The notes: generated by a model from the sequence alone, not told the origin. Positions 1 to 41,288 are shown, counted from the stretch's first letter. The stretch: DNA of 41,288 bases from a virus (IMGVR_UViG_3300035670_012629:1-41288), one strand, 5' to 3'. Program-made: numbers and translations.

Positions 1-2
1 GA

Positions 3-1136
3 GATCCTAACCGTCAATGTCTAAATCTACACCAGTGTGTAGTTGTTGACGATAAGTTTATGAATCGCCTACAAGACCGCGATAGTGAGGCAATGTCACT
101 TTGGTTGGAAATTCTTAAGTCTCGTGTGGAAACAGGCGAACCCTACATTATGTTTAGTGATAATGTAAATAAGGATAATCCACTAGGTTACCGTATGAAC
201 AATTTGAATGTTTCTATGACTAACATTTGTACTGAAATCACACTTCATACAGATGAGGAACACTCATTTATCTGTTGTTTGTCTTCACTTAACTTAGCTA
301 AGTACGACGAATGGAAAAACACAGATGTAGTTGAAACCGCAGTTTATTTTTTAGATGGAGTAATGGAAGAATTCATCCAGAAAACAAATGGTAAGGATTC
401 AATGATCCGTTCACATCGCCACGCTAAAAAAGGTCGTGCTTTAGGTTTAGGTGTAATGGGTTGGCATACTTTCTTACAACAGAAAAACTTACCATTTAAC
501 TCAATTGCTTCAACAGCTTGGACTCACACTATTTTTAGTCAAATCCAAACACAAGCAGAAGCTGCTTCACGTAAGTTAGCAGTTGAATATGGTGAACCAC
601 TTTGGTGTAAAGGCACTGGTATGCGTAATACACACTTATTAGCAATTGCTCCTACAGTATCTAACTCACGTATCAACAGCTGTTCAGCAGGTATTGAACC
701 CCAACCAGCAAACGTTTACGTATTTAATGGTGCTAAAGGTACTTTTATTGTTAAAAACCCTGAATTAGAGGCTGTACTACAAGCTAAAAATAAAAACAGT
801 AATAAAGTATGGGACCAAATCTTAGCAGATAATGGTTCGGTTCAAAATTTATCTAATGATGTGTTAAATGAAGAAGAAAAAGAAGTATTCTTAACATTCC
901 CTGAAATTAATCAGTTAGCACTTGTTCAACAAGCCGCAGTTCGTCAAAAATATCTTGACCAAACTCAATCGTTGAATTTGAGTTTTGACCCAACAGACTC
1001 ACCAAGATGGATCAATCAAGTACATATAGAAGCTTGGAAACTTGGTATTAAGACGTTATACTATTTACGTACTGATTCAGTAATTAAAGGAGATCTTGGA
1101 TCTCGCACAGTAGATTGCATATCTTGTGACGGGTAA
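3..1136 (+). CDS. nrdA: Ribonucleoside-diphosphate reductase class I, alpha subunit (C-terminal part)
   Basis: This is the large, catalytic subunit of the aerobic (class I) ribonucleotide reductase, which reduces NDPs to dNDPs for phage DNA synthesis. The frame is open to the left edge, so the N-terminal half lies outside the window. Counting from the Met at 60, the active-site NxCxE motif is at residues 55-59 (N55, C57, E59), a cysteine pair that should contain the redox partner is at 72-73, the radical-transfer Tyr-Tyr pair lies near the end (TLYYLRT), and the C-terminal shuttle cysteines are present (CISC). All expected residues of this half are intact. A strong terminator follows, so it is the last gene of its transcript. 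The thioredoxin at 8244 may be its reductant (inference). Confidence 0.93.
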   Translation, partial: DPNRQCLNLHQCVVVDDKFMNRLQDRDSEAMSLWLEILKSRVETGEPYIMFSDNVNKDNPLGYRMNNLNVSMTNICTEITLHTDEEHSFICCLSSLNLAKYDEWKNTDVVETAVYFLDGVMEEFIQKTNGKDSMIRSHRHAKKGRALGLGVMGWHTFLQQKNLPFNSIASTAWTHTIFSQIQTQAEAASRKLAVEYGEPLWCKGTGMRNTHLLAIAPTVSNSRINSCSAGIEPQPANVYVFNGAKGTFIVKNPELEAVLQAKNKNSNKVWDQILADNGSVQNLSNDVLNEEEKEVFLTFPEINQLALVQQAAVRQKYLDQTQSLNLSFDPTDSPRWINQVHIEAWKLGIKTLYYLRTDSVIKGDLGSRTVDCISCDG

Positions 1137-1154
1137 AAGTTTTATAATTTTTGT

Positions 1155-1185
1155 AAAAAGGGGTGCATTAGCACCTCTTTTTTTT
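1155..1185 (+). terminator. Rho-independent terminator after nrdA
   Basis: A hairpin with arms AGGGGTGC (1159-1166) and GCACCTCT (1171-1178), loop ATTA and one G-U pair, is followed by eight T residues. The A-run at 1155-1159 pairs with the T-run, so the structure could also stop transcription from the other side. It separates nrdA from the lysis-like module. Confidence 0.88.
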
Positions 1186-1209
1186 GTATTTATAACAAAT
1201 GTAAATCTT

Positions 1210-1446
1210 ATGAAAAATATTTTGTCTTTTTTTAAATCAATGCTTTCTGAAGCTGAAGGTATTATTTCTTCTAAAAGAGTAATTGGATTTTTAGGATTTT
1301 TATCATTAACTATAACAATGATTGTTAATAGTTTTTATGATTCTAATATTGCTCCTTCACCTGAATTAGTAGAAGCCGTTGAATTTATCACTATTGGTGC
1401 TTTATTTGGAACTTCTCTTGATAAAATAATGGGAAAAAAACAGTAA
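1210..1446 (+). CDS. Small two-TM membrane protein, putative holin
   Basis: This 78-residue protein has a short amphipathic N-terminus, a first hydrophobic segment (about residues 25-43), a short polar turn with NIAPSPEL, and a second hydrophobic segment (about 50-68) before a basic tail (MGKKQ). Size, two TM helices, charged C-terminus and position directly upstream of the endolysin fit a phage holin. The frame is open further upstream (to 1126), but that extension reads through the terminator hairpin, so the ATG at 1210 is the likely start. The function is inferred from context; no specific holin family is recognised with certainty. Confidence 0.6.
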   Translation: MKNILSFFKSMLSEAEGIISSKRVIGFLGFLSLTITMIVNSFYDSNIAPSPELVEAVEFITIGALFGTSLDKIMGKKQ

Positions 1447-1451
1447 TCAAT

Positions 1452-2375
1452 ATGATACTTAAAGTTGGTGCCAAAGGAGCTTTAGTAAAAGCCATTCAAA
1501 AAATTATAGAAGTTAAAGCCGATGGTCATTTTGGTCCTGGGACTGAAGCTGCTATTAAAAAATGGCAAGCTGCTAATGGCTTAAAAGCTGATGGTATAGT
1601 AGGTCCTAGTACTTTAGCTAAAATGGATTTATTAGAAACAGACTTATTTGGTAAGGACCAACTTCACGAAAATGCTTCGGGAGTTTACACTAAAAAACTT
1701 TATACTACATCAACAGACCTTGAAATAATTGAATATTTTATGCCCGTTGGTGAATATCTAAAAGGCCCTATCAAACCTGAATGGGTCTTTTTACATCATA
1801 CAGCAGGGTGGTATAATCCTTTTAACACAATTAAAGCTTGGGATGCTGATAAAATAGGTCCAATAGCAACTGAGTTTGTTCTAGGAGGTCCTTCAGTTAA
1901 AGGAAATGATGATCAATACGATGGTGTATTAGTTCAAGCATTCCCTAAAGGAAACTGGGGTTACCACTTAGGTAAAAATGGTTCTCAAATAATGCATAAA
2001 AATTCAATAGGTATTGAAGTTTGCAATTTTGGTTATGTTAAAGAAGGAAAAACTTACGCAGGAGCAATAGTAGCAGATTCACAAATTGTAGAGTTAACCA
2101 AACCATTCCGTGGTCATACTACTTGGCATCGATATTCAGATAAACAAATTCAAGTTCTTAAAGATTGGATTTTATGGATTGCAGAACGTGATGGTATTGA
2201 TGTAAGAGCTGGTTTACCTGCTTTAATTAAAGAAAAAGGGGCTGATGCCTTCGAATTTAACGAAGATGCTTATTACGGAAAAGTAAAAGGTCTTTGGACT
2301 CACACAAATACTAGAAAAGATAAAGTTGATATGTTCCCTCAACAAGAGTTGATGGATATGTTAACGAGCTTGTAA
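1452..2375 (+). CDS. Endolysin: PG-binding domain plus N-acetylmuramoyl-L-alanine amidase
   Basis: This is a modular lysis enzyme of 307 residues. Residues 1-58 form a PG_binding_1 repeat (VKADGHFGPGTEAAIKKWQ and GLKADGIVGPSTL). Residues about 105-300 form an amidase_2/PGRP-type zinc amidase, with the first zinc His in FLHHTAGW (H115/H116), WGYHLG at 169-174, IGIEVCNFG at 186-194, and His/Lys residues near the C-terminus (THTNTRKDKVD). It would cleave the bond between N-acetylmuramic acid and L-alanine at the end of infection. No signal peptide is visible, so export would depend on a holin such as the preceding gene. The peptidoglycan-binding domain at the N-terminus is the order common in phages of Gram-negative hosts. 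Confidence 0.9.
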   Translation: MILKVGAKGALVKAIQKIIEVKADGHFGPGTEAAIKKWQAANGLKADGIVGPSTLAKMDLLETDLFGKDQLHENASGVYTKKLYTTSTDLEIIEYFMPVGEYLKGPIKPEWVFLHHTAGWYNPFNTIKAWDADKIGPIATEFVLGGPSVKGNDDQYDGVLVQAFPKGNWGYHLGKNGSQIMHKNSIGIEVCNFGYVKEGKTYAGAIVADSQIVELTKPFRGHTTWHRYSDKQIQVLKDWILWIAERDGIDVRAGLPALIKEKGADAFEFNEDAYYGKVKGLWTHTNTRKDKVDMFPQQELMDMLTSL

Positions 2376-2377
2376 AA

Positions 2378-2995
2378 ATGGAACCATTAATGATGTTTAC
2401 AACTATTTTGGTTGCCCTTATAACGGCAGTTTTAGGGCCAATTGCAGTAGAATGGGCTAGAAATTATTTTAAAACTAAACCATTGAAATCTCCTATTCAA
2501 GAATCAATAGAATTAAATGAAATAGTAGATCAACAACTTGACACTATTTTAAATTACCTCAATTGTGATAGAGTATGGGTAGCCCAATTCCATAATGGAG
2601 GTCATTTCTATCCTACAGGCAAATCAATTCAAAAATTTTCTATTTTTTACGAAAAAACCTCAGCAAAAGGTTTATCTTTACAACACGATTTTCAAAATGT
2701 TCCTTGCTCAGCATTTCCAAAAGCATTAGCTACAATTTATAAAGAAGGAGAACTTGCTGTTCCAAATTATAATGAGAGTACTGAAACTTATGATTTAAAA
2801 GGAGTTTCATCACAATATAATACTAAATCATTCTATATGGTTGGTTTATATAGTTTAGATAATCATTTAATTGGAGTTATGGCTATTGCATATGATACTG
2901 AGCATACACTTACTAAAGATGAATGGATTTACGTTCGTCAAAAAGTAGGAGTAATAGGGACCCTACTCACTGAATATCTTAAGATTAAAAAATAA
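2378..2995 (+). CDS. Membrane-anchored GAF-like protein of unknown function
   Basis: The protein has 205 residues, with one N-terminal hydrophobic helix (about residues 4-24) and then a soluble domain. The soluble part looks like a GAF/PAS-type sensor fold: a motif RVWVAQFHNGG at about 66-76, a cysteine in NVPCSAFP, and a C-terminal strand-helix part (YMVGLYSLDNHLIGVMAIAY). I recall similar HNGG-containing proteins as conserved hypotheticals in large marine phages. It sits 2 nt after the endolysin and before another membrane protein, so a role at the membrane in lysis timing or sensing is possible, but this is inference only. Confidence 0.5.
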   Translation: MEPLMMFTTILVALITAVLGPIAVEWARNYFKTKPLKSPIQESIELNEIVDQQLDTILNYLNCDRVWVAQFHNGGHFYPTGKSIQKFSIFYEKTSAKGLSLQHDFQNVPCSAFPKALATIYKEGELAVPNYNESTETYDLKGVSSQYNTKSFYMVGLYSLDNHLIGVMAIAYDTEHTLTKDEWIYVRQKVGVIGTLLTEYLKIKK

Positions 2996-3032
2996 CTTGG
3001 ATATTCAAAAGTAGGTAATTATATTATTGCCT

Positions 3033-4190
3033 ATGATCCAGTATATAAAAGAAAGGGTCTTTCCCTTTTTAATCGCACTCTCCGCCCTGTCAGTGTCTGC
3101 TTCGGCCGCTTTCTATTCAGTTAGCGGCCTTAGCAAACTCTTTGCTGGGGCTTCTTTAGCAGTAATTATTATGGCCGGTTCATTAGAAGTTGCCAAATTA
3201 GTTATTGCTTCCCTACTCTATCAATATCGTAAAACTTTACCTCGTTTACTTAAAATTTACCTTACTACGGCAGCATTTGTCTTAGTATTAATTACGAGTA
3301 TGGGTATTTACGGATTTTTATCTGCAGCTTATCAAGAAACAGCTAATAAAGCTGGTAATCTTGATGCACAAATAGCTTTAGTTGAAACTAAAAGAGATAA
3401 TGCTCAAAAACAACTAAATGTTTATAACGCAGAAAAAGAAAATAGCGATAAAGCTATCGCTGATTTGCGAAAAGGTTTATCTAACAACGTAATAACGTAT
3501 ACTAATGCACAGGGGCAGCTAATTACAACAACTTCATCTGCTACGCGTAAAGCATTAGAAAAGCAGTTAGATCAAGCTATTGAACGACAAACCACCCTCA
3601 ACAATAAAGTAGATGAACTCAATACTCAAGTATTTGAATTTGAAACTGAGCTTGTAGATATCAAAACAAATAATGATCTTGCGGGAGAACTTGGCCCTCT
3701 TAAATATTTATCAGGGTTAACAGGAATTCCTATGGATCAAATTGTTAATATTTTATTGTTGACAATTATATTTGTATTTGATCCTTTAGCTATTTCTTTA
3801 GTAATTGCTGCAAATTTTGCTTTTGAAGAAATTAAAACAAAAAATAATATGAAGTTATTTAGTTGGTTATTTAAAAATAAAAAACAAGAAAACAATTATT
3901 TCTTTCAAGAAGAAGAAATAGAAGATAATGAGGGCACCGATGTATATTCTGAAGAAGAATTAAAGGATTGGGATAATACCCTTCAGGATGGACTTGAAGA
4001 TGAAGAATGGGAGGAAGAACCAATCTCCGAGCCAGACCAAAAAGAAATATCAAAACAAGCCCTTGAAGAATTAGTCAGATTAGGAGAAATTCAAGAAGCA
4101 AGACAAAATATGCAAGCTATTAATAGAAGAGCTCAAAAAATTAAAGCTAAATTTAATAGAGGCGATGAAGATTTAACAATAAAATATTAG
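3033..4190 (+). CDS. Four-TM coiled-coil membrane protein
   Basis: The protein has about 385 residues. Three hydrophobic helices lie at roughly residues 9-30, 36-63 and 73-95. A long polar coiled coil follows (about 104-212, rich in Gln, Lys, Glu and Ala). A fourth hydrophobic region lies at about 230-262 (containing FVFDPLAISLVIAANF), and then a very acidic C-terminal tail. The coiled coil probably sits between membrane segments on the periplasmic side. The DPLAI segment is shared with conserved membrane proteins of other large phages, as I remember them, but I know no function. I chose the ATG at 3033; a TTG at 3027 is an alternative. Position after the endolysin makes a spanin-like or envelope role possible. 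Confidence 0.55.
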   Translation: MIQYIKERVFPFLIALSALSVSASAAFYSVSGLSKLFAGASLAVIIMAGSLEVAKLVIASLLYQYRKTLPRLLKIYLTTAAFVLVLITSMGIYGFLSAAYQETANKAGNLDAQIALVETKRDNAQKQLNVYNAEKENSDKAIADLRKGLSNNVITYTNAQGQLITTTSSATRKALEKQLDQAIERQTTLNNKVDELNTQVFEFETELVDIKTNNDLAGELGPLKYLSGLTGIPMDQIVNILLLTIIFVFDPLAISLVIAANFAFEEIKTKNNMKLFSWLFKNKKQENNYFFQEEEIEDNEGTDVYSEEELKDWDNTLQDGLEDEEWEEEPISEPDQKEISKQALEELVRLGEIQEARQNMQAINRRAQKIKAKFNRGDEDLTIKY

Positions 4191-4192
4191 TT

Positions 4193-4603
4193 ATGAAAAG
4201 ATTTTTAACTTTAGTTGCGTTATTACTAACATTTTGTTCATTTGGACAATTACAAAAGTGGCATAAAGTCACTAATTATGCTTCAACCTCAAATATGGTT
4301 TGGAGTACTATAGATCAACAAACCTTATTTTTTGATAATAAAGATTTTCAACCTCAAAATGCAATTTGGGATATAGTATTAGATGAATCAACTAATACAG
4401 GTTTTATCACCTCAGGAGCTATAACATATCGAGTTAATTCAATTTCAATTGAAGAACGAGAAGGAATCAAAATGATATTAATGAATGCTTTTAACGAACG
4501 AATCAATGCCCCAGTTTTAATCATTGCTAGTACTATTGAAGGACGTTTTAAACTTGGGGTTTATGTTGATTCTCACCAAAAAGTATATTACTTCTACGAA
4601 TAG
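4193..4603 (+). CDS. Small exported protein of unknown function
   Basis: This 136-residue protein begins with a classic Sec signal peptide: MKR, then a hydrophobic core (FLTLVALLLTF), then SFGQ as the likely cleavage site near residue 19, a sequence typical of Bacteroidota secreted proteins. The Cys inside the signal does not make a good lipobox. The mature part is mostly short beta strands and has no motif I recognise. It is 2 nt downstream of the coiled-coil membrane protein and 1 nt overlapped by the next gene. It may act in the periplasm with its membrane neighbours (inference). Confidence 0.5.
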   Translation: MKRFLTLVALLLTFCSFGQLQKWHKVTNYASTSNMVWSTIDQQTLFFDNKDFQPQNAIWDIVLDESTNTGFITSGAITYRVNSISIEEREGIKMILMNAFNERINAPVLIIASTIEGRFKLGVYVDSHQKVYYFYE

Positions 4604-5595
4604 TGAAAGAAATAGTTATATTTGGCTCTTATTGTAATACTAAAGAAAAATTAGCCACTTTAGAAAAAAGTATTAAAGACGCTAAATCATATGGTTTAGA
4701 TGTTATGGTTTTTGGTAGGTACCCAATTCCTGAGTCTACCCAAAAATTGTGTGACTATTGGATTTTTGACAAATCTAACCCAGTTCTAGAAGATAGAAAC
4801 TTAGAACATTGGCTTTTACATTCTGGTAAAAGATTAAGTAATTGGTTTCAAGATTATGGATTTGCAGCATTAGAACAAATAACAAAAACTTTAGGGTTTG
4901 CTAATAATCTAGAATATGATATTGCTTATTGGTTAGTATATGATGTTGACTTAACCCATTTCGGTGACTTCAGGGATTTATGCTTAGAACAATTAACTAA
5001 ACACGATGCGGTTTGTCATCCATTTTACCCAACACAATATGGCCCCGCTAAAGGAATTAGTGGAACATCTGTAGGATTTAAAGTAAGAGAATCTTATAAT
5101 AGATTAAAAGGGACAATTACTAAAACTTTTTATAAAGATTTAATTTCTCGAAGAGATAGTTTTATTTCCGAAGATTTTATGGAAGAATGTTTTAGAGTAA
5201 GCGAATTGAATTATTATTTAATGCCTGAAAAACCTAACCTTCCTGCAACTTTAACTTCAACTGGTGTAAGAAAACACGGGGATGTGCCTGAAGAATTTAC
5301 TAATTGTAGAAAATATTTTTTAAATTGTTTTATAGGTTATGACAACCAAAAAGACTGCCAAATCATCTACATTTTTAATATCCTCAACTCAGTAAATAAA
5401 ATTCAATTAACAGTAAATGATTACATTATTTTTGAAGAAAATCCTATTGTAAATGAATTTGGTGGGATTGAAATTGTGGTTAGTGATGCTGAACATTTAA
5501 AAATTCTTACAATTAATGATGAACCTATCAACGAAATGTTAGATCCTGAATTAACTGAACTTTATTGGAAATTAAATAAAATTTCAAATCTTTAA
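4603..5595 (+). CDS. Glycosyltransferase-like protein (GT-A-type)
   Basis: This 330-residue protein starts with a strand-helix pattern typical of nucleotide-sugar binding (KEIVIFGSYCNT) and carries WLVYDVDLTHFGDF at about residue 108, where DVDL is a candidate metal-binding DxD. The last 100 residues form a beta-rich domain (after GYDNQKD). The overall plan resembles the gene at 31273, whose candidate motif is YDSELN. The start is a GTG sharing one base with the previous stop (TAGTG). The donor and acceptor are unknown. It is isolated from the main sugar island at 25-41 kb. Confidence 0.45.
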   Translation: MKEIVIFGSYCNTKEKLATLEKSIKDAKSYGLDVMVFGRYPIPESTQKLCDYWIFDKSNPVLEDRNLEHWLLHSGKRLSNWFQDYGFAALEQITKTLGFANNLEYDIAYWLVYDVDLTHFGDFRDLCLEQLTKHDAVCHPFYPTQYGPAKGISGTSVGFKVRESYNRLKGTITKTFYKDLISRRDSFISEDFMEECFRVSELNYYLMPEKPNLPATLTSTGVRKHGDVPEEFTNCRKYFLNCFIGYDNQKDCQIIYIFNILNSVNKIQLTVNDYIIFEENPIVNEFGGIEIVVSDAEHLKILTINDEPINEMLDPELTELYWKLNKISNL

Positions 5596-5604
5596 TTATT
5601 TAGG

Positions 5605-5635
5605 TTGCCAAAATTTATATTCGATATTATATTTA
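5605..5635 (+). promoter_or_regulatory. Candidate Bacteroidota-type promoter before the 7-deazaguanine cassette
   Basis: A TTG at 5605-5607 and TATATTTA at 5628-5635 are separated by 20 nt. This is close to the Bacteroidota consensus of a -33 TTG and a -7 TAnnTTTG with about 19-21 nt between them; only the last base differs. It lies in the 68-nt gap before the gene at 5664, one of the few gaps in the window. Confidence 0.45.
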
Positions 5636-5663
5636 TTGAAATAAAAACCTAAAAACATAGAAA

Positions 5664-5855
5664 ATGACCAAAAAAGAAATTCAATTAATTGATGATTTGA
5701 TGAGCGTTGCAACAATTATGGATGAAGTTTTTAGGTTTCACCCTGAAAATCCCAAGCAGGTAAATGTTGTTGAATATTATAATGAGTTAAAGAGTAAAAA
5801 AGTAGAAATCGAAAACGAACTTCAAAAAATTAGTGAGCAAGAAAAAGTTAGTTAA
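5664..5855 (+). CDS. Small helical protein, unknown
   Basis: A 63-residue, highly charged protein, apparently two or three helices with a C-terminal coiled-coil-like stretch rich in Glu and Lys. It has no motif I recognise. It is the first gene after the candidate promoter in the 5596-5663 gap and overlaps the next gene by 23 nt. Confidence 0.5.
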   Translation: MTKKEIQLIDDLMSVATIMDEVFRFHPENPKQVNVVEYYNELKSKKVEIENELQKISEQEKVS

Positions 5856-6069
5856 AGGGAATAAAGTTCGTGTAAAAAGTCTCTCAGAACAAGGAGTTTC
5901 TAGAGTCTGCACTCACGGAAAAGTTTGGGAAATATTTAAGGTTGTTCTTGAACCTGAAAATTATCCTGCCCCTTTAGTTTCTTTAAAAAGCACTGATGGT
6001 AGAAATGTTTATTTTTGGTTACAATATAGGAATGATCCTCATTTTAGAATAACAAAGTTTTTAAATTAA
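5833..6069 (+). CDS. Small basic beta-rich protein, unknown
   Basis: This 78-residue basic protein starts at a GTG (no ATG is available before the fold begins). KGNKVRVKSL followed by alternating hydrophobic strands (EIFKVV, APLVSLKS, NVYFWLQY) suggests a small SH3-like or KOW-like barrel. It lies between the small helical gene and the DpdA-like gene and shares one base with the latter (TAATG). No function is proposed. Confidence 0.5.
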   Translation: MSKKKLVKGNKVRVKSLSEQGVSRVCTHGKVWEIFKVVLEPENYPAPLVSLKSTDGRNVYFWLQYRNDPHFRITKFLN

Positions 6070-6860
6070 TGCCTATAAAAGTTAGTCACGAAACACCATT
6101 ATGTTTACTTAATGATAGTCGTAATTTTAATGATTACGACTATTGTTTACCGCACTTATTAGATGAAGAGACTGAATATCTTGAATATTTCTTAGAATCT
6201 AAAGAGAGAGGTAGATATATTATTATGGACAATTCACTTCACGAATTGGGTGAAGCCTACGATAGTAAAAGACTACTCCATTGGGTCTCAGAATTAAAAC
6301 CTAATGAATTTATTGTTCCTGATGTATGGGAAAACCGAGACAAATCAGTAGTAAATGCTCGTTCTTGGAGTCAAATTGATTTACCCAAAGGTGTTACTAA
6401 AGTAGCAGTAGTTCAAGCTAAAACTATTCACGAAGCATCTACTTGTTATCAAACATATAGAGATTTAGGTTATCAAAAAATAGCATTTTCATATGGAGCG
6501 TCTTATTATAATGATGTTGTGCCTCACCCTAATCGCGATTTGGGTAAAGCGCTCGGCAGACTCTCAGTAATCTCAGCATTATACAAAACTAAAGTCATCC
6601 ACGACAATGATCGTGTGCACTTACTAGGTTGTGCTGTGCCTCAAGAATTTGGTTGGTATCGAGATTTTAATTTTATTGAATCAATCGATACTTCTAACCC
6701 GGTAATGGCATCATTAGAGGGTATAAAATATAGTAAAGCAGGTCTATTTGAAAAACCTAAAGCAAATATAAATGATTATTTCTTTATGTTAGGAAGCCAG
6801 GTAGATTATGAACTACTATCAGAAAATTTAATAAGATTTAGAGAAATAAATGATTTATAA
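6069..6860 (+). CDS. dpdA: DpdA-like DNA 7-deazaguanine transglycosylase (TGT fold)
   Basis: This 263-residue protein has the layout of the small phage DpdA group, relatives of tRNA-guanine transglycosylase that exchange guanine in DNA for a 7-deazaguanine base. Visible hallmarks are IIMDNSLHELG at 51-61 (the DNG.FE-like substrate aspartate, here D54), the PDVW strand with D85, VVQAKT at 114-119, LLGCAVPQE at 185-193, and SIDTSNPV at 205-212, whose D207 lies where the TGT nucleophilic aspartate is expected. It precedes queC, queD, queE and folE, which would supply its substrate, and this context strengthens the assignment. It lacks the C-terminal zinc site of bacterial TGT, as expected for DpdA. 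A search against TGT/DpdA profiles would settle it. Confidence 0.75.
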   Translation: MPIKVSHETPLCLLNDSRNFNDYDYCLPHLLDEETEYLEYFLESKERGRYIIMDNSLHELGEAYDSKRLLHWVSELKPNEFIVPDVWENRDKSVVNARSWSQIDLPKGVTKVAVVQAKTIHEASTCYQTYRDLGYQKIAFSYGASYYNDVVPHPNRDLGKALGRLSVISALYKTKVIHDNDRVHLLGCAVPQEFGWYRDFNFIESIDTSNPVMASLEGIKYSKAGLFEKPKANINDYFFMLGSQVDYELLSENLIRFREINDL

Positions 6861-7309
6861 TGGCAAACATTTGTAGAACAGAGGTTTATATCCATTCTAA
6901 TATGTCTACCATTGACTGGTTTGAGAAAATGGTAAAAACATTTACAGTAGAGGATTATATTGGTCAATTTGGTAATCTTCAAGCCGAAAGTATGATTGAT
7001 AAAATCGGTTCTAAATGGCTTTTAAAGTATGACTGGTATCGTGAAGATGACCATTGCTATTTTATTTCATTTGAATCAGCCTGGTACCCTCCTGATACCC
7101 TTTTAAAAAATATTTACTCTCAGGTTGCTGAGAATGACCCAGGTGCTTACCTTAAAGGTCGCTATTGGGATGAGAACTTTTCACCAATTGGTATCTTTGA
7201 AGTTAATTCAACCGGTTACCACACAGCTGAAACTGATGTTAATGTTGATATGGATAATGAAGATTGGTGGAATGATGTAGAAGAAGCATTTGATGGTTTA
7301 GAACTTTAA
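6860..7309 (+). CDS. YubB/Api92-like ferredoxin-fold protein
   Basis: This 149-residue acidic protein begins MANICRTEVYIH and has the pattern W-L-x-K-Y-D-W followed by FISFESAWYPPDTLL. These are features of the ferredoxin-like domain of plasmid and phage proteins called YubB, DUF1281 or Api92-like, in which a W..KWD strand is followed by a TaWsPP motif. The function of the family is not established. It shares one base with the DpdA-like gene and is followed by a 50-nt gap before queC. The C-terminus is strongly acidic (MDNEDWWNDVEEAFDG). Confidence 0.5.
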   Translation: MANICRTEVYIHSNMSTIDWFEKMVKTFTVEDYIGQFGNLQAESMIDKIGSKWLLKYDWYREDDHCYFISFESAWYPPDTLLKNIYSQVAENDPGAYLKGRYWDENFSPIGIFEVNSTGYHTAETDVNVDMDNEDWWNDVEEAFDGLEL

Positions 7310-7310
7310 T

Positions 7311-7328
7311 AGCGTTTGCCTATACGCT
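7311..7328. repeat. Short inverted repeat in the gap before queC
   Basis: AGCGT (7311-7315) and ACGCT (7324-7328) form a 5-bp stem with an 8-nt loop, starting 2 nt after the upstream stop. There is no T-run, so a terminator is unlikely. It could be a weak RNA stem or an operator half-site pair; chance is also possible. Confidence 0.22.
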
Positions 7329-7359
7329 TATAATACCTGGCATATTAAATATATAATAA

Positions 7360-8232
7360 ATGCAATTAGAATTAGATTTTAACCAAGGAAAACACGTAGT
7401 AGTATCACTCTCAGGTGGTATGGATAGTAGTACTTTACTTTTAAGAGCCCTTAAAGAATATAATGGTAATGTTACTGCTCTCAGCTTTAATTATGGGCAA
7501 AAACATAGTGTTGAATTAGAAAGAGCTCAACAACTTGTTGATTACTTATGGTCAAAAGATTATAAAATTAAATACCGAGTTATTAAACTTGATGGTTTAG
7601 TTGATTTGCTCAATTCAGCTCTAGTCAATGGGGGTGAAGATGTTCCTGAAGGACACTATGAGCAGGATAATATGAAAGCAACAGTCGTACCTAACCGAAA
7701 CAAAATCTTTAGTTCAATTACTCAAGCCGTTGCACTTTCAGTAGCTACAACTTATAATGAAAGAACCGATATTGCTTTAGGTATTCACGCTGGTGATCAC
7801 GCTATCTATCCAGATTGTCGTCAAGAATGGCGCGATGCTGATTATGAAGCATTTGTTGCGGGTAATTGGGACGCTGAATTAGTAAATCATTGGACTCCAT
7901 ATCTTCATACTGATAAGTTTGGAATTTTACAAGATGGTGAAGTGCTTTGTGATGAATTAGGTTTAGAATTTAATGAAGTTTATTCTCGAACTAATACTTC
8001 ATATAAACCTATCCAACACTTAGTTGAAGAACACTTCACCAAAAGAGGATTCCCAGCACATCAATATGAATGGTTTAGTGATTTTAAATCAGCTTCATCA
8101 GTAGAGCGTATTGAAGCTTTTATTAAGTTAGGTCGTCCTGATCCTGTAAGTTATGCTGATGAAAATGGACCTGTTACTTGGGAAGTTGCAAAAACTCACG
8201 TAGAACAAATTTTAGCCAATTATAATAAATAA
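7360..8232 (+). CDS. queC: QueC-like 7-cyano-7-deazaguanine synthase lacking the zinc cysteines
   Basis: QueC converts 7-carboxy-7-deazaguanine (CDG) through the amide (ADG) to preQ0 using ATP and ammonia. This 290-residue protein has the N-type ATP pyrophosphatase loop (LSGGMDSS, 17-24), LSFNYGQKH at 41-49, the VPNRN motif (110-114) and GIHAGDHAIYPDCR at 141-154, all typical of QueC. The normal C-terminal zinc site (TCY...CGxCxxC) is replaced: the positions corresponding to the four cysteines are S214, D241, S244 and S247, while the flanking residues (T..Y, VER.EAF) still align. It is longer than bacterial QueC (about 220-230 residues), with an insertion around 155-190. It may be structurally adapted without zinc or make a different end product. 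Confidence 0.88.
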   Translation: MQLELDFNQGKHVVVSLSGGMDSSTLLLRALKEYNGNVTALSFNYGQKHSVELERAQQLVDYLWSKDYKIKYRVIKLDGLVDLLNSALVNGGEDVPEGHYEQDNMKATVVPNRNKIFSSITQAVALSVATTYNERTDIALGIHAGDHAIYPDCRQEWRDADYEAFVAGNWDAELVNHWTPYLHTDKFGILQDGEVLCDELGLEFNEVYSRTNTSYKPIQHLVEEHFTKRGFPAHQYEWFSDFKSASSVERIEAFIKLGRPDPVSYADENGPVTWEVAKTHVEQILANYNK

Positions 8233-8243
8233 TAAATAGTAAT

Positions 8244-8492
8244 ATGAAACAATTATGGTATTTTAGTGCACCTTGGTGTCAACCCTGTCAAACTTTTGGT
8301 CCTATTATGGATCAAGCCATTGCTGCGGGTGTTAATGTTAAAAAAGTTAATGTTGATTACGAACCAGAGGCATCAACTGTTTATGGTATTAAAAGTGTCC
8401 CAACAGTTATTTTAGTTGAAAATGGGCAAGAAAAAGCCCGTTTTGTAGGTGCTTGTTCTATAAATGATGTAATTAGATTTTACAATCAGTAA
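8244..8492 (+). CDS. Thioredoxin-like protein
   Basis: A compact 82-residue thioredoxin fold with the active site WCQPC (residues 12-16), a following helix, and the cis-proline motif SVPTV at about 51-55. It is shorter than bacterial thioredoxins (about 105) but similar to phage glutaredoxin/thioredoxin proteins such as T4 NrdC in size. It probably reduces the phage ribonucleotide reductase. Being placed between queC and queD, it could also serve an enzyme of that cassette (inference). It shares one base with queD. Confidence 0.85.
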   Translation: MKQLWYFSAPWCQPCQTFGPIMDQAIAAGVNVKKVNVDYEPEASTVYGIKSVPTVILVENGQEKARFVGACSINDVIRFYNQ

Positions 8493-8983
8493 TGGGAAGA
8501 TATCAATCAACTAAACTTTTTGATAACTATTCAGTAGCACTTCGTCAATGGAAGGCAGCTCACTCACATTGTGAATTGCTTCACGGCTACGCTCTAGAAT
8601 TTAAAGTATGGTTCGAATCAATCGAACCACTAGAGGAAAACCAACTTGATGAAATGAACTGGATTCAAGATTATGGTGGTTTTAAATCAACTGATGCTGA
8701 ACCCACCCCAGGTAATGGTCTGAAAGATTGGATGGATTATATGTGGGACCACACCACACTAATCGAAAAAGACGACCCCCAACTTGAATCATTCAAATGG
8801 ATGGAAGAACTTGGTATTCTACATCTACGAGTAATGGATAAAATGGGAGCAGAATCTTGTGCTAAACTAGTTTACGACAAATTCAATGATGTGTTATCTA
8901 AAACAGGTGGTGGTCGTGTTAAAGTTGTAAAAGTAGAGTGTTGGGAAGCAAAGCGTAACTCATCAATTTATATTGGAGAATAA
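8492..8983 (+). CDS. queD: QueD, 6-carboxy-5,6,7,8-tetrahydropterin synthase
   Basis: QueD turns 7,8-dihydroneopterin triphosphate, the FolE product, into 6-carboxytetrahydropterin. In this 163-residue protein the PTPS-family zinc and catalytic region is KAAHSHCELLHGY at 21-33: H24 and H31 are zinc ligands, C27 is the catalytic cysteine, and the usual third His of HGH is Y33. NWIQDYGGFK (56-65) is the conserved D-F/Y-G-x-LK segment, WDHTTLI is the active-site Asp-His region, and VECWEA near the C-terminus carries the catalytic Glu. An HGY variant is, as I recall, seen in a subgroup of otherwise ordinary QueD proteins. It is flanked by thioredoxin and queE with 1-nt overlaps. Confidence 0.87.
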   Translation: MGRYQSTKLFDNYSVALRQWKAAHSHCELLHGYALEFKVWFESIEPLEENQLDEMNWIQDYGGFKSTDAEPTPGNGLKDWMDYMWDHTTLIEKDDPQLESFKWMEELGILHLRVMDKMGAESCAKLVYDKFNDVLSKTGGGRVKVVKVECWEAKRNSSIYIGE

Positions 8984-9765
8984 TGTCACTAGGAAGAATA
9001 GAAGACTACAATAAAATTCTACCAATTGTAGAATTATACACTTGTGTGCAATCAGAGGGTAGCCGAGCAGGTCGTCCCACTGTTGCAGTTCGTACAACTG
9101 GTTGTACCCACCGCTGCTACTTTGGTGAAGGCGGATGGTGCGACTCTTGGTACACAAGCATTCACCCTGAGAAAGGTAAATACACTTTTCAGGATATTAT
9201 TAACATTTACGATCAACATCCTGAAATTAAGGAAATGATGTTAACTGGAGGTTCTCCAACTATGCATCCAAAACTCGTAAACGAACTAACTCACTTTGCA
9301 AATGAAAGGCAAATCATCATCACGATCGAAACAGAAGGGTCTGCTTTCCTTGAAACAGATTATCCTATTGGGCTTATATCTTTCAGCCCTAAATTTAGTA
9401 ACAGCGTCCCTGTACTTGGGGGTACTACACCTCTTGGGAGTATTGTAGACCAAAAGTTCATTGACAAACATAATAACCTACGTCTAAACAAAGACGCTAT
9501 TACAAAGTCAATGGCTTATCACTCTGACTACCATATGAAGGTGGTTGTTAACCCAATTGAAATGCCAGAAACTTGGGAAGAAATCCGCATATTTATGGAC
9601 GAACTTAATGTTCCAAAAGAGAAAATTTGGATTATGCCTCCTGGTGATAACAGAGATGAGCTAATTAGAGTTTATCCAATGGTTATTGAGTGGTGCACTC
9701 AAAATTGTTATAACTTCACTGGACGTGAACACATCATTGCCTTTGATACTAAAAGAGAGGTTTAA
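8983..9765 (+). CDS. queE: QueE-like radical SAM 7-carboxy-7-deazaguanine synthase
   Basis: QueE rearranges 6-carboxytetrahydropterin to CDG. This 260-residue protein has the QueE opening VELYTCVQSEG (16-26), the RPTVAVRTTGC strand, and a 4Fe-4S cysteine set C41, C45, C53 (CX3CX7C), where radical SAM enzymes normally have CX3CX2C; the last cysteine is followed by DSWYTS as in QueE. The glycine-rich SAM motif reads MLTGGSPT rather than GGEP. ETEGS, FSPK and KVVVNP strands match the QueE core. It follows queD with a TAATG overlap. The spacing is unusual and is discussed as a finding. Confidence 0.85.
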   Translation: MSLGRIEDYNKILPIVELYTCVQSEGSRAGRPTVAVRTTGCTHRCYFGEGGWCDSWYTSIHPEKGKYTFQDIINIYDQHPEIKEMMLTGGSPTMHPKLVNELTHFANERQIIITIETEGSAFLETDYPIGLISFSPKFSNSVPVLGGTTPLGSIVDQKFIDKHNNLRLNKDAITKSMAYHSDYHMKVVVNPIEMPETWEEIRIFMDELNVPKEKIWIMPPGDNRDELIRVYPMVIEWCTQNCYNFTGREHIIAFDTKREV

Positions 9766-9771
9766 TTTTAT

Positions 9772-10362
9772 ATGGTATTTCATAAATATAGGATAATCTG
9801 TACAGGTATTCCAAAAAATGCTTCAAGTTCAATTTTTGATATTTTAAGTAATAGAACAGATCAAAGTCACGATCATTTTACTATTTTACAAGATTTCCAA
9901 AATAATGATTCTGATCTAATGGAATCTTATATAGCATTTTGTATAGTAAGAAATCCTTATGATAGATTTTTTTCAGCTTGTGAACAGATAAAAAGAGATG
10001 ATTCTAAAAACTTTAATAAATCAACTAAAGACATTATTTACCAAGAAGTTATAGGAGTTTATAACGTTAATGAAGTATTTATCCCTCAATATAGATTTGT
10101 TTCTTTTGGTAATAAAATTTTAATTGAGAATGTTTTAAGATATGAAAATTTAGAAAAAGAGTGGAGTAATTTTGCTACAAATTATAATAAAAATTCTTTT
10201 TTTAAAATAAAAACAACCCTTCCTAAATCTAATAAAACTGAAGAAAGAATTCCTTGGCAAGAAGAAATTAAGACTCTTACTCAAGAAGAATTAGATTACA
10301 TTAATCATTTTTATGAAAAAGATTTCAAACTATTTAATTACGATATTATAACAGAATTATGA
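9772..10362 (+). CDS. Sulfotransferase-family protein
   Basis: This 196-residue protein has the two PAPS-binding signatures of the sulfotransfer_2 type: the 5'-phosphosulfate loop GIPKNASSS at 12-20 (compare xxPKxGxxS/T) and the 3'-phosphate site IVRNPYDRFFSA at 58-69. It would transfer sulfate from PAPS to a hydroxyl or amine, most often on a carbohydrate. It is coupled by ATGA to a 2OG oxygenase gene and lies inside the 7-deazaguanine cassette, so its acceptor could be a glycan or a modified base. Nothing in the sequence identifies the acceptor. Confidence 0.72.
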   Translation: MVFHKYRIICTGIPKNASSSIFDILSNRTDQSHDHFTILQDFQNNDSDLMESYIAFCIVRNPYDRFFSACEQIKRDDSKNFNKSTKDIIYQEVIGVYNVNEVFIPQYRFVSFGNKILIENVLRYENLEKEWSNFATNYNKNSFFKIKTTLPKSNKTEERIPWQEEIKTLTQEELDYINHFYEKDFKLFNYDIITEL

Positions 10363-10943
10363 TCATTATAGACGATTTTATTAAAGACCAAAGATTGTTA
10401 ACCAAAATCGCTCTTGATGCCAAATTTTGGACTGAGGGTTATCATTGGTGGGGTGGTTGGTGGAACGAACCTATCTCATCCGTAAGACATGAATTAATAT
10501 CTTACATTTGGGGTGAAAATTGTCCCTTACAAGAAAGTTTTGAAATTCAAGGTTTTGAACACTGGGTCGGCTCATATCAACCTGGTGATGGTAAAGTTAC
10601 TGAAAATTTTGGTTTCAAACATCATCTTAAGCATCATTTTGATAAAGATGAAGATTATTGGCAACAAACTGGAGAAATTAGATCTCCAAAAATTGGCACA
10701 GTATTTTATCCAGACCCTCAAATAGACTATTCTACAGGAGGTTATCTTCAAATTTGGGATACCTACGGAGGTGATGCCTGGAATTTACCTTATGAATTAA
10801 TTAAACCTAAATTTAATAGATTAATTATTTTCGATGCAGGTAAGCTTCACGCAGTCCAAGAAGTAACATCAGGTGTTAGAAATGCTATTGCTATCAATTT
10901 ATGGGAGGTAGCACCTATTGGGGCTAAAGAAATGCTTAAATAA
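10359..10943 (+). CDS. 2-oxoglutarate/Fe(II)-dependent oxygenase
   Basis: This 194-residue protein belongs to the prolyl-4-hydroxylase-like 2OG oxygenases common in large phages. Iron ligands are H93 and D95 (HFD within HHFDKDE) and H164 (KLHAVQEV); R174 (SGVRNAI) should bind the 2-oxoglutarate carboxylate. The core strands TGGYLQIW and NRLIIFDAG are in place. The substrate is unknown: protein, nucleotide or base hydroxylation are all possible. It overlaps the sulfotransferase by ATGA, suggesting that the pair are made together. Confidence 0.8.
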   Translation: MIIIDDFIKDQRLLTKIALDAKFWTEGYHWWGGWWNEPISSVRHELISYIWGENCPLQESFEIQGFEHWVGSYQPGDGKVTENFGFKHHLKHHFDKDEDYWQQTGEIRSPKIGTVFYPDPQIDYSTGGYLQIWDTYGGDAWNLPYELIKPKFNRLIIFDAGKLHAVQEVTSGVRNAIAINLWEVAPIGAKEMLK

Positions 10944-11099
10944 ATGGGTGAAAAAATTGAAAAATTAGCTTGCCATAAATGCTTAGCGGTCATAACTTAC
11001 AAAAAAGCAAAAAGAGTATATAGAAATAATTTTGGAATTCCACACTATGTGTTGATGTGTTCTAAATGTGCTGATTATGAAGCTAAAAATAGAGGATAA
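10944..11099 (+). CDS. Small zinc-ribbon-like protein
   Basis: A 51-residue reading frame (MGEKIEKLACHKC...) starts directly after the oxygenase stop. Two knuckles, CHKC (10-13) and CSKC (about 39-42), are about 25 residues apart, the spacing of a small zinc ribbon. The stretch between is basic. The short gap-filling position and paired cysteines support a real gene. The function is unknown; nucleic-acid or protein binding is the usual role of such folds. Confidence 0.6.
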   Translation: MGEKIEKLACHKCLAVITYKKAKRVYRNNFGIPHYVLMCSKCADYEAKNRG

Positions 11100-11358
11100 T
11101 AAAGGTTATGTGATTATTGATGATACTACAGGAAGAATAATTTCTGTTGTCGTTCATAATGCTGTTGAAGGTAAGCGAGATTTTATTAACCTAGCTAGCT
11201 TTAAAAATAACTCAGACAGAACTCAAACCGCAACTCGCTTCTGTGCTAACCACCAACGTGATTTAGATTGGGATGAGGAAGAAACAAATAAGCGAATGGA
11301 TATTATTGGTCAGAATGGAAACACTGGTGAACATTACGAATTATTAGATCAAGAATAA
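11077..11358 (+). CDS. Small hypothetical protein
   Basis: This 93-residue acidic protein begins with a two-strand hairpin (KGYVIIDDTTGRIISVVVHN) and ends DEEETNKRMD...YELLDQE. I recognise no family. The ATG at 11077 is preferred over a GTG at 11068; it overlaps the small zinc-ribbon gene by 23 nt, and its stop shares one base with the next gene. Confidence 0.5.
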   Translation: MKLKIEDNKGYVIIDDTTGRIISVVVHNAVEGKRDFINLASFKNNSDRTQTATRFCANHQRDLDWDEEETNKRMDIIGQNGNTGEHYELLDQE

Positions 11359-11651
11359 TGAATTATTTACTTATTTTCATCTTCCAAGCTATATTCAATG
11401 TAGCTAAGGTTTATGAAATAAAATACGCCTATGAAAACCAACTTAAAGGTATTCTAATATCAAGCACAGCTTTAAGTTTACTTACAATAATGAGTACTTA
11501 CCTATCAATTGAACTACTACTAGCGGGAGATCTCAAGGTTATATTGGTGTATGTTACAGGCAGCTTGACAGGTAAATACATTGCATATCTTTCAGAGAAA
11601 AATAATTATAGAGCAAAACTTTACAAACTATTGAATAATGGACGAGAATAA
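11358..11651 (+). CDS. Small multi-TM membrane protein
   Basis: The protein has 97 residues with three hydrophobic stretches (about 1-18, 30-55 and 57-78) and a basic C-terminal tail. The third contains VYVTGSLTGKYIAY, a glycine-containing helix. No family is recognised with confidence. It overlaps its neighbours by single bases (TAATG), so it is translated with the phosphoribosyltransferase gene. A transport or membrane-modifying role is only a guess. Confidence 0.5.
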   Translation: MNYLLIFIFQAIFNVAKVYEIKYAYENQLKGILISSTALSLLTIMSTYLSIELLLAGDLKVILVYVTGSLTGKYIAYLSEKNNYRAKLYKLLNNGRE

Positions 11652-12184
11652 TGGTTGAATTATATTCTTCTCACGATATAGGCATCAAAACCAAAATTTT
11701 AGCTAAAAAAATTAGTGATGAACACCGAGGTGATAAAACACCTATTGTAATGGTTGGGGTTTTAAATGGAGCATTTATGTTTTTTGCTGACTTAGTAAAA
11801 AATATTGATGTTGATGTTGAATGTGATTTTATTAGAGTTAAATCATATACTAATAAAGAACGAGGTGATGTTCAATTTGTAAAAGATGTTGAAACCTCAT
11901 TAAAAGGAAAACACGTTTACATTGTAGATGATATTTTTGACACAGGTTATACAATGAAATACATAACTGATTTTTTTCACATTAAAAATCCTAAATCAGT
12001 TAACATTGTAACTTTAGTCAAAAGAAAAGAAAATGGTTGGGATCCTACTTTATATAAAAGAGATTGGCCATTTGTGCATAGTTTTTATTATGCTTTTGAA
12101 TGTGATGATGAATGGCTTGTAGGTTACGGTTTAGATACTCAAGGAGGTTATCAAAGAAATCTTAAATCTATCTTTGCTTTGTAA
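11651..12184 (+). CDS. hpt: Hypoxanthine (guanine) phosphoribosyltransferase
   Basis: This 177-residue type I phosphoribosyltransferase joins hypoxanthine or guanine to PRPP, giving IMP or GMP. The PRPP loop is HVYIVDDIFDTGYT (about 92-105), the N-terminal VGVLNGAFMF is the PPi-binding loop of HPRTs, and the hood region with a Lys (TLVKRKENGW) and aromatic-rich C-terminus (FVHSFYYAFE) follows the HPRT pattern. In context it may salvage purines to feed GTP to FolE, the next gene, or free guanine released by base exchange during DpdA action (inference). Confidence 0.85.
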   Translation: MVELYSSHDIGIKTKILAKKISDEHRGDKTPIVMVGVLNGAFMFFADLVKNIDVDVECDFIRVKSYTNKERGDVQFVKDVETSLKGKHVYIVDDIFDTGYTMKYITDFFHIKNPKSVNIVTLVKRKENGWDPTLYKRDWPFVHSFYYAFECDDEWLVGYGLDTQGGYQRNLKSIFAL

Positions 12185-12203
12185 ATTTTTTTTATTATAT
12201 TCG
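12173..12203 (+). promoter_or_regulatory. Candidate Bacteroidota-type promoter for folE
   Basis: TTTG at 12173-12176, 19 nt, then TATATTCG at 12196-12203. The elements match the Bacteroidota pattern TTTG-N19-TAnnTTTG with one C-for-T change. The -33 part lies inside the end of hpt, and the predicted start point is about 10-15 nt before the folE ATG. Confidence 0.5.
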
Positions 12204-12222
12204 GGTAAATTAGTTATTTTAA

Positions 12223-12927
12223 ATGGATAATATTGAAAACAAGCGTCGTAAAAAACACGACAATATTGAGTGTGTGCCGGTTGGAATGGCAAATGGTGTA
12301 GCTGGAAATTTTCCACTAACCCAAGAACAAAAACAAGAAATGGTAGAGGAAGCAGCCGAAGCATTCGGTAAGTTTCTTGATGCCCTAAAATGCGATTGGA
12401 GAAATGACCCAAATTCAATGGAAACCCCGCGGCGAGTTGCTAAGGCATATGTTTATGACCTTTGGAAAGGCCGCTATGAAAATTTTACAGAAATTACTTC
12501 TTTTCCCTCTGATGGTTATGATGGTATTATTATTGAGCGGAACATTCCTATTACTAGTATGTGTTCTCATCATCACCAAACTATTCGGGGGGTCGTCCAT
12601 ATTGGATACGTGGCTGGACAAGATGGACGCGTTATAGGTCTATCAAAGCTTAATCGAATTGTAGAGCACTTTGCTCGTAGAGGTGCTATTCAAGAACAAT
12701 TAACAGCTGCTATTCATCAAGCAGTAGATAAAGTTACTGAAGGTAATGCTGGTGTTATTGTAACAGTAGTAGCAACTCACAATTGTGTTTCTTGCCGTGG
12801 GATTAAACACCAAGGGGCAGCAATGGTAACTACTAAAGCTTCTGGAGTGTTTATGGATAACAATAATCAAGCACGTAAAGAATTCTTTGATTCACTTAAA
12901 ATTAATAATGGTAATGTCTCAGTATAA
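12223..12927 (+). CDS. folE: GTP cyclohydrolase I
   Basis: FolE converts GTP to 7,8-dihydroneopterin triphosphate, the entry step to 7-deazaguanines. In this 234-residue enzyme zinc ligands are expected at C114 and H117 (CSHHH) and C188 (HNCVSCRG), and RVIGLSKLNRIVEHFARR (136-153) plus the QEQLT segment are the catalytic and oligomer contacts. METPRRVAKAYV is the conserved N-terminal helix motif. An extra Cys (C191) sits beside the zinc site. It appears to have its own promoter and overlaps the MazG-like gene. It is separated from queCDE by about 2.5 kb but completes the pathway. Confidence 0.93.
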   Translation: MDNIENKRRKKHDNIECVPVGMANGVAGNFPLTQEQKQEMVEEAAEAFGKFLDALKCDWRNDPNSMETPRRVAKAYVYDLWKGRYENFTEITSFPSDGYDGIIIERNIPITSMCSHHHQTIRGVVHIGYVAGQDGRVIGLSKLNRIVEHFARRGAIQEQLTAAIHQAVDKVTEGNAGVIVTVVATHNCVSCRGIKHQGAAMVTTKASGVFMDNNNQARKEFFDSLKINNGNVSV

Positions 12928-13534
12928 AGAAGAATTAATAGTTATCCTTTTAAATAGTTTAGGTACTCTCCATTCATTTAGAGATCGAGATGAAATGTCA
13001 AGATACCCTGATGTTGAATGGGCTGAATACGCTGCTGATAAAATTTTAAAACTCTTTGATGGCAGATACGTGCCATTCGTAAGTGAAGTCGAAGAATTTA
13101 ACTCCTTAATGAACAAACCAAACAACTATGAACCCACGATTCCAGAAAATAGAGGTGAATGGGAGTTTGTATACAACTTTGTTCTTGAGGAACTTGAAGA
13201 GTATAAACAAGCTTGCGAAAAAGGAGACATCGTTGAAGTTTTGGACGCGTTGTGTGACATTGCTTACGTATCCCTTGGGAACGGCGCTATGCTTCACGGC
13301 CTTAAGGATAAAATTTGGCCCGCTTATATGGAAGTACAGGCATCGAATCTATCCAAAGCTTGCTCAACTGAAGGAGAGGCACAAAAAACTGTTGAATTAC
13401 GCTCCCAAGAACAAGGCGAAGCTTGTCATTATGAACAGGTTGGTAACAAGTATATTGTATATCGTAGCCGAGATCGAAAAGTAATGAAAAACATTAACTA
13501 TTTCCGACCAGATTTGACGCAATTCTTTAAGTAA
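12914..13534 (+). CDS. MazG/HisE-like nucleotide pyrophosphohydrolase
   Basis: About 206 residues. The central part (about 78-150) has the all-alpha NTP-PPase metal motif EELEE (92-96) followed by EVLDALCD (108-115), the EExxE...ExxD arrangement of MazG, dUTPase-2 and HisE relatives. GNGAMLHGL and AYMEVQASNLSKA match the phosphoribosyl-ATP pyrophosphohydrolase-like phage group. It probably hydrolyses a (d)NTP to the monophosphate and PPi. In a phage with modified bases it may remove an unwanted normal nucleotide, or adjust host signalling nucleotides (inference). The ATG at 12914 was chosen over an upstream TTG. Confidence 0.78.
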   Translation: MSQYKEELIVILLNSLGTLHSFRDRDEMSRYPDVEWAEYAADKILKLFDGRYVPFVSEVEEFNSLMNKPNNYEPTIPENRGEWEFVYNFVLEELEEYKQACEKGDIVEVLDALCDIAYVSLGNGAMLHGLKDKIWPAYMEVQASNLSKACSTEGEAQKTVELRSQEQGEACHYEQVGNKYIVYRSRDRKVMKNINYFRPDLTQFFK

Positions 13535-15249
13535 TGAGTTATAAATCTTGTTTTGCCACTAAGTTAGGCAATAACAAATACAAAATACATTTGTGGGATG
13601 ATAATGGGTATCAAAATTTTGAATGGTACTATCCTGCCTATATTGAATGTGACGAGCAAGAAGAAGAATTTGTAGGTTTAAGAAAAGAATCTCTTAAAAA
13701 ATCTTTTAAGTGGGATAAGGACGACAAAAAAGTTCACTTTCACGATATGAAACCTTACCAAAGGTTTTTAGTTGAAAAATACGGAACTAATGACGAACCT
13801 TCTACTACTCACCGCGAAGTATTTTTTGATATTGAGATTGAAATGGGAGGAGCACTTACGGAAGATTACATCCGTAGTGCTCCCAAACCTGTTACTTCAA
13901 TTGCTTGGTGGTACAAACAAGAAGATAAGTGGGTAATTCTTATTTTAGATGAAAAGGGGCAATTAAATCATACAAAAAATAAAAATAAAGAAATTGTACC
14001 TTTCGATAGTGAAGAAAAGCTACTTCAAGCTTTTATAATAAGAATGCGCGAAATTAATCCGGATATACTCATTGGGTATAACAGCGATTATTTCGACATA
14101 CCCTACCTCTACTACCGCATCTCTAACGTATTTGGAGAAGAAATTGCCCGTTTATTGTCTCCCATTGAGACTGTTTACGACCAAAGCCAATGGAATAAAG
14201 ACCAATTCCTTGTTATTGCCGGTATCGAGAGTTTAGATTATATGAAGCTACATAAAAAGTTTAGCTTTAGAGATGAGCCTTCATTTAAATTAGATGCATT
14301 AGGTAAAAAATACGTTGGTTTAGAAAAAATTGAATACGAAGGTAGTCTTGATCGTTTATTTGAAGAAGATATCTACAAATTCATCCAATACAACTTTCGA
14401 GACGTTGAGATCTTAAAGGCATTAGACGAAAAATTCCAATATATTTCGTTGACTAAAAACCTAGCCCACAAAGGTAAGATCAATTATAGTGACGTCTATA
14501 AAAACAGTATGATCCACGACGGCGCAATTAGTGCTTACCTATTGTCTCAAGGTATAATACCACCTAGCCGCGATATAAACCCAATTACCAAGCAGAATTA
14601 TGCGGGAGGTTACTTGTTTTGCCCGCAAGCAGGTTTATATAAGTATATGTTTGACGAAGACTTAACTTCGTTGTACCCGTCTATTATAATGTCTTTAAAC
14701 ATTGGTAAAGAAACTTTAGTAGGGCGTATAATTATACCAAATGAGAAGGTTGTAGTGGAAGGTAAAGAAATATTTAACTGCCGTTATGGTTTGAATGATC
14801 TGAAGAAAATGGATCCCGAAAAAGAGGTGATTTTGGAAAACAGCCAAAGAAAAAGAACCAAAATTAAAATTGAGGGACTTTTAACTCTTATTTCAGATAT
14901 GAATTTATCAATTTCTGCAAACGGCGTTATGTATCGAACGGATATGGATTCAGTGTTGAAAACAATCCTTGCTAAATGGTTTGAAGAACGAGTTTTATAT
15001 AAGAATAAGATGAAGGAAAGTTATAAAGCGGGCGATAAGGAAAAAGGTGCTCAATTTAATTTACTACAACATACAATGAAAATCTTGTTGAACTCACTTT
15101 ACGGGGCAACCGCTTTGGGCTCATTTAGATATGGTAACGTTATATTAAGTGAATCAATTACATTATCAGGACAACGAATTATTCAAGAATCAGCTTTATT
15201 CGCTAACACACATATGAATAAAGTTATAAGAGGTGAAATAGTATTATGA
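13534..15249 (+). CDS. 43: T4 gp43-like DNA polymerase, N-terminal part (exonuclease, palm motif A, motif B)
   Basis: This 571-residue protein is the first two-thirds of a family B polymerase. Proofreading motifs are Exo I FFDIEIE (D99, E101), Exo II IGYNSDYFDIPY (180-191, D188) and Exo III YNFRDVEI (D290). Polymerase motif A is DEDLTSLYPS (374-383, catalytic D376). Motif B, KILLNSLYGA, starts near 516 with the nucleotide-binding Lys and Tyr. The protein then stops 46 residues after that decapeptide, before motif C. The missing YVDTDS motif and thumb are encoded by the separate gene at 16077. The stop overlaps the next gene as ATGA. No frameshift is obvious; the end is a clean, coupled stop, so a working two-chain polymerase is likely. 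Confidence 0.92.
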   Translation: MSYKSCFATKLGNNKYKIHLWDDNGYQNFEWYYPAYIECDEQEEEFVGLRKESLKKSFKWDKDDKKVHFHDMKPYQRFLVEKYGTNDEPSTTHREVFFDIEIEMGGALTEDYIRSAPKPVTSIAWWYKQEDKWVILILDEKGQLNHTKNKNKEIVPFDSEEKLLQAFIIRMREINPDILIGYNSDYFDIPYLYYRISNVFGEEIARLLSPIETVYDQSQWNKDQFLVIAGIESLDYMKLHKKFSFRDEPSFKLDALGKKYVGLEKIEYEGSLDRLFEEDIYKFIQYNFRDVEILKALDEKFQYISLTKNLAHKGKINYSDVYKNSMIHDGAISAYLLSQGIIPPSRDINPITKQNYAGGYLFCPQAGLYKYMFDEDLTSLYPSIIMSLNIGKETLVGRIIIPNEKVVVEGKEIFNCRYGLNDLKKMDPEKEVILENSQRKRTKIKIEGLLTLISDMNLSISANGVMYRTDMDSVLKTILAKWFEERVLYKNKMKESYKAGDKEKGAQFNLLQHTMKILLNSLYGATALGSFRYGNVILSESITLSGQRIIQESALFANTHMNKVIRGEIVL

Positions 15250-15491
15250 TAACAAAACAAGCAATACGGAATGGCATATCTGTTTCTTTAAATGGAGAAA
15301 AATTAACTAAAGACCAAATAATTGAAATAGGAGAAAATTGGTCTGAGAAAGAAGAAAATTTGTTTAGAAAGATGCTTAAACAAGGAGGCACTTTCAAAAT
15401 AGGAGGTAATAAATGGTGTATTATTTCATTTGAAAAAATTTATAACTCTAAAGGAGAAATAGAAGCTGAAATCGAATCAGAAGAAGAATGA
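15246..15491 (+). CDS. Small hypothetical protein inside the split polymerase locus
   Basis: An 81-residue protein with a helix-rich first half (EIGENWSEKEENLFRKMLKQG) and two strands (TFKIGGN, KWCIISFEKIY), ending in an acidic tail (EAEIESEEE). No homolog is recognised, and there is no homing-endonuclease or intein signature. It is ATGA-coupled to the polymerase N-terminal gene on the left and to the Smr gene on the right. Confidence 0.5.
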   Translation: MITKQAIRNGISVSLNGEKLTKDQIIEIGENWSEKEENLFRKMLKQGGTFKIGGNKWCIISFEKIYNSKGEIEAEIESEEE

Positions 15492-15712
15492 AAACACAAC
15501 GAACTTTAGATCTACACGGAGTTAAACACGAAGATGTAGAACATAAATTAAATGAATTTTTCTTTTGGGATCATACTGAATTCGAAAACACTAAAATCAT
15601 TACCGGCAAATCCGATAAAATGCGCGAAATTGTTGTTAAATGGCTTGATGTTTTAGACTATAAGTATTATATTCCAAATAATAATGCCGGTGAGATACAA
15701 GTTATAGGATGA
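15488..15712 (+). CDS. Stand-alone Smr-domain protein
   Basis: A 74-residue protein that is essentially one Smr domain, the C-terminal domain of MutS2: LDLHG at 7-11, helix EDVEHKLNEFF, the strand-loop IITGKSDKMR (37-46) in place of HGKG.G.LR, and a last strand NAGEIQVIG. Smr domains bind or nick branched DNA or RNA, the LDLHG Asp/His being implicated in activity. The usual His of HGKG is a Thr, so nuclease activity is uncertain. It lies between the polymerase halves, ATGA-coupled on both sides. Confidence 0.7.
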   Translation: MKTQRTLDLHGVKHEDVEHKLNEFFFWDHTEFENTKIITGKSDKMREIVVKWLDVLDYKYYIPNNNAGEIQVIG

Positions 15713-16080
15713 AAAAACCAGACAATGTTGCAGATAACCCAAGTTTACTACCTTACTCAAGTAATGTGGGGGCACCTGTTATCGAAGTTGAAAACATTGA
15801 TTTGTGGAAACAGCGGGGTGCTCATAAAGTTAATAAACAATTAGAAACAAAATTCTTAGAGTTAAAAGTTGAGTATCAAAAATTAGTAGAAGAATATAAA
15901 TGGAACGATTTAGTTTACAATGCACATTTTAGTTTCGAACCCGTAATTGGTGAAATTTATCATTTATACCCAAGAAAAAATGGAGAAATTTTTCTTTCCC
16001 TAATTTCTCCAAATGAATGGAATAAAAAAAGCCTTGGTTCATTTAGGTTAAATAGTGAGCAAAAGTGGATTAAATTATGA
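15709..16080 (+). CDS. DUF2452-family protein
   Basis: This 123-residue protein starts KKPDNVADNPSLLPY and contains SNVGAPVI, HKVNKQLETKFLELK, WNDLVYNA and FEPVIGEIYHLY, ending with the block SLISPNEWNKKSLGS. This is the pattern of DUF2452, a family I know mainly from Bacteroidota chromosomes, of unknown function. Its presence supports a Bacteroidota host and suggests acquisition from one. The stop overlaps the second polymerase gene as ATGA. Confidence 0.72.
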   Translation: MKKPDNVADNPSLLPYSSNVGAPVIEVENIDLWKQRGAHKVNKQLETKFLELKVEYQKLVEEYKWNDLVYNAHFSFEPVIGEIYHLYPRKNGEIFLSLISPNEWNKKSLGSFRLNSEQKWIKL

Positions 16081-17003
16081 TTAATTTAGAAAGTACACCT
16101 TGGTTTATTTGCAACGAGGATGATATCAATTTCTGTTCTTATGTTGATACAGACTCTAACTATTATAACGCTGAACCTTTACTTAGACATCTCTACCCTA
16201 ATTTTGGTACTATGTCAGAAGAAGAAAAAGACGAAGCACTTGAAAAAATTGCCCTAAAATACCAAGATCTGATTACGGGTTACTACCAACAAATGGCTGA
16301 AGAGGTGTTTAATATTAAAGAACACCGATTTGAAATGAAAACTGAAGCAGTTATTCGTTCAGCTTATTTTAGAGCTACTCGTAGATATGCCCAATGGATT
16401 ACTAAAAAAGAGGGTGTTACTAAAGAAGAATTAGATATTAAGGGATTAGAATTTATGAAAGCTAATTTCCCTCCAGTATTTGGTAAGTTCTTTAACTCAA
16501 TTCTAGAAAAAGTACTAAAAGGATCTGAACAAAAAGAAATTGATGATTTACTTTTAGAATTTAAAGCATACATTCTGTCTAAAGATTTAAATATTACTAT
16601 TTTAGGTAACCCAACCTCAGTAAAAACTTTAGACAAATATATTGATAGTAAAGCAAAAAAAGGTGAAATGTTTTCCACTATAAAACAAGGTGCTCCTGCC
16701 CCAGTTAAAGCAGCTATCAAGTATAATGATTTACTTACATTTTGGAAGTTAGACAAACAACACTCTCGAATAGTTCAGGGTGATAAAGTAAAATGGATTT
16801 ATCTAAAAGATAATCCTTATAAGATTGAGGCACTAGCATTCCTTGATTTCGATATGCCTGAAAAAATTCAGGAATTGTTAAACACATTTGCAGATAGAAA
16901 CAAATCGTTTGAATCTATATTGCAAAGTAAATTAGAAGGTTTTTATCACGATTTAGGTTGGAGTTTCAATTTAAATCCATATAAGTCAATGTTTTTTATT
17001 TAA
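16077..17003 (+). CDS. 43: T4 gp43-like DNA polymerase, C-terminal part (motif C, thumb)
   Basis: A 308-residue protein beginning 21 residues before polymerase motif C (YVDTDS at 22-27, catalytic D24 and D26). FRATRRYAQW (about 93) corresponds to the KKRY DNA-contact motif, and the rest forms the thumb and C-terminal region. The final residues (NPYKSMFFI) resemble a hydrophobic clamp-binding tail like the C-terminal peptide of RB69 gp43. Motifs A and B are encoded 0.8 kb upstream, so this protein needs the first part for activity. Known T4 relatives with 43A/43B genes show that such two-chain polymerases can function. Confidence 0.92.
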   Translation: MINLESTPWFICNEDDINFCSYVDTDSNYYNAEPLLRHLYPNFGTMSEEEKDEALEKIALKYQDLITGYYQQMAEEVFNIKEHRFEMKTEAVIRSAYFRATRRYAQWITKKEGVTKEELDIKGLEFMKANFPPVFGKFFNSILEKVLKGSEQKEIDDLLLEFKAYILSKDLNITILGNPTSVKTLDKYIDSKAKKGEMFSTIKQGAPAPVKAAIKYNDLLTFWKLDKQHSRIVQGDKVKWIYLKDNPYKIEALAFLDFDMPEKIQELLNTFADRNKSFESILQSKLEGFYHDLGWSFNLNPYKSMFFI

Positions 17004-17007
17004 TATT

Positions 17008-18678
17008 ATGGCAAAAGTTTACGGAGTAGGTTTTCCCTTTCATAATCACTCTTCGGTTTTTATCGAAAATGGGAAAATTGTATATGCAGTTGAAGACGAT
17101 AAAATGATGAGAACTAAAACCCCTTGGATTTGGGGTTGGACTTCAGGTACATCTTTAAGAGCGATTGAAGATGCTACAGGTGTTTTACTTGAAGATGCAG
17201 ATTATATTGGTATTGGTGATTTTAATTTAGTTCATTCCTATTACAATAGCTTTAATGTTTCTGCTTACAATGAGCAATACAAAAAAGATTTAGTTGATCA
17301 ATTGTTAAAAATCAAAAAATCAAACGCTAAAGTTTTATACTACCCACACCACGATTGCCACGCGGCATCCGCTTACTACTTATCAGGATTTGATAAAGCA
17401 TTGGTAGTAACAATGGATGGTGGTAATGGTGAACACGAATTAGGTACTGTACAATTAGGTAATGGATTAGAAATGCATCGAGTGCATACTTTAGATATGC
17501 ATACTAATTCTAATTCTTTAGCTACAATTTGGTATTACTCTTGTCCGAAATTTGGATTTGTTGGTAATAAAGACGAAGGCAAAATTATGGGGATGGCGGG
17601 TCACGGCCAGTATAATGAAAGGTTAATTAAGGGTTTTAGATCATTAGTTAGTTATAATAAAGATCACTTGTCGTTTTCACCAAGTACCCACGACTATCTT
17701 TATGAATGGTTTTTTGACCAAATTGAAAGAGAAGGTTGGTTTAAAACTGATCAAGGTAAAGCAGATGTTGCTTATGCTATGCAATACCATTTAGAAGAAA
17801 CAATGGTAGAATACCTTACAGATATTGCTCTTCGCTACCCAGATTACAGAAATATTTGTTTTGCTGGCGGTTTATTTGCTAATGTTAAGATGAACCAAGT
17901 AATTAACGAGATGGGATACTTTGACAATATCTTTGTTACCCCAGGAATGGGTGATGAAAGTATTTCAATGGGGGCTGCTATTTTGGCTTCCTTAGAAGCG
18001 GGGGATTGGAAACCTTACAAATTAGAAAATGCATTCTTAGGTTTTTCTTATAACCAAGAACAAATAGAACAAGAAGCCGCTAATTATCCTGATTTAGTTC
18101 GAACGGATTTTGATTATAAATTAATTGCCGAACTATTAAATGATGGTAAAATTTTAGGATTATACCAAGGCCGATTTGAATGGGGACCTAGAGCTTTAGG
18201 TTCTAGATCAATTATGGTTAGAGCAACAGACCCCGGAACTCACGAAGTGTTGAATGAAAGATTAAAAAGGAATGAAATTATGCCTTTTGCTCCATTTGTA
18301 ATGGGAGAAGAAGCACATAATATATTCCATATTGATGGTTCTGAACATACTGCTGAGTTTATGACTCTCTGTTATACTTGTAAAGACGAGTGGATCGAAA
18401 AAATTCCAGCAGTAATTCATAGAGTAGACAATACAGGTAGACCACAAATAGTTAGAAAACATAGTAATCCTGTTTTCTGGAATATTTTAAATGAATATAA
18501 CAAAATTTCAGGAATCCCAGTTTTATTAAATACATCATTTAATGCTCACGGTGAACCTATTAATGTTTATCCTGATCAAGTTTTTAAACATTTAAATGAT
18601 GGAGTTGTAGATTATTTGGTTACAGAATACGGTATATATTATAAAAAAGTAAAAAATGAAGACGAAAGTAACAGTTGA
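17008..18678 (+). CDS. O-carbamoyltransferase (NodU/CmcH/TobZ family)
   Basis: This 556-residue enzyme uses carbamoyl phosphate and ATP to carbamoylate a hydroxyl group. The N-terminal Kae1-like domain carries HHDCHAASA (114-122) with the metal His residues and MDGGNGE (136-142). FAGGLFANVKMNQ follows at about 290. The C-terminal domain has QGRFEWGPRALGSRS (near 390) and LNTSFNAHGEP. Acceptors in this family include Nod factors, antibiotics and, in some phages, 5-hydroxymethylcytosine in DNA. Here it sits directly between the DNA polymerase and sliding clamp genes, which suggests DNA or nucleotide modification, but the sugar island downstream makes a glycan acceptor equally possible. Confidence 0.88.
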   Translation: MAKVYGVGFPFHNHSSVFIENGKIVYAVEDDKMMRTKTPWIWGWTSGTSLRAIEDATGVLLEDADYIGIGDFNLVHSYYNSFNVSAYNEQYKKDLVDQLLKIKKSNAKVLYYPHHDCHAASAYYLSGFDKALVVTMDGGNGEHELGTVQLGNGLEMHRVHTLDMHTNSNSLATIWYYSCPKFGFVGNKDEGKIMGMAGHGQYNERLIKGFRSLVSYNKDHLSFSPSTHDYLYEWFFDQIEREGWFKTDQGKADVAYAMQYHLEETMVEYLTDIALRYPDYRNICFAGGLFANVKMNQVINEMGYFDNIFVTPGMGDESISMGAAILASLEAGDWKPYKLENAFLGFSYNQEQIEQEAANYPDLVRTDFDYKLIAELLNDGKILGLYQGRFEWGPRALGSRSIMVRATDPGTHEVLNERLKRNEIMPFAPFVMGEEAHNIFHIDGSEHTAEFMTLCYTCKDEWIEKIPAVIHRVDNTGRPQIVRKHSNPVFWNILNEYNKISGIPVLLNTSFNAHGEPINVYPDQVFKHLNDGVVDYLVTEYGIYYKKVKNEDESNS

Positions 18679-19360
18679 TTTTAATGGTTCAAAAAGTGGA
18701 ATTCTTGTATCCTGTAAGTGTGATCCCGAAAAAGATATTTTTATCACAGTACTAGCTAAAAGAAAAAATCTATGGGGGTACTCCACATCTTTTAGATTAA
18801 CACATAATCAAACCTTCAATACAGGGCCAATGTGGTATCGACCTACTAAATTCGTTGTATATGAATATATTGATGGGCAAGCTGTTGTTATAGATGAAAT
18901 TGAAAACCAAAGATACGGTAAACCAGCAAATTTTTATCTCTTAGGTGGTGAAGATATTGCAACCCATTTTTCGTGGTGTACAGTTATTAAAGAATACTCA
19001 GAAAAATTTAATTGTAAAGTTAATATTGAATCTGAATATGCAGACTCACTATCAGGTAGTTTTCCTGAAATGAATTTTTATACTATTATACCTGATGTAG
19101 CTTTGAGATCAAACTATATGGGTTTTAATATTTGTAGAGATTTGAATCAACCCAATAGAACAGATATCCAAACCCATAAAGCAGACATTCAGTATTATAA
19201 TTGGTGGCATTCAAAACCACCTCACAATATGACAGATAAAGATATTGCTAGAGATATTATCTTTGGTCCTGATCTTACAGATTCATTTTTTGATTTAAAA
19301 AGGTCACCTGAAGAAACTATTCAAAGCCTATTTATTATTGACGAAAAACTTCAAAAATGA
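18656..19360 (+). CDS. Truncated glycosyltransferase-like protein, beta-domain plus partial GT-B
   Basis: A 234-residue protein. The first 80 residues form a beta-sandwich-like stretch (VTVDFNGSKSGILVSC, SFRLTHNQTF, KFVVYEYIDGQAVV). The next part (NFYLLGGEDIATHFSW, EKFNCKVNIESEYADSL, SFPEMNFY) resembles the first half of autotransporter-heptosyltransferase-like enzymes, which start with the same kind of beta-domain. The second, nucleotide-sugar-binding half of such enzymes is missing. It may therefore be a remnant or a binding protein. It overlaps the carbamoyltransferase by 23 nt and is ATGA-coupled to the clamp gene. Confidence 0.4.
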   Translation: MKTKVTVDFNGSKSGILVSCKCDPEKDIFITVLAKRKNLWGYSTSFRLTHNQTFNTGPMWYRPTKFVVYEYIDGQAVVIDEIENQRYGKPANFYLLGGEDIATHFSWCTVIKEYSEKFNCKVNIESEYADSLSGSFPEMNFYTIIPDVALRSNYMGFNICRDLNQPNRTDIQTHKADIQYYNWWHSKPPHNMTDKDIARDIIFGPDLTDSFFDLKRSPEETIQSLFIIDEKLQK

Positions 19361-20103
19361 TTCAAAAAAGCGATTTACAATCGATTATATCTAAATATTT
19401 TCTTAATGGTTTAGTTGAATCTGTTAAGTGGATAACAACTGATAATGTTTTATCTATTGATTTCAATACACCTTCAGAGGACGCTATTGGTAGTGTTATT
19501 TATAAGGGATTTCCTCTAGAAGATAGTGAAATTGGTATTTTAGATACAAGTAAGTTAAACAAATTATTAGGTATTACAACAGGTTTAATTGATATTAAAC
19601 TACAGAAAACTAATAAAACTTATACTAAAATTACTTTAGCAGATACTAATTACACATTAGAATTTCCTTTAGGTGATATTTTATTGAATCAATTTAAGGA
19701 ACCTAAAAAATTAAAAGGTGAATTTAGCTATCAACTTCAATGTGAGTTGTCTAAAGAAATTATTGATAATATTATCAAAGCCAAATCCGCTCTTGAAAGT
19801 ACTAATGTAATATTTAACATTGGGCAGAATTTTGATGGTCATCAGGTTTTTGAATTAATATTTGGTGAAAGCTCTACACACTCTAATAGAATTTCTTATA
19901 TTATTCCTGAAGTAGACTTAGAAGGAGTTATGGGTGATTTTTCTTTACCATTTGATAGTGAAGTTTTACGTTCTATTTTAAGTAATAATAAAGATTTTGA
20001 CACAGCTAACCTTTATCTTAATACTCAAGGATTGTTAAAACTACATTTTGAAAATGAAAAATGTGAATCAACTTATTACATTTTAAGAAAAGCTCCTCAA
20101 TAA
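19357..20103 (+). CDS. 45: Sliding clamp (T4 gp45-like)
   Basis: This 248-residue DNA polymerase processivity clamp would form a trimeric ring. The N-terminal region with DNVLSIDFNTPSEDAIGSV, the segment KGFPLEDSEIGILDTSKLNKLL (two strands and helix) and the later repeat of the same fold (ESTNVIFNIG, FDSEVLRSIL) follow the two-domain gp45 pattern. It tethers the two-chain polymerase and, by analogy with T4, may also activate late transcription. A hairpin and a new promoter follow, so it ends a transcription unit. Confidence 0.85.
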   Translation: MIQKSDLQSIISKYFLNGLVESVKWITTDNVLSIDFNTPSEDAIGSVIYKGFPLEDSEIGILDTSKLNKLLGITTGLIDIKLQKTNKTYTKITLADTNYTLEFPLGDILLNQFKEPKKLKGEFSYQLQCELSKEIIDNIIKAKSALESTNVIFNIGQNFDGHQVFELIFGESSTHSNRISYIIPEVDLEGVMGDFSLPFDSEVLRSILSNNKDFDTANLYLNTQGLLKLHFENEKCESTYYILRKAPQ

Positions 20104-20113
20104 TATTTATAAA

Positions 20114-20134
20114 GGTTCGCTAACTTAGCGTGCC
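20114..20134 (+). terminator. Hairpin after the sliding clamp gene, possible terminator
   Basis: GGTTCGCTA (20114-20122) pairs with TAGCGTGCC (20126-20134) around an ACT loop, with one T-T mismatch and one G-U pair. The downstream sequence is T-rich (ATTTTAAAGAATTTTT) but has no immediate T-run, so termination may be weak. It separates the clamp gene from the chaperonin operon. Confidence 0.45.
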
Positions 20135-20152
20135 ATTTTAAAGAATTTTTCG

Positions 20153-20160
20153 TATATTTG
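20153..20160 (+). promoter_or_regulatory. Candidate promoter (-7 element) for the groES-groEL operon
   Basis: TATATTTG is a perfect match to the Bacteroidota -7 consensus TAnnTTTG, 17 nt before the ATG at 20178. No convincing TTG lies 19-21 nt upstream (GTGC is there instead), so it could depend on an activator or phage factor. Confidence 0.45.
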
Positions 20161-20177
20161 GTTATAATTAAAGATTT

Positions 20178-20461
20178 ATGAGTGAAGTCAAACTACCTGA
20201 AGGGATAAGATATATTAAAGATCCCAAACTAGAACCTTACTTTATCCAATTAGATGATTACTGCTATGCTGTCCATAAAATGATAGTATCTCAAGAATCT
20301 GGTAAAGAGTACCAAAGCACTGTTGGTTTTTATTCAAACTTTGATGCTGCCTTAAGAGCAATTGCTAAAAACCAAGTAAATAGTAAAAGTTACGAATCTG
20401 TAAATGAATTTATTATAGAATATAAATCAGTTTTAACTAAATTAGAATCCTTATCACCCCT

Positions 20462-20465
<4 letters not shown>
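20178..20465 (+). CDS. Small conserved-looking phage protein, unknown
   Basis: This 95-residue protein opens with short strands (GIRYIKDPKLEPYFIQLDDYCYAV), then GFYSNFDAALRAIAKNQV and a C-terminal helix (VNEFIIEYKSVLTKLE). The layout Y-Y/F-I..D.YCY.V followed by FYSN...AL..I is one I associate with small hypothetical phage proteins, but I cannot name a family with confidence. It is the first gene after the candidate promoter at 20153 and is ATGA-coupled to groES. Confidence 0.5.
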
Positions 20466-22400
<1,935 letters not shown>

Positions 22401-22401
<1 letters not shown>

Positions 22402-22661
22402 TGAAAACCCAAGAAGTAGAAAAAAACATTCAAATCGCTGAGCGAGTTCCACCTGGTGACAGGTGGAAACTCCTCAACGGTGAGAAAGTTTATGATTCGC
22501 TAACTGAAGTACTTAATGCTTGGTACCAACAAGCAACTACTAAACCTCAAGCATTCAGACTTGAACCTTTAAAGGGAAAGTTGTATATTATTACAACCGA
22601 GGAAATAGAAATACCTAAACCTGAACCTAAGAAATACGATTTGTATGGAGATTTTGAATAG
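22401..22661 (+). CDS. Small hypothetical protein
   Basis: An 86-residue protein: a short N-terminal region with PPGDRWKLLNGEKVYDSL, a helix LTEVLNAWYQQ, a strand segment KLYIITTEEIE, and a charged C-terminus with KPEPKKYDLYGDFE. No family is recognised. It shares one base with groEL and overlaps the clamp loader gene by 17 nt, placing it in the replication operon. Confidence 0.5.
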
Positions 22662-23562
22662 AGAACACACTCTATTAGTTGAAAAATACCGAAGTAAAAC
22701 TCTTGATGAATATGTAGGAAACGAGAATGTCAAACTGACAATTTCTAAATATTTAGAACAGAACGACATTCAAAACCTAATATTCTATGGACCCGCAGGA
22801 ACAGGCAAAACTACTCTTGCTAAGCTCATTGTTAATAACCTTGATTGTAGCCACCTTTATATTAATGCCTCAGACGAAAGAGGAATTGAAACAATTAGGG
22901 ATAAAGTATCAGGTTTTGCAGCAACGGCTTCATTTGCGCCTATCAAGATTGTTATCTTGGATGAAGCAGATTTTTTAACTATTCAAGCTCAAGCTTCACT
23001 TCGTAGTATTATTGAAACTTATTCACGTAGTACACGTTTTATTTTAACTTGTAATTTTATTGAAAGGGTAATTGATCCTCTTCAATCTCGCTGTCAAGTA
23101 GTAAAAATTATTCCACCTTCAATGAAAGAAGTAGCTGCTCACGTAGCAGGTATTTTAGACAAAGAAAGTATTATCTGGGATAAAGAAACTCTAGGCCCAA
23201 TAGTTAAACAATATTACCCAGATATTCGTAAAATTTTAGGTACAGCTCAATTATCTACTATTGATAATAAATTAGTACTTGATAATTCTATTCTTGTAAC
23301 AAATAATTATGTAGAACAAGTAGTAGTTGAACTAAAAGCTAGTAAAAATTGGAAAACAATTCGCCAAATAATTGCTGATTCTAATATTAATGATTATGAT
23401 GAATTATATAAAGCACTTTATAATAGAGCTTCAGAATATTCTAGTGGGAAGGAAGGTTTGGTAACCATCATTCTTGAAGAATACCAATACCACGCCAACT
23501 TTAGAATTGATAAAGAAATTAATATTATGGCTTGTATAGCAAAAATAATAGAGTTATTATAA
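22645..23562 (+). CDS. 44: Clamp loader large subunit (T4 gp44-like AAA+ ATPase)
   Basis: This 305-residue AAA+ ATPase loads the sliding clamp at primer-template junctions. Walker A is GPAGTGKTT (49-57), Walker B VILDEAD (103-109), sensor 1 TCN near 135, and the SRC arginine-finger motif is at 148-150. The N-terminal VEKYRSKTLDEYVGNE matches the RFC/gp44 opening. The partner small subunit is at 24647; three unrelated genes lie between them. Confidence 0.93.
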   Translation: MEILNREHTLLVEKYRSKTLDEYVGNENVKLTISKYLEQNDIQNLIFYGPAGTGKTTLAKLIVNNLDCSHLYINASDERGIETIRDKVSGFAATASFAPIKIVILDEADFLTIQAQASLRSIIETYSRSTRFILTCNFIERVIDPLQSRCQVVKIIPPSMKEVAAHVAGILDKESIIWDKETLGPIVKQYYPDIRKILGTAQLSTIDNKLVLDNSILVTNNYVEQVVVELKASKNWKTIRQIIADSNINDYDELYKALYNRASEYSSGKEGLVTIILEEYQYHANFRIDKEINIMACIAKIIELL

Positions 23563-23565
23563 TTT

Positions 23566-24234
23566 GTGAGTAAATCATATTTTGAACAAAATTTAAGATA
23601 TACCCAAGATGTTTTAGTTGATGAAAATAACTTAAACGTTATGATGGAATGGGAGCGGCCTATTATGAAACAGGCTGCTTTCGATATCTGTAAAAATAAG
23701 GGTGATATTTTAAATGTAGGTTTTGGAATGGGTATAATTGATTCTTATATACAAGAATACCCTATTAAATCTCACACAATTATTGAAGGACATCCTGATG
23801 TTCAGAAAAAAATTATTGCTGATGGTTGGGCTAAAAAACCAAATGTTATTTTAATCTTTGATCAATGGCAAAATGTAATAGATAATTTGCCAAAATATGA
23901 TGGAATATACTTTGATACCTGGGCTGATAATCAAATACCTTTTGATGAAAAAGTACCTAACATTTTAAAACCAAATGGGATCTATTCATTTTTTAATTCA
24001 CCAACAAATGCTGGTGAAGAATTTGTCTACCCATATACACCACTTCAAAAAATATTAAAAAGTCCCATTCCAGAATATTACTACAAAGGTCCAGCTTCAC
24101 CTGAAAGATTTTATAAGTTTGATATAACATTTTCTTTTGTTAAGGTTGACCCTCCAAAAAAGAATGGTTATCATCACCCAAGTAAAAAAGATTATTGGAG
24201 TCCTCTTCTTACACTTAAAGAAGAATATAAATGA
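23566..24234 (+). CDS. GAMT/RMT2-like SAM-dependent methyltransferase
   Basis: A 222-residue protein with strong likeness to guanidinoacetate N-methyltransferase and related arginine/guanidino methyltransferases: VMMEWERPIMKQAA (25-38), the SAM motif ILNVGFGMGIIDSYIQ (48-63), HTIIEGHPDV (70-79) and YDGIYFDTW (acceptor-site Asp). In phage context the methyl acceptor could be a guanidino group on a protein, metabolite or modified base (inference). The start is a GTG 4 nt after gp44. It is ATGA-coupled to the next gene and separates the two clamp-loader genes. Confidence 0.78.
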   Translation: MSKSYFEQNLRYTQDVLVDENNLNVMMEWERPIMKQAAFDICKNKGDILNVGFGMGIIDSYIQEYPIKSHTIIEGHPDVQKKIIADGWAKKPNVILIFDQWQNVIDNLPKYDGIYFDTWADNQIPFDEKVPNILKPNGIYSFFNSPTNAGEEFVYPYTPLQKILKSPIPEYYYKGPASPERFYKFDITFSFVKVDPPKKNGYHHPSKKDYWSPLLTLKEEYK

Positions 24235-24434
24235 AAGATTTTTTAAAATTTACTATAATTTGGATTAGCCAAAACTTATCGATACCCTTTTGGATGGTAG
24301 GTCACGTTCATTTAATTTCAAATATATACCAAGATATACACGAAATTATAATGAGCTTGGGTATGAATATTATAGTAGCTATAGGATTTATTTTAGATTA
24401 TAAACAACAAAAACCAAATAAAAATGAAAACTGA
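24231..24434 (+). CDS. Small membrane protein, unknown
   Basis: A 67-residue protein with two hydrophobic stretches (about 6-30 and 38-56), an amphipathic link containing YQDIHEII, and a polar Lys/Asn-rich tail. No family is recognised. It is ATGA-coupled to the methyltransferase gene and overlaps the next gene by 11 nt. Confidence 0.45.
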   Translation: MKDFLKFTIIWISQNLSIPFWMVGHVHLISNIYQDIHEIIMSLGMNIIVAIGFILDYKQQKPNKNEN

Positions 24435-24660
24435 ACAACCTAAATTAAACATCAATCTTAAGAATACTGAAATTGTTAAAAGTGATGATGGGAATGTTAT
24501 TTTTGCAGAAGGAATTATTTTACGCAAAGCATCAAAATTTGCTGTAGGAACTGCTCAAGATGCCCTAATCCCCATCCCAGTATTTTACGATGTTGTAACA
24601 GGTAAATTGTTGAAAGAAACACTTCCAGGCGATATTAAAGACGAGTATGACAATCTTTGA
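24424..24660 (+). CDS. Small hypothetical protein, beta-rich
   Basis: A 78-residue protein with strands NVIFAEGIILRKA, ALIPIPVFYDVVTGKLL and an acidic C-terminus (DIKDEYDNL). It has no recognised family. It overlaps the small clamp loader subunit gene by 14 nt, which suggests a place in the replication operon and perhaps in replisome assembly, but this is context only. Confidence 0.5.
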   Translation: MKTEQPKLNINLKNTEIVKSDDGNVIFAEGIILRKASKFAVGTAQDALIPIPVFYDVVTGKLLKETLPGDIKDEYDNL

Positions 24661-25063
24661 TTGGTTAAAAGAAATTACATTAAAAAAAACTCCTTGGGGT
24701 AATTTTTCCGAGAAAGATCGCGAGTCTTTCAATGTTTTTATGATTAATCGGTATTTATCAATGAGCCAAGATTACATAGAGCTTGTAAATTTGGTTCAAA
24801 AAATCCCGTTAACTGAGAAACAAAAATTTTACACCATCTATTGTCAAATGATCCCCAAGAAAAATGTTTTTTTAAAATATACTAAATCAAATACAAAAAC
24901 AAAACCCAAAGAAATCGTAGAATATGTAGCAAATTATTTCGAATGTAGTTTAGGTGAAGCCGATCACTACATTGACATAATTCGAGAACCAGGAGTTCGA
25001 AGTATTTTATGGCAAATGGGAATTGATCAAAAAGAACAAGATAAGTTATTTAAAACAAAATAA
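24647..25063 (+). CDS. 62: Clamp loader small subunit (T4 gp62-like)
   Basis: This 138-residue helical protein resembles the gp62 family, which completes the gp44/62 clamp loader without ATPase motifs. The motif SFNVFMINRYLSMSQDYIELVN (compare YN-F-NR-LS in gp62), then a Gln/Lys-rich helix and a basic segment before the C-terminal helices, fit. It is shorter than T4 gp62 (187 residues). The nearby gp44 and gp45 genes support the call. Confidence 0.72.
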   Translation: MTIFDWLKEITLKKTPWGNFSEKDRESFNVFMINRYLSMSQDYIELVNLVQKIPLTEKQKFYTIYCQMIPKKNVFLKYTKSNTKTKPKEIVEYVANYFECSLGEADHYIDIIREPGVRSILWQMGIDQKEQDKLFKTK

Positions 25064-25064
25064 A

Positions 25065-25427
25065 ATGGAAGAACAAGTAGGTTACGGCAATTCAAAATCA
25101 GTTGTAGATTTCGAACAAAAATATCCTGAACTAGCATATGAATTTCAACAAGTTCAAAAAGAACAATATGAATTGTTTGCTAGTAAAATGATGGACTATG
25201 GTCTTCAAAACATTGCTCTAGGTTCTACTTTAGAAAAAGAAGAAGATATTAAGCTATCTATCACAGGTATTTGGCTTCGTTGTAATGATAAAATCAATCG
25301 TTTAAAAAATATACTCCAACGTAATGGAAAAAATTATGTAGCTGGAGAAGCAATGATTGATAGTTTTATAGATATTTCAAACTATGGAATTATCGCTCAG
25401 TTAGTTTTGAGAGGTAAGTGGAAATGA
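25065..25427 (+). CDS. Nmad1 (DUF1599) nucleotide-modification-associated protein
   Basis: This 120-residue protein has the DUF1599 pattern: KMMDYGLQNIALG (central), LSITGIWLRCNDKINRLKNIL, then a helix with DSFIDISNYGIIAQLVLRGKW at the end. The family is called nucleotide modification associated domain 1 because it was linked to modified-base pathways in phages; its biochemical role is not settled. In this phage it fits with the 7-deazaguanine cassette. The ATG at 25065 is preferred over an upstream TTG that overlaps the clamp-loader gene. It is ATGA-coupled to the next gene. Confidence 0.72.
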   Translation: MEEQVGYGNSKSVVDFEQKYPELAYEFQQVQKEQYELFASKMMDYGLQNIALGSTLEKEEDIKLSITGIWLRCNDKINRLKNILQRNGKNYVAGEAMIDSFIDISNYGIIAQLVLRGKWK

Positions 25428-26791
25428 AAAAATTAATACTTTTTGATTTAGATGGTGTTATAACAGATACAAAGCACATTCATTATGAAGCTTTGAACGA
25501 TGCCATTTCATCATTTGATAAAAAATATATTATTACTCCTCAGGAACACGTATCTCGTTATGATGGTTTAAAAACCGGAACAAAGTTAAATATGTTAACT
25601 GAAGAGAAAGGTTTACCTATTGATGCCCATAAAGAAATTTACAACAAAAAACAAGAATTAACTATTTATCATTTTTCTCAAATACAAGTAGATGAAAGAA
25701 TGGTTGATATTTTTAAATCTTTAAGAGCTGAAGGATATCTTTTAGGTTGTTGTACTAATTGCATTCGTAGGACAGCATTAGTAGCTTTAGCTAAAACTGG
25801 GGTCATCGAATATCTTGATGTTGTTGTAACTAATGATGATGTTAAAAATCCTAAACCTCACCCCGAAATCTACTGGAAAGCAATGTCAATGATGAGTTGC
25901 CTCCCAGAGGAAACTTTAATTGTTGAAGACTCACCTCAAGGACTATTATCAGCTACCCGTTCTAAAGCAGACGTTTTAAGAGTAAATAATTCTTTAGATG
26001 TTGATTTAAAGAAAATAAATCAAAAACTAAATGTGAAAAAGAAAATTATTAATAAGTGGTCCGATCCTAAAATGAATATTCTTATTCCAATGGCGGGTGC
26101 AGGATCTAGATTTGCTAAAGTAGGATATTCATTCCCAAAACCTCTCATTGATGTTCGCAATAAACCTATGATTCAGGTTGTAACGGAATCAATGAATATT
26201 GAAGCTACTTATATTTATATTGTTCAAAAAGAACACCGGCAAAAATTTAATTTAGATACTCTTTTAAATTTAATTACCCCTAATTGTAAAATAGTAGAAA
26301 TTGAGGGTATCACTGAGGGTGCAGCTTGTAGCACTTTATTAGCAAAAGAACACATTAATAATGATTCACCTCTTATTATTACAAATTCTGATCAATTCAT
26401 AGAGTGGAATTCAACAGAGTTTATGTATCAAATGAATGAAAAAGGATTTGATGGTGGTATTATTTCATTTCCTGCTACCCATCCAAAATGGTCATTTGCT
26501 AAAACTGATGAAAATAATATTGTACTAGAGGTAGCAGAAAAAAATCCAATTTCAAATCAAGCTACTGCTGGGATCTATTACTGGAAACAAGGTTCAGATT
26601 ATGTAAAATACGCTGAACAAATGATCGCTAAAGATATTAGAGTAAATAACGAATTCTATGTCTGCCCAGTTTATAATGAGGCAATTCAGGATGGTAAAAT
26701 AATTTATAATTACAGCATTGACGCTGATAAGATGTGGGGATTAGGTACACCTGAGGATTTAAATTATTATTTAGAAAATTATGAGGGTTGA
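25424..26791 (+). CDS. Fusion of HAD phosphatase and sugar nucleotidyltransferase
   Basis: A 455-residue two-domain protein. Residues 1-200 are a beta-phosphoglucomutase-type HAD hydrolase: FDLDGVITDT (7-16, nucleophile D8 and D10), CCTNCIRR region, KNPKPHPE and VEDSPQGL. Residues 217-455 are a nucleotidyltransferase of the RmlA/GlmU fold: MNILIPMAGAGSRF (217-230), KPLIDVRNKPM, and NSDQFIEW with the metal Asp. It would dephosphorylate or isomerise a sugar phosphate and activate it as an NDP-sugar. This opens the glycan island. The start is the ATG in the ATGA overlap, not the GTG 6 nt upstream. Confidence 0.85.
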   Translation: MKKLILFDLDGVITDTKHIHYEALNDAISSFDKKYIITPQEHVSRYDGLKTGTKLNMLTEEKGLPIDAHKEIYNKKQELTIYHFSQIQVDERMVDIFKSLRAEGYLLGCCTNCIRRTALVALAKTGVIEYLDVVVTNDDVKNPKPHPEIYWKAMSMMSCLPEETLIVEDSPQGLLSATRSKADVLRVNNSLDVDLKKINQKLNVKKKIINKWSDPKMNILIPMAGAGSRFAKVGYSFPKPLIDVRNKPMIQVVTESMNIEATYIYIVQKEHRQKFNLDTLLNLITPNCKIVEIEGITEGAACSTLLAKEHINNDSPLIITNSDQFIEWNSTEFMYQMNEKGFDGGIISFPATHPKWSFAKTDENNIVLEVAEKNPISNQATAGIYYWKQGSDYVKYAEQMIAKDIRVNNEFYVCPVYNEAIQDGKIIYNYSIDADKMWGLGTPEDLNYYLENYEG

Positions 26792-27107
26792 TAGGATAGA
26801 AGATATGAAAGGTGGTTGGTTTGTAGGTAATTTTGAACCTACAGCTTATAAAACCAATGAATTTGAAGTATCTTATAAAGTACACCCTGCAGGCGAACAA
26901 TGGGATTTTCACTACCATACTGAGGTCACAGAAATAAATTATTTAGTTAAGGGAACAATGACATTACAAGGCCAAATGTTAATGTCAGGTGATATCTTTA
27001 CCCTAGAACCCTATGAAATAGCCAACCCCGAATTTTTAACTGATTGTGAAATTGTTTGTGTAAAAACCCCATCAGCTAACGATAAAATAAGTTTTATTAT
27101 ACAATGA
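26781..27107 (+). CDS. Cupin-domain protein
   Basis: A 108-residue single-domain cupin: WDFHYHTEVTEINYLVKG (about 41-58) is cupin motif 1 with HxH and a Glu, and MSGDIFTLEP is in the motif 2 region, though the second His is replaced. It could be a sugar epimerase/isomerase helper or binding protein. It overlaps the nucleotidyltransferase by 11 nt and is followed by an ATGA overlap. Similar cupins accompany sugar-nucleotide genes, but the exact reaction is not evident. Confidence 0.75.
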   Translation: MRVDRIEDMKGGWFVGNFEPTAYKTNEFEVSYKVHPAGEQWDFHYHTEVTEINYLVKGTMTLQGQMLMSGDIFTLEPYEIANPEFLTDCEIVCVKTPSANDKISFIIQ

Positions 27108-27544
27108 TATTAATTAGCCATAGAGGAAATATTTCGGGCCCCAACCCTGAACGTGAAAATCAACCTGAACACATTGCTGAAGCCCTAAATAAAGGTTTTG
27201 ATGTTGAAATTGATGTTTGGTTTACAGAAGGCAAGTTTATGTTAGGTCACGATGAACCTCAATATGAATTTCCATTTGAATTGATTGACCAAGCTTTTCC
27301 AAAATTGTGGATCCATTGTAAAAATATGGATGCACTTTCAAAATTTAATGAATTAGATCCCCACGGAAGTAAAGTAAATTATTTTATGCACGAAAATGAC
27401 CTTGGAGTTTTAACATCTAAAGGTTATATTTGGTCAACAAATTTGTTTGATAGAGGTATTTTAGTTATGCCAGAGTTAGTTAATAAAGAACCTAACGAAA
27501 AAACACTTGGTGTTTGTAGTGATTATATAGAAAAATATAAATAA
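27104..27544 (+). CDS. GDPD-like (PI-PLC superfamily) short protein
   Basis: A 146-residue protein with the first half of glycerophosphodiester phosphodiesterase signatures: SHRGN (5-9), ENQPEHI (19-25), FDVEIDVW (32-39) and LGHDEP (47-52). Known GDPDs are about 240-300 residues, so this is a compact version of the barrel; LWIHCKN and YFMHENDLGVLTSKGYIW supply later strands. It is therefore a short family of its own rather than a visible truncation. Substrate unknown; a phosphosugar or phospholipid headgroup diester is possible. Confidence 0.65.
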   Translation: MILISHRGNISGPNPERENQPEHIAEALNKGFDVEIDVWFTEGKFMLGHDEPQYEFPFELIDQAFPKLWIHCKNMDALSKFNELDPHGSKVNYFMHENDLGVLTSKGYIWSTNLFDRGILVMPELVNKEPNEKTLGVCSDYIEKYK

Positions 27545-28239
27545 TGGAAAATTTTAATTATTATTGCAATTTACACGGATCAGATAAGGGTGATGCTTTT
27601 AATAATAGTAATCAATATGCAAATTATTATGAATCCTGGTTTTTTCCAATAAAATATACTGCTACCAATATTTGTGAAATAGGTGTGTATAATGGATCTT
27701 CATTAAAAGCTTATAAAGATTATTTCCCTAATGCTCATATAATAGGTTTAGATATAGATGATAAATCTGAATATAATACAGATAGGATTACAACAAAAAT
27801 TTTAAATCAAGCTTATATTGAATCCCTAAATGAATTTGTTTTAGAATGTCAATCTAAATCTATATTATTTGATTTCATATTAGATGATGGTTCACACGAT
27901 GTGTCTCACCAACAATTGAGTTTTGGTGTATTATTTCCTCTTATTAAACCTGGGGGGTTTTATATTATAGAAGATTTATGTGCGAGTCACTTTGTTTTAG
28001 GTGAAAGTTTATATGGTTACAGAACATCTATTAATAAAAAAAGAAATAATACTCATAAATTTTTAATAGAAAGACCATTTTATTCACCCTGGATTAGTGA
28101 AGATAATTTAACTTATATTGAAAATAATGTAAATTATGTTTCAACTTTTGATAGATTGAATCATCAATGGCAAGCCACATTCAGATGTAATAATGGATAT
28201 CCTGCTCGTTCAATTACATCTATAATAAAAAAATTATAA
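27544..28239 (+). CDS. SAM-dependent methyltransferase (macrocin-O-methyltransferase-like)
   Basis: A 231-residue class I methyltransferase. SAM motif I is ICEIGVYNGSSLKAY (about 43-57), with HIIGLDIDD as motif II and FDFILDDGSHDVSHQQ (metal/acceptor Asp and His) followed by LIKPGGFYIIEDL. The N-terminal DKGDAFN is typical of sugar O-methyltransferases related to TylE/demethylmacrocin enzymes. It probably methylates a sugar made in this island. One-base overlaps link it to both neighbours. Confidence 0.75.
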   Translation: MENFNYYCNLHGSDKGDAFNNSNQYANYYESWFFPIKYTATNICEIGVYNGSSLKAYKDYFPNAHIIGLDIDDKSEYNTDRITTKILNQAYIESLNEFVLECQSKSILFDFILDDGSHDVSHQQLSFGVLFPLIKPGGFYIIEDLCASHFVLGESLYGYRTSINKKRNNTHKFLIERPFYSPWISEDNLTYIENNVNYVSTFDRLNHQWQATFRCNNGYPARSITSIIKKL

Positions 28240-29066
28240 TGATAAAAATTGATTACACAGGCCCTAAAATAAAAATAGAAACTAAAAAAGTTTCTAATAT
28301 TTACTCTTGCCCTTTAAAATTATCTATAAAAACTCATATAGGTAAAAGAGAAGTATGGGCTTGTGAAATGGGAGATCATCATTGGGCTGTTTATGAAAAT
28401 GATTCTATTTTTGACATTGATATCAAAGACTCAACTGGGGAACAAGTACTATATAGAGAATGGAATATATTAGAAGATGGTTCAGATTTAGCTAAAGCTT
28501 TATACTTATATTGTTCTAAAAAAAACAACACTAGAGGTATTGCTATTGGCACACACGATGGTGAATTTGGAGAATGGGTACCCGCTGTTAAAAATTATAA
28601 GACAGATGCTATTTTAATTGAGGCAAGTATCCCTCAATTTACAAAATTATCTTCCCATTATTTAGGTTATCCAAATGTAACTTTAATTAATAATTTAGTT
28701 ACAACTAATGGGCAAGAAGTTGAATTCTTTGAAGGTGGAGCTGGCTATACTAATTCAGTAAAAGAAAATGTAATTCGTTCTTGGGAGAAAGAAGAAATTC
28801 ATTCAACAAAACGATCCTCAATTTCAATTAATTCAATTTTAGAAAATTCAAAACCTATTGATTGGTTACATTTAGATATTGAGGGTTACGATGGTGAATT
28901 AATAAAAGGTATTTATCCTCATTTATTACCTCCCTTTATAATTTTTGAACACAATAATCTATCTGAGATTGATAAACTAGATATTATATCTTACCTTGAA
29001 AACAAAGAATATAACATTTTTAAAGAAGATAGTGTTTCATATTTAGCAATTAAAAATAATGTTTAG
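28239..29066 (+). CDS. FkbM-type methyltransferase with N-terminal beta-domain
   Basis: A 275-residue protein. Residues about 1-80 are strand-rich (KLSIKTHIGKREVW, FDIDIKDSTGEQVL) and precede a FkbM-family fold: GIAIGTHDGEFGEWVP (SAM loop), AILIEAS, NVTLINNLV, and IDWLHLDIEGYDGELIKGI (the D-x-E-G-Y/H motif typical of FkbM). FkbM proteins O-methylate sugars or polyketides. It overlaps the aminotransferase by 8 nt. The N-terminal domain resembles those at 18656 and 32193 in pattern only. Confidence 0.75.
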   Translation: MIKIDYTGPKIKIETKKVSNIYSCPLKLSIKTHIGKREVWACEMGDHHWAVYENDSIFDIDIKDSTGEQVLYREWNILEDGSDLAKALYLYCSKKNNTRGIAIGTHDGEFGEWVPAVKNYKTDAILIEASIPQFTKLSSHYLGYPNVTLINNLVTTNGQEVEFFEGGAGYTNSVKENVIRSWEKEEIHSTKRSSISINSILENSKPIDWLHLDIEGYDGELIKGIYPHLLPPFIIFEHNNLSEIDKLDIISYLENKEYNIFKEDSVSYLAIKNNV

Positions 29067-30252
29067 TCCTGAAAATAAAATTCCTCTATTTAAAGTCTTT
29101 ATGGCTGATACTGCGGCTGAAGAAGTATCAAAAGTTCTCAATAGTGGTTATATTGGGCAAGGCCCAAAAGTTGAACAATTTGAAAATCAACTTAAAAAAT
29201 ATTTTAACCATGATTATGTCCAAACCGTAAATTCTGGCACTTCAGCTTTACATTTGGCACTTCATTTACTTAAAAAACCAGTAAAATACAATAAAACCTA
29301 TGAAGGAGTTATTGGATATGAAACTGAATGGCCTGGTTTACAACCGGGTGATGAAGTATTAGCTACAGCTATGACTTGTACTGCTTCTAACTGGCCTATT
29401 TTAGCTCATGGTTTAAAAATTAAGTGGGTAGATATTGATCCTGAAACTTTAAATATGGATTTAGATGATCTAGCACGTAAAATTACTCCAACTACTAAAG
29501 CTATTATGTTGGTACATTGGGGTGGTTATCCAAATGATTTAGATAAAGTTAGAAAAATTCAAGATAAAGCTTACCACATGTATGGTTTTAAACCTGCAGT
29601 AATTGAAGATGGTGCTCATTCATTTGGTTCTACTTATAAAGGTAAACCAATTGGCACTCATGGTAATTTAACTATGTTTTCCTTACAAGCTATTAAACAC
29701 ATTACCTCAGTAGATGGTGGATTACTTCTTTCACCTCATAAAGATCTTCATAATAGAGGTAAATTAATTCGTTGGTACGGGATTGATCGTGACGGAGATA
29801 GAAAAGATTTTCGTTGTGAGGCTAATATCGAAGAATGGGGATATAAATTCCATATGAATGATGTTAATGCTACAGTAGGTATTGAAAATTTCAAACACGC
29901 TAAAGAAATTATTTCCAAACATAGAGAAAATGCTGCTTATTATGATGAACACCTTCAAAACATTCCCGGTGTAACTCTATTAAAACGTGAAAAAGGACAC
30001 GATTCAGCATTTTGGATTTATTCAATGTTAGTTGAAAATAGAGATGGATTTTATAAATGGATGGATGAATGTAAAATTGCAGTCTCTCAAGTTCATGAAC
30101 GAAACGATAAACATACTTGTGTTAAAGAATATCGTTCTTTTCTTCCGAATTTAGATCAAACAATTGGGAAAGTAGTTGCTATCCCAGTTGGTTGGTGGAT
30201 TACCCCAGAAGAAAGAGAATATATAGTAGATTGTATTAAAAAAGGATGGTAA
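29059..30252 (+). CDS. DegT/DnrJ/EryC1/StrS sugar aminotransferase
   Basis: A 397-residue PLP enzyme that aminates a keto-sugar nucleotide. N-terminal SGYIGQGPKVEQFE (29-42) and NSGTSALHLAL (58-68) are family signatures, D184 (VIEDGAHSFG) binds the pyridine nitrogen, and K213 (FSLQAIKH) is the PLP lysine. An insertion around 72-95 (KPVKYNKTYEGVIGYETEW) is larger than usual. It is followed by an overlapping GNAT gene, suggesting amination and then N-acetylation of one sugar. Confidence 0.93.
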   Translation: MFSPENKIPLFKVFMADTAAEEVSKVLNSGYIGQGPKVEQFENQLKKYFNHDYVQTVNSGTSALHLALHLLKKPVKYNKTYEGVIGYETEWPGLQPGDEVLATAMTCTASNWPILAHGLKIKWVDIDPETLNMDLDDLARKITPTTKAIMLVHWGGYPNDLDKVRKIQDKAYHMYGFKPAVIEDGAHSFGSTYKGKPIGTHGNLTMFSLQAIKHITSVDGGLLLSPHKDLHNRGKLIRWYGIDRDGDRKDFRCEANIEEWGYKFHMNDVNATVGIENFKHAKEIISKHRENAAYYDEHLQNIPGVTLLKREKGHDSAFWIYSMLVENRDGFYKWMDECKIAVSQVHERNDKHTCVKEYRSFLPNLDQTIGKVVAIPVGWWITPEEREYIVDCIKKGW

Positions 30253-30662
30253 CATTAAGACTCCTAACTAAAGAAGATTTACCATTTCTTTTAGAAGTTA
30301 GAAATGATTATTCTACTAGAAATAATCTAGAAAATAATTCTATTTTTACTTTAGAACAATGTCAAAATTGGTTTGATAATTTAAAATCTCATTGGTATAT
30401 TATTGAGGTAAATAGAGTTTCTGTAGGTTATCTTAGAACTAATGGAGATGAAATAGGATGTGATATTCATCCTAATTTTCGTAAAAAAGGTTATGCTAAA
30501 ATAGCTTATGAACTTTATTTAAAAGATAAAACTTATGCTAGTTTATGGGTTTTTAGTGATAACTTTGCTAAAAATTTATATTTAAAATTAGGTTTTAAAG
30601 AGACAGGCGAACATGAGTTTGTAAGAGGTAGAAGTTATATAAAGATGGAATATAAAAAATAA
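30246..30662 (+). CDS. GNAT N-acetyltransferase (first aminotransferase partner)
   Basis: A 138-residue GNAT acyltransferase: DLPFLLEVRN opening, IGCDIHPNFRKKGYAKIAYEL carrying the acetyl-CoA loop (R/Q-x-x-G-x-A), and AKNLYLKLGFKETG as the last conserved block. It probably N-acetylates the amino group introduced by the overlapping aminotransferase. It begins 7 nt inside that gene. Confidence 0.82.
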   Translation: MVTLRLLTKEDLPFLLEVRNDYSTRNNLENNSIFTLEQCQNWFDNLKSHWYIIEVNRVSVGYLRTNGDEIGCDIHPNFRKKGYAKIAYELYLKDKTYASLWVFSDNFAKNLYLKLGFKETGEHEFVRGRSYIKMEYKK

Positions 30663-30697
30663 AGAAATACAAAAAAAAATAAGATTTTAAAAAATTT

Positions 30698-31276
30698 ATG
30701 AAATTAAATATTTTATATATTGGTTACGAAAAAAGTAAAATCAAAGATTTTTTAGAAAAAACTGAAAATTTTTATTTTATTGACGGATCTGCTTATATAA
30801 CTTTAAATTTGATCCAAAAATATACCCCTGATTACATTATTCTTCACGGATGCCACAGCATTCTCTCAGAAGAAATTGTAAATTATTATGAACATAAAAT
30901 TATAAATTGTCACGGTGCCTATTTACCTTATAACAGAGGAAGACATCCTAATGTTTGGAGTGTTATAGACAATACCCCTAGTGGAGGTACTATTCACTTT
31001 ATTGATAAAAATATTGACAAAGGTAATATTTTATATAGAAAACAATATTATCCTACTGAAAATGATACATTAGCATCATCTTATTGGGCAATTAGAGATT
31101 TGTTAGAAGAAATGTTTTTAGAAATTTGGCCTCAAATTAAAAATAATTGCTATAATTTTGAAGAAATTAATTGGGATGAAGGAAGTATACATTATGGAAA
31201 AGATTTAAAAAAAGTAGACCATTTACTAATTAATGGTTGGGAAACTCTCCTATTAGATATAAAAAAATTACTATGA
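30698..31276 (+). CDS. Sugar N-formyltransferase
   Basis: A 192-residue formyltransferase-fold protein. The catalytic Asn-His-Asp set is N70, H72 (IINCHGAYLPYNRGRHPNVW) and D107 (NIDKGNIL); GGTIHFID at 96-103 is the TxH core strand. Substrates in this group are amino sugars such as dTDP-4-amino- or 3-amino-dideoxyhexoses, with N10-formyl-THF as donor. With two aminotransferases nearby, an N-formylamino sugar is likely. It is preceded by a 35-nt A/T-rich gap. Confidence 0.82.
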   Translation: MKLNILYIGYEKSKIKDFLEKTENFYFIDGSAYITLNLIQKYTPDYIILHGCHSILSEEIVNYYEHKIINCHGAYLPYNRGRHPNVWSVIDNTPSGGTIHFIDKNIDKGNILYRKQYYPTENDTLASSYWAIRDLLEEMFLEIWPQIKNNCYNFEEINWDEGSIHYGKDLKKVDHLLINGWETLLLDIKKLL

Positions 31277-32196
31277 ATCCTGCTATTTTAATTACAACTC
31301 ACCCTAATACCAATGAAAAAAATGATATTTTGATAAATTTTGGTAATTTTTTACAAAACTATCATATCCCTAGCTTCGTATTTTCAAACTACCCTACCAC
31401 CATCAACTCCCAGAAACTATTTACTGGTAGTTTTTTTTCTAACTATAATCCTGATGGTCCTAGTCAAGGTTTAATTTGGAAACAATTTAATAACTTTAAA
31501 CATTATAAATTAATCCCAAATTGGTGTTATTCTTTTATGCATTTGATCCTTTCTGGGGCAAAAATTTTAAAGAGCTTAGGTTATACTCACTTTATTTTTT
31601 TAATATATGATAGTGAACTTAACCACGAAAAAATTAAAAACTTTATTGAATATTCTATTAAAAAATTATCTGAAAAAAAAGGAATATTTGTTGAATATGA
31701 AGCAGGTTGGGAAAATTCTTTAAGTACTACACAATGTGCTTGTAATATAGATTTTTTCTTAAATCTTTTTGAACCAACCCTCCCAGATTATTTCGCTAAA
31801 AAATATTCTTTATTAGCTGAACATTATTGGTATGAAGTTATAAACTCTGATATAAAAGATATTGAAATTCTTGGAAGAGATAGTATTATAAAAACAATTT
31901 ATAATAGTGGGGATTGTAGTAAAGTTAATAATATACCCTATTTTTTAGGATATTTAGATTTTCAAGGTAAGTTTTTATTAAAATTAAATACATCTTTAAA
32001 TAATTTTAAAATGTATAACGAAAAAATAGAAATAAATAAGCAAGAATTTATAGAAGAAGATAATTATGTCTCTATTTATTTTACAGGAAATCCTTTTTCA
32101 AAATTTTATTTACAATTTCCAAATTGTGATGAAAAATATTTTTTATTTGAAGATATTCCTCGTTTTAGAAGTCATAATTTTTATAGAAAACAATGA
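31273..32196 (+). CDS. Glycosyltransferase-like protein (paralog-like to the gene at 4603)
   Basis: A 307-residue protein beginning with a Rossmann-like strand (PAILITTHPNT). HFIFLIYDSELN at about 112-123 is a possible DxD-type site, corresponding to YDVDL in the gene at 4603, and a beta-rich C-terminal domain follows. Both have the same two-part plan and similar size, suggesting a related GT-A family. I chose the ATG overlapping the formyltransferase stop (ATGA); an upstream TTG is not needed. Donor and acceptor are unknown. Confidence 0.45.
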   Translation: MNPAILITTHPNTNEKNDILINFGNFLQNYHIPSFVFSNYPTTINSQKLFTGSFFSNYNPDGPSQGLIWKQFNNFKHYKLIPNWCYSFMHLILSGAKILKSLGYTHFIFLIYDSELNHEKIKNFIEYSIKKLSEKKGIFVEYEAGWENSLSTTQCACNIDFFLNLFEPTLPDYFAKKYSLLAEHYWYEVINSDIKDIEILGRDSIIKTIYNSGDCSKVNNIPYFLGYLDFQGKFLLKLNTSLNNFKMYNEKIEINKQEFIEEDNYVSIYFTGNPFSKFYLQFPNCDEKYFLFEDIPRFRSHNFYRKQ

Positions 32197-33221
32197 TAGA
32201 TTTAAATAGTATAATAATTACCCTTGATGAAAGCGGTTTTCTTAAAGTTGAAAATCATTCCCAAGAACTAGTTCATATCCATTTTAAAAATCCAAAAGAC
32301 GGGTATTCTTTTTATGCAAATCACGATTTTGGACCAAAAACTTGGTGTATTGTAGATCCAACTCAAGCTAATTTTGATTTTATTTATATTGAACTTTTAT
32401 ATGAAAATAAAGTTTCATTGATAAAATACCATATTAAGGAAAAGCATTTTGAAGATATTTCAACACCTTTAGTTAAGTGTAGTAATTTTGATATAATTCC
32501 TAACACAACTACTTTTTTAATTGCGGCATATAAGGCACAAGATTTTATTTTAGAAACAATATTTTCTATAAAAAAACTTGAAACTCGATACCAAAAAATT
32601 GAAATATTAATAGGAATTGATAATTGCTTTCACACAACAAAAAAGTTAATTGAAAGTAAACTCCCAAATAATTTAAAAATATACTTCTTTGAAGAAAATG
32701 TAGGACCCTATCCTATTTTTAATACTCTTGCTGAAAAAGCTAAAGGATCTAGTATTATATTTTTTGGAGCTGATGACATAGCGATGCCTAATTTATTAGA
32801 AGTATTTAATAAAAATATTATTGAATACGATATGGTTAGATTTGGTTGTTATTCTTTTCAAGATGGTGATGACTACCTTTTAGAAGAAAATCTTAAACTC
32901 CACCCCGTTATTGTTGGGGGTTGTAAAGGAATTAAAAAATCTATATTTTTAAAATTAAATGGTTATTTAAAATGGAGAGCAAGTGCTGATGATGAATTTG
33001 GTAGGCGTGCTATTTCACAAAATGTTTCTTACATTGACCTAATTGAAGAACCTACTTTTTTATATAGACAACATCCTAATAGCATCTCAGCAAATCAATC
33101 TACCAATTTAAAATCTGTATTAAGAGCTTCTTATAGAGGAATATTAACTGATAGAATTAATAGCAACCATTTTCCTAATCCTGATAAGCTTTATACTGAG
33201 AATCCTATAAAAATATATTAA
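32193..33221 (+). CDS. GT2 glycosyltransferase with N-terminal beta-domain
   Basis: A 342-residue protein. The first 100 residues are strands without catalytic motifs (FLKVENHSQELVHIHFK, FDFIYIELLY); the GT2 domain follows: TTFLIAAYKAQDFILETI, EILIGIDN, FFEENVGPYPIFNTLAEKA, and FFGADDIAMPN with the DxD-like ADD. RASADDEFGRRA is the ED-like base region, and LYRQHPNSIS is seen in many GT2s. It transfers a sugar from an NDP donor. The start is ATGA-coupled to the preceding gene. Confidence 0.8.
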   Translation: MIDLNSIIITLDESGFLKVENHSQELVHIHFKNPKDGYSFYANHDFGPKTWCIVDPTQANFDFIYIELLYENKVSLIKYHIKEKHFEDISTPLVKCSNFDIIPNTTTFLIAAYKAQDFILETIFSIKKLETRYQKIEILIGIDNCFHTTKKLIESKLPNNLKIYFFEENVGPYPIFNTLAEKAKGSSIIFFGADDIAMPNLLEVFNKNIIEYDMVRFGCYSFQDGDDYLLEENLKLHPVIVGGCKGIKKSIFLKLNGYLKWRASADDEFGRRAISQNVSYIDLIEEPTFLYRQHPNSISANQSTNLKSVLRASYRGILTDRINSNHFPNPDKLYTENPIKIY

Positions 33222-33222
33222 A

Positions 33223-34200
33223 TTGGCTAAAAAGAAAATCCCAGAAATAGTAAAATTAGTACAAAAGCATCAGCCAATTGAAATAGATTACAAAAAACAT
33301 AAAACTATTTCTTTTAGTCAGTACCAAATTTTTAGTCAGTGCCCTCATAAATGGGCTTTACTATACCGAGATGGTCATTATACTAGTGAATTTAGCATTC
33401 ATATGACATTTGGTACAGCTATGCACGAAATATTACAGCATTATTTAGAAATAATGTACAATCAAAGTATTGCTGCTGCTGATAGAGAGGATATTATTGA
33501 GTTGTTTGGGGAAAAATTAAGGACACAATACAAGCAGGACTACGAAAAGAATAATAAAACTCATTTCTCTTCAGCAACTGAATTAAGAGAGTTTTTTGAA
33601 GATGGTTCGGCCATAATAAGTTGGTTCCAAAAAAATAAAGCTAAATATTTTAGCAAAAGAAATAATTATTTAGTAGGTTGTGAGATACCTTTAATCTTAA
33701 ACCCTAATGAAAATTTCCCTAATATCCTTTACAAAGGTTATATTGATTTAGTTATTTATGATGAAGCTAATCATAAAATAAAAATAATTGATTTTAAAAC
33801 TAGTACTAGAGGTTGGAAGCAAAAAGAAAAAGGTGATGAAGTAAAAAATTCTCAACTTTTATTATATAAAAAATTCTTTGCCGAACAATTTAAATTCCCA
33901 GTTGATAATATTGATGTTGAATATGTTATCCTTAAACGTAAAATCAACGAAGAAAGTGAATATCCCGATAGAAGAATTCAAATTCACAAGCCCACAGCTG
34001 GGAAAATTAAATTAAATCAAGCAACAAGTAAATTTAATACGTTTATTGAACTTGCTTTTTCAAAGAATGGTACGTATAATCAACATACTCAAGAAGCCCT
34101 ACCATCAAAATGGAATTGCTCATATTGTGTTTTTAAAAATAGAAAAGATTTATGTCAATACAGTTATTTAGACCTTACTACAGAAAAGACGAAATCCTAA
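33223..34200 (+). CDS. PD-(D/E)XK nuclease, RecB/Cas4-like with Fe-S cysteines
   Basis: A 325-residue nuclease. The first Cys of a likely 4Fe-4S set is C40 (FSQCPHKWAL), GTAMHEIL (64-71) is the RecB-type His motif, YKGYIDLVIYD and KIIDFKTST provide the catalytic Asp, Asp-x-Lys, then a Gln motif (SQLLLYKKFF). The C-terminus has NCSYCVFKNRKDLC, the remaining cysteines. It probably processes DNA in recombination or replication. The start is a TTG 2 nt after the upstream stop; the first ATG lies inside the conserved core. It is isolated among sugar genes. Confidence 0.85.
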   Translation: MAKKKIPEIVKLVQKHQPIEIDYKKHKTISFSQYQIFSQCPHKWALLYRDGHYTSEFSIHMTFGTAMHEILQHYLEIMYNQSIAAADREDIIELFGEKLRTQYKQDYEKNNKTHFSSATELREFFEDGSAIISWFQKNKAKYFSKRNNYLVGCEIPLILNPNENFPNILYKGYIDLVIYDEANHKIKIIDFKTSTRGWKQKEKGDEVKNSQLLLYKKFFAEQFKFPVDNIDVEYVILKRKINEESEYPDRRIQIHKPTAGKIKLNQATSKFNTFIELAFSKNGTYNQHTQEALPSKWNCSYCVFKNRKDLCQYSYLDLTTEKTKS

Positions 34201-35315
34201 AAGAAATAGAAGAATGTCTTGACTTGGGTTGGACCGGATTAGGGTTCAAGACCAACAAATTTGAAGAAGCATTTAAACAATATGCTGATGTCCCATATGC
34301 TCACTATGTAGCATCAAATACAGTAGGACTCCAAATTGCTATCAAAATTTTAAAAGATGCTAATAAATGGAAAGATGGAGATGAAATCATCACAACTCCT
34401 TTAACATTTGTATCATCAAACCATTCAATAGTTTACAATAATCTAAAACCAGTTTTTGCTGATGTCGATTATCAACTATGTTTAGATTTAGAAAGTGTTA
34501 AATCTAAAGTTACCAAAAAAACTAAAGCAATTTTATTTGTTGGTATTGGGGGTAATATTGGTCAGTATAATGAAATTAGAGATTTTTGTATAGAAAATGG
34601 ATTAAAATTAATCCTTGATGCAGCCCATATGGCTGGTACTAAAGTGGATAGAACATACCACGAGGTAGCTGTAACAAAATCTCAAATAGGTTGGGATGCC
34701 GATGTAACAGTTTACAGTTTTCAAGCAGTTAAAAATCTACCAACGGCTGATTCAGGAATGATTTGTTTTCAAAATGGTGACTATGATACTTTAGCTCGTA
34801 AATTATCTTGGTTAGGTATTGATAAAGATACTTATAGTAGAACCAACCAAAAAGGAAATTATAAGTGGGATTATGATGTAATTGACTTTGGTTATAAAGC
34901 ACATAGTAACAGTATAATGGCGTCTATGGGGTTAGTTGGGTTAAAATATCTTGATAAAGACAACCAAAGACGTCGAGAAATTGCTGAAATTTATAATCAA
35001 ACTTTATTTAATGTCTCTGGAATAGAAATTATTACTCACAATAGCGATTGTATTTCTAGCCGACATCTTTATCAAGTTAGAGTAAAACATAGAAATGAAA
35101 TTCTAGAATTCCTTAACAACCACGAAATCTATCCAGGTGTGCATTATAAAGATAATACTCAATACGATGTTTATTCTTATGGTTTTGGTCAATGCCCCAC
35201 AGCACACAAAGCAAGTGATGAATTGATTTCATTACCCTTGCATTTATATTTGCAGGATGAAGAAATTTTATTTGTTGGAGAAAAATTAAAAGAAGCAGTA
35301 AAAATATGGAACTAA
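34152..35315 (+). CDS. Second DegT/DnrJ/EryC1/StrS sugar aminotransferase
   Basis: A 387-residue PLP aminotransferase. LDLGWTGLGFKTNKFEEAF (24-42), the ASNTVGLQIAI block (54-64), D156 (LILDAAHMAG) and K194 (YSFQAVKN) are the family motifs. It differs from the first aminotransferase in its insertions and block sequences, so the two likely act on different sugars. It overlaps the nuclease gene by 49 nt, an unusually long overlap here, suggesting later insertion or 5' extension. It is followed by a 10-nt overlap with a GNAT gene. Confidence 0.92.
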   Translation: MSIQLFRPYYRKDEILKEIEECLDLGWTGLGFKTNKFEEAFKQYADVPYAHYVASNTVGLQIAIKILKDANKWKDGDEIITTPLTFVSSNHSIVYNNLKPVFADVDYQLCLDLESVKSKVTKKTKAILFVGIGGNIGQYNEIRDFCIENGLKLILDAAHMAGTKVDRTYHEVAVTKSQIGWDADVTVYSFQAVKNLPTADSGMICFQNGDYDTLARKLSWLGIDKDTYSRTNQKGNYKWDYDVIDFGYKAHSNSIMASMGLVGLKYLDKDNQRRREIAEIYNQTLFNVSGIEIITHNSDCISSRHLYQVRVKHRNEILEFLNNHEIYPGVHYKDNTQYDVYSYGFGQCPTAHKASDELISLPLHLYLQDEEILFVGEKLKEAVKIWN

Positions 35316-35695
35316 AATTAGTATTATGCCATAGTAATTATTGGGAATTTGTAAGAGAATGTAGAACCAACCCTAAAAACCAAGAAGGATTTTTTACATA
35401 TGCCACAATAACGTCTGAACAGCAAATTGAATATATGACTTACAATTGGTCAAAATATAAAATTTGTTTGTGTGATGGTGAACCTGCGGGTTATGTAGGT
35501 TTATTACACGGCCACGAAATTACTTATTGTGTGCATCCTGATTTTGTTGGTAAAGGAATTGGTACTTGGATGATTGAAGAATATAGTAAACCTTTTTCCA
35601 CTGTAGATGCTTATGTTAAAGTAGATAATATTGCTTCTCAAAAAGTTTTTGAAAAATTAGGTTGGGAAAAGCAAATATATTATAAAAGAAAATAA
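35306..35695 (+). CDS. GNAT N-acetyltransferase (second aminotransferase partner)
   Basis: A 129-residue GNAT enzyme: GEPAGYVGLLHGHEITYCVHPDF, GKGIGTWMIEEY with the Q/R-x-x-G-x-G/A-like acetyl-CoA loop (VGKGIG), and NIASQKVFEKLGW as the last block. Together with the aminotransferase it repeats the arrangement at 29-30.6 kb. It is the last gene before a 40-nt gap with a promoter-like element. Confidence 0.82.
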   Translation: MELKLVLCHSNYWEFVRECRTNPKNQEGFFTYATITSEQQIEYMTYNWSKYKICLCDGEPAGYVGLLHGHEITYCVHPDFVGKGIGTWMIEEYSKPFSTVDAYVKVDNIASQKVFEKLGWEKQIYYKRK

Positions 35696-35708
35696 ATCCC
35701 GATATATG

Positions 35709-35716
35709 TATGTTTG
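35709..35716 (+). promoter_or_regulatory. Candidate promoter (-7 element) before the RHH gene
   Basis: TATGTTTG is a perfect TAnnTTTG match, 20 nt before the ATG at 35736, in one of the few gaps. No TTG is found at the expected -33 distance, so the match is partial. Confidence 0.4.
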
Positions 35717-35735
35717 TATATAAAAAATAGTTATT

Positions 35736-35921
35736 ATGGCAAAAGATATGACATTAACAAGTGTGAAAATTCAAAGTGAATTGTTTAATGAATTTAAAGT
35801 TTCGTGTGTAAGACATAAATTTTCTTTTCAAAAACTTGCCGATCGCGCCATTCACCTATATCTTACTAACGAAGATTTTAGAAAAACCATCCATTCACAC
35901 AATAATTTAGACATCAAGTAA
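35736..35921 (+). CDS. Ribbon-helix-helix-type small regulator
   Basis: A 61-residue protein with an N-terminal strand (MTLTSVKIQSELF), then two helices (NEFKVSCVRHK, SFQKLADRAIHLYLT), the arrangement of Arc/MetJ-type ribbon-helix-helix DNA-binding proteins. It probably acts as a dimer on an operator, possibly its own promoter at 35709. It is the only likely transcription factor in the window. Confidence in the fold is moderate since the family is short. Confidence 0.6.
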   Translation: MAKDMTLTSVKIQSELFNEFKVSCVRHKFSFQKLADRAIHLYLTNEDFRKTIHSHNNLDIK

Positions 35922-35928
35922 GTTTTAT

Positions 35929-37362
35929 ATGAAAGAAATGTTTCGATATCTTCCTCAAGCAGAGAGGAAGAAAATACTCCTTATTACAGACGATATAAGA
36001 TTCCCTTCAGGTGTAGGTGGTGTAGGTAAAGAAATTTGTATTCATACAGCTCACCATTTTAATTGGGTTAATTTAGGTGGGGCTGTTAATCACCCCGAAA
36101 ATGGTAAGCGTTTTGATTTAAGTCCTGAAACTAACAAATTAACAGGTTTAGACGATACTTATGTACACATTATTGCTAATACCGGATATGGCAATCCAGA
36201 TCAAATTAGAAATATTTTAAAACAAGAACAATTTGATGCTATTTTCATTATTACAGACCCACGATATTTTATGTGGTTGTTCCAAATTGAAAATGAAATT
36301 AGAGTAAAAATTCCTATTGTTTACTTAAACATTTGGGATGATTATCCTACACCTTTTTACAATAAAGCATTTTACGAATCTTGTGATGCCCTATTAGCAA
36401 TCTCAAAACAAACTAAATTAATTAATGAATTAACCTTAGGAGATTCAGTAAAAAATAAAGTTACAAAATATATTCCTCACGGAATTAATACCAATATTTT
36501 TTTCCCAATTGATTCAAATGCTCAAGAATTAGTTGATTTGAAAAAATCTATTTTTAGAGAAAAAGAATATGATTTTATTTTATTCTTTAATTCTAGAAAC
36601 ATTAGAAGAAAATCAATTCCCGATACTTTACTAGCTTGGAGAATATTTTTAGATAGTCTTCCTAAAGATAAAGCTGAGAGATGTGCTTTCTTGTTACACA
36701 CAGAGTTAGTTACAGAAGCCGGTACTGATTTAGTAGCTGTTAAAGAATTGTTGTTTGGTGATGAATATAATAATGTATATTTTAGCCACGAGAGAATAGA
36801 TCACGGCACATTAAATAAAATGTACAACATTGCAGATGCTCAGATCCTATTATCATCTGCTGAAGGTTGGGGATTATCACTTACTGAAGCTATGTTAACA
36901 GGTACGCCGTTTATTGCTAATGTAACAGGTGGTATGCAAGATCAAATGCGTTTTGAAAAAGATAATGAATGGTTTACACCAACACCAGAATTACCTTCAA
37001 ACCATACAGGTACTCTTAAGAATTGTGGAGAATGGGCTCTTCCAGTCTATCCCTCAAATAGATCAATTGTAGGTAGTCCTGTAACTCCTTACATTTGGGA
37101 TGATAGATGTAAAGCTGAAGATGCTGCTGAAGCTATTAAACAAATGTATGAGTTCGGTCACGAAGAAAGAAAACGAAGAGGTAATTTAGGTCGTGAATGG
37201 GCTTTAAGTCAAGAAGCAGGATTTACTGCTGAAACAATGGGTAATAGAGTAATTGAATCTTTAGATGAACTCTTCGACAATTGGCAACCTAGAAAGAAAT
37301 ACGAAGTATATAAAGTAGAAAAAAGAAAACCCAATTTTGTAAACCACAGTCTTGTATATTAA
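35929..37362 (+). CDS. GT4-like glycosyltransferase
   Basis: A 477-residue GT-B enzyme. N-terminal KKILLITDDIRFPSGVGGVGKE is the acceptor-domain glycine loop; YIPHGINTNIF (about 180-190) links the domains. The C-terminal half has FNSRNIRRKSI, LLSSAEGWGLSLTEAMLTGTPFIA with the E-x7-E-like donor motif (EGWGLSLTEA). It transfers a sugar from an NDP donor to a glycan. It is separated from the RHH gene by 7 nt. Confidence 0.85.
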   Translation: MKEMFRYLPQAERKKILLITDDIRFPSGVGGVGKEICIHTAHHFNWVNLGGAVNHPENGKRFDLSPETNKLTGLDDTYVHIIANTGYGNPDQIRNILKQEQFDAIFIITDPRYFMWLFQIENEIRVKIPIVYLNIWDDYPTPFYNKAFYESCDALLAISKQTKLINELTLGDSVKNKVTKYIPHGINTNIFFPIDSNAQELVDLKKSIFREKEYDFILFFNSRNIRRKSIPDTLLAWRIFLDSLPKDKAERCAFLLHTELVTEAGTDLVAVKELLFGDEYNNVYFSHERIDHGTLNKMYNIADAQILLSSAEGWGLSLTEAMLTGTPFIANVTGGMQDQMRFEKDNEWFTPTPELPSNHTGTLKNCGEWALPVYPSNRSIVGSPVTPYIWDDRCKAEDAAEAIKQMYEFGHEERKRRGNLGREWALSQEAGFTAETMGNRVIESLDELFDNWQPRKKYEVYKVEKRKPNFVNHSLVY

Positions 37363-38642
37363 TGAAACCATCTTTTATAATTAGTTGCCCCGTAGATACT
37401 TTTTCAGGTTATGGAGCTCGTTCAAGAGATTTAGTAAAAGCTATTATTGAATCTAATAAGTATGATGTAAAAATTTTACCACAAAGGTGGGGAAATACTC
37501 CTTGGAATTTTATTGAAGAACATCCTGAATGGCAATTCCTAAGACAACACATCTTACCCAGCCCTAATCTTGATAAACAACCCGACATTTGGATGCAAAT
37601 TACAGTGCCAAATGAATTTCAACCAATTGGTAAATACAATATTGGTGTAACTGCTGGTATGGAAACCAATTTAGTATCGGGACCTTGGATTGAAGGTTGT
37701 AATAGAATGAATTTAGTTATTACAAGTTCAAAGTTTGCTAAAGAGGTATTCCAAAATTCAAGTTACGAAGTTAAAAATCAACAAGGTCAGTTGATAAAAA
37801 CTTTACATCTTGAAACACCTATTGAAGTACTATTTGAAGGTGTTAATACTGAAATTTATAAAGCAACAAATGAAATCTTTGACCTATCTCAGGTTAAAGA
37901 ACAATTTGCTTACCTATTTGTAGGTCACTGGTTGCAAGGTGACTTTGGCCACGACAGAAAAAATGTGGCGTTTATGATTAAAGCGTTTTTAGAAACATTT
38001 AAGAATAAAACTAACAAACCAGCTCTTATTTTGAAAACCAGTATCACAGGTGCCTCAATGATGGATAGAGAAGAAATTCAAAAAAGAATTAGTTCTATTA
38101 TGGATAGTGTTAATTCAAAGAATTTACCTTCAATTTATCTTGTTCACGGAGAACTTAGTGATGTAGAAATGAATAAATTATATAATCATCCAAAAGTAAA
38201 AGCTATGGTTAGCTTAACTAAAGGTGAGGGTTTTGGTCGTCCATTACTTGAATTTAGTTTAGTTAAAAAACCAATTATTACTACTAATTGGTCAGCTCAT
38301 ATTGAATTCCTTAATAGTGAATTTTGCACTTTACTCCCAGGAACACTTGAACCAGTACATAAAACAGCAGTAGTAGAAAATATGATTCTTCCTGAAGCCA
38401 AATGGTTTCAAGTTGAACCGATTGCAGTTGGTACGGCTTTAAAAGATGTGTTTGAAAATTATAAGAAATATACTGATGGAGCTAAACGTCAAGCTTATAA
38501 AAGTAAAACTGAATTTAGCTGGTTAAAAATGGCTGAAAAATTAGACGCTATTTTAACAACTAATATTCCTGAGTTTCCTAAAGAAATAGCTCTAAAATTA
38601 CCTGAACTAAAATTACCTAAATTAGAAAAAGTAAATGGATAA
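37362..38642 (+). CDS. GT4-like glycosyltransferase, second
   Basis: A 426-residue GT-B enzyme. The start ISCPVDTFSGYGARSRDLVKAI is the acceptor loop; FEGVNTEIYK is the interdomain motif; FAYLFVGHWLQGDFG and VSLTKGEGFGRPLLEFS (E-x7-E type) form the donor side. It has the same overall plan as the previous gene but is not a close copy. It shares one base with it (TAATG) and overlaps the zinc-ribbon gene by 8 nt. Confidence 0.83.
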   Translation: MKPSFIISCPVDTFSGYGARSRDLVKAIIESNKYDVKILPQRWGNTPWNFIEEHPEWQFLRQHILPSPNLDKQPDIWMQITVPNEFQPIGKYNIGVTAGMETNLVSGPWIEGCNRMNLVITSSKFAKEVFQNSSYEVKNQQGQLIKTLHLETPIEVLFEGVNTEIYKATNEIFDLSQVKEQFAYLFVGHWLQGDFGHDRKNVAFMIKAFLETFKNKTNKPALILKTSITGASMMDREEIQKRISSIMDSVNSKNLPSIYLVHGELSDVEMNKLYNHPKVKAMVSLTKGEGFGRPLLEFSLVKKPIITTNWSAHIEFLNSEFCTLLPGTLEPVHKTAVVENMILPEAKWFQVEPIAVGTALKDVFENYKKYTDGAKRQAYKSKTEFSWLKMAEKLDAILTTNIPEFPKEIALKLPELKLPKLEKVNG

Positions 38643-39081
38643 TCTTATAAATTGCAATCGTTGTGGGTCTGATGCCTGCTATACACAAGAGGTAAATGAT
38701 GAAATTAAACTTTACCATTGCTACGGATGTGGTTTTATGGCAAACACTGCTATGACTCGTGAATCAGAATTTTTACAACAACAAATGGAAGTACTCCCCG
38801 AGTTGTATAAAGAATTAATGGGTGAAGACGAAAATGGAACCATTTGGATGCCCTCAGTAGTTAATATTCCTGATAAAGGGATGGTTTTTGCTGATGGGGC
38901 TAATGGTTCTAATTGGGCTTGGGCTGCTGTAAAAGCAGTACCAATGCCTGAGGATGAAAAAGCCAAATTTAAAGAAAAAGGAAAAGAATACGACTGGAAA
39001 ATGGATATGAAAACCATTCAACATTTTGCTGAGCGTGATTACATAGAAGCCTTATCTTATATTGGAATATTACCAGAATGA
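38635..39081 (+). CDS. Zinc-ribbon phage protein, unknown function
   Basis: A 148-residue protein. The first 40 residues hold a zinc ribbon (NCNRCGSDAC at 6-15 and HCYGCGF at 28-34), followed by helices and strands (IWMPSVVNIPDKGMVF, NWAWAAVKAVPM). I recall similar proteins in large T4-like phages as conserved hypotheticals. Its place among sugar genes is odd; it may be an older phage gene with the sugar genes inserted around it. It is ATGA-coupled to the next gene. Confidence 0.6.
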   Translation: MDNLINCNRCGSDACYTQEVNDEIKLYHCYGCGFMANTAMTRESEFLQQQMEVLPELYKELMGEDENGTIWMPSVVNIPDKGMVFADGANGSNWAWAAVKAVPMPEDEKAKFKEKGKEYDWKMDMKTIQHFAERDYIEALSYIGILPE

Positions 39082-39782
39082 ATATTTTTAGAGAAGCTTT
39101 AGATTTTTATAAACAGAATAGTACTTTAAATGAACGCCCAACCTCTGATAGAATTGATCAGTTAGTTGAGTTAACAGATATTCTTGAAACACATTTTCAT
39201 TTTGAAAATGTTATTTCTATAGAAACTGGTACAAGTTACTATTGGTGGGATGGTATGGTAGGAGCTTATTTTGCCTATCTTGCTCACCTAACAAACGGGT
39301 CCTTTACCTCAGTAGATATTGACCCTAGCTTAAATATTAAAGCTAAAAATACTTATAACAATTTAACCACTCCTTTATCCCCAGAATTTGTAACCCAAGA
39401 TTCAGTTTCATTTCTTAAAAATACTGAACTCGTACCTAATTTAGTTCATTTAGATTCCTGGGATTTAAATTTAAAAGATCCATATCCAAGTGCTTTACAC
39501 GGGTGGAGAGAGTTTGAAGCTATTGAAAATAAGATGCCAATAGGTTCTATTTTAGTCATTGATGATAACTACTATGGAGGTACTTGGGTTACTTATACTC
39601 TTTGTGAAGATAAAGACCCTAGAAAAATTTTATCTTCAGAAAGAATAGATATAACTAACCCAATTATTGGAAAAGGAGCTCACATATATCAAGAAACTGA
39701 AGCAGGAAGAACTAATTGGAAAATAGTAGGTAAAAAATGGGGAGGAGGTAATACCAAAATTATCTTGAAAAAAATAAAATGA
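39078..39782 (+). CDS. Class I SAM-dependent methyltransferase-like protein
   Basis: A 234-residue protein with the Rossmann pattern of methyltransf_24-type enzymes: ENVISIETGTSYYWWDG (SAM loop region, with ETGTSYYW in place of E-x-G-x-G-x-S), FTSVDIDPS (motif II), NLVHLDSWDL and GSILVIDDNYYGGTW (DD metal motif). It may O-methylate a sugar made here. It has ATGA coupling on both sides. Confidence 0.65.
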   Translation: MNIFREALDFYKQNSTLNERPTSDRIDQLVELTDILETHFHFENVISIETGTSYYWWDGMVGAYFAYLAHLTNGSFTSVDIDPSLNIKAKNTYNNLTTPLSPEFVTQDSVSFLKNTELVPNLVHLDSWDLNLKDPYPSALHGWREFEAIENKMPIGSILVIDDNYYGGTWVTYTLCEDKDPRKILSSERIDITNPIIGKGAHIYQETEAGRTNWKIVGKKWGGGNTKIILKKIK

Positions 39783-40390
39783 AAATAAGTTACGCAATTA
39801 CAGTATGTAATGAATTTATAGAAATACAACGTTTACTTCCTTTTTTAACTAAAAATAAAAGGGAAGAAGATGAAATAGTTGTATTTTTTGATACTAACAA
39901 TGGGACTGAAGAAGTAGAAAACTATCTTAAATCTTTAAAAAATATTAGAAGAATTGGATATCATTTCGACGGCCATTTTGCTAATATGAAGAATGCTTTA
40001 ACTGATATTTGTTTAGGAGACTATATCTTTCAGGTTGATGCTGATGAGATGCCTAGCCCATATTTAATGCAATACTTACCTCTTTTACTTGAAAATAATG
40101 ATGTAGAAGTACTTAGAGTACCTCGTATCAATACTGTAAAAGGATTAACTCAAGAACATATTCAAAAATGGGGATGGGTTGTAGATAACAAAGGCAGAGT
40201 CAATTGGCCTGATTTACAATGGAGAATTTATAAACGTACCCCTGAAATTCGTTGGAAAAATAAAGTACACGAGGTTTTAGATGGTTACAAAACCCACGCT
40301 ATTTTACCATTGGAAGAAGAATTAGCATTAGAACATCATAAAAATATTGAACGTCAAGAACGTCAAAATTCCTACTATAGTACGTTATGA
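39779..40390 (+). CDS. GT2 glycosyltransferase (WaaE-like, short)
   Basis: A 203-residue GT2 enzyme: ISYAITVCNEFIEIQRLLP opening, DEIVVFFDTN, and the DxD motif QVDADEMPSPYLM (about 80-92), then RIYKRTPEIRWKNKVHEVLDGY, the W-x-x-x-V-H-E block common in LPS-core GT2s such as WaaE and SunS. The domain is complete but short. ATGA overlaps link it to both sides. Confidence 0.82.
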   Translation: MKISYAITVCNEFIEIQRLLPFLTKNKREEDEIVVFFDTNNGTEEVENYLKSLKNIRRIGYHFDGHFANMKNALTDICLGDYIFQVDADEMPSPYLMQYLPLLLENNDVEVLRVPRINTVKGLTQEHIQKWGWVVDNKGRVNWPDLQWRIYKRTPEIRWKNKVHEVLDGYKTHAILPLEEELALEHHKNIERQERQNSYYSTL

Positions 40391-41268
40391 AGGTAAGTTT
40401 TATATTTGCTTATGAAGGAGAATATTGGTCAACTCCAATCTCAATTGTAAATGAATTTGAAAAACGAGGTTGGGAAGTTGAAATAATATCCATCGGAAGT
40501 AATTCTAAAGCTTATTACCACGATACTCAACTAAAAAAATGGATTGAATCTAACCCCACCCCCGATATTGTAATGTTTTTAGATTGGGGTAGATTCGATT
40601 CACCTTATTTAGATAAGAAATACATCCCAAAAGCATTTTGGGTTCAAGAATCAGGAGATGATCCTCAAAATTTTAAACGTAATTATCCCAAATCTAATCG
40701 CTTTCATCTTACCCTAACCCCAGATCACGATTCATATTTAGAATATAAAAAACGAGGGACTAATGCTCTATGGTGGACACATTTTGCAGACACCCAAATA
40801 CATAAACCCCAAGATGTTCCGGTTCAATATGCTGCTGTAACTTCAAGAGGTAGAGGTGGGAGTCAATTTTTAGACACTCTAACTGATTATGCTGAAGGAG
40901 CTATTGCTAATCAAGGTGGTTGGCAAGGTGAAGAACACAGTAAATTTTTATGTTCAGGACTATTAGTAATCCAAAATAGTAGATGGGGTGAGGTTACAAG
41001 ACGTATTTTTGAAGCAATGGCTTGTGGTAAAATGGTCTTAACTGATCGCTTAAACGATTCTAAAAAACTTCATGAATTATTTGAAGACAAAACTGAAATA
41101 GTTTTTTACGAAGATATAACTGATTGTGTTAATAAATTAAATTACTACTCAAACAATTCTGAAGAAAGAGAAAAAATAGCTTTGAGTGGTAAAGAAAAGG
41201 TATTAAATTATCACACTCAAATTCAAAGAGTAGATACAATTATAGAACAATGGAAAAACTCCCTTTAA
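40387..41268 (+). CDS. GT-B glycosyltransferase (CgeB/glyco_trans_1_2-like)
   Basis: A 293-residue GT-B protein: KVSFIFAYEGEYWSTPISIVNEFEKRG (acceptor side), PDIVMFLDWG, PKAFWVQESGDDP, and near the C-terminus TRRIFEAMACGKMVLTDRL, the E-A-x-A-x-G donor motif of glyco_trans_1_2 / CgeB-like enzymes. It is coupled by ATGA to the GT2 gene and overlaps the next gene by 19 nt. Confidence 0.8.
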   Translation: MKVSFIFAYEGEYWSTPISIVNEFEKRGWEVEIISIGSNSKAYYHDTQLKKWIESNPTPDIVMFLDWGRFDSPYLDKKYIPKAFWVQESGDDPQNFKRNYPKSNRFHLTLTPDHDSYLEYKKRGTNALWWTHFADTQIHKPQDVPVQYAAVTSRGRGGSQFLDTLTDYAEGAIANQGGWQGEEHSKFLCSGLLVIQNSRWGEVTRRIFEAMACGKMVLTDRLNDSKKLHELFEDKTEIVFYEDITDCVNKLNYYSNNSEEREKIALSGKEKVLNYHTQIQRVDTIIEQWKNSL

Positions 41269-41288
41269 GTATAGGAATTTTATCTTGG
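41250..41288 (+). CDS. Start of a glycosyltransferase gene (5' end only)
   Basis: An ATG at 41250 opens a frame to the right edge of the window: MEKLPLSIGILSW. The LSIGILSW strand is the usual first strand of GT2 enzymes, and the 19-nt overlap with the previous gene is in keeping with the compact style here. Only 13 codons are visible. Confidence 0.5.
   Translation, partial: MEKLPLSIGILSW

Follow-up and report, generated by a model that had tools for sequence, protein, structure and literature searches.

The analysed window, one strand of viral DNA of 41,288 nucleotides, carries a DNA polymerase that is encoded in two genes, hereafter N and C, separated by three small open reading frames (Table 1). 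In profile comparisons, the N part matched positions 13-567 of the 856 in PHROG 262 (DNA polymerase; E 5e-109) and the C part positions 565-842 (E 2e-43), with N also matching the Pfam exonuclease and DNA_pol_B families. As the two profile ranges abut, no polymerase segment is missing, confirming that N and C are adjoining, non-overlapping parts of a single T4 gp43-like family B polymerase. The five genes N, g1, Smr-like, DUF2452 and C form a continuous run, in which four out of four junctions are 4-base ATGA stop/start overlaps. An earlier note on this DNA had described the three gap genes; the gap indeed contains these three and no others, and the DUF2452 assignment is firm, but the Smr match falls below the Pfam cut-off. 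Outside the run, the MazG-like gene precedes N in most loci whose contig extends that far. The putative sliding clamp gave no PHROG match; its counterpart directly follows the polymerase in the intact sister polymerases described below.

Table 1. Genes and stop/start overlaps at the split polymerase locus, in window positions
Feature	Position	Strand	Remarks
MazG-like pyrophosphohydrolase, directly upstream	12887..13534	+	Pfam PRA-PH, E 3e-8; the listed TTG start is the ORF limit
Polymerase N subunit, 571 aa	13534..15249	+	N-terminal domain, 3'-5' exonuclease, fingers, palm motifs A (DLTSLYP) and B (NSLYGA)
ATGA overlap	15246..15249	+	N stop / g1 start
g1, 81-aa near-constant gap gene, no known family	15246..15491	+	In 148/205 split loci
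Smr-like passenger, 74 aa	15488..15712	+	Pfam Smr, E 3e-4, 21.3 versus 25.7-bit cut-off; in 36/205 gaps
DUF2452 passenger, 123 aa	15709..16080	+	Pfam, E 1.1e-12, above cut-off; in 10/205 gaps
ATGA overlap	16077..16080	+	DUF2452 stop / C start
Polymerase C subunit, 308 aa	16077..17003	+	Palm motif C (YVDTDS), RRYAQW motif, thumb
Carbamoyltransferase, directly downstream, variable neighbour	17008..18678	+	Pfam Carbam_trans, E 5e-50
Putative sliding clamp	19357..20103	+	Position and size; synteny with L292 6463-7218 and L293 6904-7626

The motif layout given in the earlier note, with the exonuclease motifs and motifs A and B in N and motif C and thumb in C, was right down to the exact coordinates. 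Alignment to RB69 gp43, which the note had proposed, covered RB69 residues 189-609 with N residues 155-565, placing the break at about RB69 610-615, that is between motifs B and C and just before the latter. In this alignment, the break position corresponds to the loop joining the helix after motif B to the strand running into motif C. In family B polymerases, motifs A and C each provide one of the two aspartates that bind metal; with motif A on N and motif C on C, neither chain alone should be able to catalyse. An AlphaFold2 model of the C part matched RB69 gp43 structures (Foldseek probability 1.00, E 3e-7). Modelled alone, the C chain showed a confident thumb and pLDDT values below 50 at residues 2-12, 14-31 and 84-124 (palm segment). 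This poorly modelled palm half-sheet would fit a C chain that needs the N chain, although a poor model may have other causes.

Scans of IMG/VR with the C part as query returned 258, 472 and then at least 597 relatives. After removal of duplicates, the search for relatives with the same junction, likewise proposed earlier, had yielded 205 distinct split members from marine viral contigs. The collinear exonuclease, palm/fingers and thumb of a T4 gp43-type family B polymerase are present in N plus C, yet 205 of 205 distinct split relatives distribute them over two genes instead of a single polypeptide. Wherever a split-group locus contained both halves, these were separate genes cut at the identical residue. 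An identical break in 205 distinct relatives is neither chance nor an assembly error. Exo I, Exo III, motifs A, B and C and the RRYAQ motif were kept in 172/172 split members, and Exo II, searched by a strict pattern, in 149 of the 172. For both halves, dN/dS ranged from 0.03 to 0.19 (eight pairs), indicating that both are under purifying selection, and N and C distances tracked each other (r 0.895). The C gene starts with ATG in 158/158 tabulated split members; in its head, the start Met, Pro8, Asp16 and Asn18 are invariant and Glu5, Thr7, Trp9 and Ile11 occur in at least 90% (n=66), and the DTDS of motif C is invariant in the C-part alignment. The conjecture that the break is stabilised thus holds, given its presence in all 205 distinct relatives, the intact motifs and the low dN/dS. 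We conclude that the cut is a fixed, inherited state of a large uncultured clade of marine T4-like phages.

If the halves were decaying remnants in a genome replicated by another polymerase, a different polymerase gene should accompany them. No further family B polymerase beyond the two halves was found in clade contigs of 55-170 kb (including contigs of 170, 164, 161, 156 and 130 kb), and no family A polymerase in the 11 large clade contigs searched. The second intact polymerase, which the earlier note had named as speaking against its own reading, is thus absent from these contigs. Decay is extremely improbable given the intact motifs, the dN/dS values and the lack of another PolB or PolA in the contigs of 130-170 kb, and nothing was found in its favour.

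As to the type of phage, a T4-type capsid gene (Gp23) and a T4-type portal gene are present in five out of six large clade contigs, the sixth being a 101-kb fragment, which identifies the clade as T4-like myoviruses; both genes are absent from the 41-kb window itself. Some relatives' contigs sit in metagenome-assembled genomes (MAGs) of marine Flavobacteriaceae/Flavobacteriales, others in a Pelagibacter bin. Shine-Dalgarno motifs are absent in the window (4/50 genes, background 12%). Together, MAG membership and the missing Shine-Dalgarno motifs suggest Flavobacteria as hosts.

The gap between N and C differs widely among split members. It is empty in 48 of the 205, indicating that passengers are not needed for the split, and holds 208-4214 bases in the remaining 157. 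Gene g1 was confined to the N-C gap in all loci examined; a further 15 matches proved to be fragments at contig edges next to a C gene or to come from a frameshifted locus. Both deep split branches have g1, branch B (L306-L322) among them, and g1 distances parallel polymerase distances (Mantel r 0.765, 0/500 permutations), indicating that the gene has long resided in the gap and has been lost repeatedly. The g1 family had no match in Pfam, PHROG, phage sequences or the PDB, and a structure search with its model (pLDDT 76) returned nothing significant in the PDB or BFVD. The helix and hairpin pattern of the model hints at a winged helix, a resemblance from which we claim no identity. In one relative (L026), g1 seemed to be fused to the N part, a reading that was rejected, as the BLAST alignment had run past a stop codon.

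Clustering grouped the gap open reading frames into 32 families; a few minus-strand ones are probably spurious. The Smr-like and DUF2452 genes come and go, and so do about 25 other gap families, many of them sugar-nucleotide or surface genes. They include cupin/mannose-6-phosphate isomerase, cytidylyltransferase, DAHP/KDO8P-type synthase with HAD and transaldolase, dTDP-sugar epimerase, DegT aminotransferase, formyltransferase, methyltransferases, acetyltransferase, NAD epimerase, PLP enzyme and SET genes, as well as several small families without any Pfam match. The DUF2452 gene itself sits downstream of the C gene instead of in the gap in three relatives (L280, L291, L078). Inserts of at least 300 bases were present at 97/175 N-C, 38/175 C-clamp and 12/110 mazG-N junctions (counts not corrected for kinship), making the N-C junction the most insert-loaded of the three compared. 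The host-type passengers reported in the earlier note are therefore cargo lying in the gap, though not a fixed set; the N-C junction is a cargo hotspot, an insertion point with gene turnover and many alternative contents.

The observation that no endonuclease is visible in the window extended to the clade, as none was recognisable among the 32 gap ORF families. Similarly, no homing endonuclease, intein or intron was found at the junction, without any Rfam intron match. Inteins favour the motif C region of PolB, and true cases were found in two other phages (L121, LR756508); a split intein could in principle join the two proteins into one chain by trans-splicing, as in Nanoarchaeum PolB or fractured phage genes. 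However, the N tail of about 20 aa and the C head of about 22 aa lie far below the length of an intein half and contain no intein blocks, and the 48 empty-gap members leave no room for an inserted intein or intron, which renders this explanation highly improbable. Ribosomal frameshifting, in turn, could fuse the halves into one product in most of the empty-gap members, where the N stop itself overlaps the C start by ATGA and the two genes lie in different frames. In the 157 members whose halves are separated by 208-4214 bases and further genes, however, it cannot occur; moreover, the start Met of C is invariant and inspection by eye revealed no slippery heptamer at the overlapping junctions. 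We therefore regard frameshifting as very improbable.

A contiguous polymerase gene, the other finding that would have spoken against the original reading, occurs nowhere in the split clade, but is present in a sister clade. Scanning genome contigs uncovered L292 and L293, in which the polymerase is a single gene (888 and 882 aa; 49-57% identity), and scans starting from these two added ten more intact sisters (L297-L305, L377), giving 12 in total. The neighbours of L293 are those of the split loci, with folE and mazG before and the putative clamp after the polymerase; in L292, the polymerase is preceded by folE and followed by the putative clamp and GroES/GroEL. The nearest outgroups before these sisters were Microcystis phage Mel-JY01, L084 and LR756508, which are too distant to polarise the split (stem 1.1-1.9), and a scan with the LR756508 C part returned no relatives. 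The spacing from GQRIIQ to DTDS is 45 aa in the intact sisters and about 29 aa in Mel-JY01 and about 65 more distant intact relatives, such that the sisters' loop is some 16 residues longer than in other T4-like polymerases, precisely at the cut position. Split members mostly have an N tail of 20-22 aa after GQRIIQ and a C head of about 27 aa before DTDS, and the two deep split branches resemble each other in the sequence flanking the cut. Judged by these lengths, the cut falls within a loop whose enlargement in this lineage either predated the break or was left behind by it, with no net loss.

Whether the loop preceded the cut or resulted from it depends on the tree. In a careful 35-row tree, the intact group lies beside split branch B (96/89; 100/95), a topology that requires either re-fusion or two fissions. 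Under re-fusion, the split would be the older state and the 12 intact sisters would have rejoined their halves, with the enlarged loop as a scar. In line with this, the 45-aa loop is nearly as long as N tail and C head taken together (47-49 aa), outgroups having about 29 aa, and the N tail of split members is closer to the outgroup segment than the corresponding segment of the intact sisters is. However, AU tests on the 35-row set did not reject a topology that unites all split members to the exclusion of the intact group (p 0.124 for both halves, 0.097 for N and 0.428 for C). In a 47-row set, constraining the split members together even raised the likelihood (AU p 0.77). Furthermore, the long outgroup branch (1.36) may have misplaced the root, and the intact loci examined contain no trace of g1. 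We thus consider re-fusion a possible but unlikely history. The more specific version, in which one clade re-fused after fission, the loop is a scar and g1 serves the split enzyme specifically, as an additional subunit or as a regulator, appears rather doubtful. Two independent fissions at the same loop, one per deep split branch, would follow from the 35-row tree if the intact state were ancestral. This scenario is improbable, as both branches carry the otherwise unknown g1 in the gap and very similar cut flanks.

Overall, a T4 gp43-type polymerase that became a two-subunit enzyme through one ancestral fission, with the junction turned into a cargo hotspot, is very probably the right account of the locus. 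From the sequences, we infer the heterodimer, its polymerase activity, the translational coupling and the single origin as parts of this best explanation. In this account, a single gene would have broken once in the ancestor of a large marine T4-like clade, probably infecting Flavobacteria, at a point in the palm where an enlarged loop connects the helix after motif B to the motif C hairpin. A one-base frameshift creating TTATGA would be enough for such a fission, and most empty-gap members show exactly such a TTATGA junction (for example L255, AAATTATGAAG). The N subunit would contribute the exonuclease, the fingers and the catalytic aspartate of motif A, and the C subunit the second catalytic aspartate, in motif C, and the thumb. 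Both would be translated from one operon via ATGA stop/start coupling and would have to associate non-covalently to form one active site. Such assembly is a reasonable expectation, since 43A and 43B of Aeromonas phage 25, although cut elsewhere, co-purify with polymerase activity (PMC2988022). The enzyme would hence be an obligate N-C two-subunit polymerase, with some residual joining of the halves in vivo also being possible. Once formed, the junction would have acted as an insertion point, acquiring g1 early and mostly retaining it, while other cargo was gained and lost; where all cargo was lost, the halves would have stayed separate.

Split T4-like polymerases have so far been seen as oddities of a few phages and attributed to homing endonucleases or inteins. 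Here, a widespread marine clade has long inherited, as its normal condition, a polymerase that is cut through the palm and whose catalytic aspartates sit on separate chains. The intact sisters provide a comparison group and the empty-gap members show that passengers are dispensable, making testable the survival of a cut essential enzyme, a single frameshift in a permissive loop and the conversion of a break into a dock for cargo. Should re-fusion prove true, the clade would represent a natural experiment in which a polymerase was both cut through its active site and joined again. Users of automated annotation should note that it will list two partial polymerases for these phages. A limited literature search found no earlier report of this marine clade's split polymerase.

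Split family B polymerases as such are already known from Aeromonas phages, Methanobacteriales, Nanoarchaeum and fractured phage genes. Most similar are gp43A and gp43B of Aeromonas phages 25 and 44RR, in which, like here, a T4-type PolB is encoded in two adjacent genes with the catalytic carboxylates on separate chains. In phage 25, however, 43A has 498 aa and motif B resides in 43B, the cut thus lying in the fingers between motifs A and B, about 100 residues earlier than the present one, which comes after motif B; this difference bears out the earlier proposal of an independent break. The Aeromonas gap holds a homing endonuclease or untranslated sequence and 43B has a group I intron, whereas the gaps described here mostly contain overlapping genes or are empty; the Aeromonas split is also confined to few isolates, as opposed to a deep clade. 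PolB3 of Methanobacteriales, a split B-type enzyme (Kelman 1999), resembles the present case as a two-polypeptide PolB fixed lineage-wide, but is archaeal, and its split has been ascribed to faulty intein excision (PMC4104785). PolB is likewise encoded in two genes in Nanoarchaeum equitans and as fractured phage genes in MIJ3 and L121, yet those halves bear intein parts and can splice to one chain, and MIJ3 and L121 have an endonuclease gene in the gap; here, there is no intein and no recognisable endonuclease. The break is located at motif C in L121 and also in Nanoarchaeum PolB. MEP401-type OM43 phages have a split DNA polymerase too, but are Zobellviridae-related and thus belong to a different phage family. 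The closest isolate relative found, Mel-JY01, has a polymerase of the same gp43 family; like the IMG/VR members L391-L456, it encodes PolB in one gene with a loop of about 29 aa and roughly 32-37% identity. Against this background, the new features are a break site unlike that of Aeromonas phages, clade-wide fixation in uncultured marine phages, a junction free of recognisable mobile elements, a sister group with the gene in one piece and a cargo hotspot with the near-constant small gene g1.

A few split members carry longer N-gene tails than the usual ~20 aa, with 45-65 aa in five relatives of the window (L042, L331, L018, L371 and L141), and some of these long tails end in similar motifs, for example NPNIIEQPRPMW or DPKIERNISPRPYGI. 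The N gene of another compared locus, L017, spans two frames (residues 1-310 and 316-571), which is probably a sequencing or assembly frameshift.

The polymerase gap of L039, L040, L047, L030, L032 and L033 holds a three-gene cassette encoding a DAHP/KDO8P-type synthase, a HAD-like protein and a transaldolase. Two adjacent glycosyltransferases in the window, both PHROG 2170, are consistent with the numerous surface-sugar genes in relatives' gaps. The window's replication region includes a carbamoyltransferase gene and a GroES/GroEL pair; the latter also lies downstream of the intact polymerase in the sister locus L292.

Locus	Feature	Position	Description
Coordinates of the features discussed
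L017	N gene	3353-5040	two frames
Window	carbamoyltransferase	17008-18678	
Window	GroES/GroEL	20462-22401	
Window	glycosyltransferases	35929-38642	
L082 (LR756508.1)	PolB region	255000-270000	two genes
L121 (IMGVR_UViG_3300033146_001328)	PolB region	5001-9084	
L121	PolB N gene	within 5001-9084	reads through YGDTDS, then intein N part
L121	endonuclease-like gene	7142-8110	after PolB N gene
L121	PolB C gene	within 5001-9084	starts with intein C part, ending ILIHN|SNHM

Broken polymerases also occur outside the window's split clade. In L082, from an uncultured 484-kb phage, PolB likewise comprises two genes cut before motif C; these are spaced ~3 kb apart and flank related ORFs of unknown function together with a cytidine deaminase-like gene. 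Two inteins interrupt this PolB, a full one located at motif B and a second one inserted at TD|TDS. The PolB of L121 is a true split-intein fractured gene.
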